Positions 1 to 64,000 of a stretch of DNA of 64,000 nucleotides are shown piece after piece. Position 1 is the first letter of the stretch, and each line of letters opens with the position of its first letter. The DNA comes from Branchiostoma floridae (taxonomy: Eukaryota > Chordata > Leptocardii > Amphioxiformes > Branchiostomatidae). The stretch lies in the NCBI RefSeq assembly GCF_000003815.2, contig NC_049994.1:18643876-18707875 (forward strand), in the 5' to 3' direction. The notes under the pieces are model-generated. The model was given only the letters and a program-made list of their open reading frames with translations. It was not told where the DNA came from and did not search any database. Made by a program: the position numbers and the translations under genes.

Positions 1-551
1 TCCAATCATTAACCACTTAAAAGAATCATGGCACTTTTGCAGTAATTATGCAAATTAGAAACTTATTTGCATAATTGGTATCAGTTAATGCCTTTATGCT
101 ACATAATGTATTTGAGTTAGAATTTGATAGAATATGGAGATCTCATTTAATTTGAGTCAAATCCATATGGAGATATTTGTAGAATTCTTTTTTTTTCCAT
201 CAGAATGATATACCCCGAGTCAGTGCTCAATTGTCCTTGCAAATCATATCATATCATATCACATCATCGGATAGGAGGCAGTTTGCCTGTGAAATCCGCT
301 TCTAACGATTACAATTAAAAACTAGTTTCCGTTTTATTTAACAATTAACAATTAAAAACGTGTCGATTTATTCAACAATTAACAATTAAAAGCTAGAATC
401 TAGAGTTTGTGAAAAGAGACTGTAATAACAATATAGAGTTCATGTTGGGCTAGGCGTATCTGCGACTTTTAACTTCTATGAAAAATGCAGTTTTGTGTGT
501 GTGTGTATGTGTGTATGTGTGTATGTGTGTATGTGTGTATGTGTGTTTGTG

Positions 552-586
<35 letters not shown>

Positions 587-870
587 GTGTTATATGTGTG
601 TGTGTGTGTGCGTGCGCGTGCGCATCTGTGTCTGTTTCTGGATATGTGTGGTCAGCATAATTTCAATGGACAATGATGATATTATTCGTTAACGTCTGCA
701 ATTGCTGTGACTGTCGCACAAGAATATCGGCATCGTTACGCGATGACTTTGGTGGCTTAATGTCACCAGTACTAGGAATATAATAAGTGGCCTTTTTACT
801 ATCATGGTAAGCTGTTTTGAGTGGAACAATTGTGGTTTGACCAGCTCTGTTTTCTGTCCTCCCCGGGCAG
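1..870. other. AT-rich upstream region, no gene seen
   Basis: AT-rich non-coding sequence with a GT microsatellite inside it. The mosaic receptor gene that starts being readable at 871 needs at least one upstream exon supplying a start codon and signal peptide, with a phase 1 junction. I could not identify such an exon here; it may be short or lie outside the window. Confidence 0.5.
488..630. repeat. (TG)n microsatellite
   Basis: Imperfect TG/TATG dinucleotide tract grading into GCGTGCGC. Open frames across it are all Cys-Val low-complexity artefacts. Confidence 0.9.
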
Positions 871-1299
871 TGACACCTTCGACAACATCACCCACGACTG
901 TCGTGCCCAGCACCGAACCCACGACTGTCGTGCCCAGCACCGAACCCACGACTGTCATGCCCAGCACCGAACCCACGACTGTCGTGCCCAGCACCGAACC
1001 CACGACTGTCGTGCCCAGCATCAAACCCACGACTGTCCTGTCCAGCACCGAACCCACGACTGTCGTGCACAGCACCAAACCCACGACTGTCGTGCCCAGC
1101 ACCGAACCCACGACTGTCGTGCCCAGCACCAAACCCACGACTGTCGTGCCCAGCACCGAACCCACGACTGTCGTGCCCAGCACCGAACCCACGACTGTTG
1201 TATCCAGCACCAAACCCATGACTGTCGTGCCCAGCACTGAATCCGCAACTGTCGGGCCCAGTACCGAACCCACGACACCGGCCACCACACATTTTACTG
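871..1299 (+). other. Mucin-like Thr/Pro/Ser exon with a 27-bp VNTR
   Basis: One symmetric phase 1-1 exon of 143 codons. It is built from a 27-bp repeat encoding nine residues, TTVVPSTEP with variants (VVSSTKP, VMPSTEP), about 14 units between about 888 and 1275. Thr and Ser density suggests an O-glycosylated stalk. Open frames on the other strand and in other frames are repeat shadows. Confidence 0.8.
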
Positions 1300-4200
1300 G
1301 TAATCGCTGGAATCAATTATCACACATTGCTCTACCTTGTAATTAGAAAAACTTTTTTTACAGTTCAAAGATAGAATTATTCATATAAGCCAGAGAGATC
1401 AACATTAATGTACTGGCTAACTTTCAGGTTACTTAGATTACAAGAAATGAGTCAGAGAAAATATTTGTTGAAATGTCCGTTAGTGAGCATGACATGACAT
1501 GCTGCTTATACATGTATTTGTTCATGGAGTACAATGTTGTTTCAGAGTAAGTTTCTCCATATCAAGGGGAAACCATTACTCTAGAGTAGGTACATTGGTG
1601 GTAGAATTTGCGCTTGTAAACTGGCTTGATTAGAACATGTTTATTTGCAGGCTGTCCTCCTGGCTACTCTGCCCATGGGGGTTCGTGCTTCAAGGCGTAC
1701 AACCAAGGCAAAACCTACAACCAGGCCAGGAAGGTGTGTGCAGCGAACAGGGGGCTTCTGGCCATGCCGAAGGACGAAGACGCGGACGACTTCTTGAGGG
1801 ACCTGAAGGACACCGTGGATCCCAACTCCCCTTTCTGGTTTGGCATGAGCGATCAGAGTGGCGAGGGAAGGTGGGTGTGGGAAGATGGGACTCCGTACAA
1901 CACAGCCGCGAACTGGCCGAATGGGGGGTGGCAGCCGGGGGAACCCAACAATGAAGGGGAAGGAGAAGTCTGCGCCAACCACTTCCGTTCCGGCTGGAAC
2001 GACGCGCCCTGCTCGACTCCACACAACTTCATCTGTCAGCTGAATGATGGTGTGTCACGTGCTATGTTTAATAAGGCCTAGGGAAAAAATTTGTTTGGCA
2101 TTGGAAATATAAGTGTCCTCATGCTAGAAGAAAGGGTATGCCCCCCAGTAAGGGGCGGTATAACCCCAACGGTGCTGTAATACACCGTATGACTCTACAT
2201 CTACTTCCTCATGAATTTCAGTTTTACTTCAGTTTTAAGATATTCTCACCCCTTGATCATTGTAGGACTAACACAATATTTCTCCCACAGCAATCGACTG
2301 CCCCCTGGGGTACCACCAGTGCGGACACGGAAATGCCTGCATCCTGGCGTGGCAGCGGTGCGACGGGCGGACGGACTGTACAGACGGGAGTGACGAGGAA
2401 AATTGTGGTAAGTTAAAATGGTATTAGATCCGCACATGTACGCAAATGGTTATTTTCTGCAAGAAATCAAATTCAAAGGACCCGATGTTCATCATTTCCT
2501 TCCTGCTCTCGTTTGTTTTGAATCTTTCACCTCTCTCTAGTGGTTTTTAGAACTGTTCTGTCGTGGTAATTAAAACTGAAAAAAATTAAGAGCAGAAATA
2601 AAATAAAACATCAGAATGGTAAGAAAAAGTTGCTGTGGTAAAGTTAACTTGGTCCTTAGATCAACACATGTACTTAAAATGGTTATTTTCTGCGAGAAAT
2701 CCTATTCAAAGGACCCGATGTTCTAATCTCCAAGCAGATCCTACGGTGCCATAATATAGTATCAAAGCTGGCCAGGGAGTATAGCCGGCTAAGGAGGTCA
2801 AACCGGCCAAGAAGTTATGCTATGAATTACGCACAGTTGATCTGGTTGGAGATTACCGATGTTCATCATTTCCTTCCTGCTCTCGTTTGTTTTGTAACTT
2901 TTAACCTCTAGTGGCTTTTAGAATTGTTCTGTGGTTATTAAAATTGAAAAAAATTAAGAGTAGCTATCTAAAATAAAACATCAAAATGGTAAGAGATAGT
3001 TGCTGCAGGCAATGGTCAGTCGGTTTTGTGGGAACAATTCGTTCAATAAAAGATTATTTTTCTTGCACATTTTCTATAAGGATATCTTTGCATGTTTGGT
3101 AGATTTCCAAATCAATGATTACTTCCGTATTGTTACAAGTGCCCCCTGTTAATACTTATAATATTGGTATGTAGATGTTCAAAGCGATTTATTTTCTTTA
3201 TTGTTATAATTTTCAGTGTGCCTGCCAACTCCTGTGGATCTGAACCTCGGCGGCAGACTTGCGATGCTGCCGAATCAGCTGGAACAGACGACGTTTGAGG
3301 AGATACAGAATTCCTCTGTCGTGGAGCTGCTCGACAGTTCGACCAGCAACGCAGAGAACCAACATCCTGAGTTCCGGGAATTCGTATCTACGGTCATCTT
3401 CCCGCGATGTCTTGTCTCCGAAGAGAACAACACATCCTGCACTTTGTCTCCACATGGAGACAACACGGCCTCGTGCATGTGAGTAGCATGAAGCGTGTCA
3501 CTGGAAATTGGGGAAATGATTTTGATTCATCAATTTCAATTCATTCATTGATTCTTCTAAGTTGAATAGTTTCATACTCAAGATTGCAATGAAAATGCTT
3601 GCGCTGAATTGCATTGTATTTGTTTTTTTTTATCTATCTTAGATTTCTGTTATTGCTAGGGGTGGTGACAAGCCTCACAATTTCAGGGTGTTTCTGAACC
3701 TGCCTGTTTTGTAGTAATTGTTGGGGGTGGTGACAAGCCTCACAATGTAAGGGTGTCTCTGTTTTGTAGGACACAACTGCTGCCGTGCCGCTCGTGGTGT
3801 GAGGAAGTTCTCCACAAGGCTGATGACCGGACGAAGAACCGGTTCCCTACCTGTGACCTGTTTCCGTCACCACCACACGCCTGTTGGAACCCGGAGCCAG
3901 ACAAGAAGTACAACCAAAGTAAGGACTCACTGACATTGTTCGATATTGTCACTCAGTCCCTCAGATTTTACCATTTCCTGTATGATCACTTCGCAGAGCA
4001 GAAAGGAACTTTCACTTCACGACACACATTCAGGAATGCATCACTTTGAACATTTTTACAATCTATATATGTCCATTCACAGTTTGCTACTATGGCAACG
4101 GTATGAACTACCGCGGTACATGGAATGAAACTTCATCCGGGGCAGATTGTGTGGAGTGGTCCGCTGCGCAGGCTGGTTTCTACCCGACCAAGTACCCCTG

Positions 4201-7200
4201 GGCTAACCTGGAGAACAACTACTGCCGCAACCCGACTGGACTCGGGCAGCCATTTTGCATGACGGAAGATGGCAGCCAGGAGGACTGTGACGTCATTCAG
4301 TGCAGTAAGTTGGCTTGTCAAGATAGGAGACATCCTCTGAACCTTGTCAAGTTTCTTAGGCCTCCCCAATTCATTTCCTTGCTTGTCAGACTTGACTTTA
4401 AAACTTAAAAAGACGTTAAAACTTAAAGGCCTTTGAAGAAATTTAAAATCAGGCAACATTTAACCGAAAAATTGTGTACGATAGCCACAGACTTACCTCT
4501 CAGAGTCTTTTCCATACTTTTGGTTCCGTTTTTTTAAAATCGAGAAGTAATGTATTTAATATACTATTGCCTTTTCTGATGTATTACTATCACCCACAGA
4601 GCTCTTTCTCTGCGAGGACCTGGGTCCTCCAAACTACGGCCACAGAACCCCTCTCAAAAGGCACTACAACGTGGGGGATAGGGTCGCGTACACCTGCAAC
4701 GTGGGGTACTCACTAAAGCCCGGGGCTCCCACCGACGTGAGGTGCACTGATGGAGGCCTCTGGCAGTATGACAAGCCCAGCTGCTCAGGTAATTGTTGTA
4801 GATTTTTTGGTTGCATAGAATAGAAATTTAATGAATATAATATGGATAGTATCAGAAAACTGGTAACGGTAACAAAAAAACTTGTGTCTTGTTGTAAAAC
4901 AAAATATGGGTATACATGTGGATCATGATCATTCTGAAATTCTATCAGAAAACTGGTGAAAAATTAACTTGTAGTCTTGTTGTAAAACAAAATATGGGTA
5001 TAGATCATGATCATTCTGAAATTCTACAGTACCTTCCGTGGGTATAAGTTATCCTAACGATGGGCATGTACTTTTTCCTTCCTTAGTGGATTTCAAGGGT
5101 AGGCTGGAAAAGGAGATACTCGATGTGTACAACGCAAACCAGGCGCCTGGGGCTGAGACTGAACCTGACAGTAAGACTGAGACTGAAACTGACACTATGA
5201 CTGAAACTGACTCTAAGACTGACGCTATGACTGAAACTGAGACTGAGACTGCAACTGAATCTAAAAATGACACTTTGACTGAAACCGAGACCGAGACTGA
5301 ATCTAAAAATGACACTATGACTGAAACTGCAAAGCTCTCTCGGTCCGTCATCCGCTTCAATGGCTCTGTCGAACAGATCGTCGACTTGGTAAGTTTTAGC
5401 ACCCGTAACACACTTGAAATCTTTGTTGGTCTACAGCAAATAGATGACCCCAGGATGTAACAAAACGCAACTAATCACTGCGATGACTTTTATTACAGGA
5501 CGAGAAGAAGGAGCTGCTGATTACCTCTGTTGCCATCAACTTCGTAAGTTGACACAATTATGTAAACTACAGGCACTTCAGAAAATATTCCATTTATGTC
5601 GTTTTCTCATTAAAAGGTTTAAGGGCTATTCTATTCTTACACATCTGAAGATATATTTGTTTTGTTTCAGACCTGGCAGGACAGCCGGCTGAAGTGGGAG
5701 CCAGAGTACTACGGGAACACTAGGAATCTCACCTTGCCGGGCAGCAGCATCTGGACCCCGGCATTTACTCTGAAGAAGAAGTATGTAATCTCTTCTTAAA
5801 TGTTACCATGGCATCTAAATTGTCAATTGACATAAGCGGTAATCTTTTTATGTGAGTTCATCTGTGATTGTAAACGTTATGAAAGAAATTTTATACTTTA
5901 AGACCATGCACAGAAACAGAGCGTTTACCAACATGCTTTCGACCAGTCATCTGGTCCTTCTCTAGTTGCCAAGCACCTTTGACCCTTTGTTGACGTCACA
6001 CTTCCGGTCTGGATGTGTGACATAGGCTTTGGGTCATTTCACCATGATAAGGACTAGAGGACTGGTAAACGTTTCGTGTACGGTCTTAAAGTATTAAATT
6101 TCTTTCATTATCATTAATCTTGTTGTGTCAAATATTACACAAATTTGTCGCCGCCCAATATAATAACATGGACAGTATTTGTGAAGATTCTGGAAACAAT
6201 TCTTTCAATAGTTCCATCATGCTGGTAGATTAACTTGAAAGTTCATCTGTGTTCGTGGAAGTCCTTCTTAATAAAGTTAAACTGCAATTTCCAACACAAA
6301 AACATGACTTACCCAAATTTGTCAATTCCAAGACTAGAGTTGATCAGTTGAAAATTTGGGTAAGTCCCATTTTTGTTTTGGAAATTGCTGTTTAACTTTA
6401 TTAAGAATGCTGGTAGATTGTAGACAAATAATGGGCCTTTGAAGGCAGATCCCAAAAGAGATTCAGTCATGAATAAAATTAACAACCCAATTCGGGTAAC
6501 AGAGGTACTGAATTGCTCTACGAGTAGCATATTTTTTCCGACATGCAAAAAATTTATTTTACTAGGTAACAGAATCTTTCAACTCTTCTCATGCCAGATA
6601 TTGTATGATTCTATCTTCAGTGCAACACAACAAATTGAGCAGTTCAAATACCTAAATGCATCTTTCCATCCGTCTTAGGTACGAAGAAACAGTCTGTGGT
6701 TGTTGAAAAAAATCCATAATGACTAGTCAAAGAAAAATGACGACACTTTGTTGACTTCTCCACAGTGCTGACCCTTTGTACCGAGGCCTGCCAAAGGACG
6801 TACCGATCGTGATCAGCACTGATGGTACGGTAACATGGAGGGTGGAGACTCTGACCAGCACCATCTGTGATGCAAACCCGTTCTTCTTCCCTGCCGACAC
6901 CATGGAATGCCACATCTGTTTCTCTGTGTCCCCTGCAATTGAAAAAACCATCGGTAAGTTTTGCAGATATCTAATGTAATGAGATAAAGTGAATCAGTGT
7001 AGTATTAGTTCAACAGAGAACTCTTGGCTTATTTTAGATTATTAATATTGCGGAATGCTGAAATGGTGCGTGTACAGAAAGGATATCTATGCATGTTATC
7101 TGCTTTTTTATTTCTTAACCTCAAATAGTTTAACACGAGTGTAGCACGAAATCCAAGACTTAAGTATATGTGAATACCTTAAAGTAAAAGGTAAAGATCA

Positions 7201-8813
7201 ATGTTGAAAAAACGGCATCTTTACAAATGCTTTAAGTAAGCGTAAAGCAGAGTAAGGCGCGTTGATGAAGCCAGACATATATATTAAACGCATTGCGGTC
7301 ATCAGAGTCGAAGGGTGTTCATTAGTCTTTTTTTTCTTATGTGTCTTTCTCATAGAATAAAAAGAAAAAAAATGAATTCTTAGACTATGTGGTTAAAATC
7401 ATTTGTTGGACACAGAATGCGGAGGGGGGAGTTCCTGTGACGTCTGGTCTCCCCCACAAGACGAAGGCGAATGGATTCGGAAGGACAAGATCTTCGCTAA
7501 AGGCGGCAAGGAGTCGTGCTTCGCTGTTTATCTGCAAAGGGTCCCGCTGTTCCACATCGCCACTACTGTTACCCCCTGTGCCATCCTGGTGGTGCTGATG
7601 ATCATCACCTTCATCATGCCCATAGACAAGGGAGACCGGATCTCCTTCGGAGTGACCATCCAGCTCTCCATGGTCGTGTCTCTCGTGTTTGTCACGGACG
7701 TACTTCCTGTGAAAGGAGCGCTGCCATATTTCGGTGAGGACAAAAAAGTTTCCCTGTTCTTCTTTTGTCCACTGGTCCTTACCTCACTCAAACCATTTAA
7801 ACACAAAATAGCCTTTGTTTAGATTCATTTAGTATTCTGGAAACTAGAAAATTAGGCTCTTGAATCACAACTGGAATTTACCTGGCCAATCTTTCGGTAA
7901 CTCCTCAGCTACCTTTCTGAGTATCTGGGAAGAGTAAGGGACATGCTACTTAAGATGTGATTCAAGAACCCCATTTTCCAATGACCAATCCCATAAAGAT
8001 GTCACGGAACATTCCGGTAACTGTTTCCCACGGATGATGTTACAGCCTCTCTGATCGTCGTGTGCATGGCGCTGATGGGACTTTTCCTCCTCTTCACCTT
8101 GTACATCATCAGCATCCACGACAAGGAGGGCAGTCTGTCTCCGATGGCGAAGACTTTCTTTCTCTACTACATGGCAAAGTACGTACTACTTAAAACAATA
8201 TTTTGGGGTCACTCATAATACACATACCAAGCCCTCCACATCACGGCTTGTTTTCTTGGTTGCCTAGATTTGTTTACAGGAGGTTGCTTTGAGTTATAAA
8301 TTGCTTTTATTTTGTGCTCAGAACGAAGTAACCATCCTTCGGGGCAGTTAAACTTCTTTTGGATGCAATGCAATGCAATTGGCAGGTTTAATTCATATTT
8401 TATCGGCTAATACTTTTTGTTGATGTTTGTTCAGGTTCCTGCTGCTCGGAGACCTCACAGAGAAGGAGGCTGCGAGCGGGGATGGAGAGGCTGGCCTGAC
8501 CGGCGGGAAGCTGGCCTGGCCTGAGCGGGCCAACCGCGTGGTCCCTGCCGATGACGTGGTGGTGACCGACGTGGAGACCCCTGTTGCTGTCCCCGAGACA
8601 ACCCGCCAGCCCACCCGCCTGGAGGCAGCCCTGGAGGAACAGACCTCCTGCCTGCGTAATCTGATCCGCATGGCTGAGGAGCAGGTGATGAAGAACGAGC
8701 CGGAGGTATCCGATTACACCCTGCTGACCCAGGTGCTCGACAGACTGTGCCTTGTCCTGTACGTCATCAGCCTTGCCGTGGCCGTGCCCATGACCATGTA
8801 TCTGGGCAAGTAA
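871..8813 (+). CDS. Mosaic receptor-channel: mucin/CTLD/LDLa/Frizzled/kringle/sushi fused to a Cys-loop ligand-gated ion channel (5' partial)
   Basis: Fourteen exons join without a frame break: 871-1299, 1651-2049, 2291-2407, 3217-3478, 3770-3918, 4083-4304, 4600-4788, 5087-5388, 5499-5543, 5671-5780, 6766-6953, 7416-7733, 8046-8178, 8435-8813 (TAA). Every junction is AG/GT and phases match throughout, giving about 1080 residues without the missing 5' end. The first ~590 residues are six extracellular modules. The last ~490 are a nicotinic-like Cys-loop receptor: a WQDSRLKW strand, an LWTP-like SIWTPAF, a C-x13-C loop ending in FPADTMEC, M1 from [13 protein letters not shown]2 starting GDRISFG, M3 ending ISIHDKE, and M4 before the stop. 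Family knowledge: such subunits form pentameric channels in the plasma membrane. Inference: a channel subunit with a large adhesive or sensing ectodomain. The ligand is unknown. Alternatives are two genes wrongly joined (the unbroken phase argues against this) or a channel exon set skipped in some transcripts. Confidence 0.85.
1651..2049 (+). other. C-type lectin domain exon
   Basis: Single 399-bp phase 1-1 exon, residues about 144-276. It opens [14 protein letters not shown] and shows the family landmarks: WFGMSD, an EPN triplet in QPGEPNN, the WND of GWNDAPC, and the closing FICQ. EPN with WND is the calcium-dependent mannose-type ligand signature, so sugar binding is plausible. The donor after residue DG is the least certain junction, chosen because it keeps phase 1 into the next exon. 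Confidence 0.85.
2291..2407 (+). other. LDL-receptor class A domain exon
   Basis: A 117-bp phase 1-1 exon encoding [33 protein letters not shown]. The six cysteines and the acidic calcium cage ([11 protein letters not shown]) are intact, as in a folding-competent LDLa repeat. Confidence 0.88.
2424..3005. repeat. Intronic tandem duplication (two ~215-bp copies)
   Basis: The segment beginning at the LDLa donor region and running through TCATCATTTCCTTCC recurs from about 2656. The second copy is interrupted by a small insertion at 2724-2855. Confidence 0.8.
2724..2855. mobile_element. 132-bp MITE with 9-bp target-site duplication
   Basis: Termini are TAATCTCCAAGCAGATC and its near-perfect inverse. 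It is flanked on both sides by CCGATGTTC (2715-2723 and 2856-2864). The uninterrupted sister copy of the intron duplication around 2480-2500 supplies the empty site, so the boundaries are secure. Confidence 0.88.
3217..3918 (+). other. Frizzled-type cysteine-rich domain over two exons
   Basis: Exons 3217-3478 and 3770-3918 (phases 1-2 and 2-1) together form a symmetric 411-bp module. Landmarks are [10 protein letters not shown] followed by an EFREFV helix, then a Cys-rich tail with [17 protein letters not shown] and ACW. This is the Fz-CRD pattern found in Frizzled, ROR and MuSK, where it binds Wnt-type ligands. The assignment rests on spacing and these motifs. Confidence 0.75.
3655..3770. 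repeat. Short intron duplication next to the second Frizzled exon
   Basis: GGTGGTGACAAGCCTCACAA occurs twice about 65 bp apart. Each copy is followed by a GTTTTGTAG acceptor-like string, so the upstream copy is a decoy acceptor. Confidence 0.6.
4083..4304 (+). other. Kringle domain exon
   Basis: A 222-bp phase 1-1 exon with six cysteines in kringle spacing: [13 protein letters not shown] at the start, [21 protein letters not shown] and CDVIQC. It directly follows the Frizzled-type CRD, the same Fz-kringle order as in ROR receptors. Confidence 0.9.
4600..4788 (+). other. Sushi (CCP) domain exon
   Basis: A 189-bp phase 1-1 exon with four cysteines: [31 protein letters not shown] and KPSCS, plus a conserved Trp (LWQYDKP). 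This is a standard complement-control-protein fold sequence. It is the last module before the channel domain. Confidence 0.88.
4838..5030. repeat. Intronic tandem duplication before the channel exons
   Basis: Two ~90-bp copies share ATCAGAAAACTGGT, CTTGTTGTAAAACAAAATAT and GATCATGATCATTCTG. Confidence 0.75.
5150..5333 (+). repeat. Coding Thr-Glu/Thr-Asp repeat inside the channel ligand-binding domain
   Basis: In-frame ACTGA-based microrepeat within exon 5087-5388 coding for runs such as [16 protein letters not shown] and [15 protein letters not shown]. It lies between the predicted N-terminal helix and strand beta 1. Confidence 0.9.
5890..6097. repeat. Hairpin element in the channel intron
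   Basis: ATACTTTAAGACC and GCGTTTACC at the left are mirrored by GGTAAACG and GGTCTTAAAGTAT at the right; about 205 bp. Likely a non-autonomous inverted-repeat element. Confidence 0.6.
6263..6408. repeat. Hairpin element in the channel intron
   Basis: Arms TTCTTAATAAAGTTAAAC and its inverse GTTTAACTTTATTAAGAA enclose a further inverted pair (TTACCCAAATTT / AAATTTGGGTAA). About 145 bp. Confidence 0.7.
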
Positions 8814-8819
8814 AGGGAG

Positions 8820-10360
8820 TGTTCCAGTTTTCTCAGCATAGTCTGAGCATAGGGGCCCCTATGCCGTAATTTTGACCCCCTATGCTGAGATTTGAACCCC
8901 CTATGCTGCGATTTTGACCCCCCCCATGCTGTCATTTGGACCCCTATACTGTGATTTGGACCGCCTTTGCTTTGATTTAGACCCAAATGCTGTGATTTTG
9001 CCCCCACATGCTTTGATTTGGACACCCTATGCTGTGATTTGGATCCTTATGTTGTGATTTGGACCTCTATGCTGCCATTTTCCCCCATATGCTATGATTT
9101 GGACCCCCGATGCTGCCATTTGCCCCATAGGCTATGACTTGGACCCCCTATGCTGCCATTTGGACCCCTATGCTGCCATTTGGACCCCCTATGCTGCCAT
9201 TTGGACCCCTATGCTGCCATTTGGACCCCCTATGCTGCCATATGGACCCCCTATGCTGTCATTTGGACCCCCTATGCTGCCATTTGGACCCCCAATGCTG
9301 CCATTTGGACCCCTATGCTGCCATTTTGCCCCCATATCCTATGATTTGGACCCCCAATGCTGCCATTTGGACCCCCTATGCTGCCATTTTGCCCCCATAT
9401 GCTACGATTTGGACCCCCTATGCTGCCATTTGGACCCCCTATGCTGTCATTTGGACCCCCTATGCTGCCATTTGGACCCCCAATGCTGCCATTTGGACCC
9501 CTATGCTGCCATTTTGCCCCCATAGTCTATGACTTGGACCCCCTGTGCTGCCTTTGCTGTGATTTAGACCCAAATGCTGTGATCTGGACCCCTGTGCTGT
9601 GATTTGGACCCTCTATGCTGCGAGTTAGACCCCCATGCTGTACTTTAGACCCCCTAATGCTGTGATTATATATGCCCCCATATCACATGTGCTGTGACTT
9701 GGATCCCCTATGCTGTGATTTACTCTCGTAGCTTTGATTTGGACAACCGATGCTGTTATTTGGACCTCCTATGCTGTAATTTAGGCCCCTCTGCTCTGAT
9801 TTGGACCAGCATGCTGTATTTTTGGCCCATATGCAGTGATTTAGAAACCATGCTCTGATTTTGCCCCCCTCAGTATGCGGTAATTTCCCCCCCCCCCTCC
9901 CTATGCTATGATTTCAGCCCCTATGCTGTGATTTGGACCCCCAGTGCTGTGATTTGGGGCCCCTATGCTGTAATTTAGACCCCTGTGCTGTGATTTTGGC
10001 CTCCTATTCTGGTTTTCGAACCCATATGGGTGTTTCTTTCTGGGGAGAACCCCTGGATCTTTCATAGTTACTTGATCGATGGTTGGCTTTATTTTAAAAG
10101 AAGAATTTAACAGATCTAGAGGGAAAACTTTACAAAATTTGTCCACCCAAATGAAAGAAATAGAGTCTTGTTGATTATGAATTGTAAACAGTTCTGAGAG
10201 GATGTGGCCCCGACTGTGACAATTGTCTTCGGCACTTTGCACGTGGCTTGTGCCGCGCAAAACTTGGCCCCTCCCCCCTCCATATGCTGTAATTTTGCCC
10301 CCTATGATTTCGGCTCTATGCTGTGATTTAGACCCCTATGCTGTGAGAACCCCGGTGTTC
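8820..10360. repeat. Degenerate ~20-bp minisatellite downstream of the receptor-channel gene
   Basis: Dozens of units resembling ATGCTGCCATTTGGACCCCC run from about 8850 to 10010, with stragglers at 10277-10350. Unit length wavers between 19 and 22 bp. The long open frames in it (for example 9094-9525) are Cys/Pro/His repeat artefacts with no start context. Confidence 0.9.
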
Positions 10361-12913
10361 AGACTCAGGCTCCGTAAATACGCCCGAGCACAGTCACAGC
10401 CAGGTCTATTGCTGTGCATTTATTTAAACTTTGAATGATCAATATTCACAGCCAGAGCTGCACAATTGTTAACAAAGGATTTGTGTTGAAGATGAGCAAT
10501 GATGCTAATGTGTGCAGAGCCTATCGGGAGTATGAATTAAACAAAATGTTGTATTTTTTAAAGGTACTCAATGTAAGATTAAGAAGATTCATAAAATGCT
10601 TGAAGTCAATTTTATGACCTTTTTTTTAAATGGTATGTGTATCTTAAATGGATTGGATAACAATAGTCAGGTAATAAAAATATGAGAACAACAGATCATA
10701 CGAACTCATAGAAAAGCTTACAGTGTGATTACATTCTGCCAGGGTTTATTTATTGGTACCAGCCAAAAAATAGGGGAACCACAGTGTGAATTGTATATGT
10801 GGCGTTTATAAGTGTCATAGATTTGGAATAATGTGCTAAAATGTGCATCTCAATGTCAATAACTGTTTACATTAAAGATTTTGCTTTTTTGGTCTTACCG
10901 CAAAAACATTGAGTACTTTGAGTACCTTTAAGTTTTAACTTATTCATACATCTATTTATTTGTCTACGTATAAAAAGCATGCAGCCTATAAGGCGTTTTC
11001 AGTGTATCCTGGGGAAGACCCCAAACATAGGTAAGGACCAAAAAAAGAGTGACCTTCTTATAAATACTTGCTACGATGTTGCTTATTCGATCTGTAAACT
11101 CTTGTTCCATTCTGCCACTTCACAAATAGATTTTTATTGTAAGTATCGGTCCGTTGTGTAAACACACCTACACACCCCTGGAGCCAAACTGTTACAGCTT
11201 TACTTACATTCTATGTACTGGTTCATCTTGGAAGGAAATACATGTACAGCCAGGGCTGCCTAACCAGCCTGTGGCCATCACATACGGCTAAGTCTGCTGA
11301 CAAAGAAAACATCCAGCTGTTACATATAACTACTGTTTCTTCATCTCTGTCGACTTATGCATCATTAGGCATTTCTGTTAGATTGTGTGTAATTATTACC
11401 GAAGCGTATTATATTCATATTCAGTTTAAGTGATATATAGAATGTGACTTCATAGCTGTTGCAGCAGCAATATTGTAAGTCACAGACACCCTAGATCCCA
11501 TACGTGATAATCTGGCAAAACTGTGTTGAACAACAACGAACACACAGTACACTGTATGTGCGTGCAGGGTTTGTCTGATTTTATGCATGCATGTTAGCAA
11601 GAAACTGAAATGTTAAAAAGCGTGAGTTTTATATTAAAACATAACGCACAAACTTGGCGTCTGTTATTGCTGCGTTTCATGGATTACGGCTTTTGTCTGT
11701 GTGCGTGCGCAAATGTACGCACGTGTGTGTGTGTTTGTTCGCACGTGTGCATACATGTATGTATGGATGCATGTGTATACGTGTGTTTCTGTGTGGACGA
11801 ACACGTATGTGTGAGTGCACGTTTACAGCGAGAGACAGACTATCTAAATTTAGTTGCTGCATATTATTAGATCTTTGCTTCTCCAGGCACGGTACAGAGG
11901 TACTGCCTGGTCCAATGTCTCGTACGTGACCTTCAAATGACTTGCCAATACACGGCACAAACCTTACCATGAAGGGAGGAATATTCATGTCTAAAATCAC
12001 CAATGACCTTTCATTCTAGTCAAGAGGCACAAACACGTTCTTAAACTTCATCGTCAAGAGGCACAAACAAGTTCTTCATCGTGAAGAGTCATTGCAAAAA
12101 CCACGAACCTTTACACCACTGCGAATATTTCCACCTTTACAGTAACCTTGCACAAGTATGTGCTAACTAGATCTACACCAATGGTGCTATCCCTGTCAGG
12201 TAAGGCTGAAACCTGATATGTGTAAACAAAGGGCCTGACAAACACCTACATGTATATGGAAAGGTGGGCCAGCAGAACTGTAACCTTGGGGAGCTTACGT
12301 CAAGAGGCTATCAAAATGGCGGCTGCACCGTCAAAATTGGGGACACAATTCACTGAAGAACTGTCCTGCAGCAATGACCTTTCATTCTAGTCAAGAGGTG
12401 AATAACACTATAAAATAAAAATAAAAACTAGAACTGATTTATAGAGATAGATCACACTTTTGCATTAAAGGGGCATTCCACTCCAGAAGGAAGTCTTGTT
12501 TTCCAATAGATAATGTGTCAATGAAAAATAAGCCGAATTTTGTGGAATTCACCTTGGGATGAATTGCGCGATGTGTGTTTTGTAAACAAAATGACACTCA
12601 CTAAACCCATGCAGACCCTGCCCATGCATTCCCTATACGCATAGACACTTTGTTTATCGTGCCTATTTTCGGAATAAATGAGGGTCGCTGAGCAAACCGA
12701 GAAGGAAAATTGCTCCTAAGATAGCAAAGAATACATAACAAGACGAGATTTCTTAGCGATCCTGAAATTAGTTTTCTAACCTTACCTAGAATTTTGCCTT
12801 GTATTCAGCTATAGGATTAGTTCAATCAGAGGGTACTCGGGGAGTTCAGTAGAAGACTGAATGCTTTTGAGGCACGTGGAGTAACTGGGTACTTTATCGT
12901 ATAATGTAAAGTA

Positions 12914-13087
12914 CAGTGGAAGCCGCTTAATTGCACATCCAATTTGCCAGCAAATTCCGTGCAATTATCCGGCGTGTGCGATAATGCGAAGTTACCCAGT
13001 TGGACCGCACCGCCACGGGATTTGGGGATTCCGTGCAATTGACCGAAGTGTGCGTTTATCCGATGTGAAATTAACTGGCGTCCACTG
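12914..13087. mobile_element. Tc1/mariner-type MITE, copy 1
   Basis: Begins CAGTGGAAGCCGCTTAATTG and ends with the inverse CTGGCGTCCACTG. It is flanked by TA on both sides (12912-12913, 13088-13089). A second copy lies at 50342-50519. Confidence 0.82.
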
Positions 13088-13305
13088 TAGTATGCATTTA
13101 TTACTTCCTAAAATCAATATCTATCGGAAAATAACACTCCCGTGTGGAGTAGAAAGCCCCTGTATAAGATGCACATGTACGTATATACATCTTATAGCTT
13201 AATTGGATTGATTTGTAAAAAGTAGCCTGAAACCTGTAGAATTCTGAGTGGTCATGACTTTGGTTTTCTTTCATTGAAAGTTTTTTAACATCATTACATC
13301 CTCTT

Positions 13306-13478
13306 CACATTAGGCGAAACTTGATCGGACGACGAGTCTGCGAGCTCTAAATTATGAGGAGGCCTGACCCTGCTGCCGACGAAGAAATGGCAAGAGTTCC
13401 CCCCTTCCCGTCATGGTCATTCTTCCTCGTAGTTTAGAGCTCGCAGACCCGTCGTCCGATCGATTTTCGCCTAATGTG
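13306..13478. mobile_element. ~173-bp hairpin MITE
   Basis: Arms CACATTAGGCGAAA..GATCGGACGACG..TCTGCGAGCTCTAAA are mirrored by TTTAGAGCTCGCAGA..CGTCGTCCGATCG..CGCCTAATGTG. Confidence 0.75.
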
Positions 13479-13824
13479 AGGGGGGTAATATGACACCAGT
13501 GTAAAGTTGTGAAAATAAGATTGTTTTGAATGTGGTCTTGGATGCTGCATTTACCTAAGGAGTTCGTCTTTTTTTCAAGGGTTGTTCATGTAATTTACAT
13601 TACTTTCAGCGTGCTCTAAAGAATTTGCTACTCTTTGTACGATAGATAAACTGAAGTACATTCTGGGAGGCGATAATCCTCACTGTGTACAAGTAGGCAA
13701 ATATATACAAGAATGTCTATACCGTAGAAGCAATAGTGTAAACGACATGCTAGTCCCTATATGTTGACTCATTCATACCTATAAATATCCATATACATTG
13801 TATGTGTGTTTAGTTGTACTATAA

Positions 13825-13895
13825 GTAGTTGTTATACATGTAGACCTTACGAAAGCCGCTGTGCTTTTGTCGTGTCAATAAAGATTTGTTGTAAT
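13825..13895. repeat. Dispersed 3'-end-like repeat, copy 1
   Basis: Shares with 57490-57530 the phrase (C/T)GAAAG(C/T)CGCTGT followed by GTCAATAAAGATTT, which includes an AATAAA. It may be the 3' end of a retroelement. Confidence 0.45.
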
Positions 13896-14439
13896 GGCCA
13901 AAACATCATATGATTCCCAAATCTTCTGCCTGGCTTAGAGGGCTTAGGGGCTTTATTCGTCCATTAGCAGTGATACAAAAACATATCAACAAGTTGATCT
14001 TGTTTCTTGGTTTAAAAAAGAGTTAAATGATGAACCGAAAGATAAAAGAGAAGCTCACAAGGAGAGTCTGTAATTAACCCAGTTCACACATTGCCAGGAG
14101 CTGAATTAAGTCATGTAAACTTTTGGATTAAATTGCTTTGTACAATTTCGGGGCCAAAATGTTCCATGATCGGCCTTTAACGGCGACACTTGAGGTGTTT
14201 GATAACTGTTCTTTTATCCCTTCTACAATTGAAAAGCGAGGAGGAGTTAAATTTGTCTGATAGTTTTGCATCTATTAACTGTTCAACACGTTTGGTTGTG
14301 ACTCGAGTACTTTAGGCCCAAAGTGGCAAAAATATGCAATAAAAGTCTTCATTCATTCATTCATTTACTAACGAGACACTTGGGGTTTTACATTAACGTT
14401 TTATTCTTAAGAATATTTTCAATTTCGTGGCCAGTATGT

Positions 14440-14642
14440 TAACACTAGTTAACGCTTTCTCTGCGGGGGTAACCTATATCTGTTGTGTTGGCATTTAGTG
14501 ACATTGAGTCAACGGACGGTGGTTTCAAATTGCAATATTTTCTTATTATTGTCAAAATATTGTACCGTTCGTTGACTTCATATGTCCTTAATGCAAAACA
14601 ACGTATATAGGTTACCACGCGGATAAAGGTGCACTAGCGTTA
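14440..14642. mobile_element. Palindromic MITE family (GGTAACCTATATC type), copy 1
   Basis: Left arm contains GGGGTAACCTATATC and the right arm the inverse GTATATAGGTTACC, then GGATAAAGG..CTAGCGTTA. Related copies are 18344-18545 and 58168-58393, with a half copy at 16036-16084. It ends 12 bp from the SDR stop codon. Confidence 0.78.
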
Positions 14643-14654
14643 CATGCAGGGCCT

Positions 14655-17600
14655 TTAACGGGGACACTTGAGGTGCCAGCCGCCGTCTACGGGCACCTGG
14701 GCCCCGGTGATGAAGGACGCGTCTGACGAGGCCAGGAAGGCGATGGTCCGCGCCACTTCAGACACCTCCCCGTTCCTCCCCAAGGCGTGTAAGGACTTCA
14801 TGTGTTCCAACATCTGAATGAAGAATTGTGCAACAATTGTACCAGGTATAATGTTTGGCAACCTGTACATGCATGGCTATACATTATAGTCGTACTTAAA
14901 TGGCAGTTGAACTATATATGTCAAAAAGCAGTTACTCGAGCAACTGGATAAGATTTTGAAAACGGTCAGACGTTTCAACCGGCATCCACCAGTTTTCGTC
15001 AGTGACACTTGTGGATGCTAGTTGCAATGTCTGACCGTTTCCAAAACTACTCTCTCTTGGCAGCCGGGGGCTGAATTGCGAGGAGCTTACAATAGGCGGG
15101 GCTAAATCGCAAGGGTCTGGAGCGAGCTGCCATTCGGCGCTAACTCAGGTGACCTCAATACGACAGTAATTGCCCCAGGTGCGGCCACGGGGCTCTAGGT
15201 TTTGAACCACTCACACCGGGAAGGGCCCCTTCTCTTTTCGATAAGTGTGGTGGGATCATTACACGAGGCCTCCATTTAACGTCCTAGCCGAAGCTAGGAA
15301 CTCACTTTCGCCTGAGTGAAGTGACGAAAGTCAATTTCTCTTACCTGTGCGACTCCCTCGTCGTCCAGGCCAGACATCCGTTTCAGAATTTGTGTTGGGA
15401 ACGCGCCGAGGCTGGAACCGTAAGCAGAGATGGTAATACTTAGCCAATATACGTTGGCCAATTTCTTCTACAGTAACTGTAACAGTGGAAGCCAGTTATT
15501 TGTATTTCTTATAACTGTATTTCCGAAAAGTTGTATAGAACCTTAAAATACCAAATTCACTTAGTTCTAAAAACAATGTTTAATTGTATCACAATTTGTC
15601 ATATAATCCGGGGTATCGTATTGGATTTCGTCCAGTGACATCGTGTAATGATCTGGAACTGTGTATTAAAAGTTAGTAAAGACGGTATTTGGATGTCTGT
15701 ACAACGTACAACATACATGGCATTTTCGGCCGAAGACTCCGACCATCATCAGATGAATGACTCGCTGCACTAATCCGGAAGTCGTCGGATGACGTCAGGT
15801 AGCAGCGAATCATAAATGGTCGGAGTCTTCGGCCGAAAATTTATGGTGAGTTTCTTTTTGTGTTGGAACAAAATTCAAACTTTTTCACTATGGAATTTGA
15901 TAACAAAGATGAGCTTTCATTCGGATATATATGGAATTGTTTGTTATAAATCACAAATGAAGAGGTCCGGATCGAAAATTATGATCTAATAGCGAGATGT
16001 GGAGCCTAGTAGAGCCTCTAGATACCCCGTCTTTAAATGCAACGGATATAGGTTACCCCGAAAATAAAGGTGAACTAGCGTTAATTACTAGTGCTATAAT
16101 GTCAATGAGAAACATCTATAGCATCGGTCTATTACCATACTTTTAGACCTATGAGTAGCACTGAAAAATTCATATTTCCCATATGTCTTCACAAACCGAC
16201 TATTGCCTAGCTGTAAGGTAAAGGCAATGGTAAAGATAGTCCCACCAACCAGTGGTGGAGCTTTCATTCGATACATTTTCTATTTGACTTCCTTAAAATA
16301 AAAAGAATGAAATTACAGAAATAAGTGAACTTACTTGACAGAGTTGACCCTGATTTGCTTGGAAGCAAGTTCTGAAAGATACATGTAAGAGTTCCAGTCT
16401 TCAGTAACGATGTAACAGCAGTTTACACTATCTAAACCAAAAACACTGCTATAACGAAAACCTTTCTGTACAGCACTAAAACATAATATCAGACCATCGA
16501 CAGCGTCCATGTTCAGAAAACACTTTAAAAAATGGATCAAATGTAAGTTTGCTCACCAAGCGCCACACATCGTGTGAACTGGTCCAGCGCTGCCTTACTC
16601 ATATTGGAAGCCAGGAGCCCCGGAATCTGTACGGGAATATGTGATAAATTGTACGAATAAAAACTCATTCGTGTTGGTGGAATCCATAGTTGTAGAATTT
16701 GAACTTTATGCAAAATGCAAAAGAAAATAAAATTTCAGTCGATCTCGTCGACCTTCATCAGATGTCTATTTCACTGGGCTGACTTTCCGGAAAATGGAAT
16801 TGTGAAGAAGGCAAGAGTACACCAGGGCCCATTGAACCCCACCGAACCGTTATGATGGTAGATTCCACACTAATTGTTGCACGGATGAAATAAGCCCTTT
16901 CACAGAGATCAGAACGCATGTGCAGCGACAGGAATTCTAGGTAATTCTAGGTAAAGGCCCCGAAATTTAGAACAGCCCTTGTCTTCACCATTGTTTTGAT
17001 TTGCATAATAATGTCCAGGCGGTTTTTTGTTTTCAATTTTAGGGCCTTACCCTTTGACATATTACCTAGAATTCCTGTCGCCGCACATGCATTCTGACCT
17101 CTGTGAAAGGGCTCATAACAGTAACAGTGCTTGGTCGTGGAGGCACAGTATGGTGGGGTGAAGTTAATATTTCAAACTTTTGTGCCGAGTATAAATTGTA
17201 AATTTGGTATATAATGTTTTTTTATTTAGATAAATAAAGCTGGAATATTTAAGTTTCAGCTTACCGCCCGCAATCCATTAACGCTGGACACATTTACAAT
17301 GGAACCTGGGTGGGACAGAAGAAACAAGAGTTCGAAAATGTCACAACTCCTTCCGAAATAAGTTCTTCAGAGAATAAAGAGACTCTTTTTACACAACCAT
17401 TGCTTTATTCTCACCGACGTTTCGGTGACCGTCTGTCACCTACTTCAGGGCAATTCTGACTGGTTCACATTGTACTGCAGGACAGGTGTCGCTGCTCACA
17501 GTTCAGATGCGGTCACAAAACGTAAAGTATTTACATATATACAGACAGATTGCCTCGAAGGACGTGACAGACGGTCACCGAAACGTCGGTATGGATAAAG

Positions 17601-20600
17601 TAATGGTTGTGTAAAAAGAGTCCCTTTATTCAGTGACTTACCAACCTGATGAAACTCTTCACGGAAATAATTTCATCATGCAGGTTGGTAGATACTAGTA
17701 ATAGGACATATGCGTTTTTTTACACAGCCAGTTAATCTTACCTTAGCTGACGTTTCGATCTTCCTCAGAGCTTCTTACTGGAGTTCTGCTTCTCGCCGCT
17801 ATATGTAGCCGATGTTGTTGGCGCTTTTTTTGCGGCGAGAAAACAATATATCTAATATATCTGATATTGTTTACCTGGATGTTTAACCTTCATAAATGTA
17901 ACATTACCTTTAGTGACAGTGAGATGTGGCACACACAGTTGAGTCAGCGCCACCACACTGCGCACGTTCACGTTCATGAGTTTGTCATATTCCGCCATGT
18001 CTGTTGTTTCTATGGTTGCCAGGTGGGCAGTGCCGGCATTGTTCACCTGCGACAGAAAAAAATGATCTCGAAGTCGAACCATCAAAAATTATTAACAGTC
18101 TGGTAGCACATACTATTTAGGATCTTGGAGTGTTTTAAATTTTTGTTATTTGCACCGCAGGCAGTAGATGCCATACTTTGTTGAACTGTTGTTCAATAAT
18201 GACAAAGCTTCCATATAATGTCCTTTTTAAAGATACTGTCTATATATCAGACATCTTCCTGAGAGCTTCTGACTGGAGTTCTCATTGGAGTATATAGCCA
18301 ATGAAGGTGGAGAACAAATCAAACCAAAGAAAACCAAACCAATTAACGCTAGTTCACCTTTATTCGTGTGGTAATCTTTATCCGTTGTATTTCGGGATAT
18401 CAAGTCGACCGGCGGTAGTCTCAAACCATGCATTTGGAAAAAAAGCAATTTGAAACTACCGTCCATCAACGAGATATCCCTAGATATTCTGTTTTTTGGT
18501 ACAACGGATATAGGTTACCCCGCGATTAAAGGTGAACTAGCGTTACCGTACCAGCACGTCTATCCGGCCGAATTTCTGCACAGTTTGATCCACCAGGTTT
18601 TTCCGCAGTTCTTCGTCGCAGATGTCTCCGGTTATAAGCAGAACCTGGGGGGAGAGGTAAAAAAAAAGGTAAGGGTAAATTGATGAAGGTAGGACAACCT
18701 GGTAATACGATACGCCAAGTGGCAGTTAGTCACAGGAAACCGAATAATCATGATATTAGGAAGGTACTAGTAGTTCTTTTTGAGGATGAATTAATTAATG
18801 AATGTACACTGTATAAACTCTTATAAAGCACAAGCATGGAAAGATACAAATTCCGTCGGAGCTTACATTATAGAATACAAATATGACAAGAAATGCGGTC
18901 TATCAAAATGGAAGGATGCCTACTACGGTTTCACATTTTCGTGTATCGTAGAGTACGTTAAGATAGGGGCACTGAGGTTTATTTACTGTACGATTGTGTC
19001 TAGGGGGCGGTTTTGTAAGGCGGAGTCCACCCCTCTCCCTCCACAACCTTTTACCTCCCCTACCGAAGTCAGGTGTCCATTTTTACATCTGGGTAGACTG
19101 AGGAAGGTTGTATAAAGTGCTTTTCCCAAGGGCACATGGTCGCCACCACTCTGGATACCAGATATTGGAAATAAACAAACAAACAAACAAACAAGCAAGC
19201 AAACAAGTACCTTGTCTTGCGGAGTCCCTGCCTCCACACAGGCCTTTGCTGTGGCCTGCAGGTTTTCCTGGTTCCTCCCAGTCAGAGCCAGGTGCGCTCC
19301 CAGCTGGGCAAATTCCACAGCTGTCCCCTGCCCGATTCCGGAGCTTGCACCTGAAGGGGCGAAAAAAACATGAGAGAGAGAGAGAGACAGAAAGACAGAG
19401 GGACATAGAGAGAAAGACTGAGAGAGAGAAAGAAAGAGAGAGACAGAGAGAGACATAGGGGAAAGGAAAATTTCCACAGCTGTCCCCTCCCGATTCCGGA
19501 GCTTGCACCTGGAGGGGGTGAAAAAAAAGAGCCATGAGAGAGGGGGAGAGGGAAAGAGAGAGGGGGGCGTAGGATGGGCAAATTCTACAGCTGTCCCCTT
19601 CGCGATTCCTGAGCTTGCACCTGGAGGGGCGAAGAAAAAACACAAAAAAAAGAGAAGGAGAGTGAGACATAGAGGGAGAGGTGGGAAGGACAAATCCGCA
19701 GCTGTCCCCTTCCCTTTTCATGAAATGGACAAATCAGTATGGCCTAATGATTCATAAATAAAATAACAAGCCACAACAATAGAAAGCAAACATTACATCT
19801 GTCCCCCGAAGTTCCCGATATCAGAAACGCAACTTTACAAGTCCTGATGCGCATTTCTAAGTGTCAGCTATTGGCTGGGCTTATACACCCGTTTTCCCGA
19901 TCGGAGTCAACTCGCAGTACACTCTGCCTACCCCCGACTCAACGGAGTCCATGATCAGAGGAATAAAATCTTCTGGGAACCCCAAAATAAAAGACCTAAA
20001 ACGTAAGTCCAACATGTATATTCCGCCACGCCCCCTTTTACAAACGAATGAGGCCATGTATGATTCCAAGTGCATTGCAAAAATTCTGACAGCATTCACG
20101 CGAGTTAACCTTGTACTATCCCAATTGTGCTCTATCCTAAAAGCGCTTTTAGGATAGAATCACTTCTGGGATAGGCCTGCATCCTAAATGTGCCTCTATT
20201 CTAAAAACCAGAGCGCATTCAGGATATCCCAGACGCGCCTTTGTCGCCGTCAATCTTGGTGATTGACAGGACCGCAAGCGGCGATTATTTACGCCCAGGT
20301 TTCCATATTTGGTTCGACCTGGCGATCGCGAGACGTCGCGAGAGTCTTCTTGCGAGAGTTTAAAAAGTTCGACAAAACTTCTCTTGCGCTGAATGCTGGT
20401 TGATGTTGTGCGATTACCGCAAGTAAGATCCTTTTTTGTTGTCGTTGTTGTTTACTTTTGTATATTTCCTGTGAACCATTTGTGTATGATGCTTATTAGT
20501 GCCTCTAGCAGAAGTCAGAATGGAGCTTGGAAATTCGAGTGTTTCTCTTAGACGATCGATATTCATGTTTTCACTTTTACTTTTAGTAAATATTATAGGG

Positions 20601-23349
20601 GGAGGGGGGCGGAGGCAATCTACTCTACATCCACCTACAAGTTTTGTTTTTGTTTTCAAGTGACGATCAGTAAAGCAGAGGCTGCTGCCCTGCAATACTA
20701 CCTGGACAGGGATAAACAAAGGCCCGGTGGCACCGACTGGGGGCAAACGCCAGACCCTGAACTTCCAGCGCATGGCCAGGAGCTACTCCAATGTGGAGGG
20801 GAAGCTCCACAAGAATGGTAAACTTGTTCTTATTCAGGAGGACTTCAAAGACATCATGCGTGTTTATCATGATGCCGCCTCACACCCGGGCATCACAGTA
20901 GTGAAGCGAAAGGTAATGTATTCAATACATATTACTGGTATTTACCATGTTGCTGTAAATAATTACTCTATCAAAGCACCCTTGTGTGCTCGAGAGAATA
21001 ATGTTGACAGAGAGAACACACATTTTAACAACCTTCTTTTGGCTACAGCGGTTGGAGTATGGTGTGATGGTAGTGCTTCCTGAAGCCTTGGCTGCAATCT
21101 ACCAGCTCTACTCAAAAGGCACAGCCACCCTACAGGAGGCTAGGGATTGTGTTCGGAAAGCAGGAGTTCGGGATTAGTATTATTAAACACACAATATTTC
21201 TTGTGTAACATGTTTTACAAGTTAGATTTCATGGAGCTAAATGCTCATTCATCTGGAAAGAGTGTCCTTGTTTTGATGTTGAGAACATTTTCAGAGTAGA
21301 CTAGAGTTGAACTTTGACCTGTTGCAGTCTGTTGCTGCATTCCTCATTTGACTTAAGGACAATTACAAATAAGATTTCTGAAGTTTAAAAAAAGTGCCTT
21401 CCTTTAGATCCCTCATCATTGAGTATGGTATTATATTGCATTAGTTCTTTTATTCTCAAAGCAGGTGTTACATCTCCTGAAAGTCTGTATTACTGGTCTG
21501 TAAGATAATACTATTTTCTGTCTAGTGCTGTTTAATCATCTTGGCTGTTTACAAAATGTCACCCACATATGTAAGATGTTGACTTAATTTTTAGTTCTTG
21601 ATGGTAATCAAAGACGTGTACATAAAAAGTGCAGTCAGGAGCTTATATTCTTTCACACATGAGCTAATGTTCTTACACACAATATTTTTGTGTAACATGT
21701 TTCACAAGTTAGATTTCATAGAGCAAAATGCTCATTCATCTGGAAAGAGTGCCCTTGTGTTCAGAGCATTTTCAGATTAGAGTAGAGTTACACTTTGACG
21801 CAGGAGGAGCTGCGGGTATGTTGAAAGTATGTTGTACAATTGTCTTGTTGACAAATGTTCAATTATCTGGTTGAACCTAAACATACTGTTTTGAAGGTTT
21901 ATTAAAATTTTGAAATGATATTGACCCATTCATTTATCTAAGACATCTTGTTTCTGAAATAAAAGCATGGAGGAACTGAATGAGATGAGTCCTTTTAGTT
22001 AATGATAAAATTTCTCAAAGCCCGTACTGTATAGTAACTTTTATTTATCTTTCATGGATAAATCTATTTATTAGGCAAAGAAAAGATGACAAATCGTATG
22101 ATAAAAGTTACCTTTATTGCAAGTTACTGCACAGAGGTAATTGCACACTGCTGACTACAATATATATACAGTGTGCACAGATAATGGGAAATTTATCAAA
22201 CTTAATTCCATGCAGATTAAACACTATTTTGTCCTTTTGATTACAACTATATGATTTTTATCCATCTAATTTTGCAAAGAAAACACAGAAAGCACTTCTT
22301 AATAGCGCATCCCAAGATGTACTACAAAATGTACCATAAAAAGTACTACAAAATGTACCATAAAACATGATGACAGTCAATGAAAACGTCCAGCTGCACA
22401 TTGATCAATTCCCCAAGCCATTCAGTTCACAGGTTGTGTTCTATCGCAAAAGCGCTTCGCGTCTAACAAGAATAGTAGATTGTCGTCTATCCTATAAAAA
22501 GCGCTTCTGGGATAAGATGTGCTTCTATCCTAAAAGCGCTTCTATGATATCCAGAACACGTCGCAAGCGAAGGAGCGCTTTCTGGATATCCTAGAAGCGC
22601 TCCTGTCGAAGGAGGCCGACATCTGTCTTCTCCCAGGGTGACTTTGTTAATGGTTTGCTGAATTTCAGCTTTTGGTTTGTTTCGAACTATCAAACCGGAG
22701 ATAGCGATACTAGTCGGTGTTTAGGGTTCCATGCAGTCAACACGTCGCGAGAAAATGGCAGCAGTAATTTCCGGTGATTGTTTACACCGAAGTTTCCATA
22801 TTTAGTTCGGCCTCGCGACACCTGCCGTAATCTACGTGATCGAAATCCGCAGTTTATAAAGCAACCGCTGAACCTAGATTTTACGTGATTATGTGAGGGT
22901 TACACCGGCCCACGGAGTCCCAAAAAATTATTTGGTTTGTGCAAACTGCGTTAATTTGGCGTAAGTATATGCGATCTTCTATCACAATCAAACCCGGAAG
23001 TGACCGAGTAGGGAGAACAAAGATGGCGGCCTTTTGACTACGAAAAATCACAAGATAGTCTCCGCCTCCCAAGACACTAAGCTCCTCCCACAAGTGCACG
23101 TTCTGGATAAACACGTCGGCTTATCCTGAATGCGCTCCGACAGAAGCGCATTCAGGATATCCAGAATGCGCTCCTCGCTTGCGACGTGTTCTGGATATCC
23201 CATAAGCGCTTTTAGGATAGAAGCACATTTTTGATGCCGGTCTATCCTAAAAGGGCTTCTATCCTAAAAGCGCTTTTAGGATAGACGACATTCTAGGATG
23301 TAACAAACCTACCTGTTATGATGGCTACCTTTCCGCCTAAGTCAGGCAT
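14655..23349 (-). CDS. Classical short-chain dehydrogenase/reductase, nine exons, catalytic Tyr replaced
   Basis: Exons in gene order: 23313-23349, 19211-19350, 18552-18644, 17908-18046, 17265-17305, 16557-16626, 16335-16371, 15345-15411, 14655-14813. All have AG/GT borders and consistent phase, and they give 260 residues, the usual length for the family. Landmarks: TGASSGIG at residues 12-19 (cofactor Rossmann loop), NNAG at 92-95, Asn117 in NVNVRS, Ser144 in NVSSVNG, and Lys161 in SNMSK. The position four residues before the Lys, normally the catalytic Tyr, is Ser157 (codon TCC). The usual NPG after strand beta 6 reads NLG. C-terminal SDASFITGAQVPVDGGW is typical. Family knowledge: NAD(P)-dependent oxidoreduction of alcohols and ketones; FabG-like members are the closest in style. 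Substrate unknown. The Tyr loss suggests altered or lost catalysis. Confidence 0.88.
15047..15145. repeat. Dispersed repeat, copy 1
   Basis: GAATTGCGAGGAGC and ACAATA(G/A)GC(G/A)GGGCTAAAT recur in inverse orientation at 54290-54405 in a DHCR24 intron. Identity unknown. Confidence 0.6.
15717..15846. mobile_element. Hairpin element in SDR intron
   Basis: ATTTTCGGCCGAAGACTCCG is mirrored by CGGAGTCTTCGGCCGAAAAT about 80 bp later. Confidence 0.75.
16890..17113. mobile_element. ~222-bp hairpin MITE in SDR intron
   Basis: Arms AGCCCTTTCACAGAG..CATGTGC..CGACAGGAATTCTAGGTAA are mirrored at the other end (TTACCTAGAATTCCTGTCG..GCACATGC..CTCTGTGAAAGGGCT). Confidence 0.82.
17372..17631. mobile_element. 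~260-bp inverted-repeat element in SDR intron
   Basis: About 70-bp terminal arms: GAATAAAGAGACTCTTTTTA, then ACGTTTCGGTGACCGTCTGT, inverted at the right end. The same ACGTTTCGGT / CTTCNTCAGGGCAA theme recurs near 25680-25750 and 54770-54840. Confidence 0.8.
18344..18545. mobile_element. Palindromic MITE (GGTAACCTATATC family) abutting an SDR splice donor
   Basis: Arms TTAACGCTAGTTCACCTTTA and TAAAGGTGAACTAGCGTTA. The right edge lies six bases inside the intron from the donor of SDR exon 18552-18644. Confidence 0.82.
19360..19725 (-). repeat. Partial copies of SDR exon 2 acceptor region
   Basis: Three upstream copies of the exon 2 start are seen on the minus strand (around 19471-19515, 19580-19628, 19690-19720). 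Each has an acceptor-like CAG followed by GTGCAAGCTC(C/A)GGAATC and CAGCTGTGG. They are separated by GA-rich, AGAGAG-type purine tracts. They duplicate the cofactor-binding loop but lack the rest of the exon. Confidence 0.82.
20128..20400. mobile_element. Palindrome-rich element related to 22476-23295
   Basis: Starts with CCTAAAAGCGCTTTTAGG, a perfect palindrome, then degenerate CATTCAGGATATCC motifs. It continues into a block (GTGATTGACAGGAC..CCATAT) shared with 31283-31370. One-ended or truncated copy. Confidence 0.6.
20661..21176 (+). pseudogene. Decayed coding fragment, unassigned
   Basis: Around 20672-20730 one frame reads AAALQYYLDRDKQRPGGT. Protein-like sequence then continues in a neighbouring frame as SYSNVEGKLHKNGKLVLIQE and YHDAASHPGITVVKRK, which faintly resembles the zinc-binding region in front of retroelement integrases. 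A second piece at 21049-21176 reads LPEALAAIYQLYSKGTATLQ to a stop. A frame change is needed to join the parts. It could be a transposon remnant or a broken host gene. Homology is weak. Confidence 0.3.
21180..21800. repeat. Tandem duplication, ~490-bp spacing
   Basis: ACACACAATATTT..TGTGTAACATGTTT..AATGCTCATTCATCTGGAAA occurs at 21187-21320 and again at 21675-21800 with few differences. Confidence 0.8.
22476..23295. mobile_element. ~820-bp inverted-repeat element with palindromic arms
   Basis: Both ends carry TAGA(T/A)TGTCGTCTATCC, then repeated CCTAAAAGCGCTT blocks, ATATCCAGAACACGTCGCAA and GAGCGC, in inverse orientation and about 150 bp or more per arm. The interior contains a region related to 32050-32240 in CHMP5 intron 1. 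No transposase is seen, so it is a non-autonomous element. It lies in SDR intron 1. Confidence 0.72.
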
Positions 23350-26217
23350 CTTTTGCTGGAAGACGACTGTTATACGTCTTACTTTGTTGCTGAGACGAAA
23401 AAAGTGTTCCCCCTCCTCGATTTTCACCGTGACCGAGGACTTTAGACCAGGGACGTCTGAACTTTAACCGCATTTTCAATGGCACCGCGGCATCAAACAA
23501 CAAGATATATGTTTCAATTTTACAAACTGTAACATAAAAGATTTAAAATATTTTAAATGTTTCTTCATCATTTGGTTGGTAGCAAAGCAAATCCTACCCT
23601 GATGGGGCTTTGTGTTCGTTCAAACCAAAGATTTATACATTGTAACTTTAATGCTTTACGTTTTGCTGCGTTGAGCGAAGCACCGTGCCCTTGAATGACC
23701 TTATTGGTAGTTCTCCAAGCAGATATTGGGTGGGATCATAACGTACCATTATGTATTCAATTAAAACCAACGACAGACATCGAACACAGAAACATTTAAT
23801 ATTGCAGGTAAAAAAAGTCGGCATACAGCATACATGTGCATGTGCATGAGTCTAGGCAGAGGTTTCTTACTGTACATGTATATAGATCCCTGCATGGTAA
23901 TTCACTACTCTGCAAGCAGACGTGCGTTCATGCTGTTTGTTTATGTGTATTTGGTTGCGCGTTTTGGTCTTTCTATTTTCTACATTTTTTGCTTTATGTC
24001 TTGGCCAGAGGAAAAACAAGGAAATAGTACAAACTAGAAAACCTAATAAAAACGCAAACAACACGACAAAAACAGCCGAAGCCGAACCTCTGCTTGCAGT
24101 GTATGGTTTCACCACGATGCAATAGCTGTGATTTCTGTGATCAATATTCGACCAACTTTGTGATTTTGTAACAGACCAATGAGGTTGGAGTATATTGTTC
24201 ATTATACAAAAAATGAAACGGTTCTATCGGTAAGGCCTGGAAATCCGACAGCAAACGACAGGAAACGGTTTGCATTTTGCGTTCACGATGCAAACTTGCA
24301 AACCGTTTCAGTTCCTTGAAAAGGCAAGGTAATGCGACCTCTGACCCCTTAGGTTGTTGTGATCTTGCCCAAACTTGTACTTCTGTGTCAGATCATTGGT
24401 CTTTGATCGTAATTTAACCAATGTCTTACTGAATTCGAAGCTGGGTTTTGTTATGACCTTGGAAATGCCTCTGAAAACATTGTGGTCCCGATATATGCCA
24501 TGCTATGACATTTCCACTGGATCTCCTGACACATTCCCCTTGCGATATCAGGACTGCTAGCTCCTCAGTCGACCAGGAGGCGGCCTGATTATAGAAACGA
24601 ATCGTACAATTGAAAACGCGGCCAAAACACCCGAATGACAGGTTAAAAATGGTACTTTTCGGAGTTTTCCCCATAACATTCCGCTAGGTATTCGATTAAA
24701 ACAGACAAACACAAACATCACACACAGAAACATTTTAATATTGCTGGTAAAAAGTTTATCCTGTACAGCATACATGTGCATGTGCATGAATCCTGACTGA
24801 AGTTTCTTACAATACAAAATTCTCCATTTCTGTCATCATCATTCTACCAGCTTTGTGATTTTGTAACGGAGCAATGAGGCTTATATCATTGTTTATATTT
24901 TAGCAGATGCGACTTAAAAGTGCAGGTAAAACAGGCATCCTGTACAAAAACATGCATGCATCCCATATAGTCTGTGAAACACAAACTATGCTATCCATGA
25001 TTCAATCACGCTAAATTCCAGTGGAATGGTATGAAATTCTGCTTGCATGGCTTTACCGCAATTAAATGACTATGCAGTTTTGCCATCACCTTTATATCAG
25101 ACAGCCCTGTGGTGTCGCTACAGACTGTTGACGCTCGTATTGTGTACAGCACTCATGAAATATTTCCTACATGCTGGTGAGCTAACCCTGAATCAAACCC
25201 TTTTGTCACTACCAAATCCTGAAAAAATGTTGCTTTGATCTCATACCTAAACAGCTTTTTGCTAGCTCATTTCTAGGGATTACACTGCCTTATTTCATTT
25301 ATAGTTTGTAGCTGTCCATACAAATGTTCCTGTTAATGTAACAGTGCTTCTTGTTGCATCGAAAAAGCTTTAATGCCTTCATATTCCAACACCACATATT
25401 CCATACACCACACCTAGTAAAAATATCAACACTTAAATATACATACTTAATATATAACCTATCAATGTGTTAGCAGAATCTATGAAATATCAACATGTTA
25501 TTCCACAAATCTAAGCTTCTGCCACCTTTAGTTTAAGTCATACACTTAGTGGGGAAAATCAAACTAAATTTTTTTTTCATAACCTATAGCATACCAAAAC
25601 ATTTGTTGATACAACTGACCAAAATTATCAAATATTAAGCACTTAACAAGATGTTTTACAATCAAGAGATATCCACCTGCGAACATTTCGGTAGTTCTTT
25701 TTCTACCTTCCTCAGGGCAAGAATGACCAGTTCCACTTCCCACTGATAGGTGGCGCTGCAAACTTGACTAACAAAACAGTGTCAGGAGAATGTTTCTTAA
25801 TTCTGTGCAAGCAACTTTACCAATAATTGAATAACCAACCTGATGAAACTGCATCTCATTCAAAGTTGCAACTACTTATCAATCACTTCTCATTCACTGG
25901 TGTCAGATAATACATAGCCACTCTATTAGTGCTAGATATTATTACAGCCATAAACTGCTTCATATATCTATATATATCTTATGCCCAGTATACAATCTTC
26001 AAAATGTCCAAACTGATTGACAAGTAGCAAGGGGGTGGGGAGGGGGGCTCATGACAACTGTGGAATCAAACACTGCTCCATTCTTGGTTTCTCCGAAGCT
26101 ACTATATGTATTAAGATTATTTATATAACAATAAACCACTTTATATATGTATATCTCAGGCCTACTACAGTTGTGAAAATGTCCAAACTGATTGACAGAT
26201 GGGGGGGGGGGGGTGTC
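23350..26217. other. Intergenic region between SDR and CHMP5
   Basis: No exon recognised. It contains a ~940-bp spaced duplication: GCATACATGTGCATGTGCATGA at 23828 and 24769 with shared flanks. An insertion-like segment (about 23906-24103) sits in the first copy and is bounded by CTCTGCAAGCAGA and TCTGCTTGCAG. G-runs at 26030-26050, 26200-26215 and 26335-26347 are low complexity. Confidence 0.5.
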
Positions 26218-29200
26218 TCATGATGACTGTGGAATCTGAGGAAGTCCAAACTCATCCACAAGTACTCCTTCCTGTAGGACAAATGATAGAAGAGAAGGGA
26301 CAGATGTTAGGAACAAGATTACTTATAAGAACGTGGGGGGGGGGGGTATATGTAAACTTTTGAGCATCAATAAACATTAGACATCCAGATAATATGACAC
26401 ACCAAGTAGCATTTTACTCAAGCAACTCGATATAATTTACGAAAAAAAGAATTTCAGAGTCACATCCAGTAGCTTGTCAATGAGTAACTATTATTTGGCG
26501 TATAAAAGTGTTAGATATCCCAATAAAAATGTATTTATTCGAGTCATAGAAGTCGCATCTTCTATGTTATTGTCGAGTTACTAGTTCCGTATTCAGTGAC
26601 CTTTTCTGTGTTTACATTTCTTGGACTCCTGCTACAAACCTAACAGTAACACCCTGCAAAAATAAAGTTATTTACAGCAATAAATATTTTAAAAGACTAA
26701 AACAGACCTGGTTGGGTTTCCCTCCATCCTTGATGCTATCAGAGGGGACAGATGGAGCTCCGACAGCCTCGTCAAGGTAACCCTCATCCTCATCCATAAA
26801 CATCTCATCTCCCAGGGCCTCAAGTTCTGTAAGAACAAGAAATCCTTTAAAAAAAACAGCCTCAATTGATGATGAGAAGGACATGGTAAGAGAGTGTAGT
26901 TTGTGAATGACTGGAAGTGTACAGTGTGGTACCACTCCTATTCTTCAATCGTGCGATGATTGATGGGAGAAAAAGCACCCTTAAGCGATTCATTGCGGGC
27001 CATTGTTTATGATAAAAGATCTAATTGTGGCAGCCATGGTCCATTGTGCAGATTATTTCATTTCCGTACTGCCACAGTTCTCAATCTAAAAACAAAGCTG
27101 ACACCTTTCCAGTAATTGCCATAAGTCGTGGTACACGAAGTGACTTTTCAGGTCATGGCTGATTTAAATCATGGCTGCATTTTAAGGAGGTTGATTAGAT
27201 GGCGTGTTACTGTGGGACAGGAATTAATGAATCAAATATGATTAACAAAAACAGACAGGTGACTGCGACTGACCAGCCTCTAGTTCGTCCTCATCCACAT
27301 CCGGCATGCCGTAGCTCCTCCCCATCACATCCTGGATCTCATTGGCCTGTTCCATCATGTCCTCCATCTGGTCTTGTAGGTCCTGGAGACAACAGTATGG
27401 AACATTAGCGGTCACCAGGCAACATGAACTCTAACCCCTAACCCCTGACCCTCCCCATCACATCCTGGATCTCATTGGCCTGTTCCATCATGTCCTCCAT
27501 CTGGTCTTGTAGGTCCTGTTATACACAACAACACAACATTGAACACTAACCCTTAACCTCTAACCCCTAAACCCTAACCCCTGACCCTCCCCATCACATC
27601 CTGGATCTCTTTAGCCTGTTCCATCATGTCCTCCATCTGGTTTTGTAGGTCCTGTTATACACAACAACACAACATTAAACACTAACCCTTAACCTCTAAC
27701 CCCTGACCCTAACCCCTGACCCTCCCCATCAGATCCTGGATCTCATTGGCCTGTTCCATCATGTCCTCCATCTGGTCTTGTAGGTCCTGTTATAGACAAC
27801 AACACAGCATTAAACACTAACCCTTAACCTCTAACCCCTAACCTCTGACCCTCCCCATCACATCCTGGATCTCATTGGCCTGTTCCATCATGTCCTCCAT
27901 CTGGTCTTGTAGGTCCTGTTATAGACAACAACACAGCATTAAACACTAACCCTTAACCTCTAACCCCTAACCTCTGACCCTCCCCATCACATCCTGGATC
28001 TCATTGGCCTGTTCCATCATATCCTCCATCTGGTCTTGTAGGTCCTGGGCATGGAATGTTAGAGGTCATGACCTTGTCAAACAAATGTTAAACTTATAGT
28101 AGCCTTTGGGGGAGGAGGGGGCATTTTCTATCTAAAACAAAATGTCTCAAAAGCCTGTTTAATCATGTTACATGTCCTCAATCTGGTCTTGCAAGTCATG
28201 GGGACAAGAGCATGGGACAGTCAAGAAAGAACATGGCTGAAGTCCTCACCTCTATGTCATCGATGTTCACCTTCTTGTATTCCTTCTTCATCTCCTTCAC
28301 TCCTGTCTTCATGGCATCCACCTGTAACAAACAAACAAACAAATAAACAACAGGTAACAATTATGAAGAATAACTGCAAGTCAAAAATAACAACAAACCA
28401 TCAGAATACAGTAAATGTTGTACAATAAAAATTGTCAACACAGCAATGTAAAGAAATAAACTTTTCCAAATCTTAATATAGTAAATGCAACATCAGCCTT
28501 CTTCATGGTGGAATGAGCCACGGAAAACAACAACACTTTTTGACGATTTGTTTCCCCTACCGTAGTTTTTGTGTCCTTGAGCATCTGTGTAGTGAAGTTG
28601 GCTTGTTCCATGTTAAAGGACTGGGTCCTCAAGTTGTCCAGCTGGCTTTCATACCTGGGGGAAAATAGACAAAACGAAATGCATCTTAAATTTGATTTTA
28701 TTTGACTTTATTTCAGCTTTCTCAGTAAATACATGTTCTTTGTAAGGGATCTTTAGAGTCAATTCCGAGTCACCGAGAGGATTTTAAAATGATATTTGTC
28801 ATAAGTTTGAACTATTCTAAGCAAAAAAATATTTCAGTCACTAAAGTTCTAAATTGTTCAAACAATTAAAAATGAATGTTTGAACCTGTTTGAACGTACC
28901 TACATATGTTGTAAACATCGGGAAAGTAATGGTACAAATATCTCTTTATTTAGAACAATTTAGAAACATCTATGTGTTTTTGTTATGGTTGAAACATGTG
29001 ATCACATGTTCCAACAATTTGTGTCATTTTTTCCCTCCATAAAAACTTTTATTACCCCCATAAACCAAACTGCTAAGCTTTGCCTTTTCTTTGGGTCTTG
29101 TATTTTTAGATTTTCTTTAGTAGACACTGGTGACTCCTTTGTCAGAAGGTGTCAGACAGACACAATTTCCTGTACTTGGCAGGGATGTGTGAATTGCCCT

Positions 29201-32200
29201 CTTCCCAGCCCACTGACCCAGTTTCATCATATTGTTTCCATGTTCGAACATGTGATCACATGTGATCACAAATGATGAATCTATGTTGGAACAGTTTAGA
29301 AACTATCAGAAATAATGACTTTGATGTTAGAAATGTTTCTAACATGTTTGAATAATGTAGAAAATATTTAGAACATCACAATGATGTTGTTAACAGTTCT
29401 AAACAGTTGCTTATCACAATTATTATGTTATAAAGATTTCCAAAATGTTGTAACAAAAGGCAAGAAACACCCTCTTGGTAATGTGGAATTGACTCTACCT
29501 ACTAGTAGCTCTTTGCAACAAGTACAATGAACACTACAGTAGACATGGACTACAGATGCTTTGGATCGCAACCCTGTTCAGCACCAGTTGCTCATCTAGT
29601 CAAACAACGTGCTGGTTATATTATAAACACACAAAACTTAGTTCAGGAACTAAACCATGAAAGCTACAGATTTGCGCTGATAAACAAGAAAATGACTTAA
29701 ACATCTCCCTTAGTTCAGAAAGGTAACTGCAACCGATAATGTACGTCGATGTAGGTTAGACATCCAGGTAAATAAGATACGCCAAAAATAGTTACTCAAG
29801 CAACTGGATATGGTTTTGAAACGGTCAGACGTTTCGGAAAGAATCCACTTTCCTTCGTCAGTGTCTAACTATTTTTGGCGTAACCGATAATGTAGTTAGT
29901 AGTACGCCTTACACAAACACCATAAGACTCACGTCTTTTTCTGCTTGAGAACTCTCAGCGCCTTCTGCTTTACCATGTTCTGTAAAACAATCACAGCAAT
30001 ACATAAAATACATAAAATAAACAAACATAAACATTCGACATTGTGCGCTTTTATAGAGCTAATTTGTTCAATTGGTCATGACAGAGAAGACAGATGTTAT
30101 GTACAGTATTTAGCTCTTTCTGACAAGCAAAACTGTTGAACAGTGGACCACAGCTTAATGTCCTGTCCTGAGGACTGCAACCCTTTCCAGTAGCATGCAT
30201 ATCAGGTGAGCAACAACAGCTGGGATTAGAATTCTCTGACTCTTGGTGTAGAGAAATGAATGGAAAATATAGTTTTCTGATCTTCCTGTACCTTAGAGGG
30301 GCCGTCCCTCATCTTCTTCATCTGTTCTCGGTACTTCTTCAGCTCAGCTTCCAGCTTGGAGATCTTCTTCTCTATGGACTCCCCTCGACTGTCCACCTGG
30401 GTATAAACATAGAATGCAATATATATAATACATGCACTTTGTAGAGTCAAATCAAGGTCTTTGGTCCAATCTTGTAACTCAGTGGGATATCCTATTAATA
30501 CTACTCTCCAAGCAGAGGTTAGGCTCCGGCTGTTTTTTTAACGTTTTTTTTGTCGTTTTTATCGGGCTTTCTATTTTGTCATTTTTTTTTCTGTGTCCGG
30601 CCTAAGGCCACACCAATTTAATTTCTTGGTTCACGGATTTTTTCATAAAAAATATGGAGCGAGAGGGCGAAATAAAAATAAAAATAAAAATTGTAAAATG
30701 GTTGGGGTAAAGGTAACGGCTAATCCAAAACATAAAGAAAAAAAGTTTTCAGCTTGAAAAAAGTCCAAAAACACTATTTTTGTACAGTAACAGCACCTGT
30801 ACCCACACTTTAAGGAGCTTATAATATAAAGGCCAATTTGCTACACCAGAAAGTTGGTGAATGGTTTCATTAATGGTGAAAATTTGCTGAGTGGTAATTT
30901 TTATTTTTATTTTTTTCCCCAAAAAATAGGAGCGAGCGAATCCGTGAACCAAGAAATTAAATCGGTGTGGCCTAAGGCCTTCTTTTCAAGAATGTCCTGG
31001 ACACCTGGATATCTCATGTGAGCATAGTCGTATACCTCTAGCATTAGATGCTGCACTGACAAAGTGCATGAAACGAAACATAGAGGGTATCATCAGGTAT
31101 GTATTTCCGTATTTTACATAATTTTTAACCAAGTTACACTAACTTACAATGGGCCGTTCCCAAAAATAAAAATAGAGGGGGGTTGATTACACCCCAATCT
31201 GTATACCCCTGTCGCATCTACTTTTCGGCGGCTCCAGGAATCGTCCAAAAACCTTACGAAAACTAGATATCCAGGATTCGTACTTCCGGTGCCGTCAATC
31301 ATGGTGATTGACAGGACAGAAAACATTATTATGCACGCCCATGTTTCCATATATGGGTCGACCTCGTGAGACCTCGACAGACTCAAGTTGCGAGAAGAGA
31401 TTAAAACCCGGAAGTGACCGCTGCCCTCCCCATGATAGGACGTCATCTGAATGCTACTAACACGTAAATAGAATGTGACGCTACACGAAAAACAAGTTCA
31501 AACACACAACACATATATAGTCGTGCGACTGTTATTGTCTATCGTTGTGGACAACGGTTGTCTTTAGACATGCGTTCAGAGTATTACGGGACACCCGCGG
31601 TGCAGGATACCATTGCAGTGCGTGCGTGACCCACAGTGACCGCTTGCTCGCAAATCAAAAACGGCGGGAGAATTCCTTATTTTCGTCAGGCGTTCAGGCC
31701 GTTTTCTGGATATCCAGGAATCGTCCTCCTGTTCAGGCCGTTTTCTGGATATCCAGGAATCGTCCTCCTGTTCAGGCCGTTTTCTGGATATCCAGGAAGC
31801 GTCCTCCTGTTCAAGCCGTTTTCTGGATATCCAGGATTCGTCCTCCTGTTCAAGCCGTTTCCTGGATATCCAGGATGTGGACCAGGCCTTGTGTGACAAA
31901 GGGACGCCATCTGGATGCTATTAACACGTTACCGTGAATGTGTCGCTATACGGAAAACAACAATAACTTTATCCCGTCTTGACTGCCATTTGTTAATTCA
32001 TTACGCAAAAAAAGAATTTTGGGCCTGATACGTAAGTAACATGTAAACATCAAAGTATCATTATCAACATTCGTTTAAGTTCTGTAACACCAGGATCAAC
32101 AGAATAATCTACACGATCTTCTTGCCGGGAGATACAAAGATAGCGGCTTTCTGACGAAAACAACATGCCCCCGCCCTCCGCATAGTCTCCTCCCTCGAAA

Positions 32201-32812
32201 ACAGGAAGCTCCACCCCCACGTACACGTTCTGGATAAACACCGTCGTCTATCCAGGAAACGTCCTGTTTGCGACGATTTCTGGATATCCAGGAATCGTCC
32301 TTCTGCTCAGAACGATTCCTGGATATCCAGGATTCGGCATATTACGAAAGTTAGATACTGACGAAAGTTGGATACAACAACCCCCTAGGTCCAAGAGTCC
32401 TAGCTTCCAACCCCCTAAGTCCAACGGTCCTAACGCTAAAAACCCCTAAGTCCAAGGGTCCTAACGCCTCCAACCCCCTAAGTCCAAGAGTCCTAACGCT
32501 TCCAACACCCTAAGTCCAAGAGTCCTAGGGATTTCCATCCCCCTAAGTCCAGACCCCCCCTCTATTTTTATTATTTGGAACGGCCCAATCGACCTTTAAC
32601 GCAATTTCTACAACTTGGACACTAGGTCGTTGCCAAATAACAATGTTTAGCTAATCTATAACAAGAATATAATACCTGAACACTAATATACTGTAACTTT
32701 CGAGCGGTTAGACTTCTCAAGAAGCATTCCCAAACCTACTCACATTTGAGATACAGTCGGTCAGGTTAGGTGGCGGTTCCTTCGGCTTGCCTCGGCCGAA
32801 CAGGCGATTCAT
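26218..32812 (-). CDS. CHMP5: Charged multivesicular body protein 5 (ESCRT-III)
   Basis: Exons in gene order: 32744-32812, 30292-30396, 29933-29979, 28561-28654, 28250-28321, 27274-27382, 26708-26826, 26218-26271. Phases agree and the total is 222 residues; human CHMP5 is 219. Start [20 protein letters not shown], a basic helix with [13 protein letters not shown], the invariant [34 protein letters not shown], an acidic helix ending [17 protein letters not shown], and the C-terminal [13 protein letters not shown] are all diagnostic. Role from family knowledge: ESCRT-III accessory subunit that binds LIP5/VTA1 and promotes VPS4 disassembly during multivesicular body sorting, in the cytosol and on endosomes. 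Intron 1 carries two transposons. The intron before exon 27274-27382 carries copies of that exon's 5' half. Confidence 0.95.
27415..28200 (-). repeat. Array of partial CHMP5 exon copies (~130-bp unit)
   Basis: Five near-identical copies (around 27449-27519, 27583-27653, 27719-27789, 27849-27919, 27978-28048) and a ragged sixth near 28165-28200 repeat the acceptor side and about 60 bp of exon 27274-27382. Each ends inside the exon and passes into CCCTAA-like intronic filler before the next acceptor. Confidence 0.92.
30606..30972. mobile_element. PIF/Harbinger-type MITE, 367 bp, TAA target duplication
   Basis: Long inverted arms starting GGCCACACCAATTTAATTTC, including TTGGTTCACGGATT. They are flanked by TAA at 30603-30605 and 30973-30975. 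It lies in CHMP5 intron 1. Confidence 0.83.
31686..31880. repeat. Tandem repeat with GGATATCC palindromes
   Basis: Five units of about 40 bp: TTTTCTGGATATCCAGGA plus (A/T)(A/T)CGTCCTCCTGTTCA. Open frames across them are repeat artefacts. Confidence 0.88.
32350..32545. repeat. Tandem ~32-bp repeat
   Basis: Units CCCCCTAAGTCCAAGAGTCC followed by TA(A/G)CG; about six degenerate copies. Confidence 0.8.
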
Positions 32813-34030
32813 GGCGAGTTTTCTACCTTGTTTGCAAACCACGGAATAAAATGGAACTCCCAAAGCACTCCAGAGAGGTGCCCTAGCTTGTTTTGTTTCT
32901 TAAGGTGGTTTAGAAGTGTGTCTGAAGACTGTGCGTCAGGTAGAAATGTTCGTCTGAGTCACAGTCACAACACTGGTCTCAGCTCGGGGTTCTTCATCCG
33001 GGGAATCAGAGAAATTTTAGTCTTACACCGATGTTTTACGATCAATTGTTTTGGAGTAATCTTGGTCGAAACTAATATATAGGTTCCTATCAATCTATTT
33101 CCATTTATATTCATTAATAAGTTGGCATTTTTAAGTATTCAATCTAAGTCTTGCCGACTTTTTTCTACGGTTGAGCACAAAGAAAACTTACATCTTATAT
33201 CGAATACCTCTGTTGCAATAAATGGCTAGTGTTACGGTAGTATGACAGGGAATCATCGCACACAAATTGCGGACTAGTCTCAGCTGGCGGCAGGTCAAAG
33301 TTCAACCCATAGAAAACCAGGTGAGTTTGGTCTTGCGTTACCTGTTGTGCCAGTTTTGTTGTGGCGACTGCAGCAAGACGTCAGTTTCAAGGTTGCTCAA
33401 GACATCTTGGCTCTTTTGATGCCCCAGAACGTTGATTTAAGTCAGATTTAGGTGAGTAACTGGTAAGACATGCAAAATTTCCACTCCCGGCCGTTTCTAA
33501 TTTCTTACCGTTTCTTATAACGGTCTAATATAAGCGGTCCCATTCAAATTGAACTGAAACTTAACCTTGATTGTAATAGTGGAAATGGTGACATTGATTG
33601 CGATATTAGATTTTACAGCAGACAGCAGTAGCGTAAAGTTGTAGCTCATAGGGACAGTAATATAGATAGTGACCAGACTTCGCCCCCCTCCCCACCAGTG
33701 TGCACGGCGCGTTATGTAATTCGACACGCCCCTATAACGTTTCACTTGATTACCCCACTGAGCCACAGTGGAATACTTGTCTGACTTATCACCAGTCGAC
33801 AGATTTCTTTTTATCTAACTCCTCTCTTTTGAAATATCAACGTAGGCAATGTTAATTTGATTATCTGGATATATTTATGTTGATTTGATTATATGGTGAA
33901 TATCAGCTTGTTAGCTGCCTAGTGACCACATTGCAGTCTCCCTGTTGCAATTCATTGGCCATATTTCTAATTTATCATCCAAACTTGAAAAACACTTATT
34001 TTTTTTTAAACAGGTGAGCTTTTACTTAGT
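32813..34030. other. Intergenic, between divergent CHMP5 and TLCD5
   Basis: The two genes point away from each other, so this stretch should hold both promoters and 5' untranslated exons. I see no convincing TATA box or CpG-dense block, and no coding exon. Confidence 0.4.
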
Positions 34031-34039
34031 ATGTTTTTA

Positions 34040-35030
34040 CAAAAACTTGCTACAATGGTAGTGGTTGTTCTAAAACTCCTCGTGAGCCCGTTGCAGTTTA
34101 TTTGTTTGTGCCGAGTGCTCTGTCTCCTGAACACTCGCTGTCTTCCTAGTTTATCACCCAGTGACACTAACACAGGTTTTTATGGTAATACAGGAACTAA
34201 GTACCAATGGTAGAGATTGTCCTACTAGTAGGACTCCTTGTGAGTGTGGTACTTTGGGTTTGTTCGTACCGAGCGCTCTGTCTGGTACCCTGGGAAAACG
34301 CAGACTCCTTCGAGGCTCGCAAGGCCTAGTTTACCGATCCCCACCACACGCGCGCACGGGACACCCCCCGCCTAACACCCGCCGGCACGACAAACCAGCT
34401 GGCCTCAACTATCGCTTGCCTCTTACGAGCGATAGTTGGGGCCCGGCGTAAGTGGGGCCAGCTGGTAATGTAGTGGGGCGGGTGCGGGAGGGCGCGCGTT
34501 AGGCAGAGGATCGGTAACTGTTCTAATTCTTCTTTGCGAAGCTTCTCGAGCTGGTTTCCCAGGGTATCTGTCTGGTGAACGCTGTCTGTGTTCCATGTCT
34601 AGTTCATCTGTTCCCTGTACTAACACAAGTCTTTATGGTAATACAGGAACCAGCTACGATGGTAGAGGTTGCCCTAGGACTACTCGTGAGCGGACTGCTT
34701 TGGGTTTGTTCGTACCGAGCGCTCTGTCTGGTGAACGCTGTCTGTGTTCCATGTCTAGTTCCGCTGTTCTCTGTACTAACACAGGTTCTAATGTTATAGG
34801 AACTAGCTACAATGGTGGAGTTGGTTCTAGGTCTACTCGTGAGTGGACTGCTGTGGGTTTGTTTGTACCGAGCGCCCTGTCTCTGTCTCTATTTATCACC
34901 CAGTGACACTAACAGGTCTTTTTGACTTTATGTAGGAACTAGCGACAATGGTAGAGGTTGTTCTGGGTCTCCTCGTGAGCGGACTGCTCTGGGTTTGTTC
35001 GTACCGAGCGCTCTCTCTGGTGAACGCTCG
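34040..35030 (+). repeat. Array of upstream copies of the TLCD5 first coding exon
   Basis: Five copies precede the true exon, with start codons at 34055, 34207, 34659, 34812 and 34948. All but the first, which is diverged, read MVE(V/I)(V/A)L..LLV..L.WVCSYRALCL. Each copy includes an acceptor-like (A/T)(T/C)A(C/T)AG or TGTAG upstream. Copies 2 to 5 keep the frame through YRALCLVNA or similar. The second copy is split by an inserted element. Confidence 0.88.
34286..34566. mobile_element. 281-bp MITE inserted in a duplicated TLCD5 exon
   Basis: Perfect 12-bp ends TACCCTGGGAAA and TTTCCCAGGGTA continue as imperfect longer arms (GATCCCC.. versus GGATCGG). TCTGTCTGG is duplicated at 34277-34285 and 34567-34575. 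The intact neighbour copy at about 34715-34740 shows the empty site. Confidence 0.9.
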
Positions 35031-35080
35031 CTGCAGTGACACTAACACAGGTTTTTATGCCTTTACAGGAACTAGCTACA

Positions 35081-37195
35081 ATGGTGGAGTTGGTTCTAGG
35101 ACTCCTCGTGAGCGGACTACTGTGGGTTTGTTCGTACCGAGCGCTCTGTCTCATTAACGCTCGCTGCAGTGCGGAATGGAACTGTCGCCTAGTTACGGCT
35201 GCCCATGGCGTCCTCATCACGTGCCTGTCTTACAAGAACGGCTTCATAGACAACCGCTGGCCCTTCACTGATCCAGGTCGGTAAACTGTACCCATTATAT
35301 CTGTCTTTTATTCCAGTCTTTGATTGGAGCCAGAAATATTTCTCATCATTGCACATAAAATATTAACTAGTTTCCTCTTTCTTGTGATCTTGGTCCCCCT
35401 CTCCTTTTGCCTTCAGATCAGCATACTAATGAATGATGCTTTAGCTACATCTTCTCTGATCAACTGAGGCAGGTACAATGGGTGGCCCTTATGCAGATAA
35501 TTGCTGGAATCAAGGAAAAAAAGCTCTTAAAAGTTTGATAAAAGCATTTGTGTAAGGGTCCATAATATTTTGAATTTAGGATTAAGGAAAACTTTAAGTT
35601 GACTACAAATCTTGATAAGACTTTCCCTCATTTATTTATTTTTCTGTTGCTAAGTTGTTCTCCCAGTAATAGACATTACCCGGTACATTTTTAAGTCCGA
35701 GGACCAAGTAAGATAAGATTTAACTCCCTCTCCCATCTTTCCCCAGGCCTGCCTAACACACAGTATGAGGTACAGATCATTGTGCTGTGTCTCGGGTACT
35801 TCATGTTCGACTTCTCCTGGTGTGTGTACCACGGGACGGAGGGGATCGTCATGCTCACTCATCACTGTGCAAGTATATTTGGGCTCACTGCAGGTAAGGA
35901 ATACAGGGTCATTAGGGGTTCAAATCCTAAGGTTAGGGGTTTGATTCCCATCCCTGGTGTGTGTACCACGGGACGGAGGGGATCATCATGCTTACACACC
36001 ACTGTGCCAGTATATTTGGACTCACTGCAGGTAAGATACATAGGGTTATGTCATAAGGTTAGGGGTTTGATTCCCATCCCTGGTGTGTGTACCACGGGAC
36101 AGAGGGGATCGTCATGCTCACTCACCACTGTGCCAGTATATTTGGACTCACTGCAGGTAAGATACATAGGGTTATGTCATAAGGTTAGGGGTTTGATTCC
36201 CATCCCTGGTGTGTGTACCACGGGACAGAGGGGATCGTCATGCTCACTCACCACTGTGCCAGTATATTTGGGCTCACTGCAGGTAAATAACACAGTCTGG
36301 ATTGTAAGGTTAGGGGTTTGATTCCCATCCCTGGTGTGTGTACCACGGGACAGAGGGGATCGTCATGCTCACTCACCACTGTGCCAGTATATTTGGGCTC
36401 ACTGCAGGTAAGGCACACAGAGTTGTGTATATCATGAGGTTTTGGGTTCGAATCCCATTGTTTGGGGTTTGAATGCCAAGGTTAGGGTTCGAATTTAAAG
36501 GTTAGGAGTTTAAATCCCAAGGATAGGGGTTCAATGCCCAAGGATGGGGTTTGAAATCCTGAAGTTAGGGGTTTGTATCCTAAGATAAGGTATTCAAATC
36601 CTATGGGTTAGGGTTCAAATCAGGATTTGGGGGTGCACTCACGCCATGCTCAGTCACAATAAAAGCTCTGTAAATACATTTATTTTATCAGTGGCGCTGA
36701 GGAGAAGTTATCTTCAGATTTATTTTGGTTACTATAAATGATTTATTTGTCATCAGTAATGTGTTTCTATGTTGTTTGTGTCTCCCTCTCACAGCCCTGA
36801 TACTGGGGGTATCCGGTACAGATGTGATCGGCGTGATATTCGGAGCAGAGCTGACAAACCCGTTCCTACAGTTACGCTGGTTCTTAAAGGAAACGGGACG
36901 CTACCACACCCTCCTTGGCGAAATCAACGACTTTCTCTTCATCAGTCTCTTTGCTGGCGTTCGTATCGGCGTCGGCGGTTATTTCTTCTACACAGAATGG
37001 ACCAACGATCGACCGCTGTTGCTGTTTAAGTTAGGGGGAACGTTACTTTATATCGTCAGCTGGGTTTTCATGCTGCAGATTGGGAGGTTTGCAATAAGGA
37101 AATACTCGAGAATGTATAGAGAATGGAGAATGAAAAGCAGTAGTCATAAAATGAAGGTTAGTCATAGTAATGGTGCTTTTAATCATGTCAAGTAG
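35081..37195 (+). CDS. TLCD5: TLC domain-containing protein 5 (TMEM136-like)
   Basis: Exons 35069-35276 (ATG at 35081), 35747-35893 and 36795-37195 give 247 residues. The first exon encodes a membrane segment (VVLGLLVSGLLWVCSY type) and the family signature EWNCRLVTAAHGVLITCL. The second encodes CLGYFMFDFSWCVY and VMLTHHCASI. The third encodes AELTNPFLQLRWFLKETGRY, RIGVGGYFF and a final helix followed by a basic tail. This matches the TMEM136/TLCD5 family: multi-pass TLC (TRAM-LAG1-CLN8) proteins of the endomembrane system, which are poorly characterised. The start was chosen because it is the last of six homologous ATGs and the only one continuing into the domain. AATAAA overlaps the region just after the stop. 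Confidence 0.92.
35930..36415 (+). repeat. Donor-side copies of TLCD5 exon 2
   Basis: Four ~120-bp copies follow exon 2. Each repeats TGTGTACCACGGGAC(G/A)GAGG through ACTCACTGCAG or GCTCACTGCAG and GTAA(G/A), so each carries a donor-like site but no acceptor. Confidence 0.92.
36421..36640. repeat. Degenerate ~22-bp repeat with tRNA B-box-like motif
   Basis: Units resembling GGTTAGGGGTTCGAATCCCAA. A perfect GGTTCGAATCC is at 36445-36455. No cloverleaf can be drawn, so it is not called a tRNA. Confidence 0.7.
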
Positions 37196-39354
37196 AATAA
37201 ATGCTGATAGTGAAAAAAAATGAAATGAAAATTCAAAATATTATGATAAGAATCATGGAAAAGGGCAGCTGGAATTTATATGTATATATGTTGATGATTT
37301 GAAAATCTTTGATATAATTGTGAAAATTTTGAGATTCTTTTTGAGAAAGCTTTTTGTATTGAGGACTATAGTGGAAATGATGAACACTGCTGTTTTTACC
37401 CAACAATATTATAGAGAATAATATTTAATACCTAGAAGTGATTATTATTGTTAAGAGGTTATCGTGCAAACTTGGAACAAATGTAACAGACATCAGACCA
37501 ACTGCTGTACTAGGTGGCTTGACTTTGTACAGGAAAAAATGCAGTAAATTATTCATTCCTCTCTGTATAAGAATAGGTAGCTTTTTTAAGTGTCTTTATG
37601 TTTGTTATCTAAAGCCACAGTTACTTGTAACAGACATGTTTTTGCTGCACTTTGCTGAGCTGGAATAGTATGAAAGAATTGCACGATTGATGACAAGAGT
37701 CTATATGACTTTTATTGTACAGCAATTATTGTGTCACAAGATAACTGCATTTTATGTGATATTATGATGTAAGACTGTTGGAAGAAAAATGTCATAAGTT
37801 TACTGTCAAAGTGAAAATTCCACCGCTGCATGTTGATTTGATTATAATTTTCGATGTCATCTGGGATTATCCGTGTGTGACGCAGTAGTTGCTCGAGGAT
37901 GAAACTTTGATCTGGTTTAAGATTTTGCTGCTTTGTAAGATTATTGACCATTGTGTGCAAGAGTCTGTAGGTAAAGGCAAGAACTCAGGACTTTTATTGA
38001 AGCTGCTTTGTACCTACTATGGCTGTGTACCTGAACCCTGTACCAGGTCCTGTACTTGTAAAATAATTTACATTTCATGTAGGTACAAATCCAGACCTGA
38101 ACACCTGGTGTACTTGTACCTGTTTGTACACCTGTACCTGTACTTAAACAAATTATATAAATAAATCACTAGTGGACAATTTGAATAGATCCCATCTCAA
38201 AGATGACAATTTTGGTACAATGTAAGTTGCTAATTGAAGAATGAGAATACTTACAAATAGATTGTTTTAGACTTAGATATGTAAATTCTCATAAAAAGAT
38301 GACAAAGGTTACACTCAGATGATTGATCAAACTTGTTAGGTACTGGTACAGTTACAGAGCTGGACCTGTACCTAGACTACTGTACTTTTTCTAAGATTTG
38401 TTTACCCTGTAAGTACACAGCCCTATCGCGGATACTTAATTTACTGTATTATAAACATTGCCGTGAGATATGTAACAAACTTGCCTGTCTATTAAAAGCC
38501 ACCTTTACCAAACAGTACACTTTTGCACAATTATTTCACGTCTCCTTGAAGTATTACTTGTGTATTCTCTCTGGTTTGCTTGGTTTCAAAATATTCAGTA
38601 TTGTTTGAATATTGTAGGTAACGTCAAGTTGAAAAAGGTAATGCTGCCAAACCTGTGACTGAGGATAGGATGAAATATTAAATTCTGTGGTTTCCAAATA
38701 CGGCCTGAGTATAACATATAACGTTAAAATATTATTTTATTATTATTTTATTTATTTATACATATAAAATATATAATGATATATAAAAAAATCAACCAAC
38801 CGAGTGTTGTTTTCTAATGGTTCTGAGTATTACTTTGGTAATTCAAAACTGATATATGGCGGTCTACATCGTCTTGCTGAACATCCTACAGTTAGCAAGT
38901 TCCTTCCCAACATCTGCTTGGAGACTATCAGGAATGTGGCGAACACCGGTGTGACACACTAAAGGTCAAAGGTCGCCCTGCCCCAGTTACGCAGCTGATC
39001 GGTGGACTCTGGACGTGAGACGATCTTACGTCACCTGAAGACGTGCACAGGTGCAGGTGTGAACGTCAGCAGGTGAGAGACGTCAGGTAACGTCAGAACG
39101 GCAGGTGAGAACCTACGTCAGGTGCTGTCAAAACACAAGGATTGTAGAATTTGGCGGACACGCAAAGATTTGTGTGTTGGGGAGGGGGGTATAATTTTCT
39201 TACTAAACTGAGTATGCAAAACTAAGTTTAATTTTAAGCACCACAGTTGAAGTATATTTTAGGTAACGGGACAAAGTACAGTAAGGGGTCTTATGTCATG
39301 AAATAGTGGGCATGCAATAAGCTTAAGGGACATGTACGTACCAATTGTTACAAT
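37196..39354. other. TLCD5 3' region and intergenic DNA
   Basis: AATAAA directly follows the stop at 37196 and recurs at 38160-38165. AT-rich, with no further exon recognised. Short GGTGAGA/ACGTCAGGT repeats lie at 39010-39125. Confidence 0.45.
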
Positions 39355-39394
39355 GGGCTATTCCAAAAAATAAAGGAGAATGGGGGGCGGAAGA

Positions 39395-40030
39395 GGTTGG
39401 ATTGGATGGATAGGGGGGGTGGGTCAAAAATGTGGATTGGATAGGGGGTTGGGTCAAACAAATGTGGATCGGATAGGGGGGTTGGGTCAAACAAATGTGG
39501 ATCGGATAGGGGGGTTGGGTCAAACAAATCAGGATCGGATAGGGTGGTTGGGTCAAACAAATCTGGATTGGATAGGGGGGTTGGGTCAAACAAATCTGGA
39601 TCGGACAGGGGGGTTGGGTCAAACAAATCTGGATCGGATAGGGGGGTTGGGTCAAACAAATCTGGATCGGATAGGGGGGTTGGGTCAAACAAATCAGGAT
39701 CGGATAGGGTGGTTGGGTCAAACAAATCTGGATCGGATAGGGGGGTTGGGTCAAACAAATCTGGATCGGATAGGGGGGTTGGGTCAAACAAATCTGGATC
39801 GGATAGGGGGGTTGGGTCAAACAAATCTGGATCGGATAGGGGGGTTGGGTCAAACAAATCTGGATCGGATAGGGGGGTTGGGTCAAACAAATCTGGATCG
39901 GATAGGGGGGTTGGGTCAAACAAATCTGGATCGGATAGGGGGGTTGGGTCAAACAAATCTGGATTGGATAGGGTGGTTGGGTCAAACAAATCTGGATCGG
40001 ACAGGGGGGTTGTGTCAAATTTTGTTGGGT
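39395..40030. repeat. ~34-bp minisatellite, array A
   Basis: About 18 units of GGATAGGGGGGTTGGGTCAA plus ACAAATCTGGATC. It is open in several frames on both strands only because the unit lacks stops and recurs in frame. Confidence 0.95.
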
Positions 40031-40831
40031 CATATTGTTGTCTTCTTAGTTATAGACAACTAGTATAATTATTATTGCTTTTCTTGTAGCCAAAAGATCA
40101 CAAGCCTTCACGGAACCATGTGTCTGCAGCTCAGCACAGTAGAGTGAAATGATGGTTTCATCGCTGCTATGTTCCAAAAACTCCTTGGCTATAATGATTT
40201 TTAAAATAGCTTAGATTGATTGAGGACATTTGGATTTATGTGAAACAATCACCACACTGATCACAAATAGATATTTGTCCTGGGTTGTTAAAATTCTTGG
40301 CAGCTGTCACTCACTGAACATTTTAGAGATGTGAATTTCAAAGTAAAACTATTGAAAATGAAAAAGAATATCATAATACTTTGCATCCTGAACACTCCAA
40401 AGTTACTTAGTCTGACTCTGAGTCTATCTTTGCCTGATTCCCTTCTAATGCCTCCACAATTTTACAAGGTAGCGACATGATCCAGTAGAGGAATAGCAAA
40501 TCTATCAGAAGACAAAAGCAGAGAAGAGATTAGCACAGATTAAGGTCAGCATAACAATGGAAGTCACTACAGGACAAAACCTTTTGCCAACATCAGAGGA
40601 GTCTCATTAGCATACAATCAGAGATGATTTTCTGCCAAGTTCATTTATTAATGTGAGGTGAATTCTGCTGCTGGCAAATCAGAGAAATTTTAGGTCAGAA
40701 ATATATTCAACTTTACAGCGATACCAACCGGTTGATAGGAGAGAAAATGTCCCCCTTGGACTGACTTGGTTGAACTTCGAATCCGTTCCCTTCCAAAGAA
40801 TGACCTGACTCTGACTGCTGGAAGCAGTCCC

Positions 40832-42075
40832 CAGTGTTCTCACCAGGATTTTTTCACAGCGTCGGGCAGGGGTCCGGGGGCCGCCGAAGGCCCCCGGCGG
40901 GGTCCAGGGGCAGAGCCCCTATGGGGGGACCCAGGGGGGCGAAGCCCCCCGGAAGCTCTTGCATTTTAGGCTATTCAGAAGGCTTATTGTATCAGTTTTT
41001 AGGGGCATATATACGATAATTGTAGCAGTTTGACGTAACGATACTTTGAGTCAAAGCATCAAAGACAACTAAAAACTCATAAACAACATACTTTACTCAG
41101 CTCAACAGTACTTTAATAAATATTGTCCGGTTTGCCACCAACTTTATCTAGATAAACAACTTTGACAGTCTCTGTTTTCATCGTATTTTTTTTCATCGTA
41201 AACAGAACAAAACACGCAGAAACATGTGCTCGGCACGGCCCGGGGAATCCCCGGCCGACTTTCAAGTTCGCGATCGGCGGACGAATAATGCGTTCACATA
41301 AGAGGTGTTGGACGTAAAAACAACAAGAATACCTTTGCTTCCTTTTGATATGAGTTTTGGGCCCGCAAAATCTCCAAAACGGCAGAAATTTTCGGGGTAA
41401 AATACGGTAAAATTTGCTCCAAAAATGGCGGTCGCTGCTGTTGTTTATCCTAAAGTCTTTGCCTAAACCAATGAGATCGCTAGTTTCCCCTGACGTCACA
41501 GAGACGCATCAGATCTCGTGAGAATTTTTTGCGAGATTTTACGATGTTTTCGCCGCCATTACCGCTAGCTGTCTGCATGCATGCAGGCACGATGTTTTTC
41601 GTCATTTCTCAACGCAAATTTCTCGATCTTTGGAAGGTTTTAGATGATTTACAAGTATACTGCAACATAAAAGGGAATATATACAAGTGCTATTTTTGTG
41701 CAAGTCCAAGAAGCGTTTCTTGCCGTTCCGATTTTGACCGGACTTGAACCGAAACTTTTTACAAGTTTTGTGCCGGTTCTCTGTTTACAGTACAGAACGC
41801 ACGCCGCGCAAGGGGCGGTCCTGGGTGGGGGCTGCGAGATAGCGGTACGCGGGGTGCTGTAAAACACCTCCCTTCGAGCTGAAACTTCCTGAAACAGCGG
41901 AGGCGCGTGCTTGGCACGTGCTTTCGTATTTTTAGTACGGTATTTTTCCAGTTTTCCCCCATTTTTTGGCCGCTACGCTGGGTGAAAATACAGCGTAGCG
42001 GGCTTTTTACAGCGTCATTTTTCCAGCCCACAGCGTATCGGCCCGCTATGCTGAAAAGGCCTGGTGAGAACACTG
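40832..42075. mobile_element. 1.24-kb element nested in the larger one
   Basis: The ends CAGTGTTCTCACCAGG and CCTGGTGAGAACACTG are perfect inverses. GTCCC occurs immediately outside both ends, possibly a 5-bp target duplication. The termini resemble hAT ends, but an 8-bp duplication is not seen. Interior GC-rich patch at 40860-40950. No transposase seen. Confidence 0.7.
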
Positions 42076-44869
42076 GTCCCTTCTACCAAGGAGATAGACA
42101 TTCTTTCCAAATTCTTTTTCAACCTCCTTGCTTCTACTTCTAGCTTCCTTTGCAACCTTCCACAGGTGTTGATGACTTCCAGTAATTTGCAAGTTTTGAG
42201 CTTTGAGAAGGCACTGGTACGTCTATTTTTGAAGTTAAATCAAGGAGGTTAAAATTTGATTTTAAGCTGCTTGGTCCAAAATCCAAATTCATCTGAGCTA
42301 ATTTCCAGGACAAAACTTTTGGTGAGATTGTGCTTTATCAAGTTTATGCCTCTTTTTTTACATGTTCAAACATTTCTATTGAGCCCCTAACAGGAACATT
42401 TTTCAGACTTCTGCCTCCCATGTACTTTTTGTTACTTTTTCATCGCCTTTTCAATGTATGTAACATTAGCTGTCAAATAAACAAAGATTCATTTTCAGCA
42501 ACTAAATTATCTAACATTCCTTTAAAATACCGGTACCTACATGTACGTATGATTCCTTCTCAGTTCTCATCACTGAGTATAACCACAGAAGACAAGTTTG
42601 GTGCAAAGAAGAGCTCATTAGAGAGTCACATAATCCCTTACACTAATCCTTAATCCTAGAGGCTAAAGTAAACAATTCTATTCTGATTCAAACCTGCCAC
42701 TGGCTGCCAATGTTTACTTTGCTATTGTTTCATGAAAAATGCAAATTAGTCTTCTGTTTATTTTCTACAGTTTTGGATGCCAGGCTCTAAGAATCCCAAG
42801 GTTTTCCAAGGAGGAAAAAAATTCAATTGTATTATTATTTTTTTTCCTTTTAGACAGTCATCTCATGTAAACAATACATTTGTCTTGCGACCAGAACATC
42901 AAAACCCACCGAAACCTTGGGACTTTCTCTTCTGCATATGTGATTATGTTTTGGTATAAAGAAACAGAGCTTGCTTGCTATTTCACTGAAATACAAATTG
43001 TGTAAATCATGGTTTTCAAATAGTGCTGTAACTAAACTGTAATTCTTTTCTCAAATAGGACATCAGACATCCACCAGTAGCTAAACCTGCATCAACTAGA
43101 AAGGCTACATTTTCGAAGAAAATGCAGGATGTTTCCGAAGCAAAAAGCAAGGAATAATCACAAGAAAAAAACAACTGAAAATGCAGAATATTTTCCAGCG
43201 GTTTTCAGGCCCCAATCGTTCCAAACTTCTACAGCTATTAGGGACACAATCAGTAATATTGGATTCAATCAAAACAGAATGGCAGGTGTAAACAGAATTC
43301 TGCCAGCCATTCCACCAAACAGCCTTGATGAAAGCTGCTTGGTTCCACTCATTCCACATAACTTCACAACTGCAGAAGCTTATAGAGCTTTGTTTTGATA
43401 AGGGATTTAAAAGGTCGAAGGAATTCATTACCACAGCTTTTGTCAACAGTGAACAAAGAACTGTTTACTTTGATCCTGCTCGCTGTCATCAAACATTTAG
43501 CATTACTAGTCCATAAATACTACAGACTTCACCATTCAATGTACTACTTTGATAAAATGATATTTGCTGCCGTCATGATTCGATCTGCCTCATCAAATCA
43601 TTATATATAACGTCATTGGTACAGAAGAGTACATGGTGCATATCCAGACTGACTTATTCAATCCTGACTCATATTGGGAAGAACCCCCACTTTTTCTTGA
43701 GTGTGGTGGGACCTTCTTTTACACTGCAAGGTGTGGGTTAGTGGGAAAAATCATGACCCTTTACTTCCATCCGTTTCTTTTTCGATCAGCATTCCCACTG
43801 ATAAAAAAAGGTCACGATTTACCCCACCAACTTCTGCTCTAGAGTATGGATGTCCTCAAGCTCGTTCTATCCAAAGGGATGTCCCTAACCCAAGTTAGGT
43901 AGTCATTATGACCTGAGTCAGTGAGTGATCAAAGTGAGAAAAAAGTCATGTAAAGTTCCTTACCTAGTGCTCAACATCAGAGCATCTCAGGACAGGAATT
44001 TGACCAAGCCTATCGTTATGATAGATGATACCACATGAATCTCCTGAACACAAACTTAATAATTTGCCCTGCAAATAGTTGCATCTATCAAGATAAAAGC
44101 TCCTTGCATCTATTAGGCAAAGTTAGCGCTGAGATGAGGACTCCGAGGTATTTCTGAGATCTACCCACACCTAAGTACTTTTTTCTTTCCTGTAACTAAT
44201 ATGTATTCTAAGAACTAAGAAATTGCCAATCAAAGAAAATAATAAATAGCTTTGTTACTGCTTTCCATATGACAAATTCTTTTCCTGCAGAGTAGTGCAA
44301 GTAAACTTTCTCTGGTACTAGTGATGCTGCATTAGTATTAAGATTATGCCCTTGTTCCAACACCTGCTACAGGTACCTGCATACTCTGCATACATGATGA
44401 AATTGTATTTTGATGACTTAGTCTTGTAGGACTTTCAAATAGTTCAAATGAGCTGAAACCATGACCAATAGGGCTCAAATGACGGAAAGACCCACTAGTC
44501 TGAACAATACAGTTGTTACTGATTAGCACCTACTTGAGAAAATGACTGTTTGTTTAACATTATTCTATTGCAATCAAAAATAACAAATCAAGGGATGAAC
44601 ATTTGCAAAACAGTTCTTAATAGTTAATTAATACTGTATTGTGCAACTTATAATGATTATGAGATAAACAACTAAGTACCCAGGGTCATAAGAGCCTCTG
44701 TAAAAAGAAAAGCGTCCCGATTGGTTTGGATGCTGGTCCAGGACAGCACCCGTGTCCAATCATGACCAATGACTGATTTGGCTGATGAGCAGCAGGTCTT
44801 TTTTCATTAGAAAATGTCTGAAAATGGACATCAATTTCTTACTCGAAAATCTCCAACGGACGGGATGAA

Positions 44870-45215
44870 GCGAATCTGGATTGGACAGGGGGGTTGGGTC
44901 AGGGAAATCAGGATTGGATAGGGGGGTTGGGTCAGGGAAATCTGGATTGGATAGGGGGGTTGGGTCAGGGAAATTTGGATAGGATAGGGGGTTGGGTCAG
45001 GGAAATCTGGATTGGATAGGGGGGTTGGGTCAGGGAAATCTGGATTGGATAGGGGGGTTGGGTCAGGGAAATCTGGATTGGATAGGGGGGTTGGGTCAGG
45101 GAAATCTGGATTGGATAGGGGGGTTGGGTGAAAATGATGAAATTGGATTGGACGGGGGGGTTGGGTAAAAAAAATCTGGATCGGATGGGGGGGTTGGGTC
45201 GGAAGCTGGATTGAG
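44870..45215. repeat. ~34-bp minisatellite, array B
   Basis: About nine units of GGATAGGGGGGTTGGGTCAG plus GGAAATCTGGATT, related to array A but with its own variant, so the two arrays have homogenised separately. Confidence 0.93.
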
Positions 45216-45925
45216 ACCTCTTCCACCCCCCCTTCTCAATTATTTTTTGGAACAGCCCAATCTTTACTTTCCCATCGGGAACAAGAGCAACCCCAAACAA
45301 ATTATCTGGTGCTGTGTGAGGTCGAACCCCAGAAAACTGTATTCACATAATTATGCTGATCCATATGGTAAACCTGGAAATCAAGTTTGTTGTGTCAAAA
45401 CAGTTCTGAATCACCAATGATTAGATAACGGTGCGTTGGGCCTCAGTGGTTATCCTCAAGAAGAAGAGATGGTTGAAACAAAAAATATATAACGGCACTG
45501 AACTTTAATCCAACACATTCCAGCATATTCAAAACTGAACCATAAATAAACAAGCAGGCTTTTGCGCTTTCCAGAAACTGTTTCGTGCATTGTTTACTAT
45601 GTTTCCCCGGTCATTGCTTCACGTGCATTGATCTCTCACTTTCTGCGGTGTCGCAAGAAAAACACTTCAAAGAGAGTGTAACTGATAGCAAGTCCCTTGA
45701 GATTCTATTCCCAGTGGAACTTTAATCCAACACAATAATATAACAAGGCTGTTTATCTGTGGATTTCATATATACACCGACAAATTTGTATCAAACGGCA
45801 AGTACTTACGTATGTACGGAAGCTTTAATTGGCAAATCGGCATGTCGGTAAACTGCTGATAGCCGCGATGTTTTGTGCCAACACAGATGAACTTTCTTGT
45901 AGTGTACAATGTATGTTTTTGGACA

Positions 45926-46015
45926 TGTAGGTTACAGCTATAGGTGACTCTTCACTGTTCCGTATTACAAAGCAGTGTATCCACTGGCTAGAAGACAACC
46001 GTAGTTCTAATACAG
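45926..46015 (+). repeat. Decayed copy of DHCR24 exon 1
   Basis: ACAGCTATAGGTGACTCTTC..CTGTTCCGTA..GGCTAGAAGACAACCG parallels the true exon at 46109-46175 but has ATA in place of the start codon. Confidence 0.8.
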
Positions 46016-46113
46016 TATGGGTTAAGTTAAACTTAAATCTCTTTCCAATGATGTTTTATACCAAATAACACAGATGAACTTTTTGTATGTTTTCTGACAC
46101 CTAGATCACAGCT

Positions 46114-49100
46114 ATGGGTGAGTCTTCCCCGTTCCGTAAGCGGCTGATCCGCTGGTTAGAGGACAATCGCGGTTTCATCATCCTGGTCTTCTGTCTACCT
46201 GCCAGCTTCTTATTCGACACCTGTCTGCAGCTCAGGTGAGCACTTTCATTTCAATTTCAGCTGTGCACTAATGTAGTACCAGATAGAAGGGAAATCAAAA
46301 GTGGCAAGGTAAATCTGAAGATGGCGGGTTTTAGTCCCTAGCAGACATCCATGTTTTGCCTACAGGAAAGACTCTTTACACCTACCTACTGATTATAGCT
46401 GTGGTTGGGGATGTCCTTTAAGATGGATCAAAAAGCTATGATCTTGATGAAGAGAGCCCGATAAAGAACTCACCAAACATGTAAGAATATCGAATCTTAC
46501 AGTCAGCTTTAACGCAACCTGTACTTACTGTACAAATAATCCATTAAACTTGTGTTTTCAGTAGAAATTATTTGTCAGTATTAGCAACAAGAAGACATGA
46601 AGATCCAATTTTATTGCATTGTCTCCCTGCAAAAGCCCCACCAACATAGCTATAGGTTACATACATGCGTTATAGCAGTGAGAAGTAACACTCCAGTCTG
46701 AAGCTCTGAGAAAGCTCTGATAGGCACACTTCAGAAACATATATATTAAGCAGGTGAGAGCCACTGCTGGTTTGTTATATCAAAGATTTTCTAACTTTTC
46801 TTCCTGTCCTCTCGCCACAGGAACTGGTTCCGTCGGACATTCCTCTCTGCTCCAGAGAAGCATGATGAACGCGTACGCGACATCCAGCGGCGAATCCGGC
46901 GGTGGGGCGACCAGCCGAAGGACAAGAGGAAACCCATGTGCACGTCACGCCCAAACTGGCTCAGTCTCTCTACAACGTTCTTCCAGAAGGTAAGATTGTT
47001 GCAGTTTTTGTGTTTGTTTGTCTTGGTGTGTGTCATTTAAATATTGCAGGGTCACAGGGTATCAGATGCTGGAAGGAAGTGTATATGTGCACATCATGCC
47101 CAAACTGGCTCAGTCTCTACAATGTTTATCCAGAAGGTAAGATTGTTGTTAGGCCAAAGTCGTGTGTGAGAGCATGTCTAACCCTCACCTGATGGGAAAC
47201 AAAAGATGATAAACCCAATAGTGAGTACCATGTAGTGCATCATTATGAATCTGGTGGTGGAATGACCAGTTAAAGGACAAGAGGAAACCCATGTGTACAT
47301 CGCGTACAAACTGGCTCAGTCTGTCTACAGCGTTCTTCCAGAAGGTAAGATTGTAGTACTAGTAAGGACAGAACTGTGTGAAAGCATGTCAAACCCTTGT
47401 TGAGCCTGATAGTGAGTGAGTGTATCACTATGAATCCGGCGGTAGGGCGACCAACCGAAGGATAAGAGGAAACCCATGTGTACATCACGCCCAAACTGGC
47501 TCAGTCTGTCTACTACATTCTTCCAGAAGGTACAGTTATTGTTACCTGCTTCGAGATAAACAGACTCATTTACAGTATTTTGTGTTTGTTTGCTTGTTGT
47601 GCAAACAGTAATCCTATTGCAATGATTGGTGACAAAGTTTGCAAGTTTTTATTTGAGTCTTTACATTTTTAATTCAGTCCCACAGATCTGTCTGAGACTT
47701 GCCCCAAATCAGGGGTGCGTACATTAATTGAGGTCCGTACTTTATTCGAGAAAATACAGTAGTCTTACAGGTTGGATAAGTTCATTCAGAAGCTCAGGAA
47801 TATGTTGACTGTGTCCTCTCTGCTATCAGCCACTACCAGCTGTTCCTGTGTTGCCATGGCAATGGCACATGGCCTCTCCATGCCTGTAGCGATGTGTTTC
47901 TGGAATTCTCCTGTCTTGTCAAACATTTCTACTCGACGGTTCAACCAGTCTGCCACGATGATGTTACCTGCCCTGTCTGTACAGATACCAAGGGGAAACT
48001 TTAGCTGACCTTCAGCTCTTCCATGACCTCCAAACCTGAGCAGAAACTGTCCATCCTCGTTGTACACAAAGACACAGTTATTTAGACAGTCTGACACAAG
48101 AATGTTCCCTTCCCTGTCCACAGTGATGTACCATGGGTACTTCATCCCCTGCTGCTGACCCACAGTTCTCACAAGTGTCCCATCTGGCCGGAACAACAAA
48201 ACTTCACCATATGGGTTGGATGAGTCTTTGGTTTGTGTGATGAGGATGTGGTTCCTCCTGGTATCCACGGCAATGCCCCTGCCCCACCCTGTTGCCTGCA
48301 GGTCAAACTTCCTCAGAACTGTGCCCTGTTTGTTGTACTGCACAGCAAACCCAACAAAGTCTGTATCCATCCCCCATAGGTCCCCCACCACCCATAGGTT
48401 CCCCTCCCCGTCCATGGCCACATCTTCTGGGTATATCTTCTGTTCACCTGACATGACTGTTGGGAACTGTCGGACAAACTTTCCCTGTAGGGTGAAGACT
48501 TGGATTCTCTGGTTCCCCCTGTCTGCTACAAATATTTCCCCTTCATCTGACACTGTCACACCAAATGGATCCCTGAACTGTCCTGTTCCTGAACCCTCTC
48601 CACCAAATGTTACCCTTTGTGGCTGGCGGCAGTTCACACACTTGAAGTCCACTCCCATCCTTACAATGTCCTGTAGACAGTCCTGACAAACACTGTGTCC
48701 ACATGGCAGCACCTTGGGCCCAGTGAACAGCTCCAGGCAGATGCTGCAGGTCACACCTTCCTTGAAATGTGTCCCCAAACTTGATGCGGCCGCCATGATT
48801 TTTTCTGCTGATGTGCTTTGACCTCAAGTCAAAGTCTCACTTGGGCCATGTTTTGCTTTGGGTAGGACTAAAAACAATAAAAGCTGAGGCTACCCAAATA
48901 AATCCCATTTGAAAAACAAACAGGGTATTAATTTTTTTAAACCCTTTGAGCTCATAATTTGAACTATTCTTGTTTTTCTTCACTTTTCATAAGAAGCTGT
49001 TAAAGCTGCATCCTGGAATATTTTTTTATTGATTTATTTGTTTGTTTGTTTGTTTGTTTGTTCTAGGACCAGTGTGAGAAGATCCCAGTAGACCTGTACA

Positions 49101-52100
49101 ACATCCTAGAATATTTGTTTATTTAGCTGTTTATTGTTTATTTATTTGTTTGTTTACAGGACCAGTGTGAGAAGACCCCAGTAGACCTGTACAACACCCT
49201 AGAATATTTGTTTATTTAGTTGTTTATTGTTTATTTATTTGTTTGTTTACAGGACCAGTGTGAGAAGATCCCAGTGGACCTGTAAAACATCCTGTCCCTG
49301 GATGAGAGAGACAGGTGTAAGTTACATCCTGGAATATTTGTTTCTTTATTTATTTGTTTGTTTGTTTACAGGACCAGTGTGAGAAGATCCCATTGGACCT
49401 GTAAAACATCCTGTCCCTGGATGAGAGAGACAGGTGTAAGTTACATCCTGGAATATTTGTTTCTTTATTTATTTGTTTGTTTGTTTACAGGACCAGTGTG
49501 AGAAGATCCCATTGGACCTGTAAAACATCCTGTCCCTGGATGAGAGAGACAGGTGTAAGTTACATCCTGGAATATTTGTTTCTTTATTTATTTGTTTGTT
49601 TGTTTACAGGACCAGTGTGAGAAGATCCCATTGGACCTGTAAAACATCCTGTCCCTGGATGAGAGAGACAGGTGTAAGTTACATCCTGGAATATTTGTTT
49701 CTTTATTTATTTGTTTGTTTGTTTACAGGACCAGTGTGAGAAGATCCCATTGGACCTGTAAAACATCCTGTCCCTGGATGAGAGAGACAGGTGTAAGTTA
49801 CATCCTGGAATATTTGTTTCTTTATTTATTTGTTTGTTTGTTTACAGGACCAGTGTGAGAAGATCCCAGTGGACCTGTACAACATCTTGTCCCTGGACGA
49901 GGAGCGGCAGGTGGTTCGGGTGGAGCCGATGGTTTCGGTTGGGGACATCACACGCTACCTCATCCCTCGGGGTAAGAGTCTGAAATATCTCAAAACAATT
50001 GGTTCTTGATTTATCTGGAAGTATGGATTAGTGCAGACCGAAAAGGAATACTGCTGGTAGTACTATACCCATGGTTCTAGTTAGTGCATTTTAGAGTCAC
50101 CACTGTGACACTAAGATTTGCTACCGCCACGCTAAATCTGGACCATTATGCTTAATTTTCAGCAAGTGTAGTCACTTTGCTGAAGTACTTACTTGTGGAA
50201 GAATGTCTGATCAAATATGGAAAATGTTTTGATATGAATGTTTTTTGTGTTGGTTGCAAATTGTAGAATGGTGGCCTGTTGTGCTGGGATTAGGCACTAC
50301 CTAGAACATTGTGTAAAAGAAAACTATACCAGAAATATATACAGTAGAAGCCAATTAATTGCATGGTCTATTTGCCAGTTAATTTCGTGCAATTATCCGG
50401 CTGGTGCAATAATGCGAAGTTATCTAGCTGGACCACACCGGTTTGAGATTTGAGGAATCTGTGCAGTTAACACTCAGAAGCGTCCGTTAATCTGTTGTGT
50501 AATTAACTGGCTTCCACTGTAATTTAGATGTTGAAAAGACACAGGTAAAACACTGAGACTGAGCTGGATCCTTGCGTCTGCTTTGATATCATAAAGTATA
50601 TGATAAGAGTAAATACCTTTTATGATTACCCAGGCTTCACCCTGGCGGTGACCCTGGAAATCGCAGATGCGACCTGTGGAGGTCTGGGGTTGGGTGCAGG
50701 GATGACCACCTACTCTCACAGGGTCAGTCCTGTTTAACGTGTACCAGGGCTGTTTCCAGGACCCGTCCCTCCTAGCCAGACTAAAAGGGCGCCCCTAGCT
50801 GCCGTCCCTACAATTCTCGGGGAGGGGGTCATTAACCCCAGCCAGCCTCTGTGTTGGGATTGAAATTTGCTTGTTGTGACCTACAATTGATCCAAACAAT
50901 CTGAATTTCAAAATTGAAAAAAAAAATGTGTGCACTGAACATGGCTGTCTTGACAAGGAAATTTAACAACATGGGCCAAAAAAATAAGATTTTGCCACGT
51001 TCCAGCAAATTTGTAAATAGCATTTATGGGGGTTTCTTTTCCAAGATTTTCTGTGGAAGGATGCTTCAAGACCCTTCTGACTTTTGTGAGCACTAACCCA
51101 CAGGGCCTTCAGCTACACCCTTCAACCCATAAAAATGGAAACCTGGAGACAGTCCTACAGTGTACAGTACCCACATTTAGGCCTGATGTTTTATTGCTCT
51201 TCCATGCATGATTTATTAGGATACACCTTGGCCGTTACCTTGGAGATTGCGGATGCGACTTGCGGAGGTTTGGGGCTAGGCGTCGGCATGACAACATACT
51301 CACACAGGGTTAGTTCTGGGTATGGTCCTTATGGGCCTGGTAAATGCAATTCCTTGGTTAGTGGAAACACCTTTTTTAATTCACAAATCTTCATACTACA
51401 ATGTAGTTGGCCTTGTAATTATTTACTCTGATTGAATGTGTAGATACTGAAAACCTTCCATACCATTGTGTTTTAACAACAAACTTAATCATTCTGCAAG
51501 CAGACCTGATTTTCACCATTCCACAAATTTATAATTAGCTGCCACAAAGCAAATTTGAAGAATTCTCTGACAATACATAACATCAACTAAGGATGTGTTA
51601 TTTACATGATTGTTAATTGGAAGACTGATAATGTACAGACATGTACTTGTACTATGGAGGATCGGAACAGATGGAGGGAAGGATTCAAGAACTTCCCAGC
51701 AACCTGAACCTCATCAGGGGCCTTCAACTTTGACATATAACCCTGTGACAATGCAACTTACTGTGCATGTGCAGTTTGAACCATGATCCAGCTTATTGAA
51801 ACTTGATATCCCACAGGTGGGCTTCTACCAGGAGGCTGTGGAATCATGGGACGTGTTGCTAGGCGACGGCTCGCTCGTGCACGCCACAAAGGACAACGAA
51901 CACTCTGACCTGTACTACGCTTTGCCCTGGTCCCATGGTTCTCTGGGGCTGTTGGTGGCCATGGAGCTCAAAATCATACCTGTCAAGCCTTATCTTAAGG
52001 TAAGCATTTATAAAGTTTTTACTGCAAAACTTATTAAAGGTATGAGATTTTACATAGTTTCGTCTACAATTATCATTGAAGGAATTTTTTGTTGATGGAT

Positions 52101-55100
52101 TTGGCATTTCTAGTCAACTTTGAAATGACAATTTTGGACACTCTGAAATGTGATTTGAGAGTTTTTGTTATGCTGTAATGTAACACATTACAGCAAGGAG
52201 GTTGTACAGTTGTGCTCAACCTTCCTGGTTGTACAGGTTTGAACAAAATAGCTCCAGAGTGCAGCATGATTCTTTGTGGCAAAAACCAACAACTAAAGAA
52301 GGCTTAATATGACTGAGGCTGGTTATCTCATGACGTTTAATCTTTTCAGCTGAAGTACATCCCCGTCCATGGTCAGAAGGCCTACTGTGACATGATGAGG
52401 GACCTCTCAGGGGCCTTGGACAAGACGGCAAAGGTGGAGACTTTATGGAGACTTAGTTCATTTTTGTTCAGAGTCATGTCCTATTTAGTCCCTAAACAGA
52501 GATTGACATACTCAAACTAGTAAAAGATTCTGTGTTGGGCATATGGCAAGGCGACACACATTGATGTCCTTCTTAAACACACTCCCAAGATTTCCTTGGT
52601 CTCCCACAGCCTCTGCTGCCTGAATGGCGTTACTTGCATTACACGAATCTATTGTCTGATTGTATTGTTTGATTGACTGAAGAAGAAAAGAAGTCTTTTA
52701 GCGCAGTCCCCACTGTTGTCTCCCCAGCTACCAGAAGGCCACGGCATTCTCTTTAGCCGAGTCGATAATTCAGTATACTTTAGGATTCTACTATCTGATA
52801 TATACACTATACAGTTTAATTGAATCAATCATGAAGAAAAGGATTCTGATTAGGTTCCGATGTTACTCCCCCCAGTTGCCAGACTACCTAAAGGCGACAG
52901 TGCATACATTTCAATTTCAATTGTCTGTTTGTACAGTTTGATTGAATATTGAAGAAAAGAGTTCTGAAGTCTTTTTGACCAGTATGTTGATATGTTTTCT
53001 CCCCCAGTTGCCAGACTACCTGGAGGCCACAGTGTTCTCTAAGGACGAGGCTGTTGTGATGGTCGGGAACTTCACTGATGTCACCGACCCCAAGGAGAAG
53101 GCTAAGGTCAGTTTTAAGAAGTATCTTAATTAAAAAGGTTTATCTTTGTTGAATATGATATCCTGCATCCAGTCTTCTTCTTCGTGTCATTACTAATCCA
53201 GTTAAAGGATTGAAGTCAAAGCACCTTTATTGCATTTGCCTAGTGTGTTGGGTTTGTGCGCTGGTGGCCTGGGTTTGGTGCTGGTTCAAATCCAGAAGGC
53301 AGGAGACTGTCAGAAAACTCTAACAGTCAGTTACTGTACAGTGGGATTCAAGCACCGCCAACTGACTAGTCTTACTGGTCTGGACTTTTCAGCCTAGCTG
53401 TTATTTTAGTGTGATGGCGGTCCAGGTTTGGCGCACGAATTTGAAACCAAGGAGCCAGGATACTGACTTGCCTCTTATGTTTCAGATAAACCACATGACC
53501 AGCTAGTACAAGCCCTGGTTCTACAAGCATGTAGAGATATTCCTAGCGCACAACAGTTACTATAGTTTATGTATTCATTTATTCAGAAATGTACATTACA
53601 CAGACTCTCAGGCAGTGTTGCTGATATTGGAGTCCACAAGCAGGGACAAACAAATACACAAGTTAGAATGGTCAGTATAATCATTTCAGATTCTATTAAA
53701 CACCTTTTTCACCCCACCCAGATTAACCATGTGGCCAGCTGGTACAAGCCCTGGTTCTACAAGCACGTGGAGACTTTCCTACAGAAGGGAGAGGACTATG
53801 AGTACATCCCTCTCCGGGAGTACCTCCTGTATAAACAGTATAGTAACATATATTATAAACCCATTTTCCTCCCAGATCAACCATGTGGCCAGCTGGTACA
53901 AACCCTGGTTCTACAAGCACGTGGAGACCTTCCTACAGAAGGGAGAGGACTATGAGTACATCCCTCTGCGGGAGTACCTGCTGAGGCACAACCGAGCCAT
54001 CTTCTGGGTCGTGGAGTCCATGATTCCCTTCGGAAACAACCCCATCTTCAGGTGGGTCATTCTTTTTATTTTACCTTAGTTTAGAAATCAAACTTAATGC
54101 ATTTACCTTCTGTTGGTCCTTAATATGCAACAAAGTTCATTGTCATTACATGTGGCCCCTATGTTGGTCAATGGTGATCATGGTAAACCCAAACTAACAT
54201 CAACCCTACACCATTTAAGCTATGGCTAATACCTGTATATTATACTATATAAATTATGAGAATGACATAAGTTACATCTGTAAGCTGACTCAGTTGACTC
54301 ACCCAGTGGCTCCAAATGGCAGCTGCTCCAGACACTTGCAATTTAGCCCTGCTTATTGTACGCTCCTCGCAATTCTGCCCCTGGCTGCAATGAGAGAGTA
54401 GTCGACTCCTCCATTAATAACAGCTCTGTCTGAGATTTCTAAAATGTTTTTGATATACTTCTTGATTAGTCAAATAATCTGAAGCAAAGAATGGTGGTCT
54501 CACAATGTTTATATGCTAAGCCTAATTTGCTATCCCCCCCCCCCTCCCCCATGCAGGCTGCTGTTTGGCTGGCTGTTGCCCCCCAAGCCTGCCTTCCTCA
54601 AGTTCACCACCACCCCAGGGGTCAGGGCCATGACCTTTGCTAAACAGGTAACCTCTCACCTTTAACCTTTGTGTCTGATATAGAAACTGCTAGTAACCTC
54701 CTACCAGTATATTACGTGCATCTTGTCTGTTGCCATGATGACCAGAGATTTATTTTTCAATACATGAGTTTTTGGTGACCATCTGTCACCTTCTTCAATG
54801 AGGGCAATACTGACTGGTTCTATTTGGCAGAGTAGGTAGGTGTGGCTACAGCAGTGTTTATAATGTGGTCCCAAATGTCACCAAGCTTGTATTCCCCCTC
54901 ATCTCTACTGTATACAACGTTTAGCTTTGTTATCCAGTCACTTCAAAGCCCCTGGCTGTGAAGAGAAACTCAGAAAGTAGTCAGCCCAATCAATAATCCA
55001 ATCTATTCGGTGTTTCAGGACATACTGGAGAAGTCTGTAAACAGAGAGGAGCAGCTGTTCAACACCTACCCCTTTCTTAATTAACCCCTGTCTAATCTGT

Positions 55101-58071
55101 GTTTTGTTTGTTTGTTTGTTTGTTTGTTTGTATACAGGTGTTCCAGGATATTGTCCTCCCCATGACAGTTCTGGAGAAGTCCGTAGACAAAGCTGAACAG
55201 CTGGGTGACACCTACCCCATCCTGGTCTTTCCCTGCTGAATCAGACTACTTTGTTTGTTTATTTGTTTATTTATCTGTTTGTTTGTATACAGGTGTTCCA
55301 GGACATAGTCCTGCCCATGATAGTGTTGGAGAAGTCCGTAGACCAAGCGGAGGAGTCATCCGACACCTACCCCATCCTGATCTATCCCTGTCAGATTGAC
55401 AGGGATAGATCAGGATCAGGATACTGACTGTATTGTTTTAGTTTATTTGTTTATTTGTTTGTTTACAGGTGTTCCAGGACATAGTCCTCCCCATGACAGT
55501 GCTGGAGAAGTCTGTAGATCGAGCTGAAGAGTTATTCAACACTTATCCCATCCTAATCTACCCCTGCCGGATCTGACTGTGTTTTGTTTGTTTGTTTACT
55601 TATCTGTTTATTTGTTTGTTTACAGGTGTTCCAGGACATTGTCCTCCCCATGACTGTACTAGAGAAGTCTGTAGATCGAGCTGAAGAGTTATTCGACGCC
55701 CACCCCATCCTGATCTACCCCTGCCGAATCTGACTGTTTTATTTGTTTGTTTACTTATCTGTTTATTTGTTTGTGTCCAGGTGTTCCAGGACATAGTTCT
55801 CCCCATGACAGTGCTGGAGAAGTCTGTAGACAAAGCTGAGGAGCTGTTCGGCATCTACCCGATCGTGATCTACCCCTGTCAGATCTGACTGTATTTTTTT
55901 TGTTTGTTTACTTATCTGTTTATTTGTTGTTTACAGGTGTTCCAGGACATAGTCCTCCCCATGACGGTGCTGGAGAAGTCCGTAGACAGAGTGGAGCAGC
56001 TGTTTGACACCTATCCCATCCTGATCTACCCCTGCCGGATTTGGCTTTGTTTTGTTTGCTTATCTGTTGTTTGTTTCCAGGTTTTCCAGGATATAGTACT
56101 GCCTATGACTGTCCTGGAGAAGTCTGTAGACAAAGCTGAGCAGCTGTTTGACACCTCTCCCATCCTGATCTACCTGTCATTGATGAGTTTTGATTTTGTT
56201 TACTTTTTGTTTATTTGTTTGTTTGTTTACAGGTGTTCCAGGACAGCTGTTTGACACCTATCCCATCCTGATCTACCCCTGCTGAATCTGACTGTATCTT
56301 GTTTGTTTGTTTATATCCCTGTTTGTTTGTTTGTTTACAGGTGTTTCAGGATATTGTCCTGCCCATCACAGTCCTAGAGAAGTCCGTAGACCGAGCGGAG
56401 CAGCTGTTTGACACCTGTCCCATCCTGATCTACCCCTGTCATTGACAGTTCTGGATTTGTTTGTTTATTTGTTTGTTTATAGGTGTTCCAGGACATTGTC
56501 CTGCCCATGACTGTCCTGGAAAAGTCCGTAGACCGAGCTGAAGAGTTATTTGACACCTACCCCATCCTGATCTACCCCTGCCGTATCTGACTGTATCTTG
56601 TTTATTTGTTTATTTGTTTTGTTTGTTTCCAGGTGTTCCAGGACATAGTCCTCCCCATGACAGTGCTGGAGAAGTCCGTAGACCGAGCTGAAGAGTTATT
56701 TCACACCTATCCCATCCTGATCTACCCCTGCCAGATCTGACTGTGTTTTGTTTATTTGTTTGTTTATCTATCTGTTTACAGGTGTTCCAGGACATAGTCC
56801 TGCCCATGACAGTACTGGAGAAGTCCGTTGACCGAGCTGAACAGCTATTTGACACCTATCCCATCCTGATCTATCCCTGCCGTATCTACGACCACGGCCC
56901 GGCCATGGGGCAGCTGCGCCCTCCGAGGAAGGACCAGATGTGCCCGGGGACAAACTACGGTGGGGAAGGCTTATTTGATATATTCATCATGTTCATATAT
57001 TCATGTTCTATCCACTTGTTTTTATGTCATACCTGTGACGCGAAAACGTTCGACACGGGTGTTCCGGACTGGGTGATAACTTTCCGTATCAGACGGGCTC
57101 TAAGTTGTATCACACGGGCTCCATTCGAATAAATCGAAGTGTTTCAAGCGGGACGAGTGCGGCGCCGTCGAAAATTCGAATACCGGATTCGGACGTTGGA
57201 ACATTACTTTTTGTTCGAGGGCACCAATTTAGTTCAACTTCTGGCGCATTTTGCATCAAAACAGGGGTTTTCTCAGGTGGGTATGACATAAATGAAATAC
57301 AACACGGTGTATTCCGTATCACCCCAGGTCCCAGGCCTCCCGCGGGGCTTATCACCCACTGGCCCTCGGGGGTTCCGTCTCGTGGTCGAGCGGGAACATC
57401 AGTTGATACGGACAACAACTGTGGTGTATTCTATTTTTGGACTGCCACGCCAGCTTACAAGGAGTAATCCGTGTCAAAGTTTATGAAAGTCGCTGTACTT
57501 TTGGTCTGTCAATAAAGATTTATCAGTATTTATGATCAGTTTGTTTTCTGTTGTTCCCTATCTTGTAAGGGTTACGTCTTATGGATTTTGTTTTTATAAC
57601 TCTGTTGATTTTCTTTTTGCATTGATATTAATGTTTCATTAATAATGATTGTATGATTGTAAAGTTCTAATGTTCTTGTCAAAGGAAAGTTTTGACCATT
57701 GATAGTCTACCATGATCCTCGAACATGGAAAAAGTTGAAATTTGATGATTAAACAGTTTTGATCTAGATGTAGTTGTAGTATCCAGTATGACCTTTGTTA
57801 AAAACAATGCTGCAAGATGAGAATAAACTGCAGTTGTATGTAATTGTCTGTAATTTCAGGTGTTTCCAAGAGACACGCACAGTCACACACATTTGCCATG
57901 GTTGCTATTTGAGGATAAAATTTGTCACTGAAGACAGCAACATGACTTTTCATTCATGATTAATTTACCCTATCCAGGCATGTTCTATGACCTTGGTGTG
58001 TACGGAGTTCCGGGTCCGGTGAAGCGTCGCGAACGCTATGATCCCGTCCACGCCATGCGCAGTATGGAGAA
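46114..58071 (+). CDS. DHCR24: DHCR24-family FAD-dependent sterol reductase, C-terminus missing
   Basis: Exons 46114-46235, 46821-46989, 49848-49971, 50634-50722 or 51220-51308 (alternatives), 51817-51999, 52350-52433, 53008-53106, 53876-54051, 54557-54647, 56782-56959, 57978-58071. Phases agree and the readable part is 469 residues, against 516 in human DHCR24. A hydrophobic segment (GFIILVFCLPASFLFD) is followed by MCTSRPNWLS, an FAD-binding domain with RVEPMVSVGDITRYL and the glycine-rich GGLGLG(A/V)GM loop, LYYALPWSHGSLGLLVA, YKPWFYKHVETFL, EYIPLREYLLRH, IPFGNNPIFR and LFGWLLPPK. Family role: reduces the delta-24 double bond of sterol side chains in the ER. The sequence is divergent in the FAD loop, so substrate range is uncertain. 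Four introns carry arrays of partial exon copies. The final exon or exons are absent before the gap at 58524. Confidence 0.88.
47045..47532 (+). repeat. Donor-side copies of DHCR24 exon 2
   Basis: Three ~190-bp-spaced copies (near 47056-47136, 47250-47346, 47430-47531) repeat CCCAAACTGGCTCAGTCT..TTCCAGAAGGTA. Each ends in a donor-like AG/GTA and has no acceptor. Confidence 0.9.
47741..47746 (-). terminator. Candidate polyadenylation signal of the RING-NHL gene
   Basis: AATAAA on the minus strand, 40 bases past the stop codon of the nested gene. Position fits a short 3' UTR; untested. Confidence 0.4.
47786..48796 (-). CDS. Intronless RING-NHL protein nested in a DHCR24 intron
   Basis: 336 residues. 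A C3HC4 RING finger (CSICLELF..CGHSVCQDCL..CVNCRQPQ, about residues 18-57) is followed directly by NHL beta-propeller repeats from about residue 62 to the end, seen as GQFRDPFGVTVSDEGEIFVA, RIQVF, YPEDVAMDGEGNLWV, GIAVDTRRNHILI, PWYITVDREGNILVSD, KFPLGICTDRAGNIIVAD and AIAMATQEQLVVAD. The RING suggests E3 ubiquitin ligase activity. The propeller usually binds RNA or protein, as in TRIM2, TRIM3 and TRIM71, but the B-box, coiled coil and filamin domain of those proteins are missing. The lack of introns and the antisense nesting in DHCR24 intron 2 suggest retroposition. Substrate unknown. Confidence 0.9.
   Translation of the reverse strand: MAAASSLGTHFKEGVTCSICLELFTGPKVLPCGHSVCQDCLQDIVRMGVDFKCVNCRQPQRVTFGGEGSGTGQFRDPFGVTVSDEGEIFVADRGNQRIQVFTLQGKFVRQFPTVMSGEQKIYPEDVAMDGEGNLWVVGDLWGMDTDFVGFAVQYNKQGTVLRKFDLQATGWGRGIAVDTRRNHILITQTKDSSNPYGEVLLFRPDGTLVRTVGQQQGMKYPWYITVDREGNILVSDCLNNCVFVYNEDGQFLLRFGGHGRAEGQLKFPLGICTDRAGNIIVADWLNRRVEMFDKTGEFQKHIATGMERPCAIAMATQEQLVVADSREDTVNIFLSF
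49030..49847 (+). repeat. Array of decoy copies of DHCR24 exon 3
   Basis: Seven upstream copies begin GACCAGTGTGAGAAGA after an acceptor (starts near 49060, 49157, 49252, 49371, 49490, 49609, 49728). The later five have a 119-bp period. They contain CTGTAAAACATC, an in-frame TAA where the true exon has TAC. They end in GAGACAG/GTGTAAGT, a donor-like site, so each could be recognised as a ~70-bp exon. Confidence 0.92.
50342..50519. mobile_element. Tc1/mariner-type MITE, copy 2
   Basis: CAGTAGAAGCCAATTAATTG at the left and AATTAACTGGCTTCCACTG at the right, with TA on both sides. Related to 12914-13087. Confidence 0.85.
50634..51308 (+). other. Duplicated DHCR24 exon 4 (4a 50634-50722, 4b 51220-51308)
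   Basis: Both are complete 89-bp exons with good splice borders. They encode 30-residue peptides differing only at F/Y (second residue) and A/V (residue 22), while about 17 codons differ silently. An 89-bp exon cannot be used twice without breaking the frame, so the pair should be mutually exclusive. Confidence 0.85.
52720..52910 (+). repeat. Partial copies of DHCR24 exon 7
   Basis: Two upstream copies begin CCCCAG(C/T)T(A/G)CCAGA (52725 and 52872) about 140 bp apart, before the true exon at 53008. Both degenerate after a few codons. Confidence 0.75.
53484..53860 (+). repeat. Partial copies of DHCR24 exon 8
   Basis: A copy at 53721-53830 matches the true exon for about 108 bp (same frame: HVASWYKPWFYKHVETFLQK) and then diverges after CTCCTG. 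A weaker one lies at 53484-53550. Confidence 0.87.
55015..56781 (+). repeat. Large array of decoy copies of DHCR24 exon 10
   Basis: Eleven copies of about 105 bp start GTGTTCCAGGA or close to it at 55138, 55293, 55469, 55626, 55780, 55937, 56081, 56233 (shortened), 56340, 56483 and 56632. A worn twelfth is near 55018. The period is about 150 bp. Each follows its own acceptor and TTTGTTTG tract. Most copies read VLEKSVD(R/K)AE.LF..YPILIYPC and then meet an in-frame stop where the true exon continues. Confidence 0.93.
57040..57540. repeat. GC-richer intron block, possible mobile element
   Basis: Base composition differs from the surrounding intron. Near-inverse phrases GGGTGATAA / TTATCACCCA and CCGTATC / GATACGG are scattered through it, and it ends with the GTCAATAAAGATTT tail shared with 13825-13895. 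Boundaries unclear. Confidence 0.4.
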
Positions 58072-58167
58072 GTAAGCTTCTTCAGAATCTTTCTTTTTTT
58101 AAATTGAACTACTGTCTTGTAGTTAGAGTTGTTGTCTCAGAACCCAGAGGTACATTGTATGTACCCT

Positions 58168-58393
58168 TCAAGTTGATTCACCTTTATCCGTGGGGTAACC
58201 TATATCCGTTGTGTTTAAAAACACAATAATTAGGGATATCAAGTTGATGGACTCAGATGGTTTCAAACTGCAGCAGTATTTTGAATATTGCAATTAGAGA
58301 CCACCGTTCATCGACTTGATATCCCCAAATACCATGTTTTAATTTTGTAAAAGCAATGGATAGGTTACTGCAGATAAAGGTAAACTGGCGTTA
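58168..58393. mobile_element. Palindromic MITE (GGTAACCTATATC family), diverged copy
   Basis: CACCTTTATCCGTGGGGTAA at the left and GCAGATAAAGGTAAACTGGC at the right, with a ~45-bp inner inverted pair around GGGATATCAAG / CTTGATATCCC. Confidence 0.75.
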
Positions 58394-58523
58394 TACTGAG
58401 GTCCAATCCCTGACCGGTCTCATTGCAGTATCTTTAATGGGAAAGGCTCTTAACTCCTATTTCCTTACTCGAATCAGGTGAAAATGAGTATTTACCAGCT
58501 TCACTTACATAGGGACGTCTTGC

Positions 58524-58623
58524 NNNNNNNNNNNNNNNNNNNNNNNNNNNNNNNNNNNNNNNNNNNNNNNNNNNNNNNNNNNNNNNNNNNNNNNNNNNNN
58601 NNNNNNNNNNNNNNNNNNNNNNN
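58524..58623. other. Assembly gap of 100 N
   Basis: Exactly 100 ambiguous bases, the usual placeholder for a gap of unknown size. DHCR24 is cut before it and the zinc-finger sequence starts immediately after it, so material is probably missing. Confidence 0.98.
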
Positions 58624-60422
<1,799 letters not shown>

Positions 60423-60440
<18 letters not shown>

Positions 60441-60762
60441 TGTTGTGCTTGGGTCGCTCCCCAGAGGTACGCTGCCAACACGTCTGGCATTCGTTAGTAT
60501 TGGAACGATCGGCATTTGAATATTCGCACACTTTATGTGCGCGATTTCTGATTGGCTGTTGGCTCCAAGCCCCCCTCGCAAAGAACCATCAAGGTGGAAA
60601 TCGAACACACAAAATCATGTGTACAGTACGTAATCGACGGAACACTACTTCTATCTTTCCCGCATTAGTGACGTAAGGACCGATCGTTCCAATGCTAACG
60701 AATGCCAGACGTGTTGGCAGGAGCAGAGCGACCAAAGCACAACACGGCTGGATTCCAGGCTA
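60423..60762. mobile_element. 340-bp MITE inside the zinc-finger sequence
   Basis: About 80-bp near-perfect arms starting TAGCCTGGAATCCAG and including GCCAACACGTCTGGCATTCG. ACATCGTAA is duplicated at 60414-60422 and 60763-60771. It interrupts a finger after LDQHR. Confidence 0.92.
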
Positions 60763-60771
60763 ACATCGTAA

Positions 60772-61132
60772 AGGACACACCGGACATTTGCTTTAGCACA
60801 GCATCTAGCTTAACACATGTAATAAGAAACCCTACATGCCCTCCAGAAGTAACTATTTCAACTGTAGTCTTAGTCTGTACCTGGTACTGATAACTACTGT
60901 TATAGTAAATAAATACTCATTTGACTTAGAGGCAGGTTGTTTGGTGTGGTTTATGGCAAATGTGTCCAAGAAGGCGGCTTTTACCAGTTTAGAAATTACA
61001 AATATGTTAATTGATTAATAATTGCAAGTTTTCCACCTTTGATAGTAGTTTCTTTTTATTTACTGTGACAGACATGACAGACGTAGTTGTGACGCACTAA
61101 AAATTATCTACTTATTTTAGCGCCACCAATTT

Positions 61133-61185
<53 letters not shown>

Positions 61186-61849
61186 AAAAAAAACATAATT
61201 AAACTAAGCAAGTTATATATACAAAATGAAGCAAGATGTAAACAATACTAAAGGAAAATGGAAAATGTGTATGGCAAAAATTGTTATGCGTGCGTGTCCT
61301 AGCCCCTATCATCAGCAATTTGATGATGGCCACCTAAACACGAAGAACGAAGAAGATCCCAGTGATGAAAGGAGAAATTTTACACGTACAAGAATTTAAA
61401 AATGTGGAAGAATAAATCTGTTTGTGGAGTGTTTATAGTGATGAAATTTTGGGTGTTAGAAATTATAGCTAGGATTTTGGAATCTATGGAATATGAATAT
61501 AATTGACTTCCACGAAGTAGTAAAGAAATCTGGGCATTTGATAGTATTTATACCTAGGCAATAGAACACTGAGGAGACAGGAGAAGTTCTATGAATCTAT
61601 CGATAGGTTCTGTACGGCGCATGAACTGCGGTGTGAGACCGCGAAGGTCAGCGGCCGGTCGCTCTACTGAGAAAACATGGCCGCTGTGCGGAACTATTGT
61701 GTACATTATATTAATTCTTTTCATTTGCCCCACAAATAAGCAAAAATAGATTCAAGTCTATTGACGAGTTTTATTCTATTTATTTTTTATTGTGTTGACA
61801 TTAAGTGTATTATCAGGAGCATCTGGGGAGCAAATTGACCTTTGCCCTA
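60772..61849. other. Intergenic, with a (TA)n microsatellite
   Basis: Residual decayed finger sequence to about 60800, then AT-rich DNA. A TA dinucleotide run lies at 61140-61182. No exon recognised. Confidence 0.5.
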
Positions 61850-61938
61850 CACCACTTCACCCCTGACCCCTACGCGTAAGAAGAAAGGGGAAAGCTGCCC
61901 GACCGGTTTAGTGACGAGGAATCTATCATAGGAAGCAG
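61850..61938 (+). other. Candidate 5' untranslated exon of the downstream zinc-finger gene
   Basis: Non-AT-rich segment ending AGCAG/GTAAGAC at 61938/61939. It would splice to the acceptor TTTTAG at 62956, two bases before the start codon of the zinc-finger gene. Position-based guess only. Confidence 0.3.
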
Positions 61939-62958
61939 GTAAGACTTACAAACGTGCTTTCAAGTATTCTGATACAGATTGTAAGAGTTAGGGGTCATTT
62001 CTGTGGGACAGTAATCTAGTAAGTATTTAAATATCATAATTTATAGGCATTTTCTTGATGTAAATACGGCAGAAATAAAGGGGGAGGGGGCGAAGCCAAA
62101 CATACGTGAGACCCTCGCCACCAAGTCAGTTTGTTTTCTTCCATATGAAACCGTTTGACCTTTTCTTGGTGTACATTCGAGTTTTGTGCATTGTAATAAT
62201 GATGGAAAACTATGATAGGGACTTAGATCTGAGCCACTATACACCAAAGGAGACATTTTAATCACTCGATACAAGCGATCCATTTCAGACAGCAACTTTT
62301 CCATGAAGAAAGTAGTCTGCAATTCAAACACGATGAAAAGGGAGCAGACAACCTGGGTATATGATGTAGCCAACTGTCTTTTTCAGTGATAAATTCATGA
62401 TGAGGATTTGTATGAGGATTTATATGTATGGATCTCAACGCAGTTTTCTGCATATTGTCTCAATTGTCAACTACAAGATTTTTTGTTTACAAAAATTGAT
62501 AACATCGTATATTCCCAATTTACTTATCTGTAGTCTTAAAAAAGTTATGTTCACGTTTGTTTTTGTTTGGTTGAACCTTTGTTTATTCATGAAAGCTCAG
62601 ATCGACCTGCAGGCCGCTTTTCATTGCGGTCATGAGGGAAGAGGCAAAGTATGTACAGTTTATAGAGGTCAAGGGTCACAAGTGCGCTGGATATAACAGC
62701 TGTCAATTTGTTTGTTTGTTTGTTTGTTTGTGCCTTTATTCGTACCTGATCATTAGAAATGGTGCAGAAATCGAAATTGTTGTCGTATCTTCTAGAATTT
62801 TTTTTTAAACCTGAAAATCAGGTGATCTTACAGAATTTTAAACGGGTAAAATATGTGGACAGAATAATGTATTATATATCTACGCCCGTTTCCATTTTTT
62901 TAAAGAAAGAAAGCAAGAAAAAAATCATCATCTAAACAATATTTTTACTGTTTTAGAG

Positions 62959-63876
62959 ATGGCGGAGTTCACATGTGTGCCTCCTGCTAAAGAGCTTAAC
63001 GTGGAACAAGCTGTGAACATCAAAGAGGAGCCGACAGGAGACACTGGATGGCAGCAGGATGAACAGGAAACGTACAACGAGGACCAGGAAACCTACGACT
63101 ACTTTGGCTTAAGCGAACCAACTGGACATCATTGGAACGAGACTTACAACAGTTGTGAGCAGTCAGCAGACACGAGATGGCAGCAGGAAACGTGTGACGT
63201 GAACTTTCCCCAACCTGACAACACATCAACCTCACAGGTACAGGAGAGCAGAGACAATAAGGGAAGGCATCTGGTTAAAAACACCGATGAGAAACCCTAC
63301 ATGTGTGTGGAGTGCGGGTACAGTACAGCCAATAAGGCTCACCTATCCCGACATAGGAGAACTCATACAGGGGAAAAACCCTACAAGTGCGACCAGTGTG
63401 ACTATTCTGCTGCAGATAAAACTACGTTTGACAGACATCTAGCAAAGCACAGTGGCGAGAAACGCTACATATGTGAGGAGTGCGGGTACAAAACAGCTCG
63501 AAAGTCTCACTTATCCCAACATGTGAGAACCCATACAGGAGAAAGACCCTACAAGTGTGACCAGTGTAACTTTTCAGCGTCAAAGAAGTGTAATTTAAAT
63601 GAACATCTATCAAAAAAGCATTCTGGCAAGAAACCCTACCTGTGTAGGGAGTGCGGATACAAGACAGCTTATAAGTCGGCCCTATCCCAACACATGCGAA
63701 AACATACCGGAGAAAAACCCTACAAGTGTGATCAGTGTGACTATGCTGCTGCACAGAAGTCCAACTTAGACCAACATCTTGTAAAACACTTCGGTGAGAA
63801 GAAACCCAACATGTGTAGAGTACAGAAGGACTTGTCACAACACATCACAACCCATATAGAGCAAGGTGAGACGTGA
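62959..63876 (+). CDS. C2H2 zinc-finger protein, intact
   Basis: 305 residues in one exon, preceded by an acceptor (GTTTTAG/AG) directly before ATGGCGGAG. The acidic N-terminus (about residues 1-108) has no finger and includes NIKEEPTG, a match to the SUMO consensus. Six Kruppel-type fingers follow from about residue 112: [55 protein letters not shown] and [11 protein letters not shown], joined by HTGEKPY-type linkers and alternating in type. A seventh lost its second Cys (NMCRVQKDLSQHITTH). Predicted nuclear DNA-binding factor. It is closely related to the broken array upstream and may show what that locus once encoded. Confidence 0.9.
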   Translation: MAEFTCVPPAKELNVEQAVNIKEEPTGDTGWQQDEQETYNEDQETYDYFGLSEPTGHHWNETYNSCEQSADTRWQQETCDVNFPQPDNTSTSQVQESRDNKGRHLVKNTDEKPYMCVECGYSTANKAHLSRHRRTHTGEKPYKCDQCDYSAADKTTFDRHLAKHSGEKRYICEECGYKTARKSHLSQHVRTHTGERPYKCDQCNFSASKKCNLNEHLSKKHSGKKPYLCRECGYKTAYKSALSQHMRKHTGEKPYKCDQCDYAAAQKSNLDQHLVKHFGEKKPNMCRVQKDLSQHITTHIEQGET

Positions 63877-63934
63877 AAACCATATGGAAGAAGAACCCCT
63901 CCAGGATCTCGGAGTGACCATGCTAACTGTAGTT

Positions 63935-64000
63935 ACTCTCAAGCAGAGGTTAGGCTCCGGCTGTTTTTAATTTTTTTTCAGTCGATTTTATCGGGTTTTC
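63935..64000. repeat. Dispersed repeat end (AGCAGAGGTTAGGCTCCGG)
   Basis: The same string with CGGCTGTTTTT and TTTTATCGGG follows at 30508-30575 in CHMP5 intron 1, and an inverse copy lies near 24060-24100. It resembles the start of the 2724-2855 MITE (TCTCCAAGCAGA). The copy here runs off the window. Confidence 0.7.

What the first reader, a model, noticed from the sequence alone, without database searches (positions are those of the whole stretch)
871..8813. A ligand-gated ion channel carrying a lectin-LDLa-Frizzled-kringle-sushi ectodomain
Fourteen exons read in one unbroken frame from extracellular adhesion and receptor modules into a full Cys-loop channel with four membrane helices. Family knowledge: pentameric channel subunits normally have only a short N-terminus before the ligand-binding beta-sandwich. 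I know of no described channel with this module set. It could make the channel gated or clustered by sugars, Wnt-like ligands, matrix or microbes. That functional idea is inference.
Basis: partly seen in the sequence, partly recalled or inferred. Interest (0 to 1): 0.96.

Follow-up and report, generated by a model that had tools for sequence, protein, structure and literature searches.

The report
Ion channels wearing lectin-kringle-sushi ectodomains
This lancelet-like genome appears to carry a large family of nerve-receptor-type ion channel genes whose subunits begin with a long string of sugar-binding, adhesion and receptor modules, an arrangement we did not find in the papers we searched and one that could tie a channel directly to its surroundings.

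Summary
Fourteen GT-AG exons (871-8813) read as one open frame through mucin-like, C-type lectin, LDLa, Frizzled-like, kringle and sushi modules into a complete Cys-loop channel. Frame alone is weak evidence, because the modules are phase 1-1.

Stronger evidence comes from the rest of the genome. Upstream exons complete the gene: a signal peptide and two LRP-type beta-propellers, 26 exons, 1757 aa, one stop. The only signal-peptide start exon that a strict scan of about 39 kb found lies at the far 5' end; none was found between sushi and channel. Three paralogues keep the exon order. Of 56 related channel loci (window included), 52 have such modules upstream on the same strand; none of the 30 best other channel matches has one nearby.

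So this is most likely one member of a large family, not two neighbouring genes. The Frizzled module is degenerate. The channel looks cation-selective but has lost the transmitter-binding residues of loops A, B and C. Most likely it is an accessory-type subunit carrying its own anchoring ectodomain; gating by the ectodomain is possible but untested. No transcript was available.

The parts
871..1299 (+). exon: Thr/Pro-rich mucin-like stalk, about 14 copies of a 9-aa repeat
   Evidence: GT-AG borders, phase 1-1; 27-bp tandem repeat 890-1276, 14.3 copies
1651..2049 (+). exon: C-type lectin domain with EPN and WND motifs
   Evidence: Pfam Lectin_C 6.7e-19; exons of L037 (399 bp, 91%) and L039 (393 bp, 58%) with AG/GT borders; no lectin match in L038
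2291..2407 (+). exon: LDL-receptor class A domain
   Evidence: Pfam 8.8e-8; same 117-bp exon in 3 of 3 paralogues
3217..3478 (+). exon: first half of degenerate Frizzled-like CRD
   Evidence: 262-bp exon in 3 of 3 paralogues; profile match to Pfam-accepted Fz of family members
3770..3918 (+). exon: second half of Frizzled-like CRD (PCRSWCEEV)
   Evidence: 149-bp stretch in 3 of 3 paralogues, acceptor AG not at the projected place in L039
4083..4304 (+). exon: kringle domain
   Evidence: Pfam 1.2e-15; PDB matches to plasminogen, HGF and ROR2 kringles
4600..4788 (+). exon: sushi (CCP) domain
   Evidence: Pfam 2.4e-7; exon in 3 of 3 paralogues, 192 bp instead of 189 in L038
4789..5086 (+). intron between sushi and channel; no start exon found and no AATAAA or ATTAAA
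   Evidence: strict and relaxed start-exon scans, poly(A)-signal scan
5087..5388 (+). exon: channel LBD alpha-1 helix, acidic Thr/Glu/Asp repeat, beta-1
   Evidence: repeat 5153-5329; insert absent in L038 and L039
5499..5543 (+). exon: LBD, 45 bp
5671..5780 (+). exon: LBD loop D Trp and loop A region, 110 bp
6766..6953 (+). exon: LBD with Cys-loop (C, 13 residues, C, FPAD)
   Evidence: Pfam LBD; alignment to nAChR
7416..7733 (+). exon: end of LBD, M1, M2 pore helix
   Evidence: Pfam Neur_chan_memb; GDRI(S/A)FGVTI pore motif in the family rows aligned
8046..8178 (+). exon: M3
8435..8813 (+). exon: intracellular loop, M4, stop codon

Best explanation
One gene (about 35.5 kb, 26 predicted exons, 14 in the window) encodes a single-chain Cys-loop receptor subunit of about 1757 aa: signal peptide, two LRP-type beta-propellers each followed by a mucin-like stalk, C-type lectin, LDLa, degenerate Frizzled CRD, kringle, sushi, then the ligand-binding domain, four membrane helices and intracellular loop. 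It belongs to a large family (52 linked loci found) in this genome. How it most likely works, by inference: five such subunits, or a mix with canonical nAChR subunits, form a cation channel whose large N-terminal stalks project outward and bind glycans, matrix or partner-cell proteins, so the receptor carries in cis the kind of modules that other animals supply as separate AChR-clustering proteins (CCP in LEV-9, LDLa and CUB in LEV-10; LRP4 and MuSK in vertebrates, recalled). Because loops A, B and C have lost the agonist-binding residues, the subunit is probably not a classical acetylcholine-binding alpha subunit; it is an accessory subunit or responds to another ligand. Shown by sequence: exon continuity, domain content, family linkage, loss of agonist residues. 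Inferred: expression, pentamer, selectivity, anchoring.
For: Open 26-exon frame with one terminal stop. A strict scan of about 39 kb found one signal-peptide start exon, at the 5' end; none even by a relaxed scan in the sushi-channel intron. In three paralogues (L037, L038, L039) the module order is kept, and 33 of 38 mapped exons have both expected borders at the projected place, 29 of these with the window's length (my count). 39 of 56 channel loci have lectin, Fz, kringle or sushi relatives within 45 kb upstream on the same strand (37 within 15 kb); among the hits listed, Fz first half 21 of 21, kringle 31 of 32, sushi 7 of 7; no hit same-strand downstream. Of the other 17 loci, 12 have a Pfam Fz hit within 10 kb upstream (9 of 12 over the cut-off) and 1 a Pfam kringle. 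None of the first 30 rows of other channel matches has a module hit within 45 kb. Channel identity: PDB nAChR best, E 1.8e-32. Second propeller: LRP2, LRP4, LRP6. Pore motif and loop changes shared by the family rows aligned.
Against: No transcript or protein evidence. Phase 1-1 modules join in frame by default. The two propellers were not found in the 10 kb upstream of the closest paralogue, and no start exon was found there either, so the N-terminal part is the least certain and may be private to this gene. The start-exon scan is home-made and its sensitivity was not calibrated. The missing poly(A) signal in the sushi-channel intron means little: none lies within 1.7 kb after the channel stop either (first ATTAAA at 10536, first AATAAA at 10673), and AATAAA occurs at 2597, 2972 and 3045. 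Against the closest paralogue the ectodomain shows omega 0.95 and the channel 0.32: relaxed or diversifying ectodomain, possibly gene conversion. Whether kringle and channel divergence go together across loci was not significant (Spearman 0.22, p 0.24, n 29). Four of 56 channel loci showed no module by these searches. The 56 include the window itself, and the searches scored only the best candidates (97 of 488, 95 of 2092). Function is inferred only.
Confidence: 0.72

Rival explanations
1. Two neighbouring genes, a secreted or membrane multi-module protein and a separate Cys-loop channel, mistaken for one because phase 1 exons join in frame.
For: The modules are phase 1-1, so frame continuity is expected even without fusion. 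The relaxed scan lists start-like ORFs with phase-1 ends in other introns: 1499-1589; several from 1637, running into the lectin exon in another frame (one, 1637-1733, has a fair donor AAG|GTGTGT); 2446/2485-2542 with poor donors; and 5444 onward, over the 45-bp exon in another frame. AATAAA occurs at 2597, 2972 and 3045.
Against: None of these passed the strict scan, which gave one hit, at the 5' end; none lies between sushi and channel; the strict scan found none anywhere in three paralogue loci; module-channel linkage at 52 of 56 loci on many contigs, same strand and upstream; none for the first 30 rows of other channel matches.
Confidence: 0.06
2. The fusion is real and the ectodomain itself is the sensor: binding of a sugar, microbe surface or LRP/Wnt-type ligand opens the channel, making this an ionotropic recognition receptor family.
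For: Agonist residues of loops A, B and C are lost in the window gene and in the family exons aligned; the lectin domain has EPN/WND, and EPN or EPD with WND in all 5 distinct lectin loci looked at; the family is large with varied N-termini; the ectodomain evolves faster than the channel against the nearest paralogue.
Against: No functional data; a flexible mucin stalk and an acidic linker would couple poorly to the pore (inference); an accessory or anchoring role explains the same losses; omega near 1 can also mean relaxation.
Confidence: 0.15
3. The locus is a decaying or rarely expressed by-product of rampant exon shuffling in lancelets, with no organised function.
For: Lancelets show very high exon shuffling biased to 1-1 exons (PMC4284660, passages); Fz is degenerate; ectodomain omega near 1 against the closest paralogue.
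Against: The window gene's frame is open throughout; channel omega 0.32 against L037; both halves 0.54-0.57 against L038; the same layout kept in L039 at roughly 58-79% identity for most exons.
Confidence: 0.08

Closest known systems
Animal nicotinic acetylcholine and 5-HT3 receptors (cationic Cys-loop receptors)
   Same: Ligand-binding domain, Cys-loop with FPxD, M1-M4, 9' Leu and acidic -1' pore residue; best PDB matches
   Different: Large multi-module N-terminal ectodomain; loop A Tyr, loop B Trp and the loop C vicinal cysteines absent
Prokaryotic pLGICs with an N-terminal domain (DeCLIC)
   Same: Extra domain placed before the ligand-binding domain
   Different: Different modules by name (not compared here). 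PMC9897478 (abstract and start of introduction seen) says such domains are not observed in any eukaryotic homologue
Extracellular AChR-clustering proteins (LEV-9, LEV-10, Hig, Hasp; LRP4 and MuSK recalled)
   Same: Overlapping module set: CCP/sushi, LDLa; LRP propeller and Fz/kringle recalled for LRP4 and MuSK
   Different: Those act in trans as separate proteins; here the modules are in the channel chain. In LEV-10 the LDLa domain is reported dispensable for clustering (PMC9083331, passages); no CUB domain was seen here
ROR/MuSK receptor kinases
   Same: Fz CRD followed by a kringle (recalled); ROR2 kringles among PDB matches
   Different: No kinase domain in the predicted protein; Fz degenerate; kringle scores higher to plasminogen and HGF than to ROR2

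Membership tests
Cys-loop receptor (pLGIC) superfamily | Ligand-binding domain and four-helix membrane domain | tested here: met
   Pfam PF02931 1.1e-25 and PF02932 1.3e-14, both over cut-off
Cys-loop receptor (pLGIC) superfamily | Two cysteines 13 residues apart with FPxD | tested here: met
   [15 protein letters not shown], read from exon 6766-6953, aligned to the nAChR Cys-loop
Cys-loop receptor (pLGIC) superfamily | Pentameric assembly and ion conduction | not testable with these tools
   needs expression
nAChR, agonist-binding (alpha-type) subunit | Aromatic box (loop A Tyr, loop B Trp) and vicinal Cys of loop C | tested here: not met
   Alignment: LYN to LKK, GSW to SVS, YECC replaced by a shortened ESC; the same changes in the family rows aligned. 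Motif names recalled
Cationic branch of Cys-loop receptors | Acidic -1' pore residue, no Pro-Ala at -2'/-1' | tested here: met
   GDR at -2' to 0' in the window gene and all family rows aligned; rule recalled, selectivity itself untested
Frizzled CRD | Pfam Fz match and ten cysteines | tested here: not met
   No Pfam hit, no PDB profile hit; 5 of 9 cysteines kept in the aligned stretch, the tenth probably kept beyond it. Homology to Fz supported by profile comparison with Pfam-accepted Fz of family members
C-type lectin, Ca2+-dependent sugar binder | Lectin_C match with EPN (or similar) and WND motifs | tested here: met
   Pfam; EPN/WND in window, L036 and L039, EPD/WND in L034 (same locus as L037) and L035. 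Motif meaning recalled; binding untested
Lysine-binding kringle | DxD and Trp of the lysine site | tested here: not met
   NPTGLG where plasminogen kringle 4 has NPDAD, PFC for PWC (alignment); site recalled

The most novel reading that the evidence does not exclude
Lancelets have built a family of 50 or more ionotropic recognition receptors: Cys-loop channels that gave up the neurotransmitter site and are gated or clustered by ligands of a diversifying lectin / LRP-propeller / Fz / kringle / sushi ectodomain, a eukaryotic counterpart of the extra-N-terminal-domain channels reported only from prokaryotes.
Probability: 0.2. Interest if true: 0.95.

Novelty: new variant of a known kind. Interest (0 to 1): 0.82.

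Why it matters
Extra N-terminal domains of pentameric channels are stated to be absent from eukaryotes (PMC9897478, introduction). A large family with a modular ectodomain, roughly 310 aa from LDLa to sushi at the shared core and about 1260 aa in this gene's model, would break that rule, show exon shuffling producing a new receptor class, and offer a test of whether receptor clustering, elsewhere done by separate proteins, can be built into the channel chain. It also opens a direct question: what gates a Cys-loop subunit that has lost its agonist box.

Tried and rejected
Two separate genes: disfavoured by start-exon scans and linkage at paralogues. Chance proximity of common modules: disfavoured. 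Kringles are common in this genome (528 candidates, 150 scored, 150 matches), yet the specific Fz, kringle and sushi relatives listed lie almost all upstream of channels, and none of the first 30 rows has one nearby. Those 30 rows are not 30 independent genes: ten lie in one C2 cluster and some are exons of one gene; only the hits were tested against them, not the Fz hits. Phase continuity as proof: rejected as weak. Fz identity by Pfam or PDB profile: failed; replaced by comparison with family members.

Negative or inconclusive: kringle-channel identity correlation not significant. Ectodomain omega near 1 against the nearest paralogue (exons 871-1299 and 5087-5388 and locus L039 not included). 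No propeller in the 10 kb upstream of the nearest paralogue. Poly(A) signals uninformative. In one search I picked Fz and kringle rows near channels by eye; one search repeats the Fz part with the 150 rows, the kringle part (C8:17304905) has no such repeat. For two loci the modules lie 25-29 kb away (C11:103883, C3:9265562) and may belong to another gene. The 56 channel loci are those with a match over the M1-M2 exon; at least four more (C7:19050656, C18:5352550, C18:4634188, C11:56929) matched only over M4 and were not counted. One search printed nothing (faulty script) and was redone. In one search the lectin motif search read one strand only and so missed L035 and L036; one search mends this.

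Literature: ten searches of open-licence PubMed Central. Searches found no paper; one search listed one (PMC12549020) and one (PMC4529745), neither opened. No listing or passage that I saw describes such a channel. Annotated proteomes such as RefSeq or UniProt could not be searched, so predicted gene models with this layout may already exist there unremarked.
Full report
WHERE IT IS. The window is contig C16:18643876-18707875 of a 513.4-Mb genome in 431 contigs. Size and gene content fit the Florida lancelet Branchiostoma floridae; that name is recalled, not given by any search.

THE OBSERVATION. Fourteen exons at 871-8813 have GT-AG borders and join in one frame to a TAA at 8811-8813. Pfam finds C-type lectin, LDLa, kringle, sushi, Neur_chan_LBD and Neur_chan_memb, all over their curated cut-offs. 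The channel half matches neuronal nAChR alpha chains best in the PDB (E 1.8e-32), with other nAChR chains and 5-HT3A following. The 45-bp and 110-bp exons (5499-5543, 5671-5780) have the sizes I recall for nAChR genes.

WHY FRAME ALONE IS NOT ENOUGH. Every module exon, or exon pair for Fz, is phase 1-1, so any set of them joins in frame. PMC4284660 (passages) reports very high shuffling of 1-1 exons in lancelets. I therefore looked for independent evidence.

THE GENE CONTINUES UPSTREAM. Of the 40 kb fetched 5' of the window (L009-L012), the nearer 20 kb hold two copies of a five-exon LDLR class B propeller, each followed by a mucin-like exon (the second mucin exon is 871-1299). The second propeller gives Pfam Ldl_recept_b 1.8e-18 and matches LRP2, LRP4 and LRP6 in the PDB. 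A strict scan for phase-1 signal-peptide start exons over L011, L010, L009 and window 1-8813 gave one hit, MAGLRGWYKVFILVVFFACLTSADQ at C16:18617199-18617274. Joining all 26 exons gives 1757 aa and a single terminal stop. A doublecortin-kinase-like gene lies further 5' (seen by eye, label recalled).

NO SECOND START FOUND. The 298-bp intron between sushi and channel holds no start exon even by a relaxed scan. The relaxed scan does list start-like ORFs in other introns: 1499-1589; several from 1637 running into the lectin exon in another frame (one, 1637-1733, with a fair donor); 2446/2485-2542 with poor donors; and from 5444, over the 45-bp exon in another frame. None passed the strict scan. 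The intron has no AATAAA or ATTAAA, but this says little, since none lies within 1.7 kb after the channel stop either, while AATAAA occurs at 2597, 2972 and 3045. The channel's first exon (5087-5388) starts at the alpha-1 helix with no signal peptide. The strict scan found no start exon in three paralogue loci. The scan is home-made and its sensitivity was not calibrated.

PARALOGUES. The channel protein finds 56 loci with an M1-M2 exon match, the window included (97 of 488 candidates scored, so a lower bound). Three others were read through. L037 and L039 carry lectin, LDLa, Fz (two exons), kringle, sushi and the channel exons in the same order; L038 carries the same from LDLa on. Of 38 exons mapped (13 in L037, 12 in L038, 13 in L039), 33 have both expected borders at the projected place, and 29 of those the window's length (my count). 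The five failures: L037 M1-M2 acceptor, L038 first channel exon, and in L039 the second Fz exon's acceptor, the first channel exon and M4. The four that differ in length: L037 first channel exon (335 against 302 bp), L038 sushi (192 against 189) and M4 (388 against 379 with the stop), L039 lectin (393 against 399). The first channel exons of L038 and L039 are visible as short forms without the acidic repeat; L039's ends at a GC donor. L039 also has a sushi-like exon 5' of its lectin exon, so N-termini vary.

GENOME-WIDE LINKAGE. Relatives of the ectodomain modules were searched (95 of 2092 candidates scored). Within 45 kb, 77 of the 103 hits typed lie upstream on the same strand of a channel locus, none same-strand downstream, 7 opposite-strand downstream; by type, Fz first half 21 of 21, kringle 31 of 32, sushi 7 of 7, Fz second half 3 of 4, lectin 15 of 39. 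These serve 39 of 56 channel loci, 37 within 15 kb; the window's own five hits are among them. Of the other 17, 12 have a Pfam Fz hit within 10 kb upstream on the same strand, 9 of them over the cut-off, with no hit in any other orientation at that distance (7 same-strand downstream hits appear at 30 kb, in tandem arrays). One more has a Pfam kringle 7.6 kb upstream (hand-picked, no control). Total 52 of 56, or 51 of 55 without the window. As a control, the first 30 rows of the Pfam channel search, none from this family, have 0 of 104 module hits within 45 kb on either side. Ten of these rows lie in one C2 cluster and some are exons of one gene, so they are not 30 independent genes.

THE FRIZZLED MODULE. 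Pfam and a PDB profile search do not recognise it. Distant members of the family have Fz domains split over two exons; three that I joined by hand are accepted by Pfam (1.3e-13, 5.7e-19 and 4.6e-15). The window-type profile aligns to theirs with 98.6% probability. Five of nine cysteines are kept in the aligned stretch and the tenth probably beyond it. I call it a degenerate Fz CRD and do not count on Wnt binding.

RESIDUES. Loop D Trp is kept; the loop A Tyr, loop B Trp and loop C vicinal cysteines are not. The same differences recur in the family exons aligned. The pore reads [23 protein letters not shown] (-2' to 20'), with acidic -1' and 20' and Leu 9', which predicts a cation channel (rule recalled). 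The lectin domain has EPN and WND, the recalled pattern of Ca2+-dependent mannose-type binding; of five distinct lectin loci looked at, three have EPN (window, L036, L039) and two EPD (L034 = L037, and L035), all with WND. The kringle lacks the recalled lysine-site residues.

SELECTION. Against L037, omega is 0.32 for the channel and 0.95 for the ectodomain, with lower dS in the ectodomain (0.041 against 0.138), which may reflect gene conversion. Against L038 both halves are near 0.55 (0.57 and 0.54). So both halves look constrained over the longer comparison, and the ectodomain is looser or diversifying over the shorter one. Whether kringle and channel identities to the window rise together across 29 loci was not significant (rho 0.22, p 0.24; 0.33, p 0.09 after dropping two rows).

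MECHANISM. Shown by sequence: exon layout, domain content, family linkage, loss of agonist residues. Inferred: five stalks rise from the top of the ligand-binding ring and anchor or cluster the channel. The analogy is with C. elegans LEV-9 (eight CCP domains) and LEV-10 (LDLa plus CUB), which cluster AChRs from outside the cell (PMC9083331, passages), and with LRP4 and MuSK (recalled). Against it, the LDLa of LEV-10 is reported dispensable. The rival that the ectodomain gates the channel cannot be excluded.

NOVELTY. PMC9897478 (abstract and start of introduction) states that extra N-terminal domains of prokaryotic pLGICs are not observed in any eukaryotic homologue. PMC6354393 (passages) reports amphioxus-specific nAChR expansions; 'kringle' does not occur in its text. 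PMC4795631 (passages) mentions Branchiostoma channels; neither kringle nor lectin occurs. In PMC6896357 a search for amphioxus, Branchiostoma, kringle and lectin found nothing, and in PMC2575513 one for channel, acetylcholine and kringle found nothing. My searches cover open-licence papers only.

Noticed in passing
L010 2265-9700 and L009 4361-9195 with window 871-1299: Tandem duplication of the five-exon LRP-type propeller plus mucin exon just 5' of the window, first copy lacking a lectin exon after it; could be internal gene duplication or an assembly effect.
   Followed up: partly
window 8856-9662: Minisatellite starting 43 bp after the channel stop codon: 21-bp unit (CCCCTATGCTGCCATTTGGAC), 33.9 copies at 8856-9556, also called as a 41-bp unit to 9662.
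   Followed up: no
window 51787-57000: ORFs resembling DHCR24-type FAD oxidoreductase (label recalled, not tested), with repeated stretches (VASWYKPWFYKHVETFLQKG twice, VFQDIVLPMTVLEKSVD three times); seen by eye.
   Followed up: no
window 47789-48823 (-): Single-ORF RING plus NHL-like protein, TRIM-like by eye.
   Followed up: no
window 58513-60516 and 62842-63873: C2H2 zinc-finger arrays on the + strand with a stretch read as unknown near 58.5 kb.
   Followed up: no
G000 C3 2.02-2.07 Mb, 11.82-11.83 Mb, 12.86-12.88 Mb; C4 10.19-10.23 Mb; C290: Dense clusters of Pfam Fz hits, mostly over the first half of the profile, not near the 56 channel loci: another large Fz family in this genome.
   Followed up: no
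C230 229505-389995, C11 19757787-19799066, C2 27904903-27967233: Tandem arrays of a second branch of the channel family; 9 of 11 channel loci there have a Pfam Fz hit upstream, 7 of them over the cut-off.
   Followed up: partly
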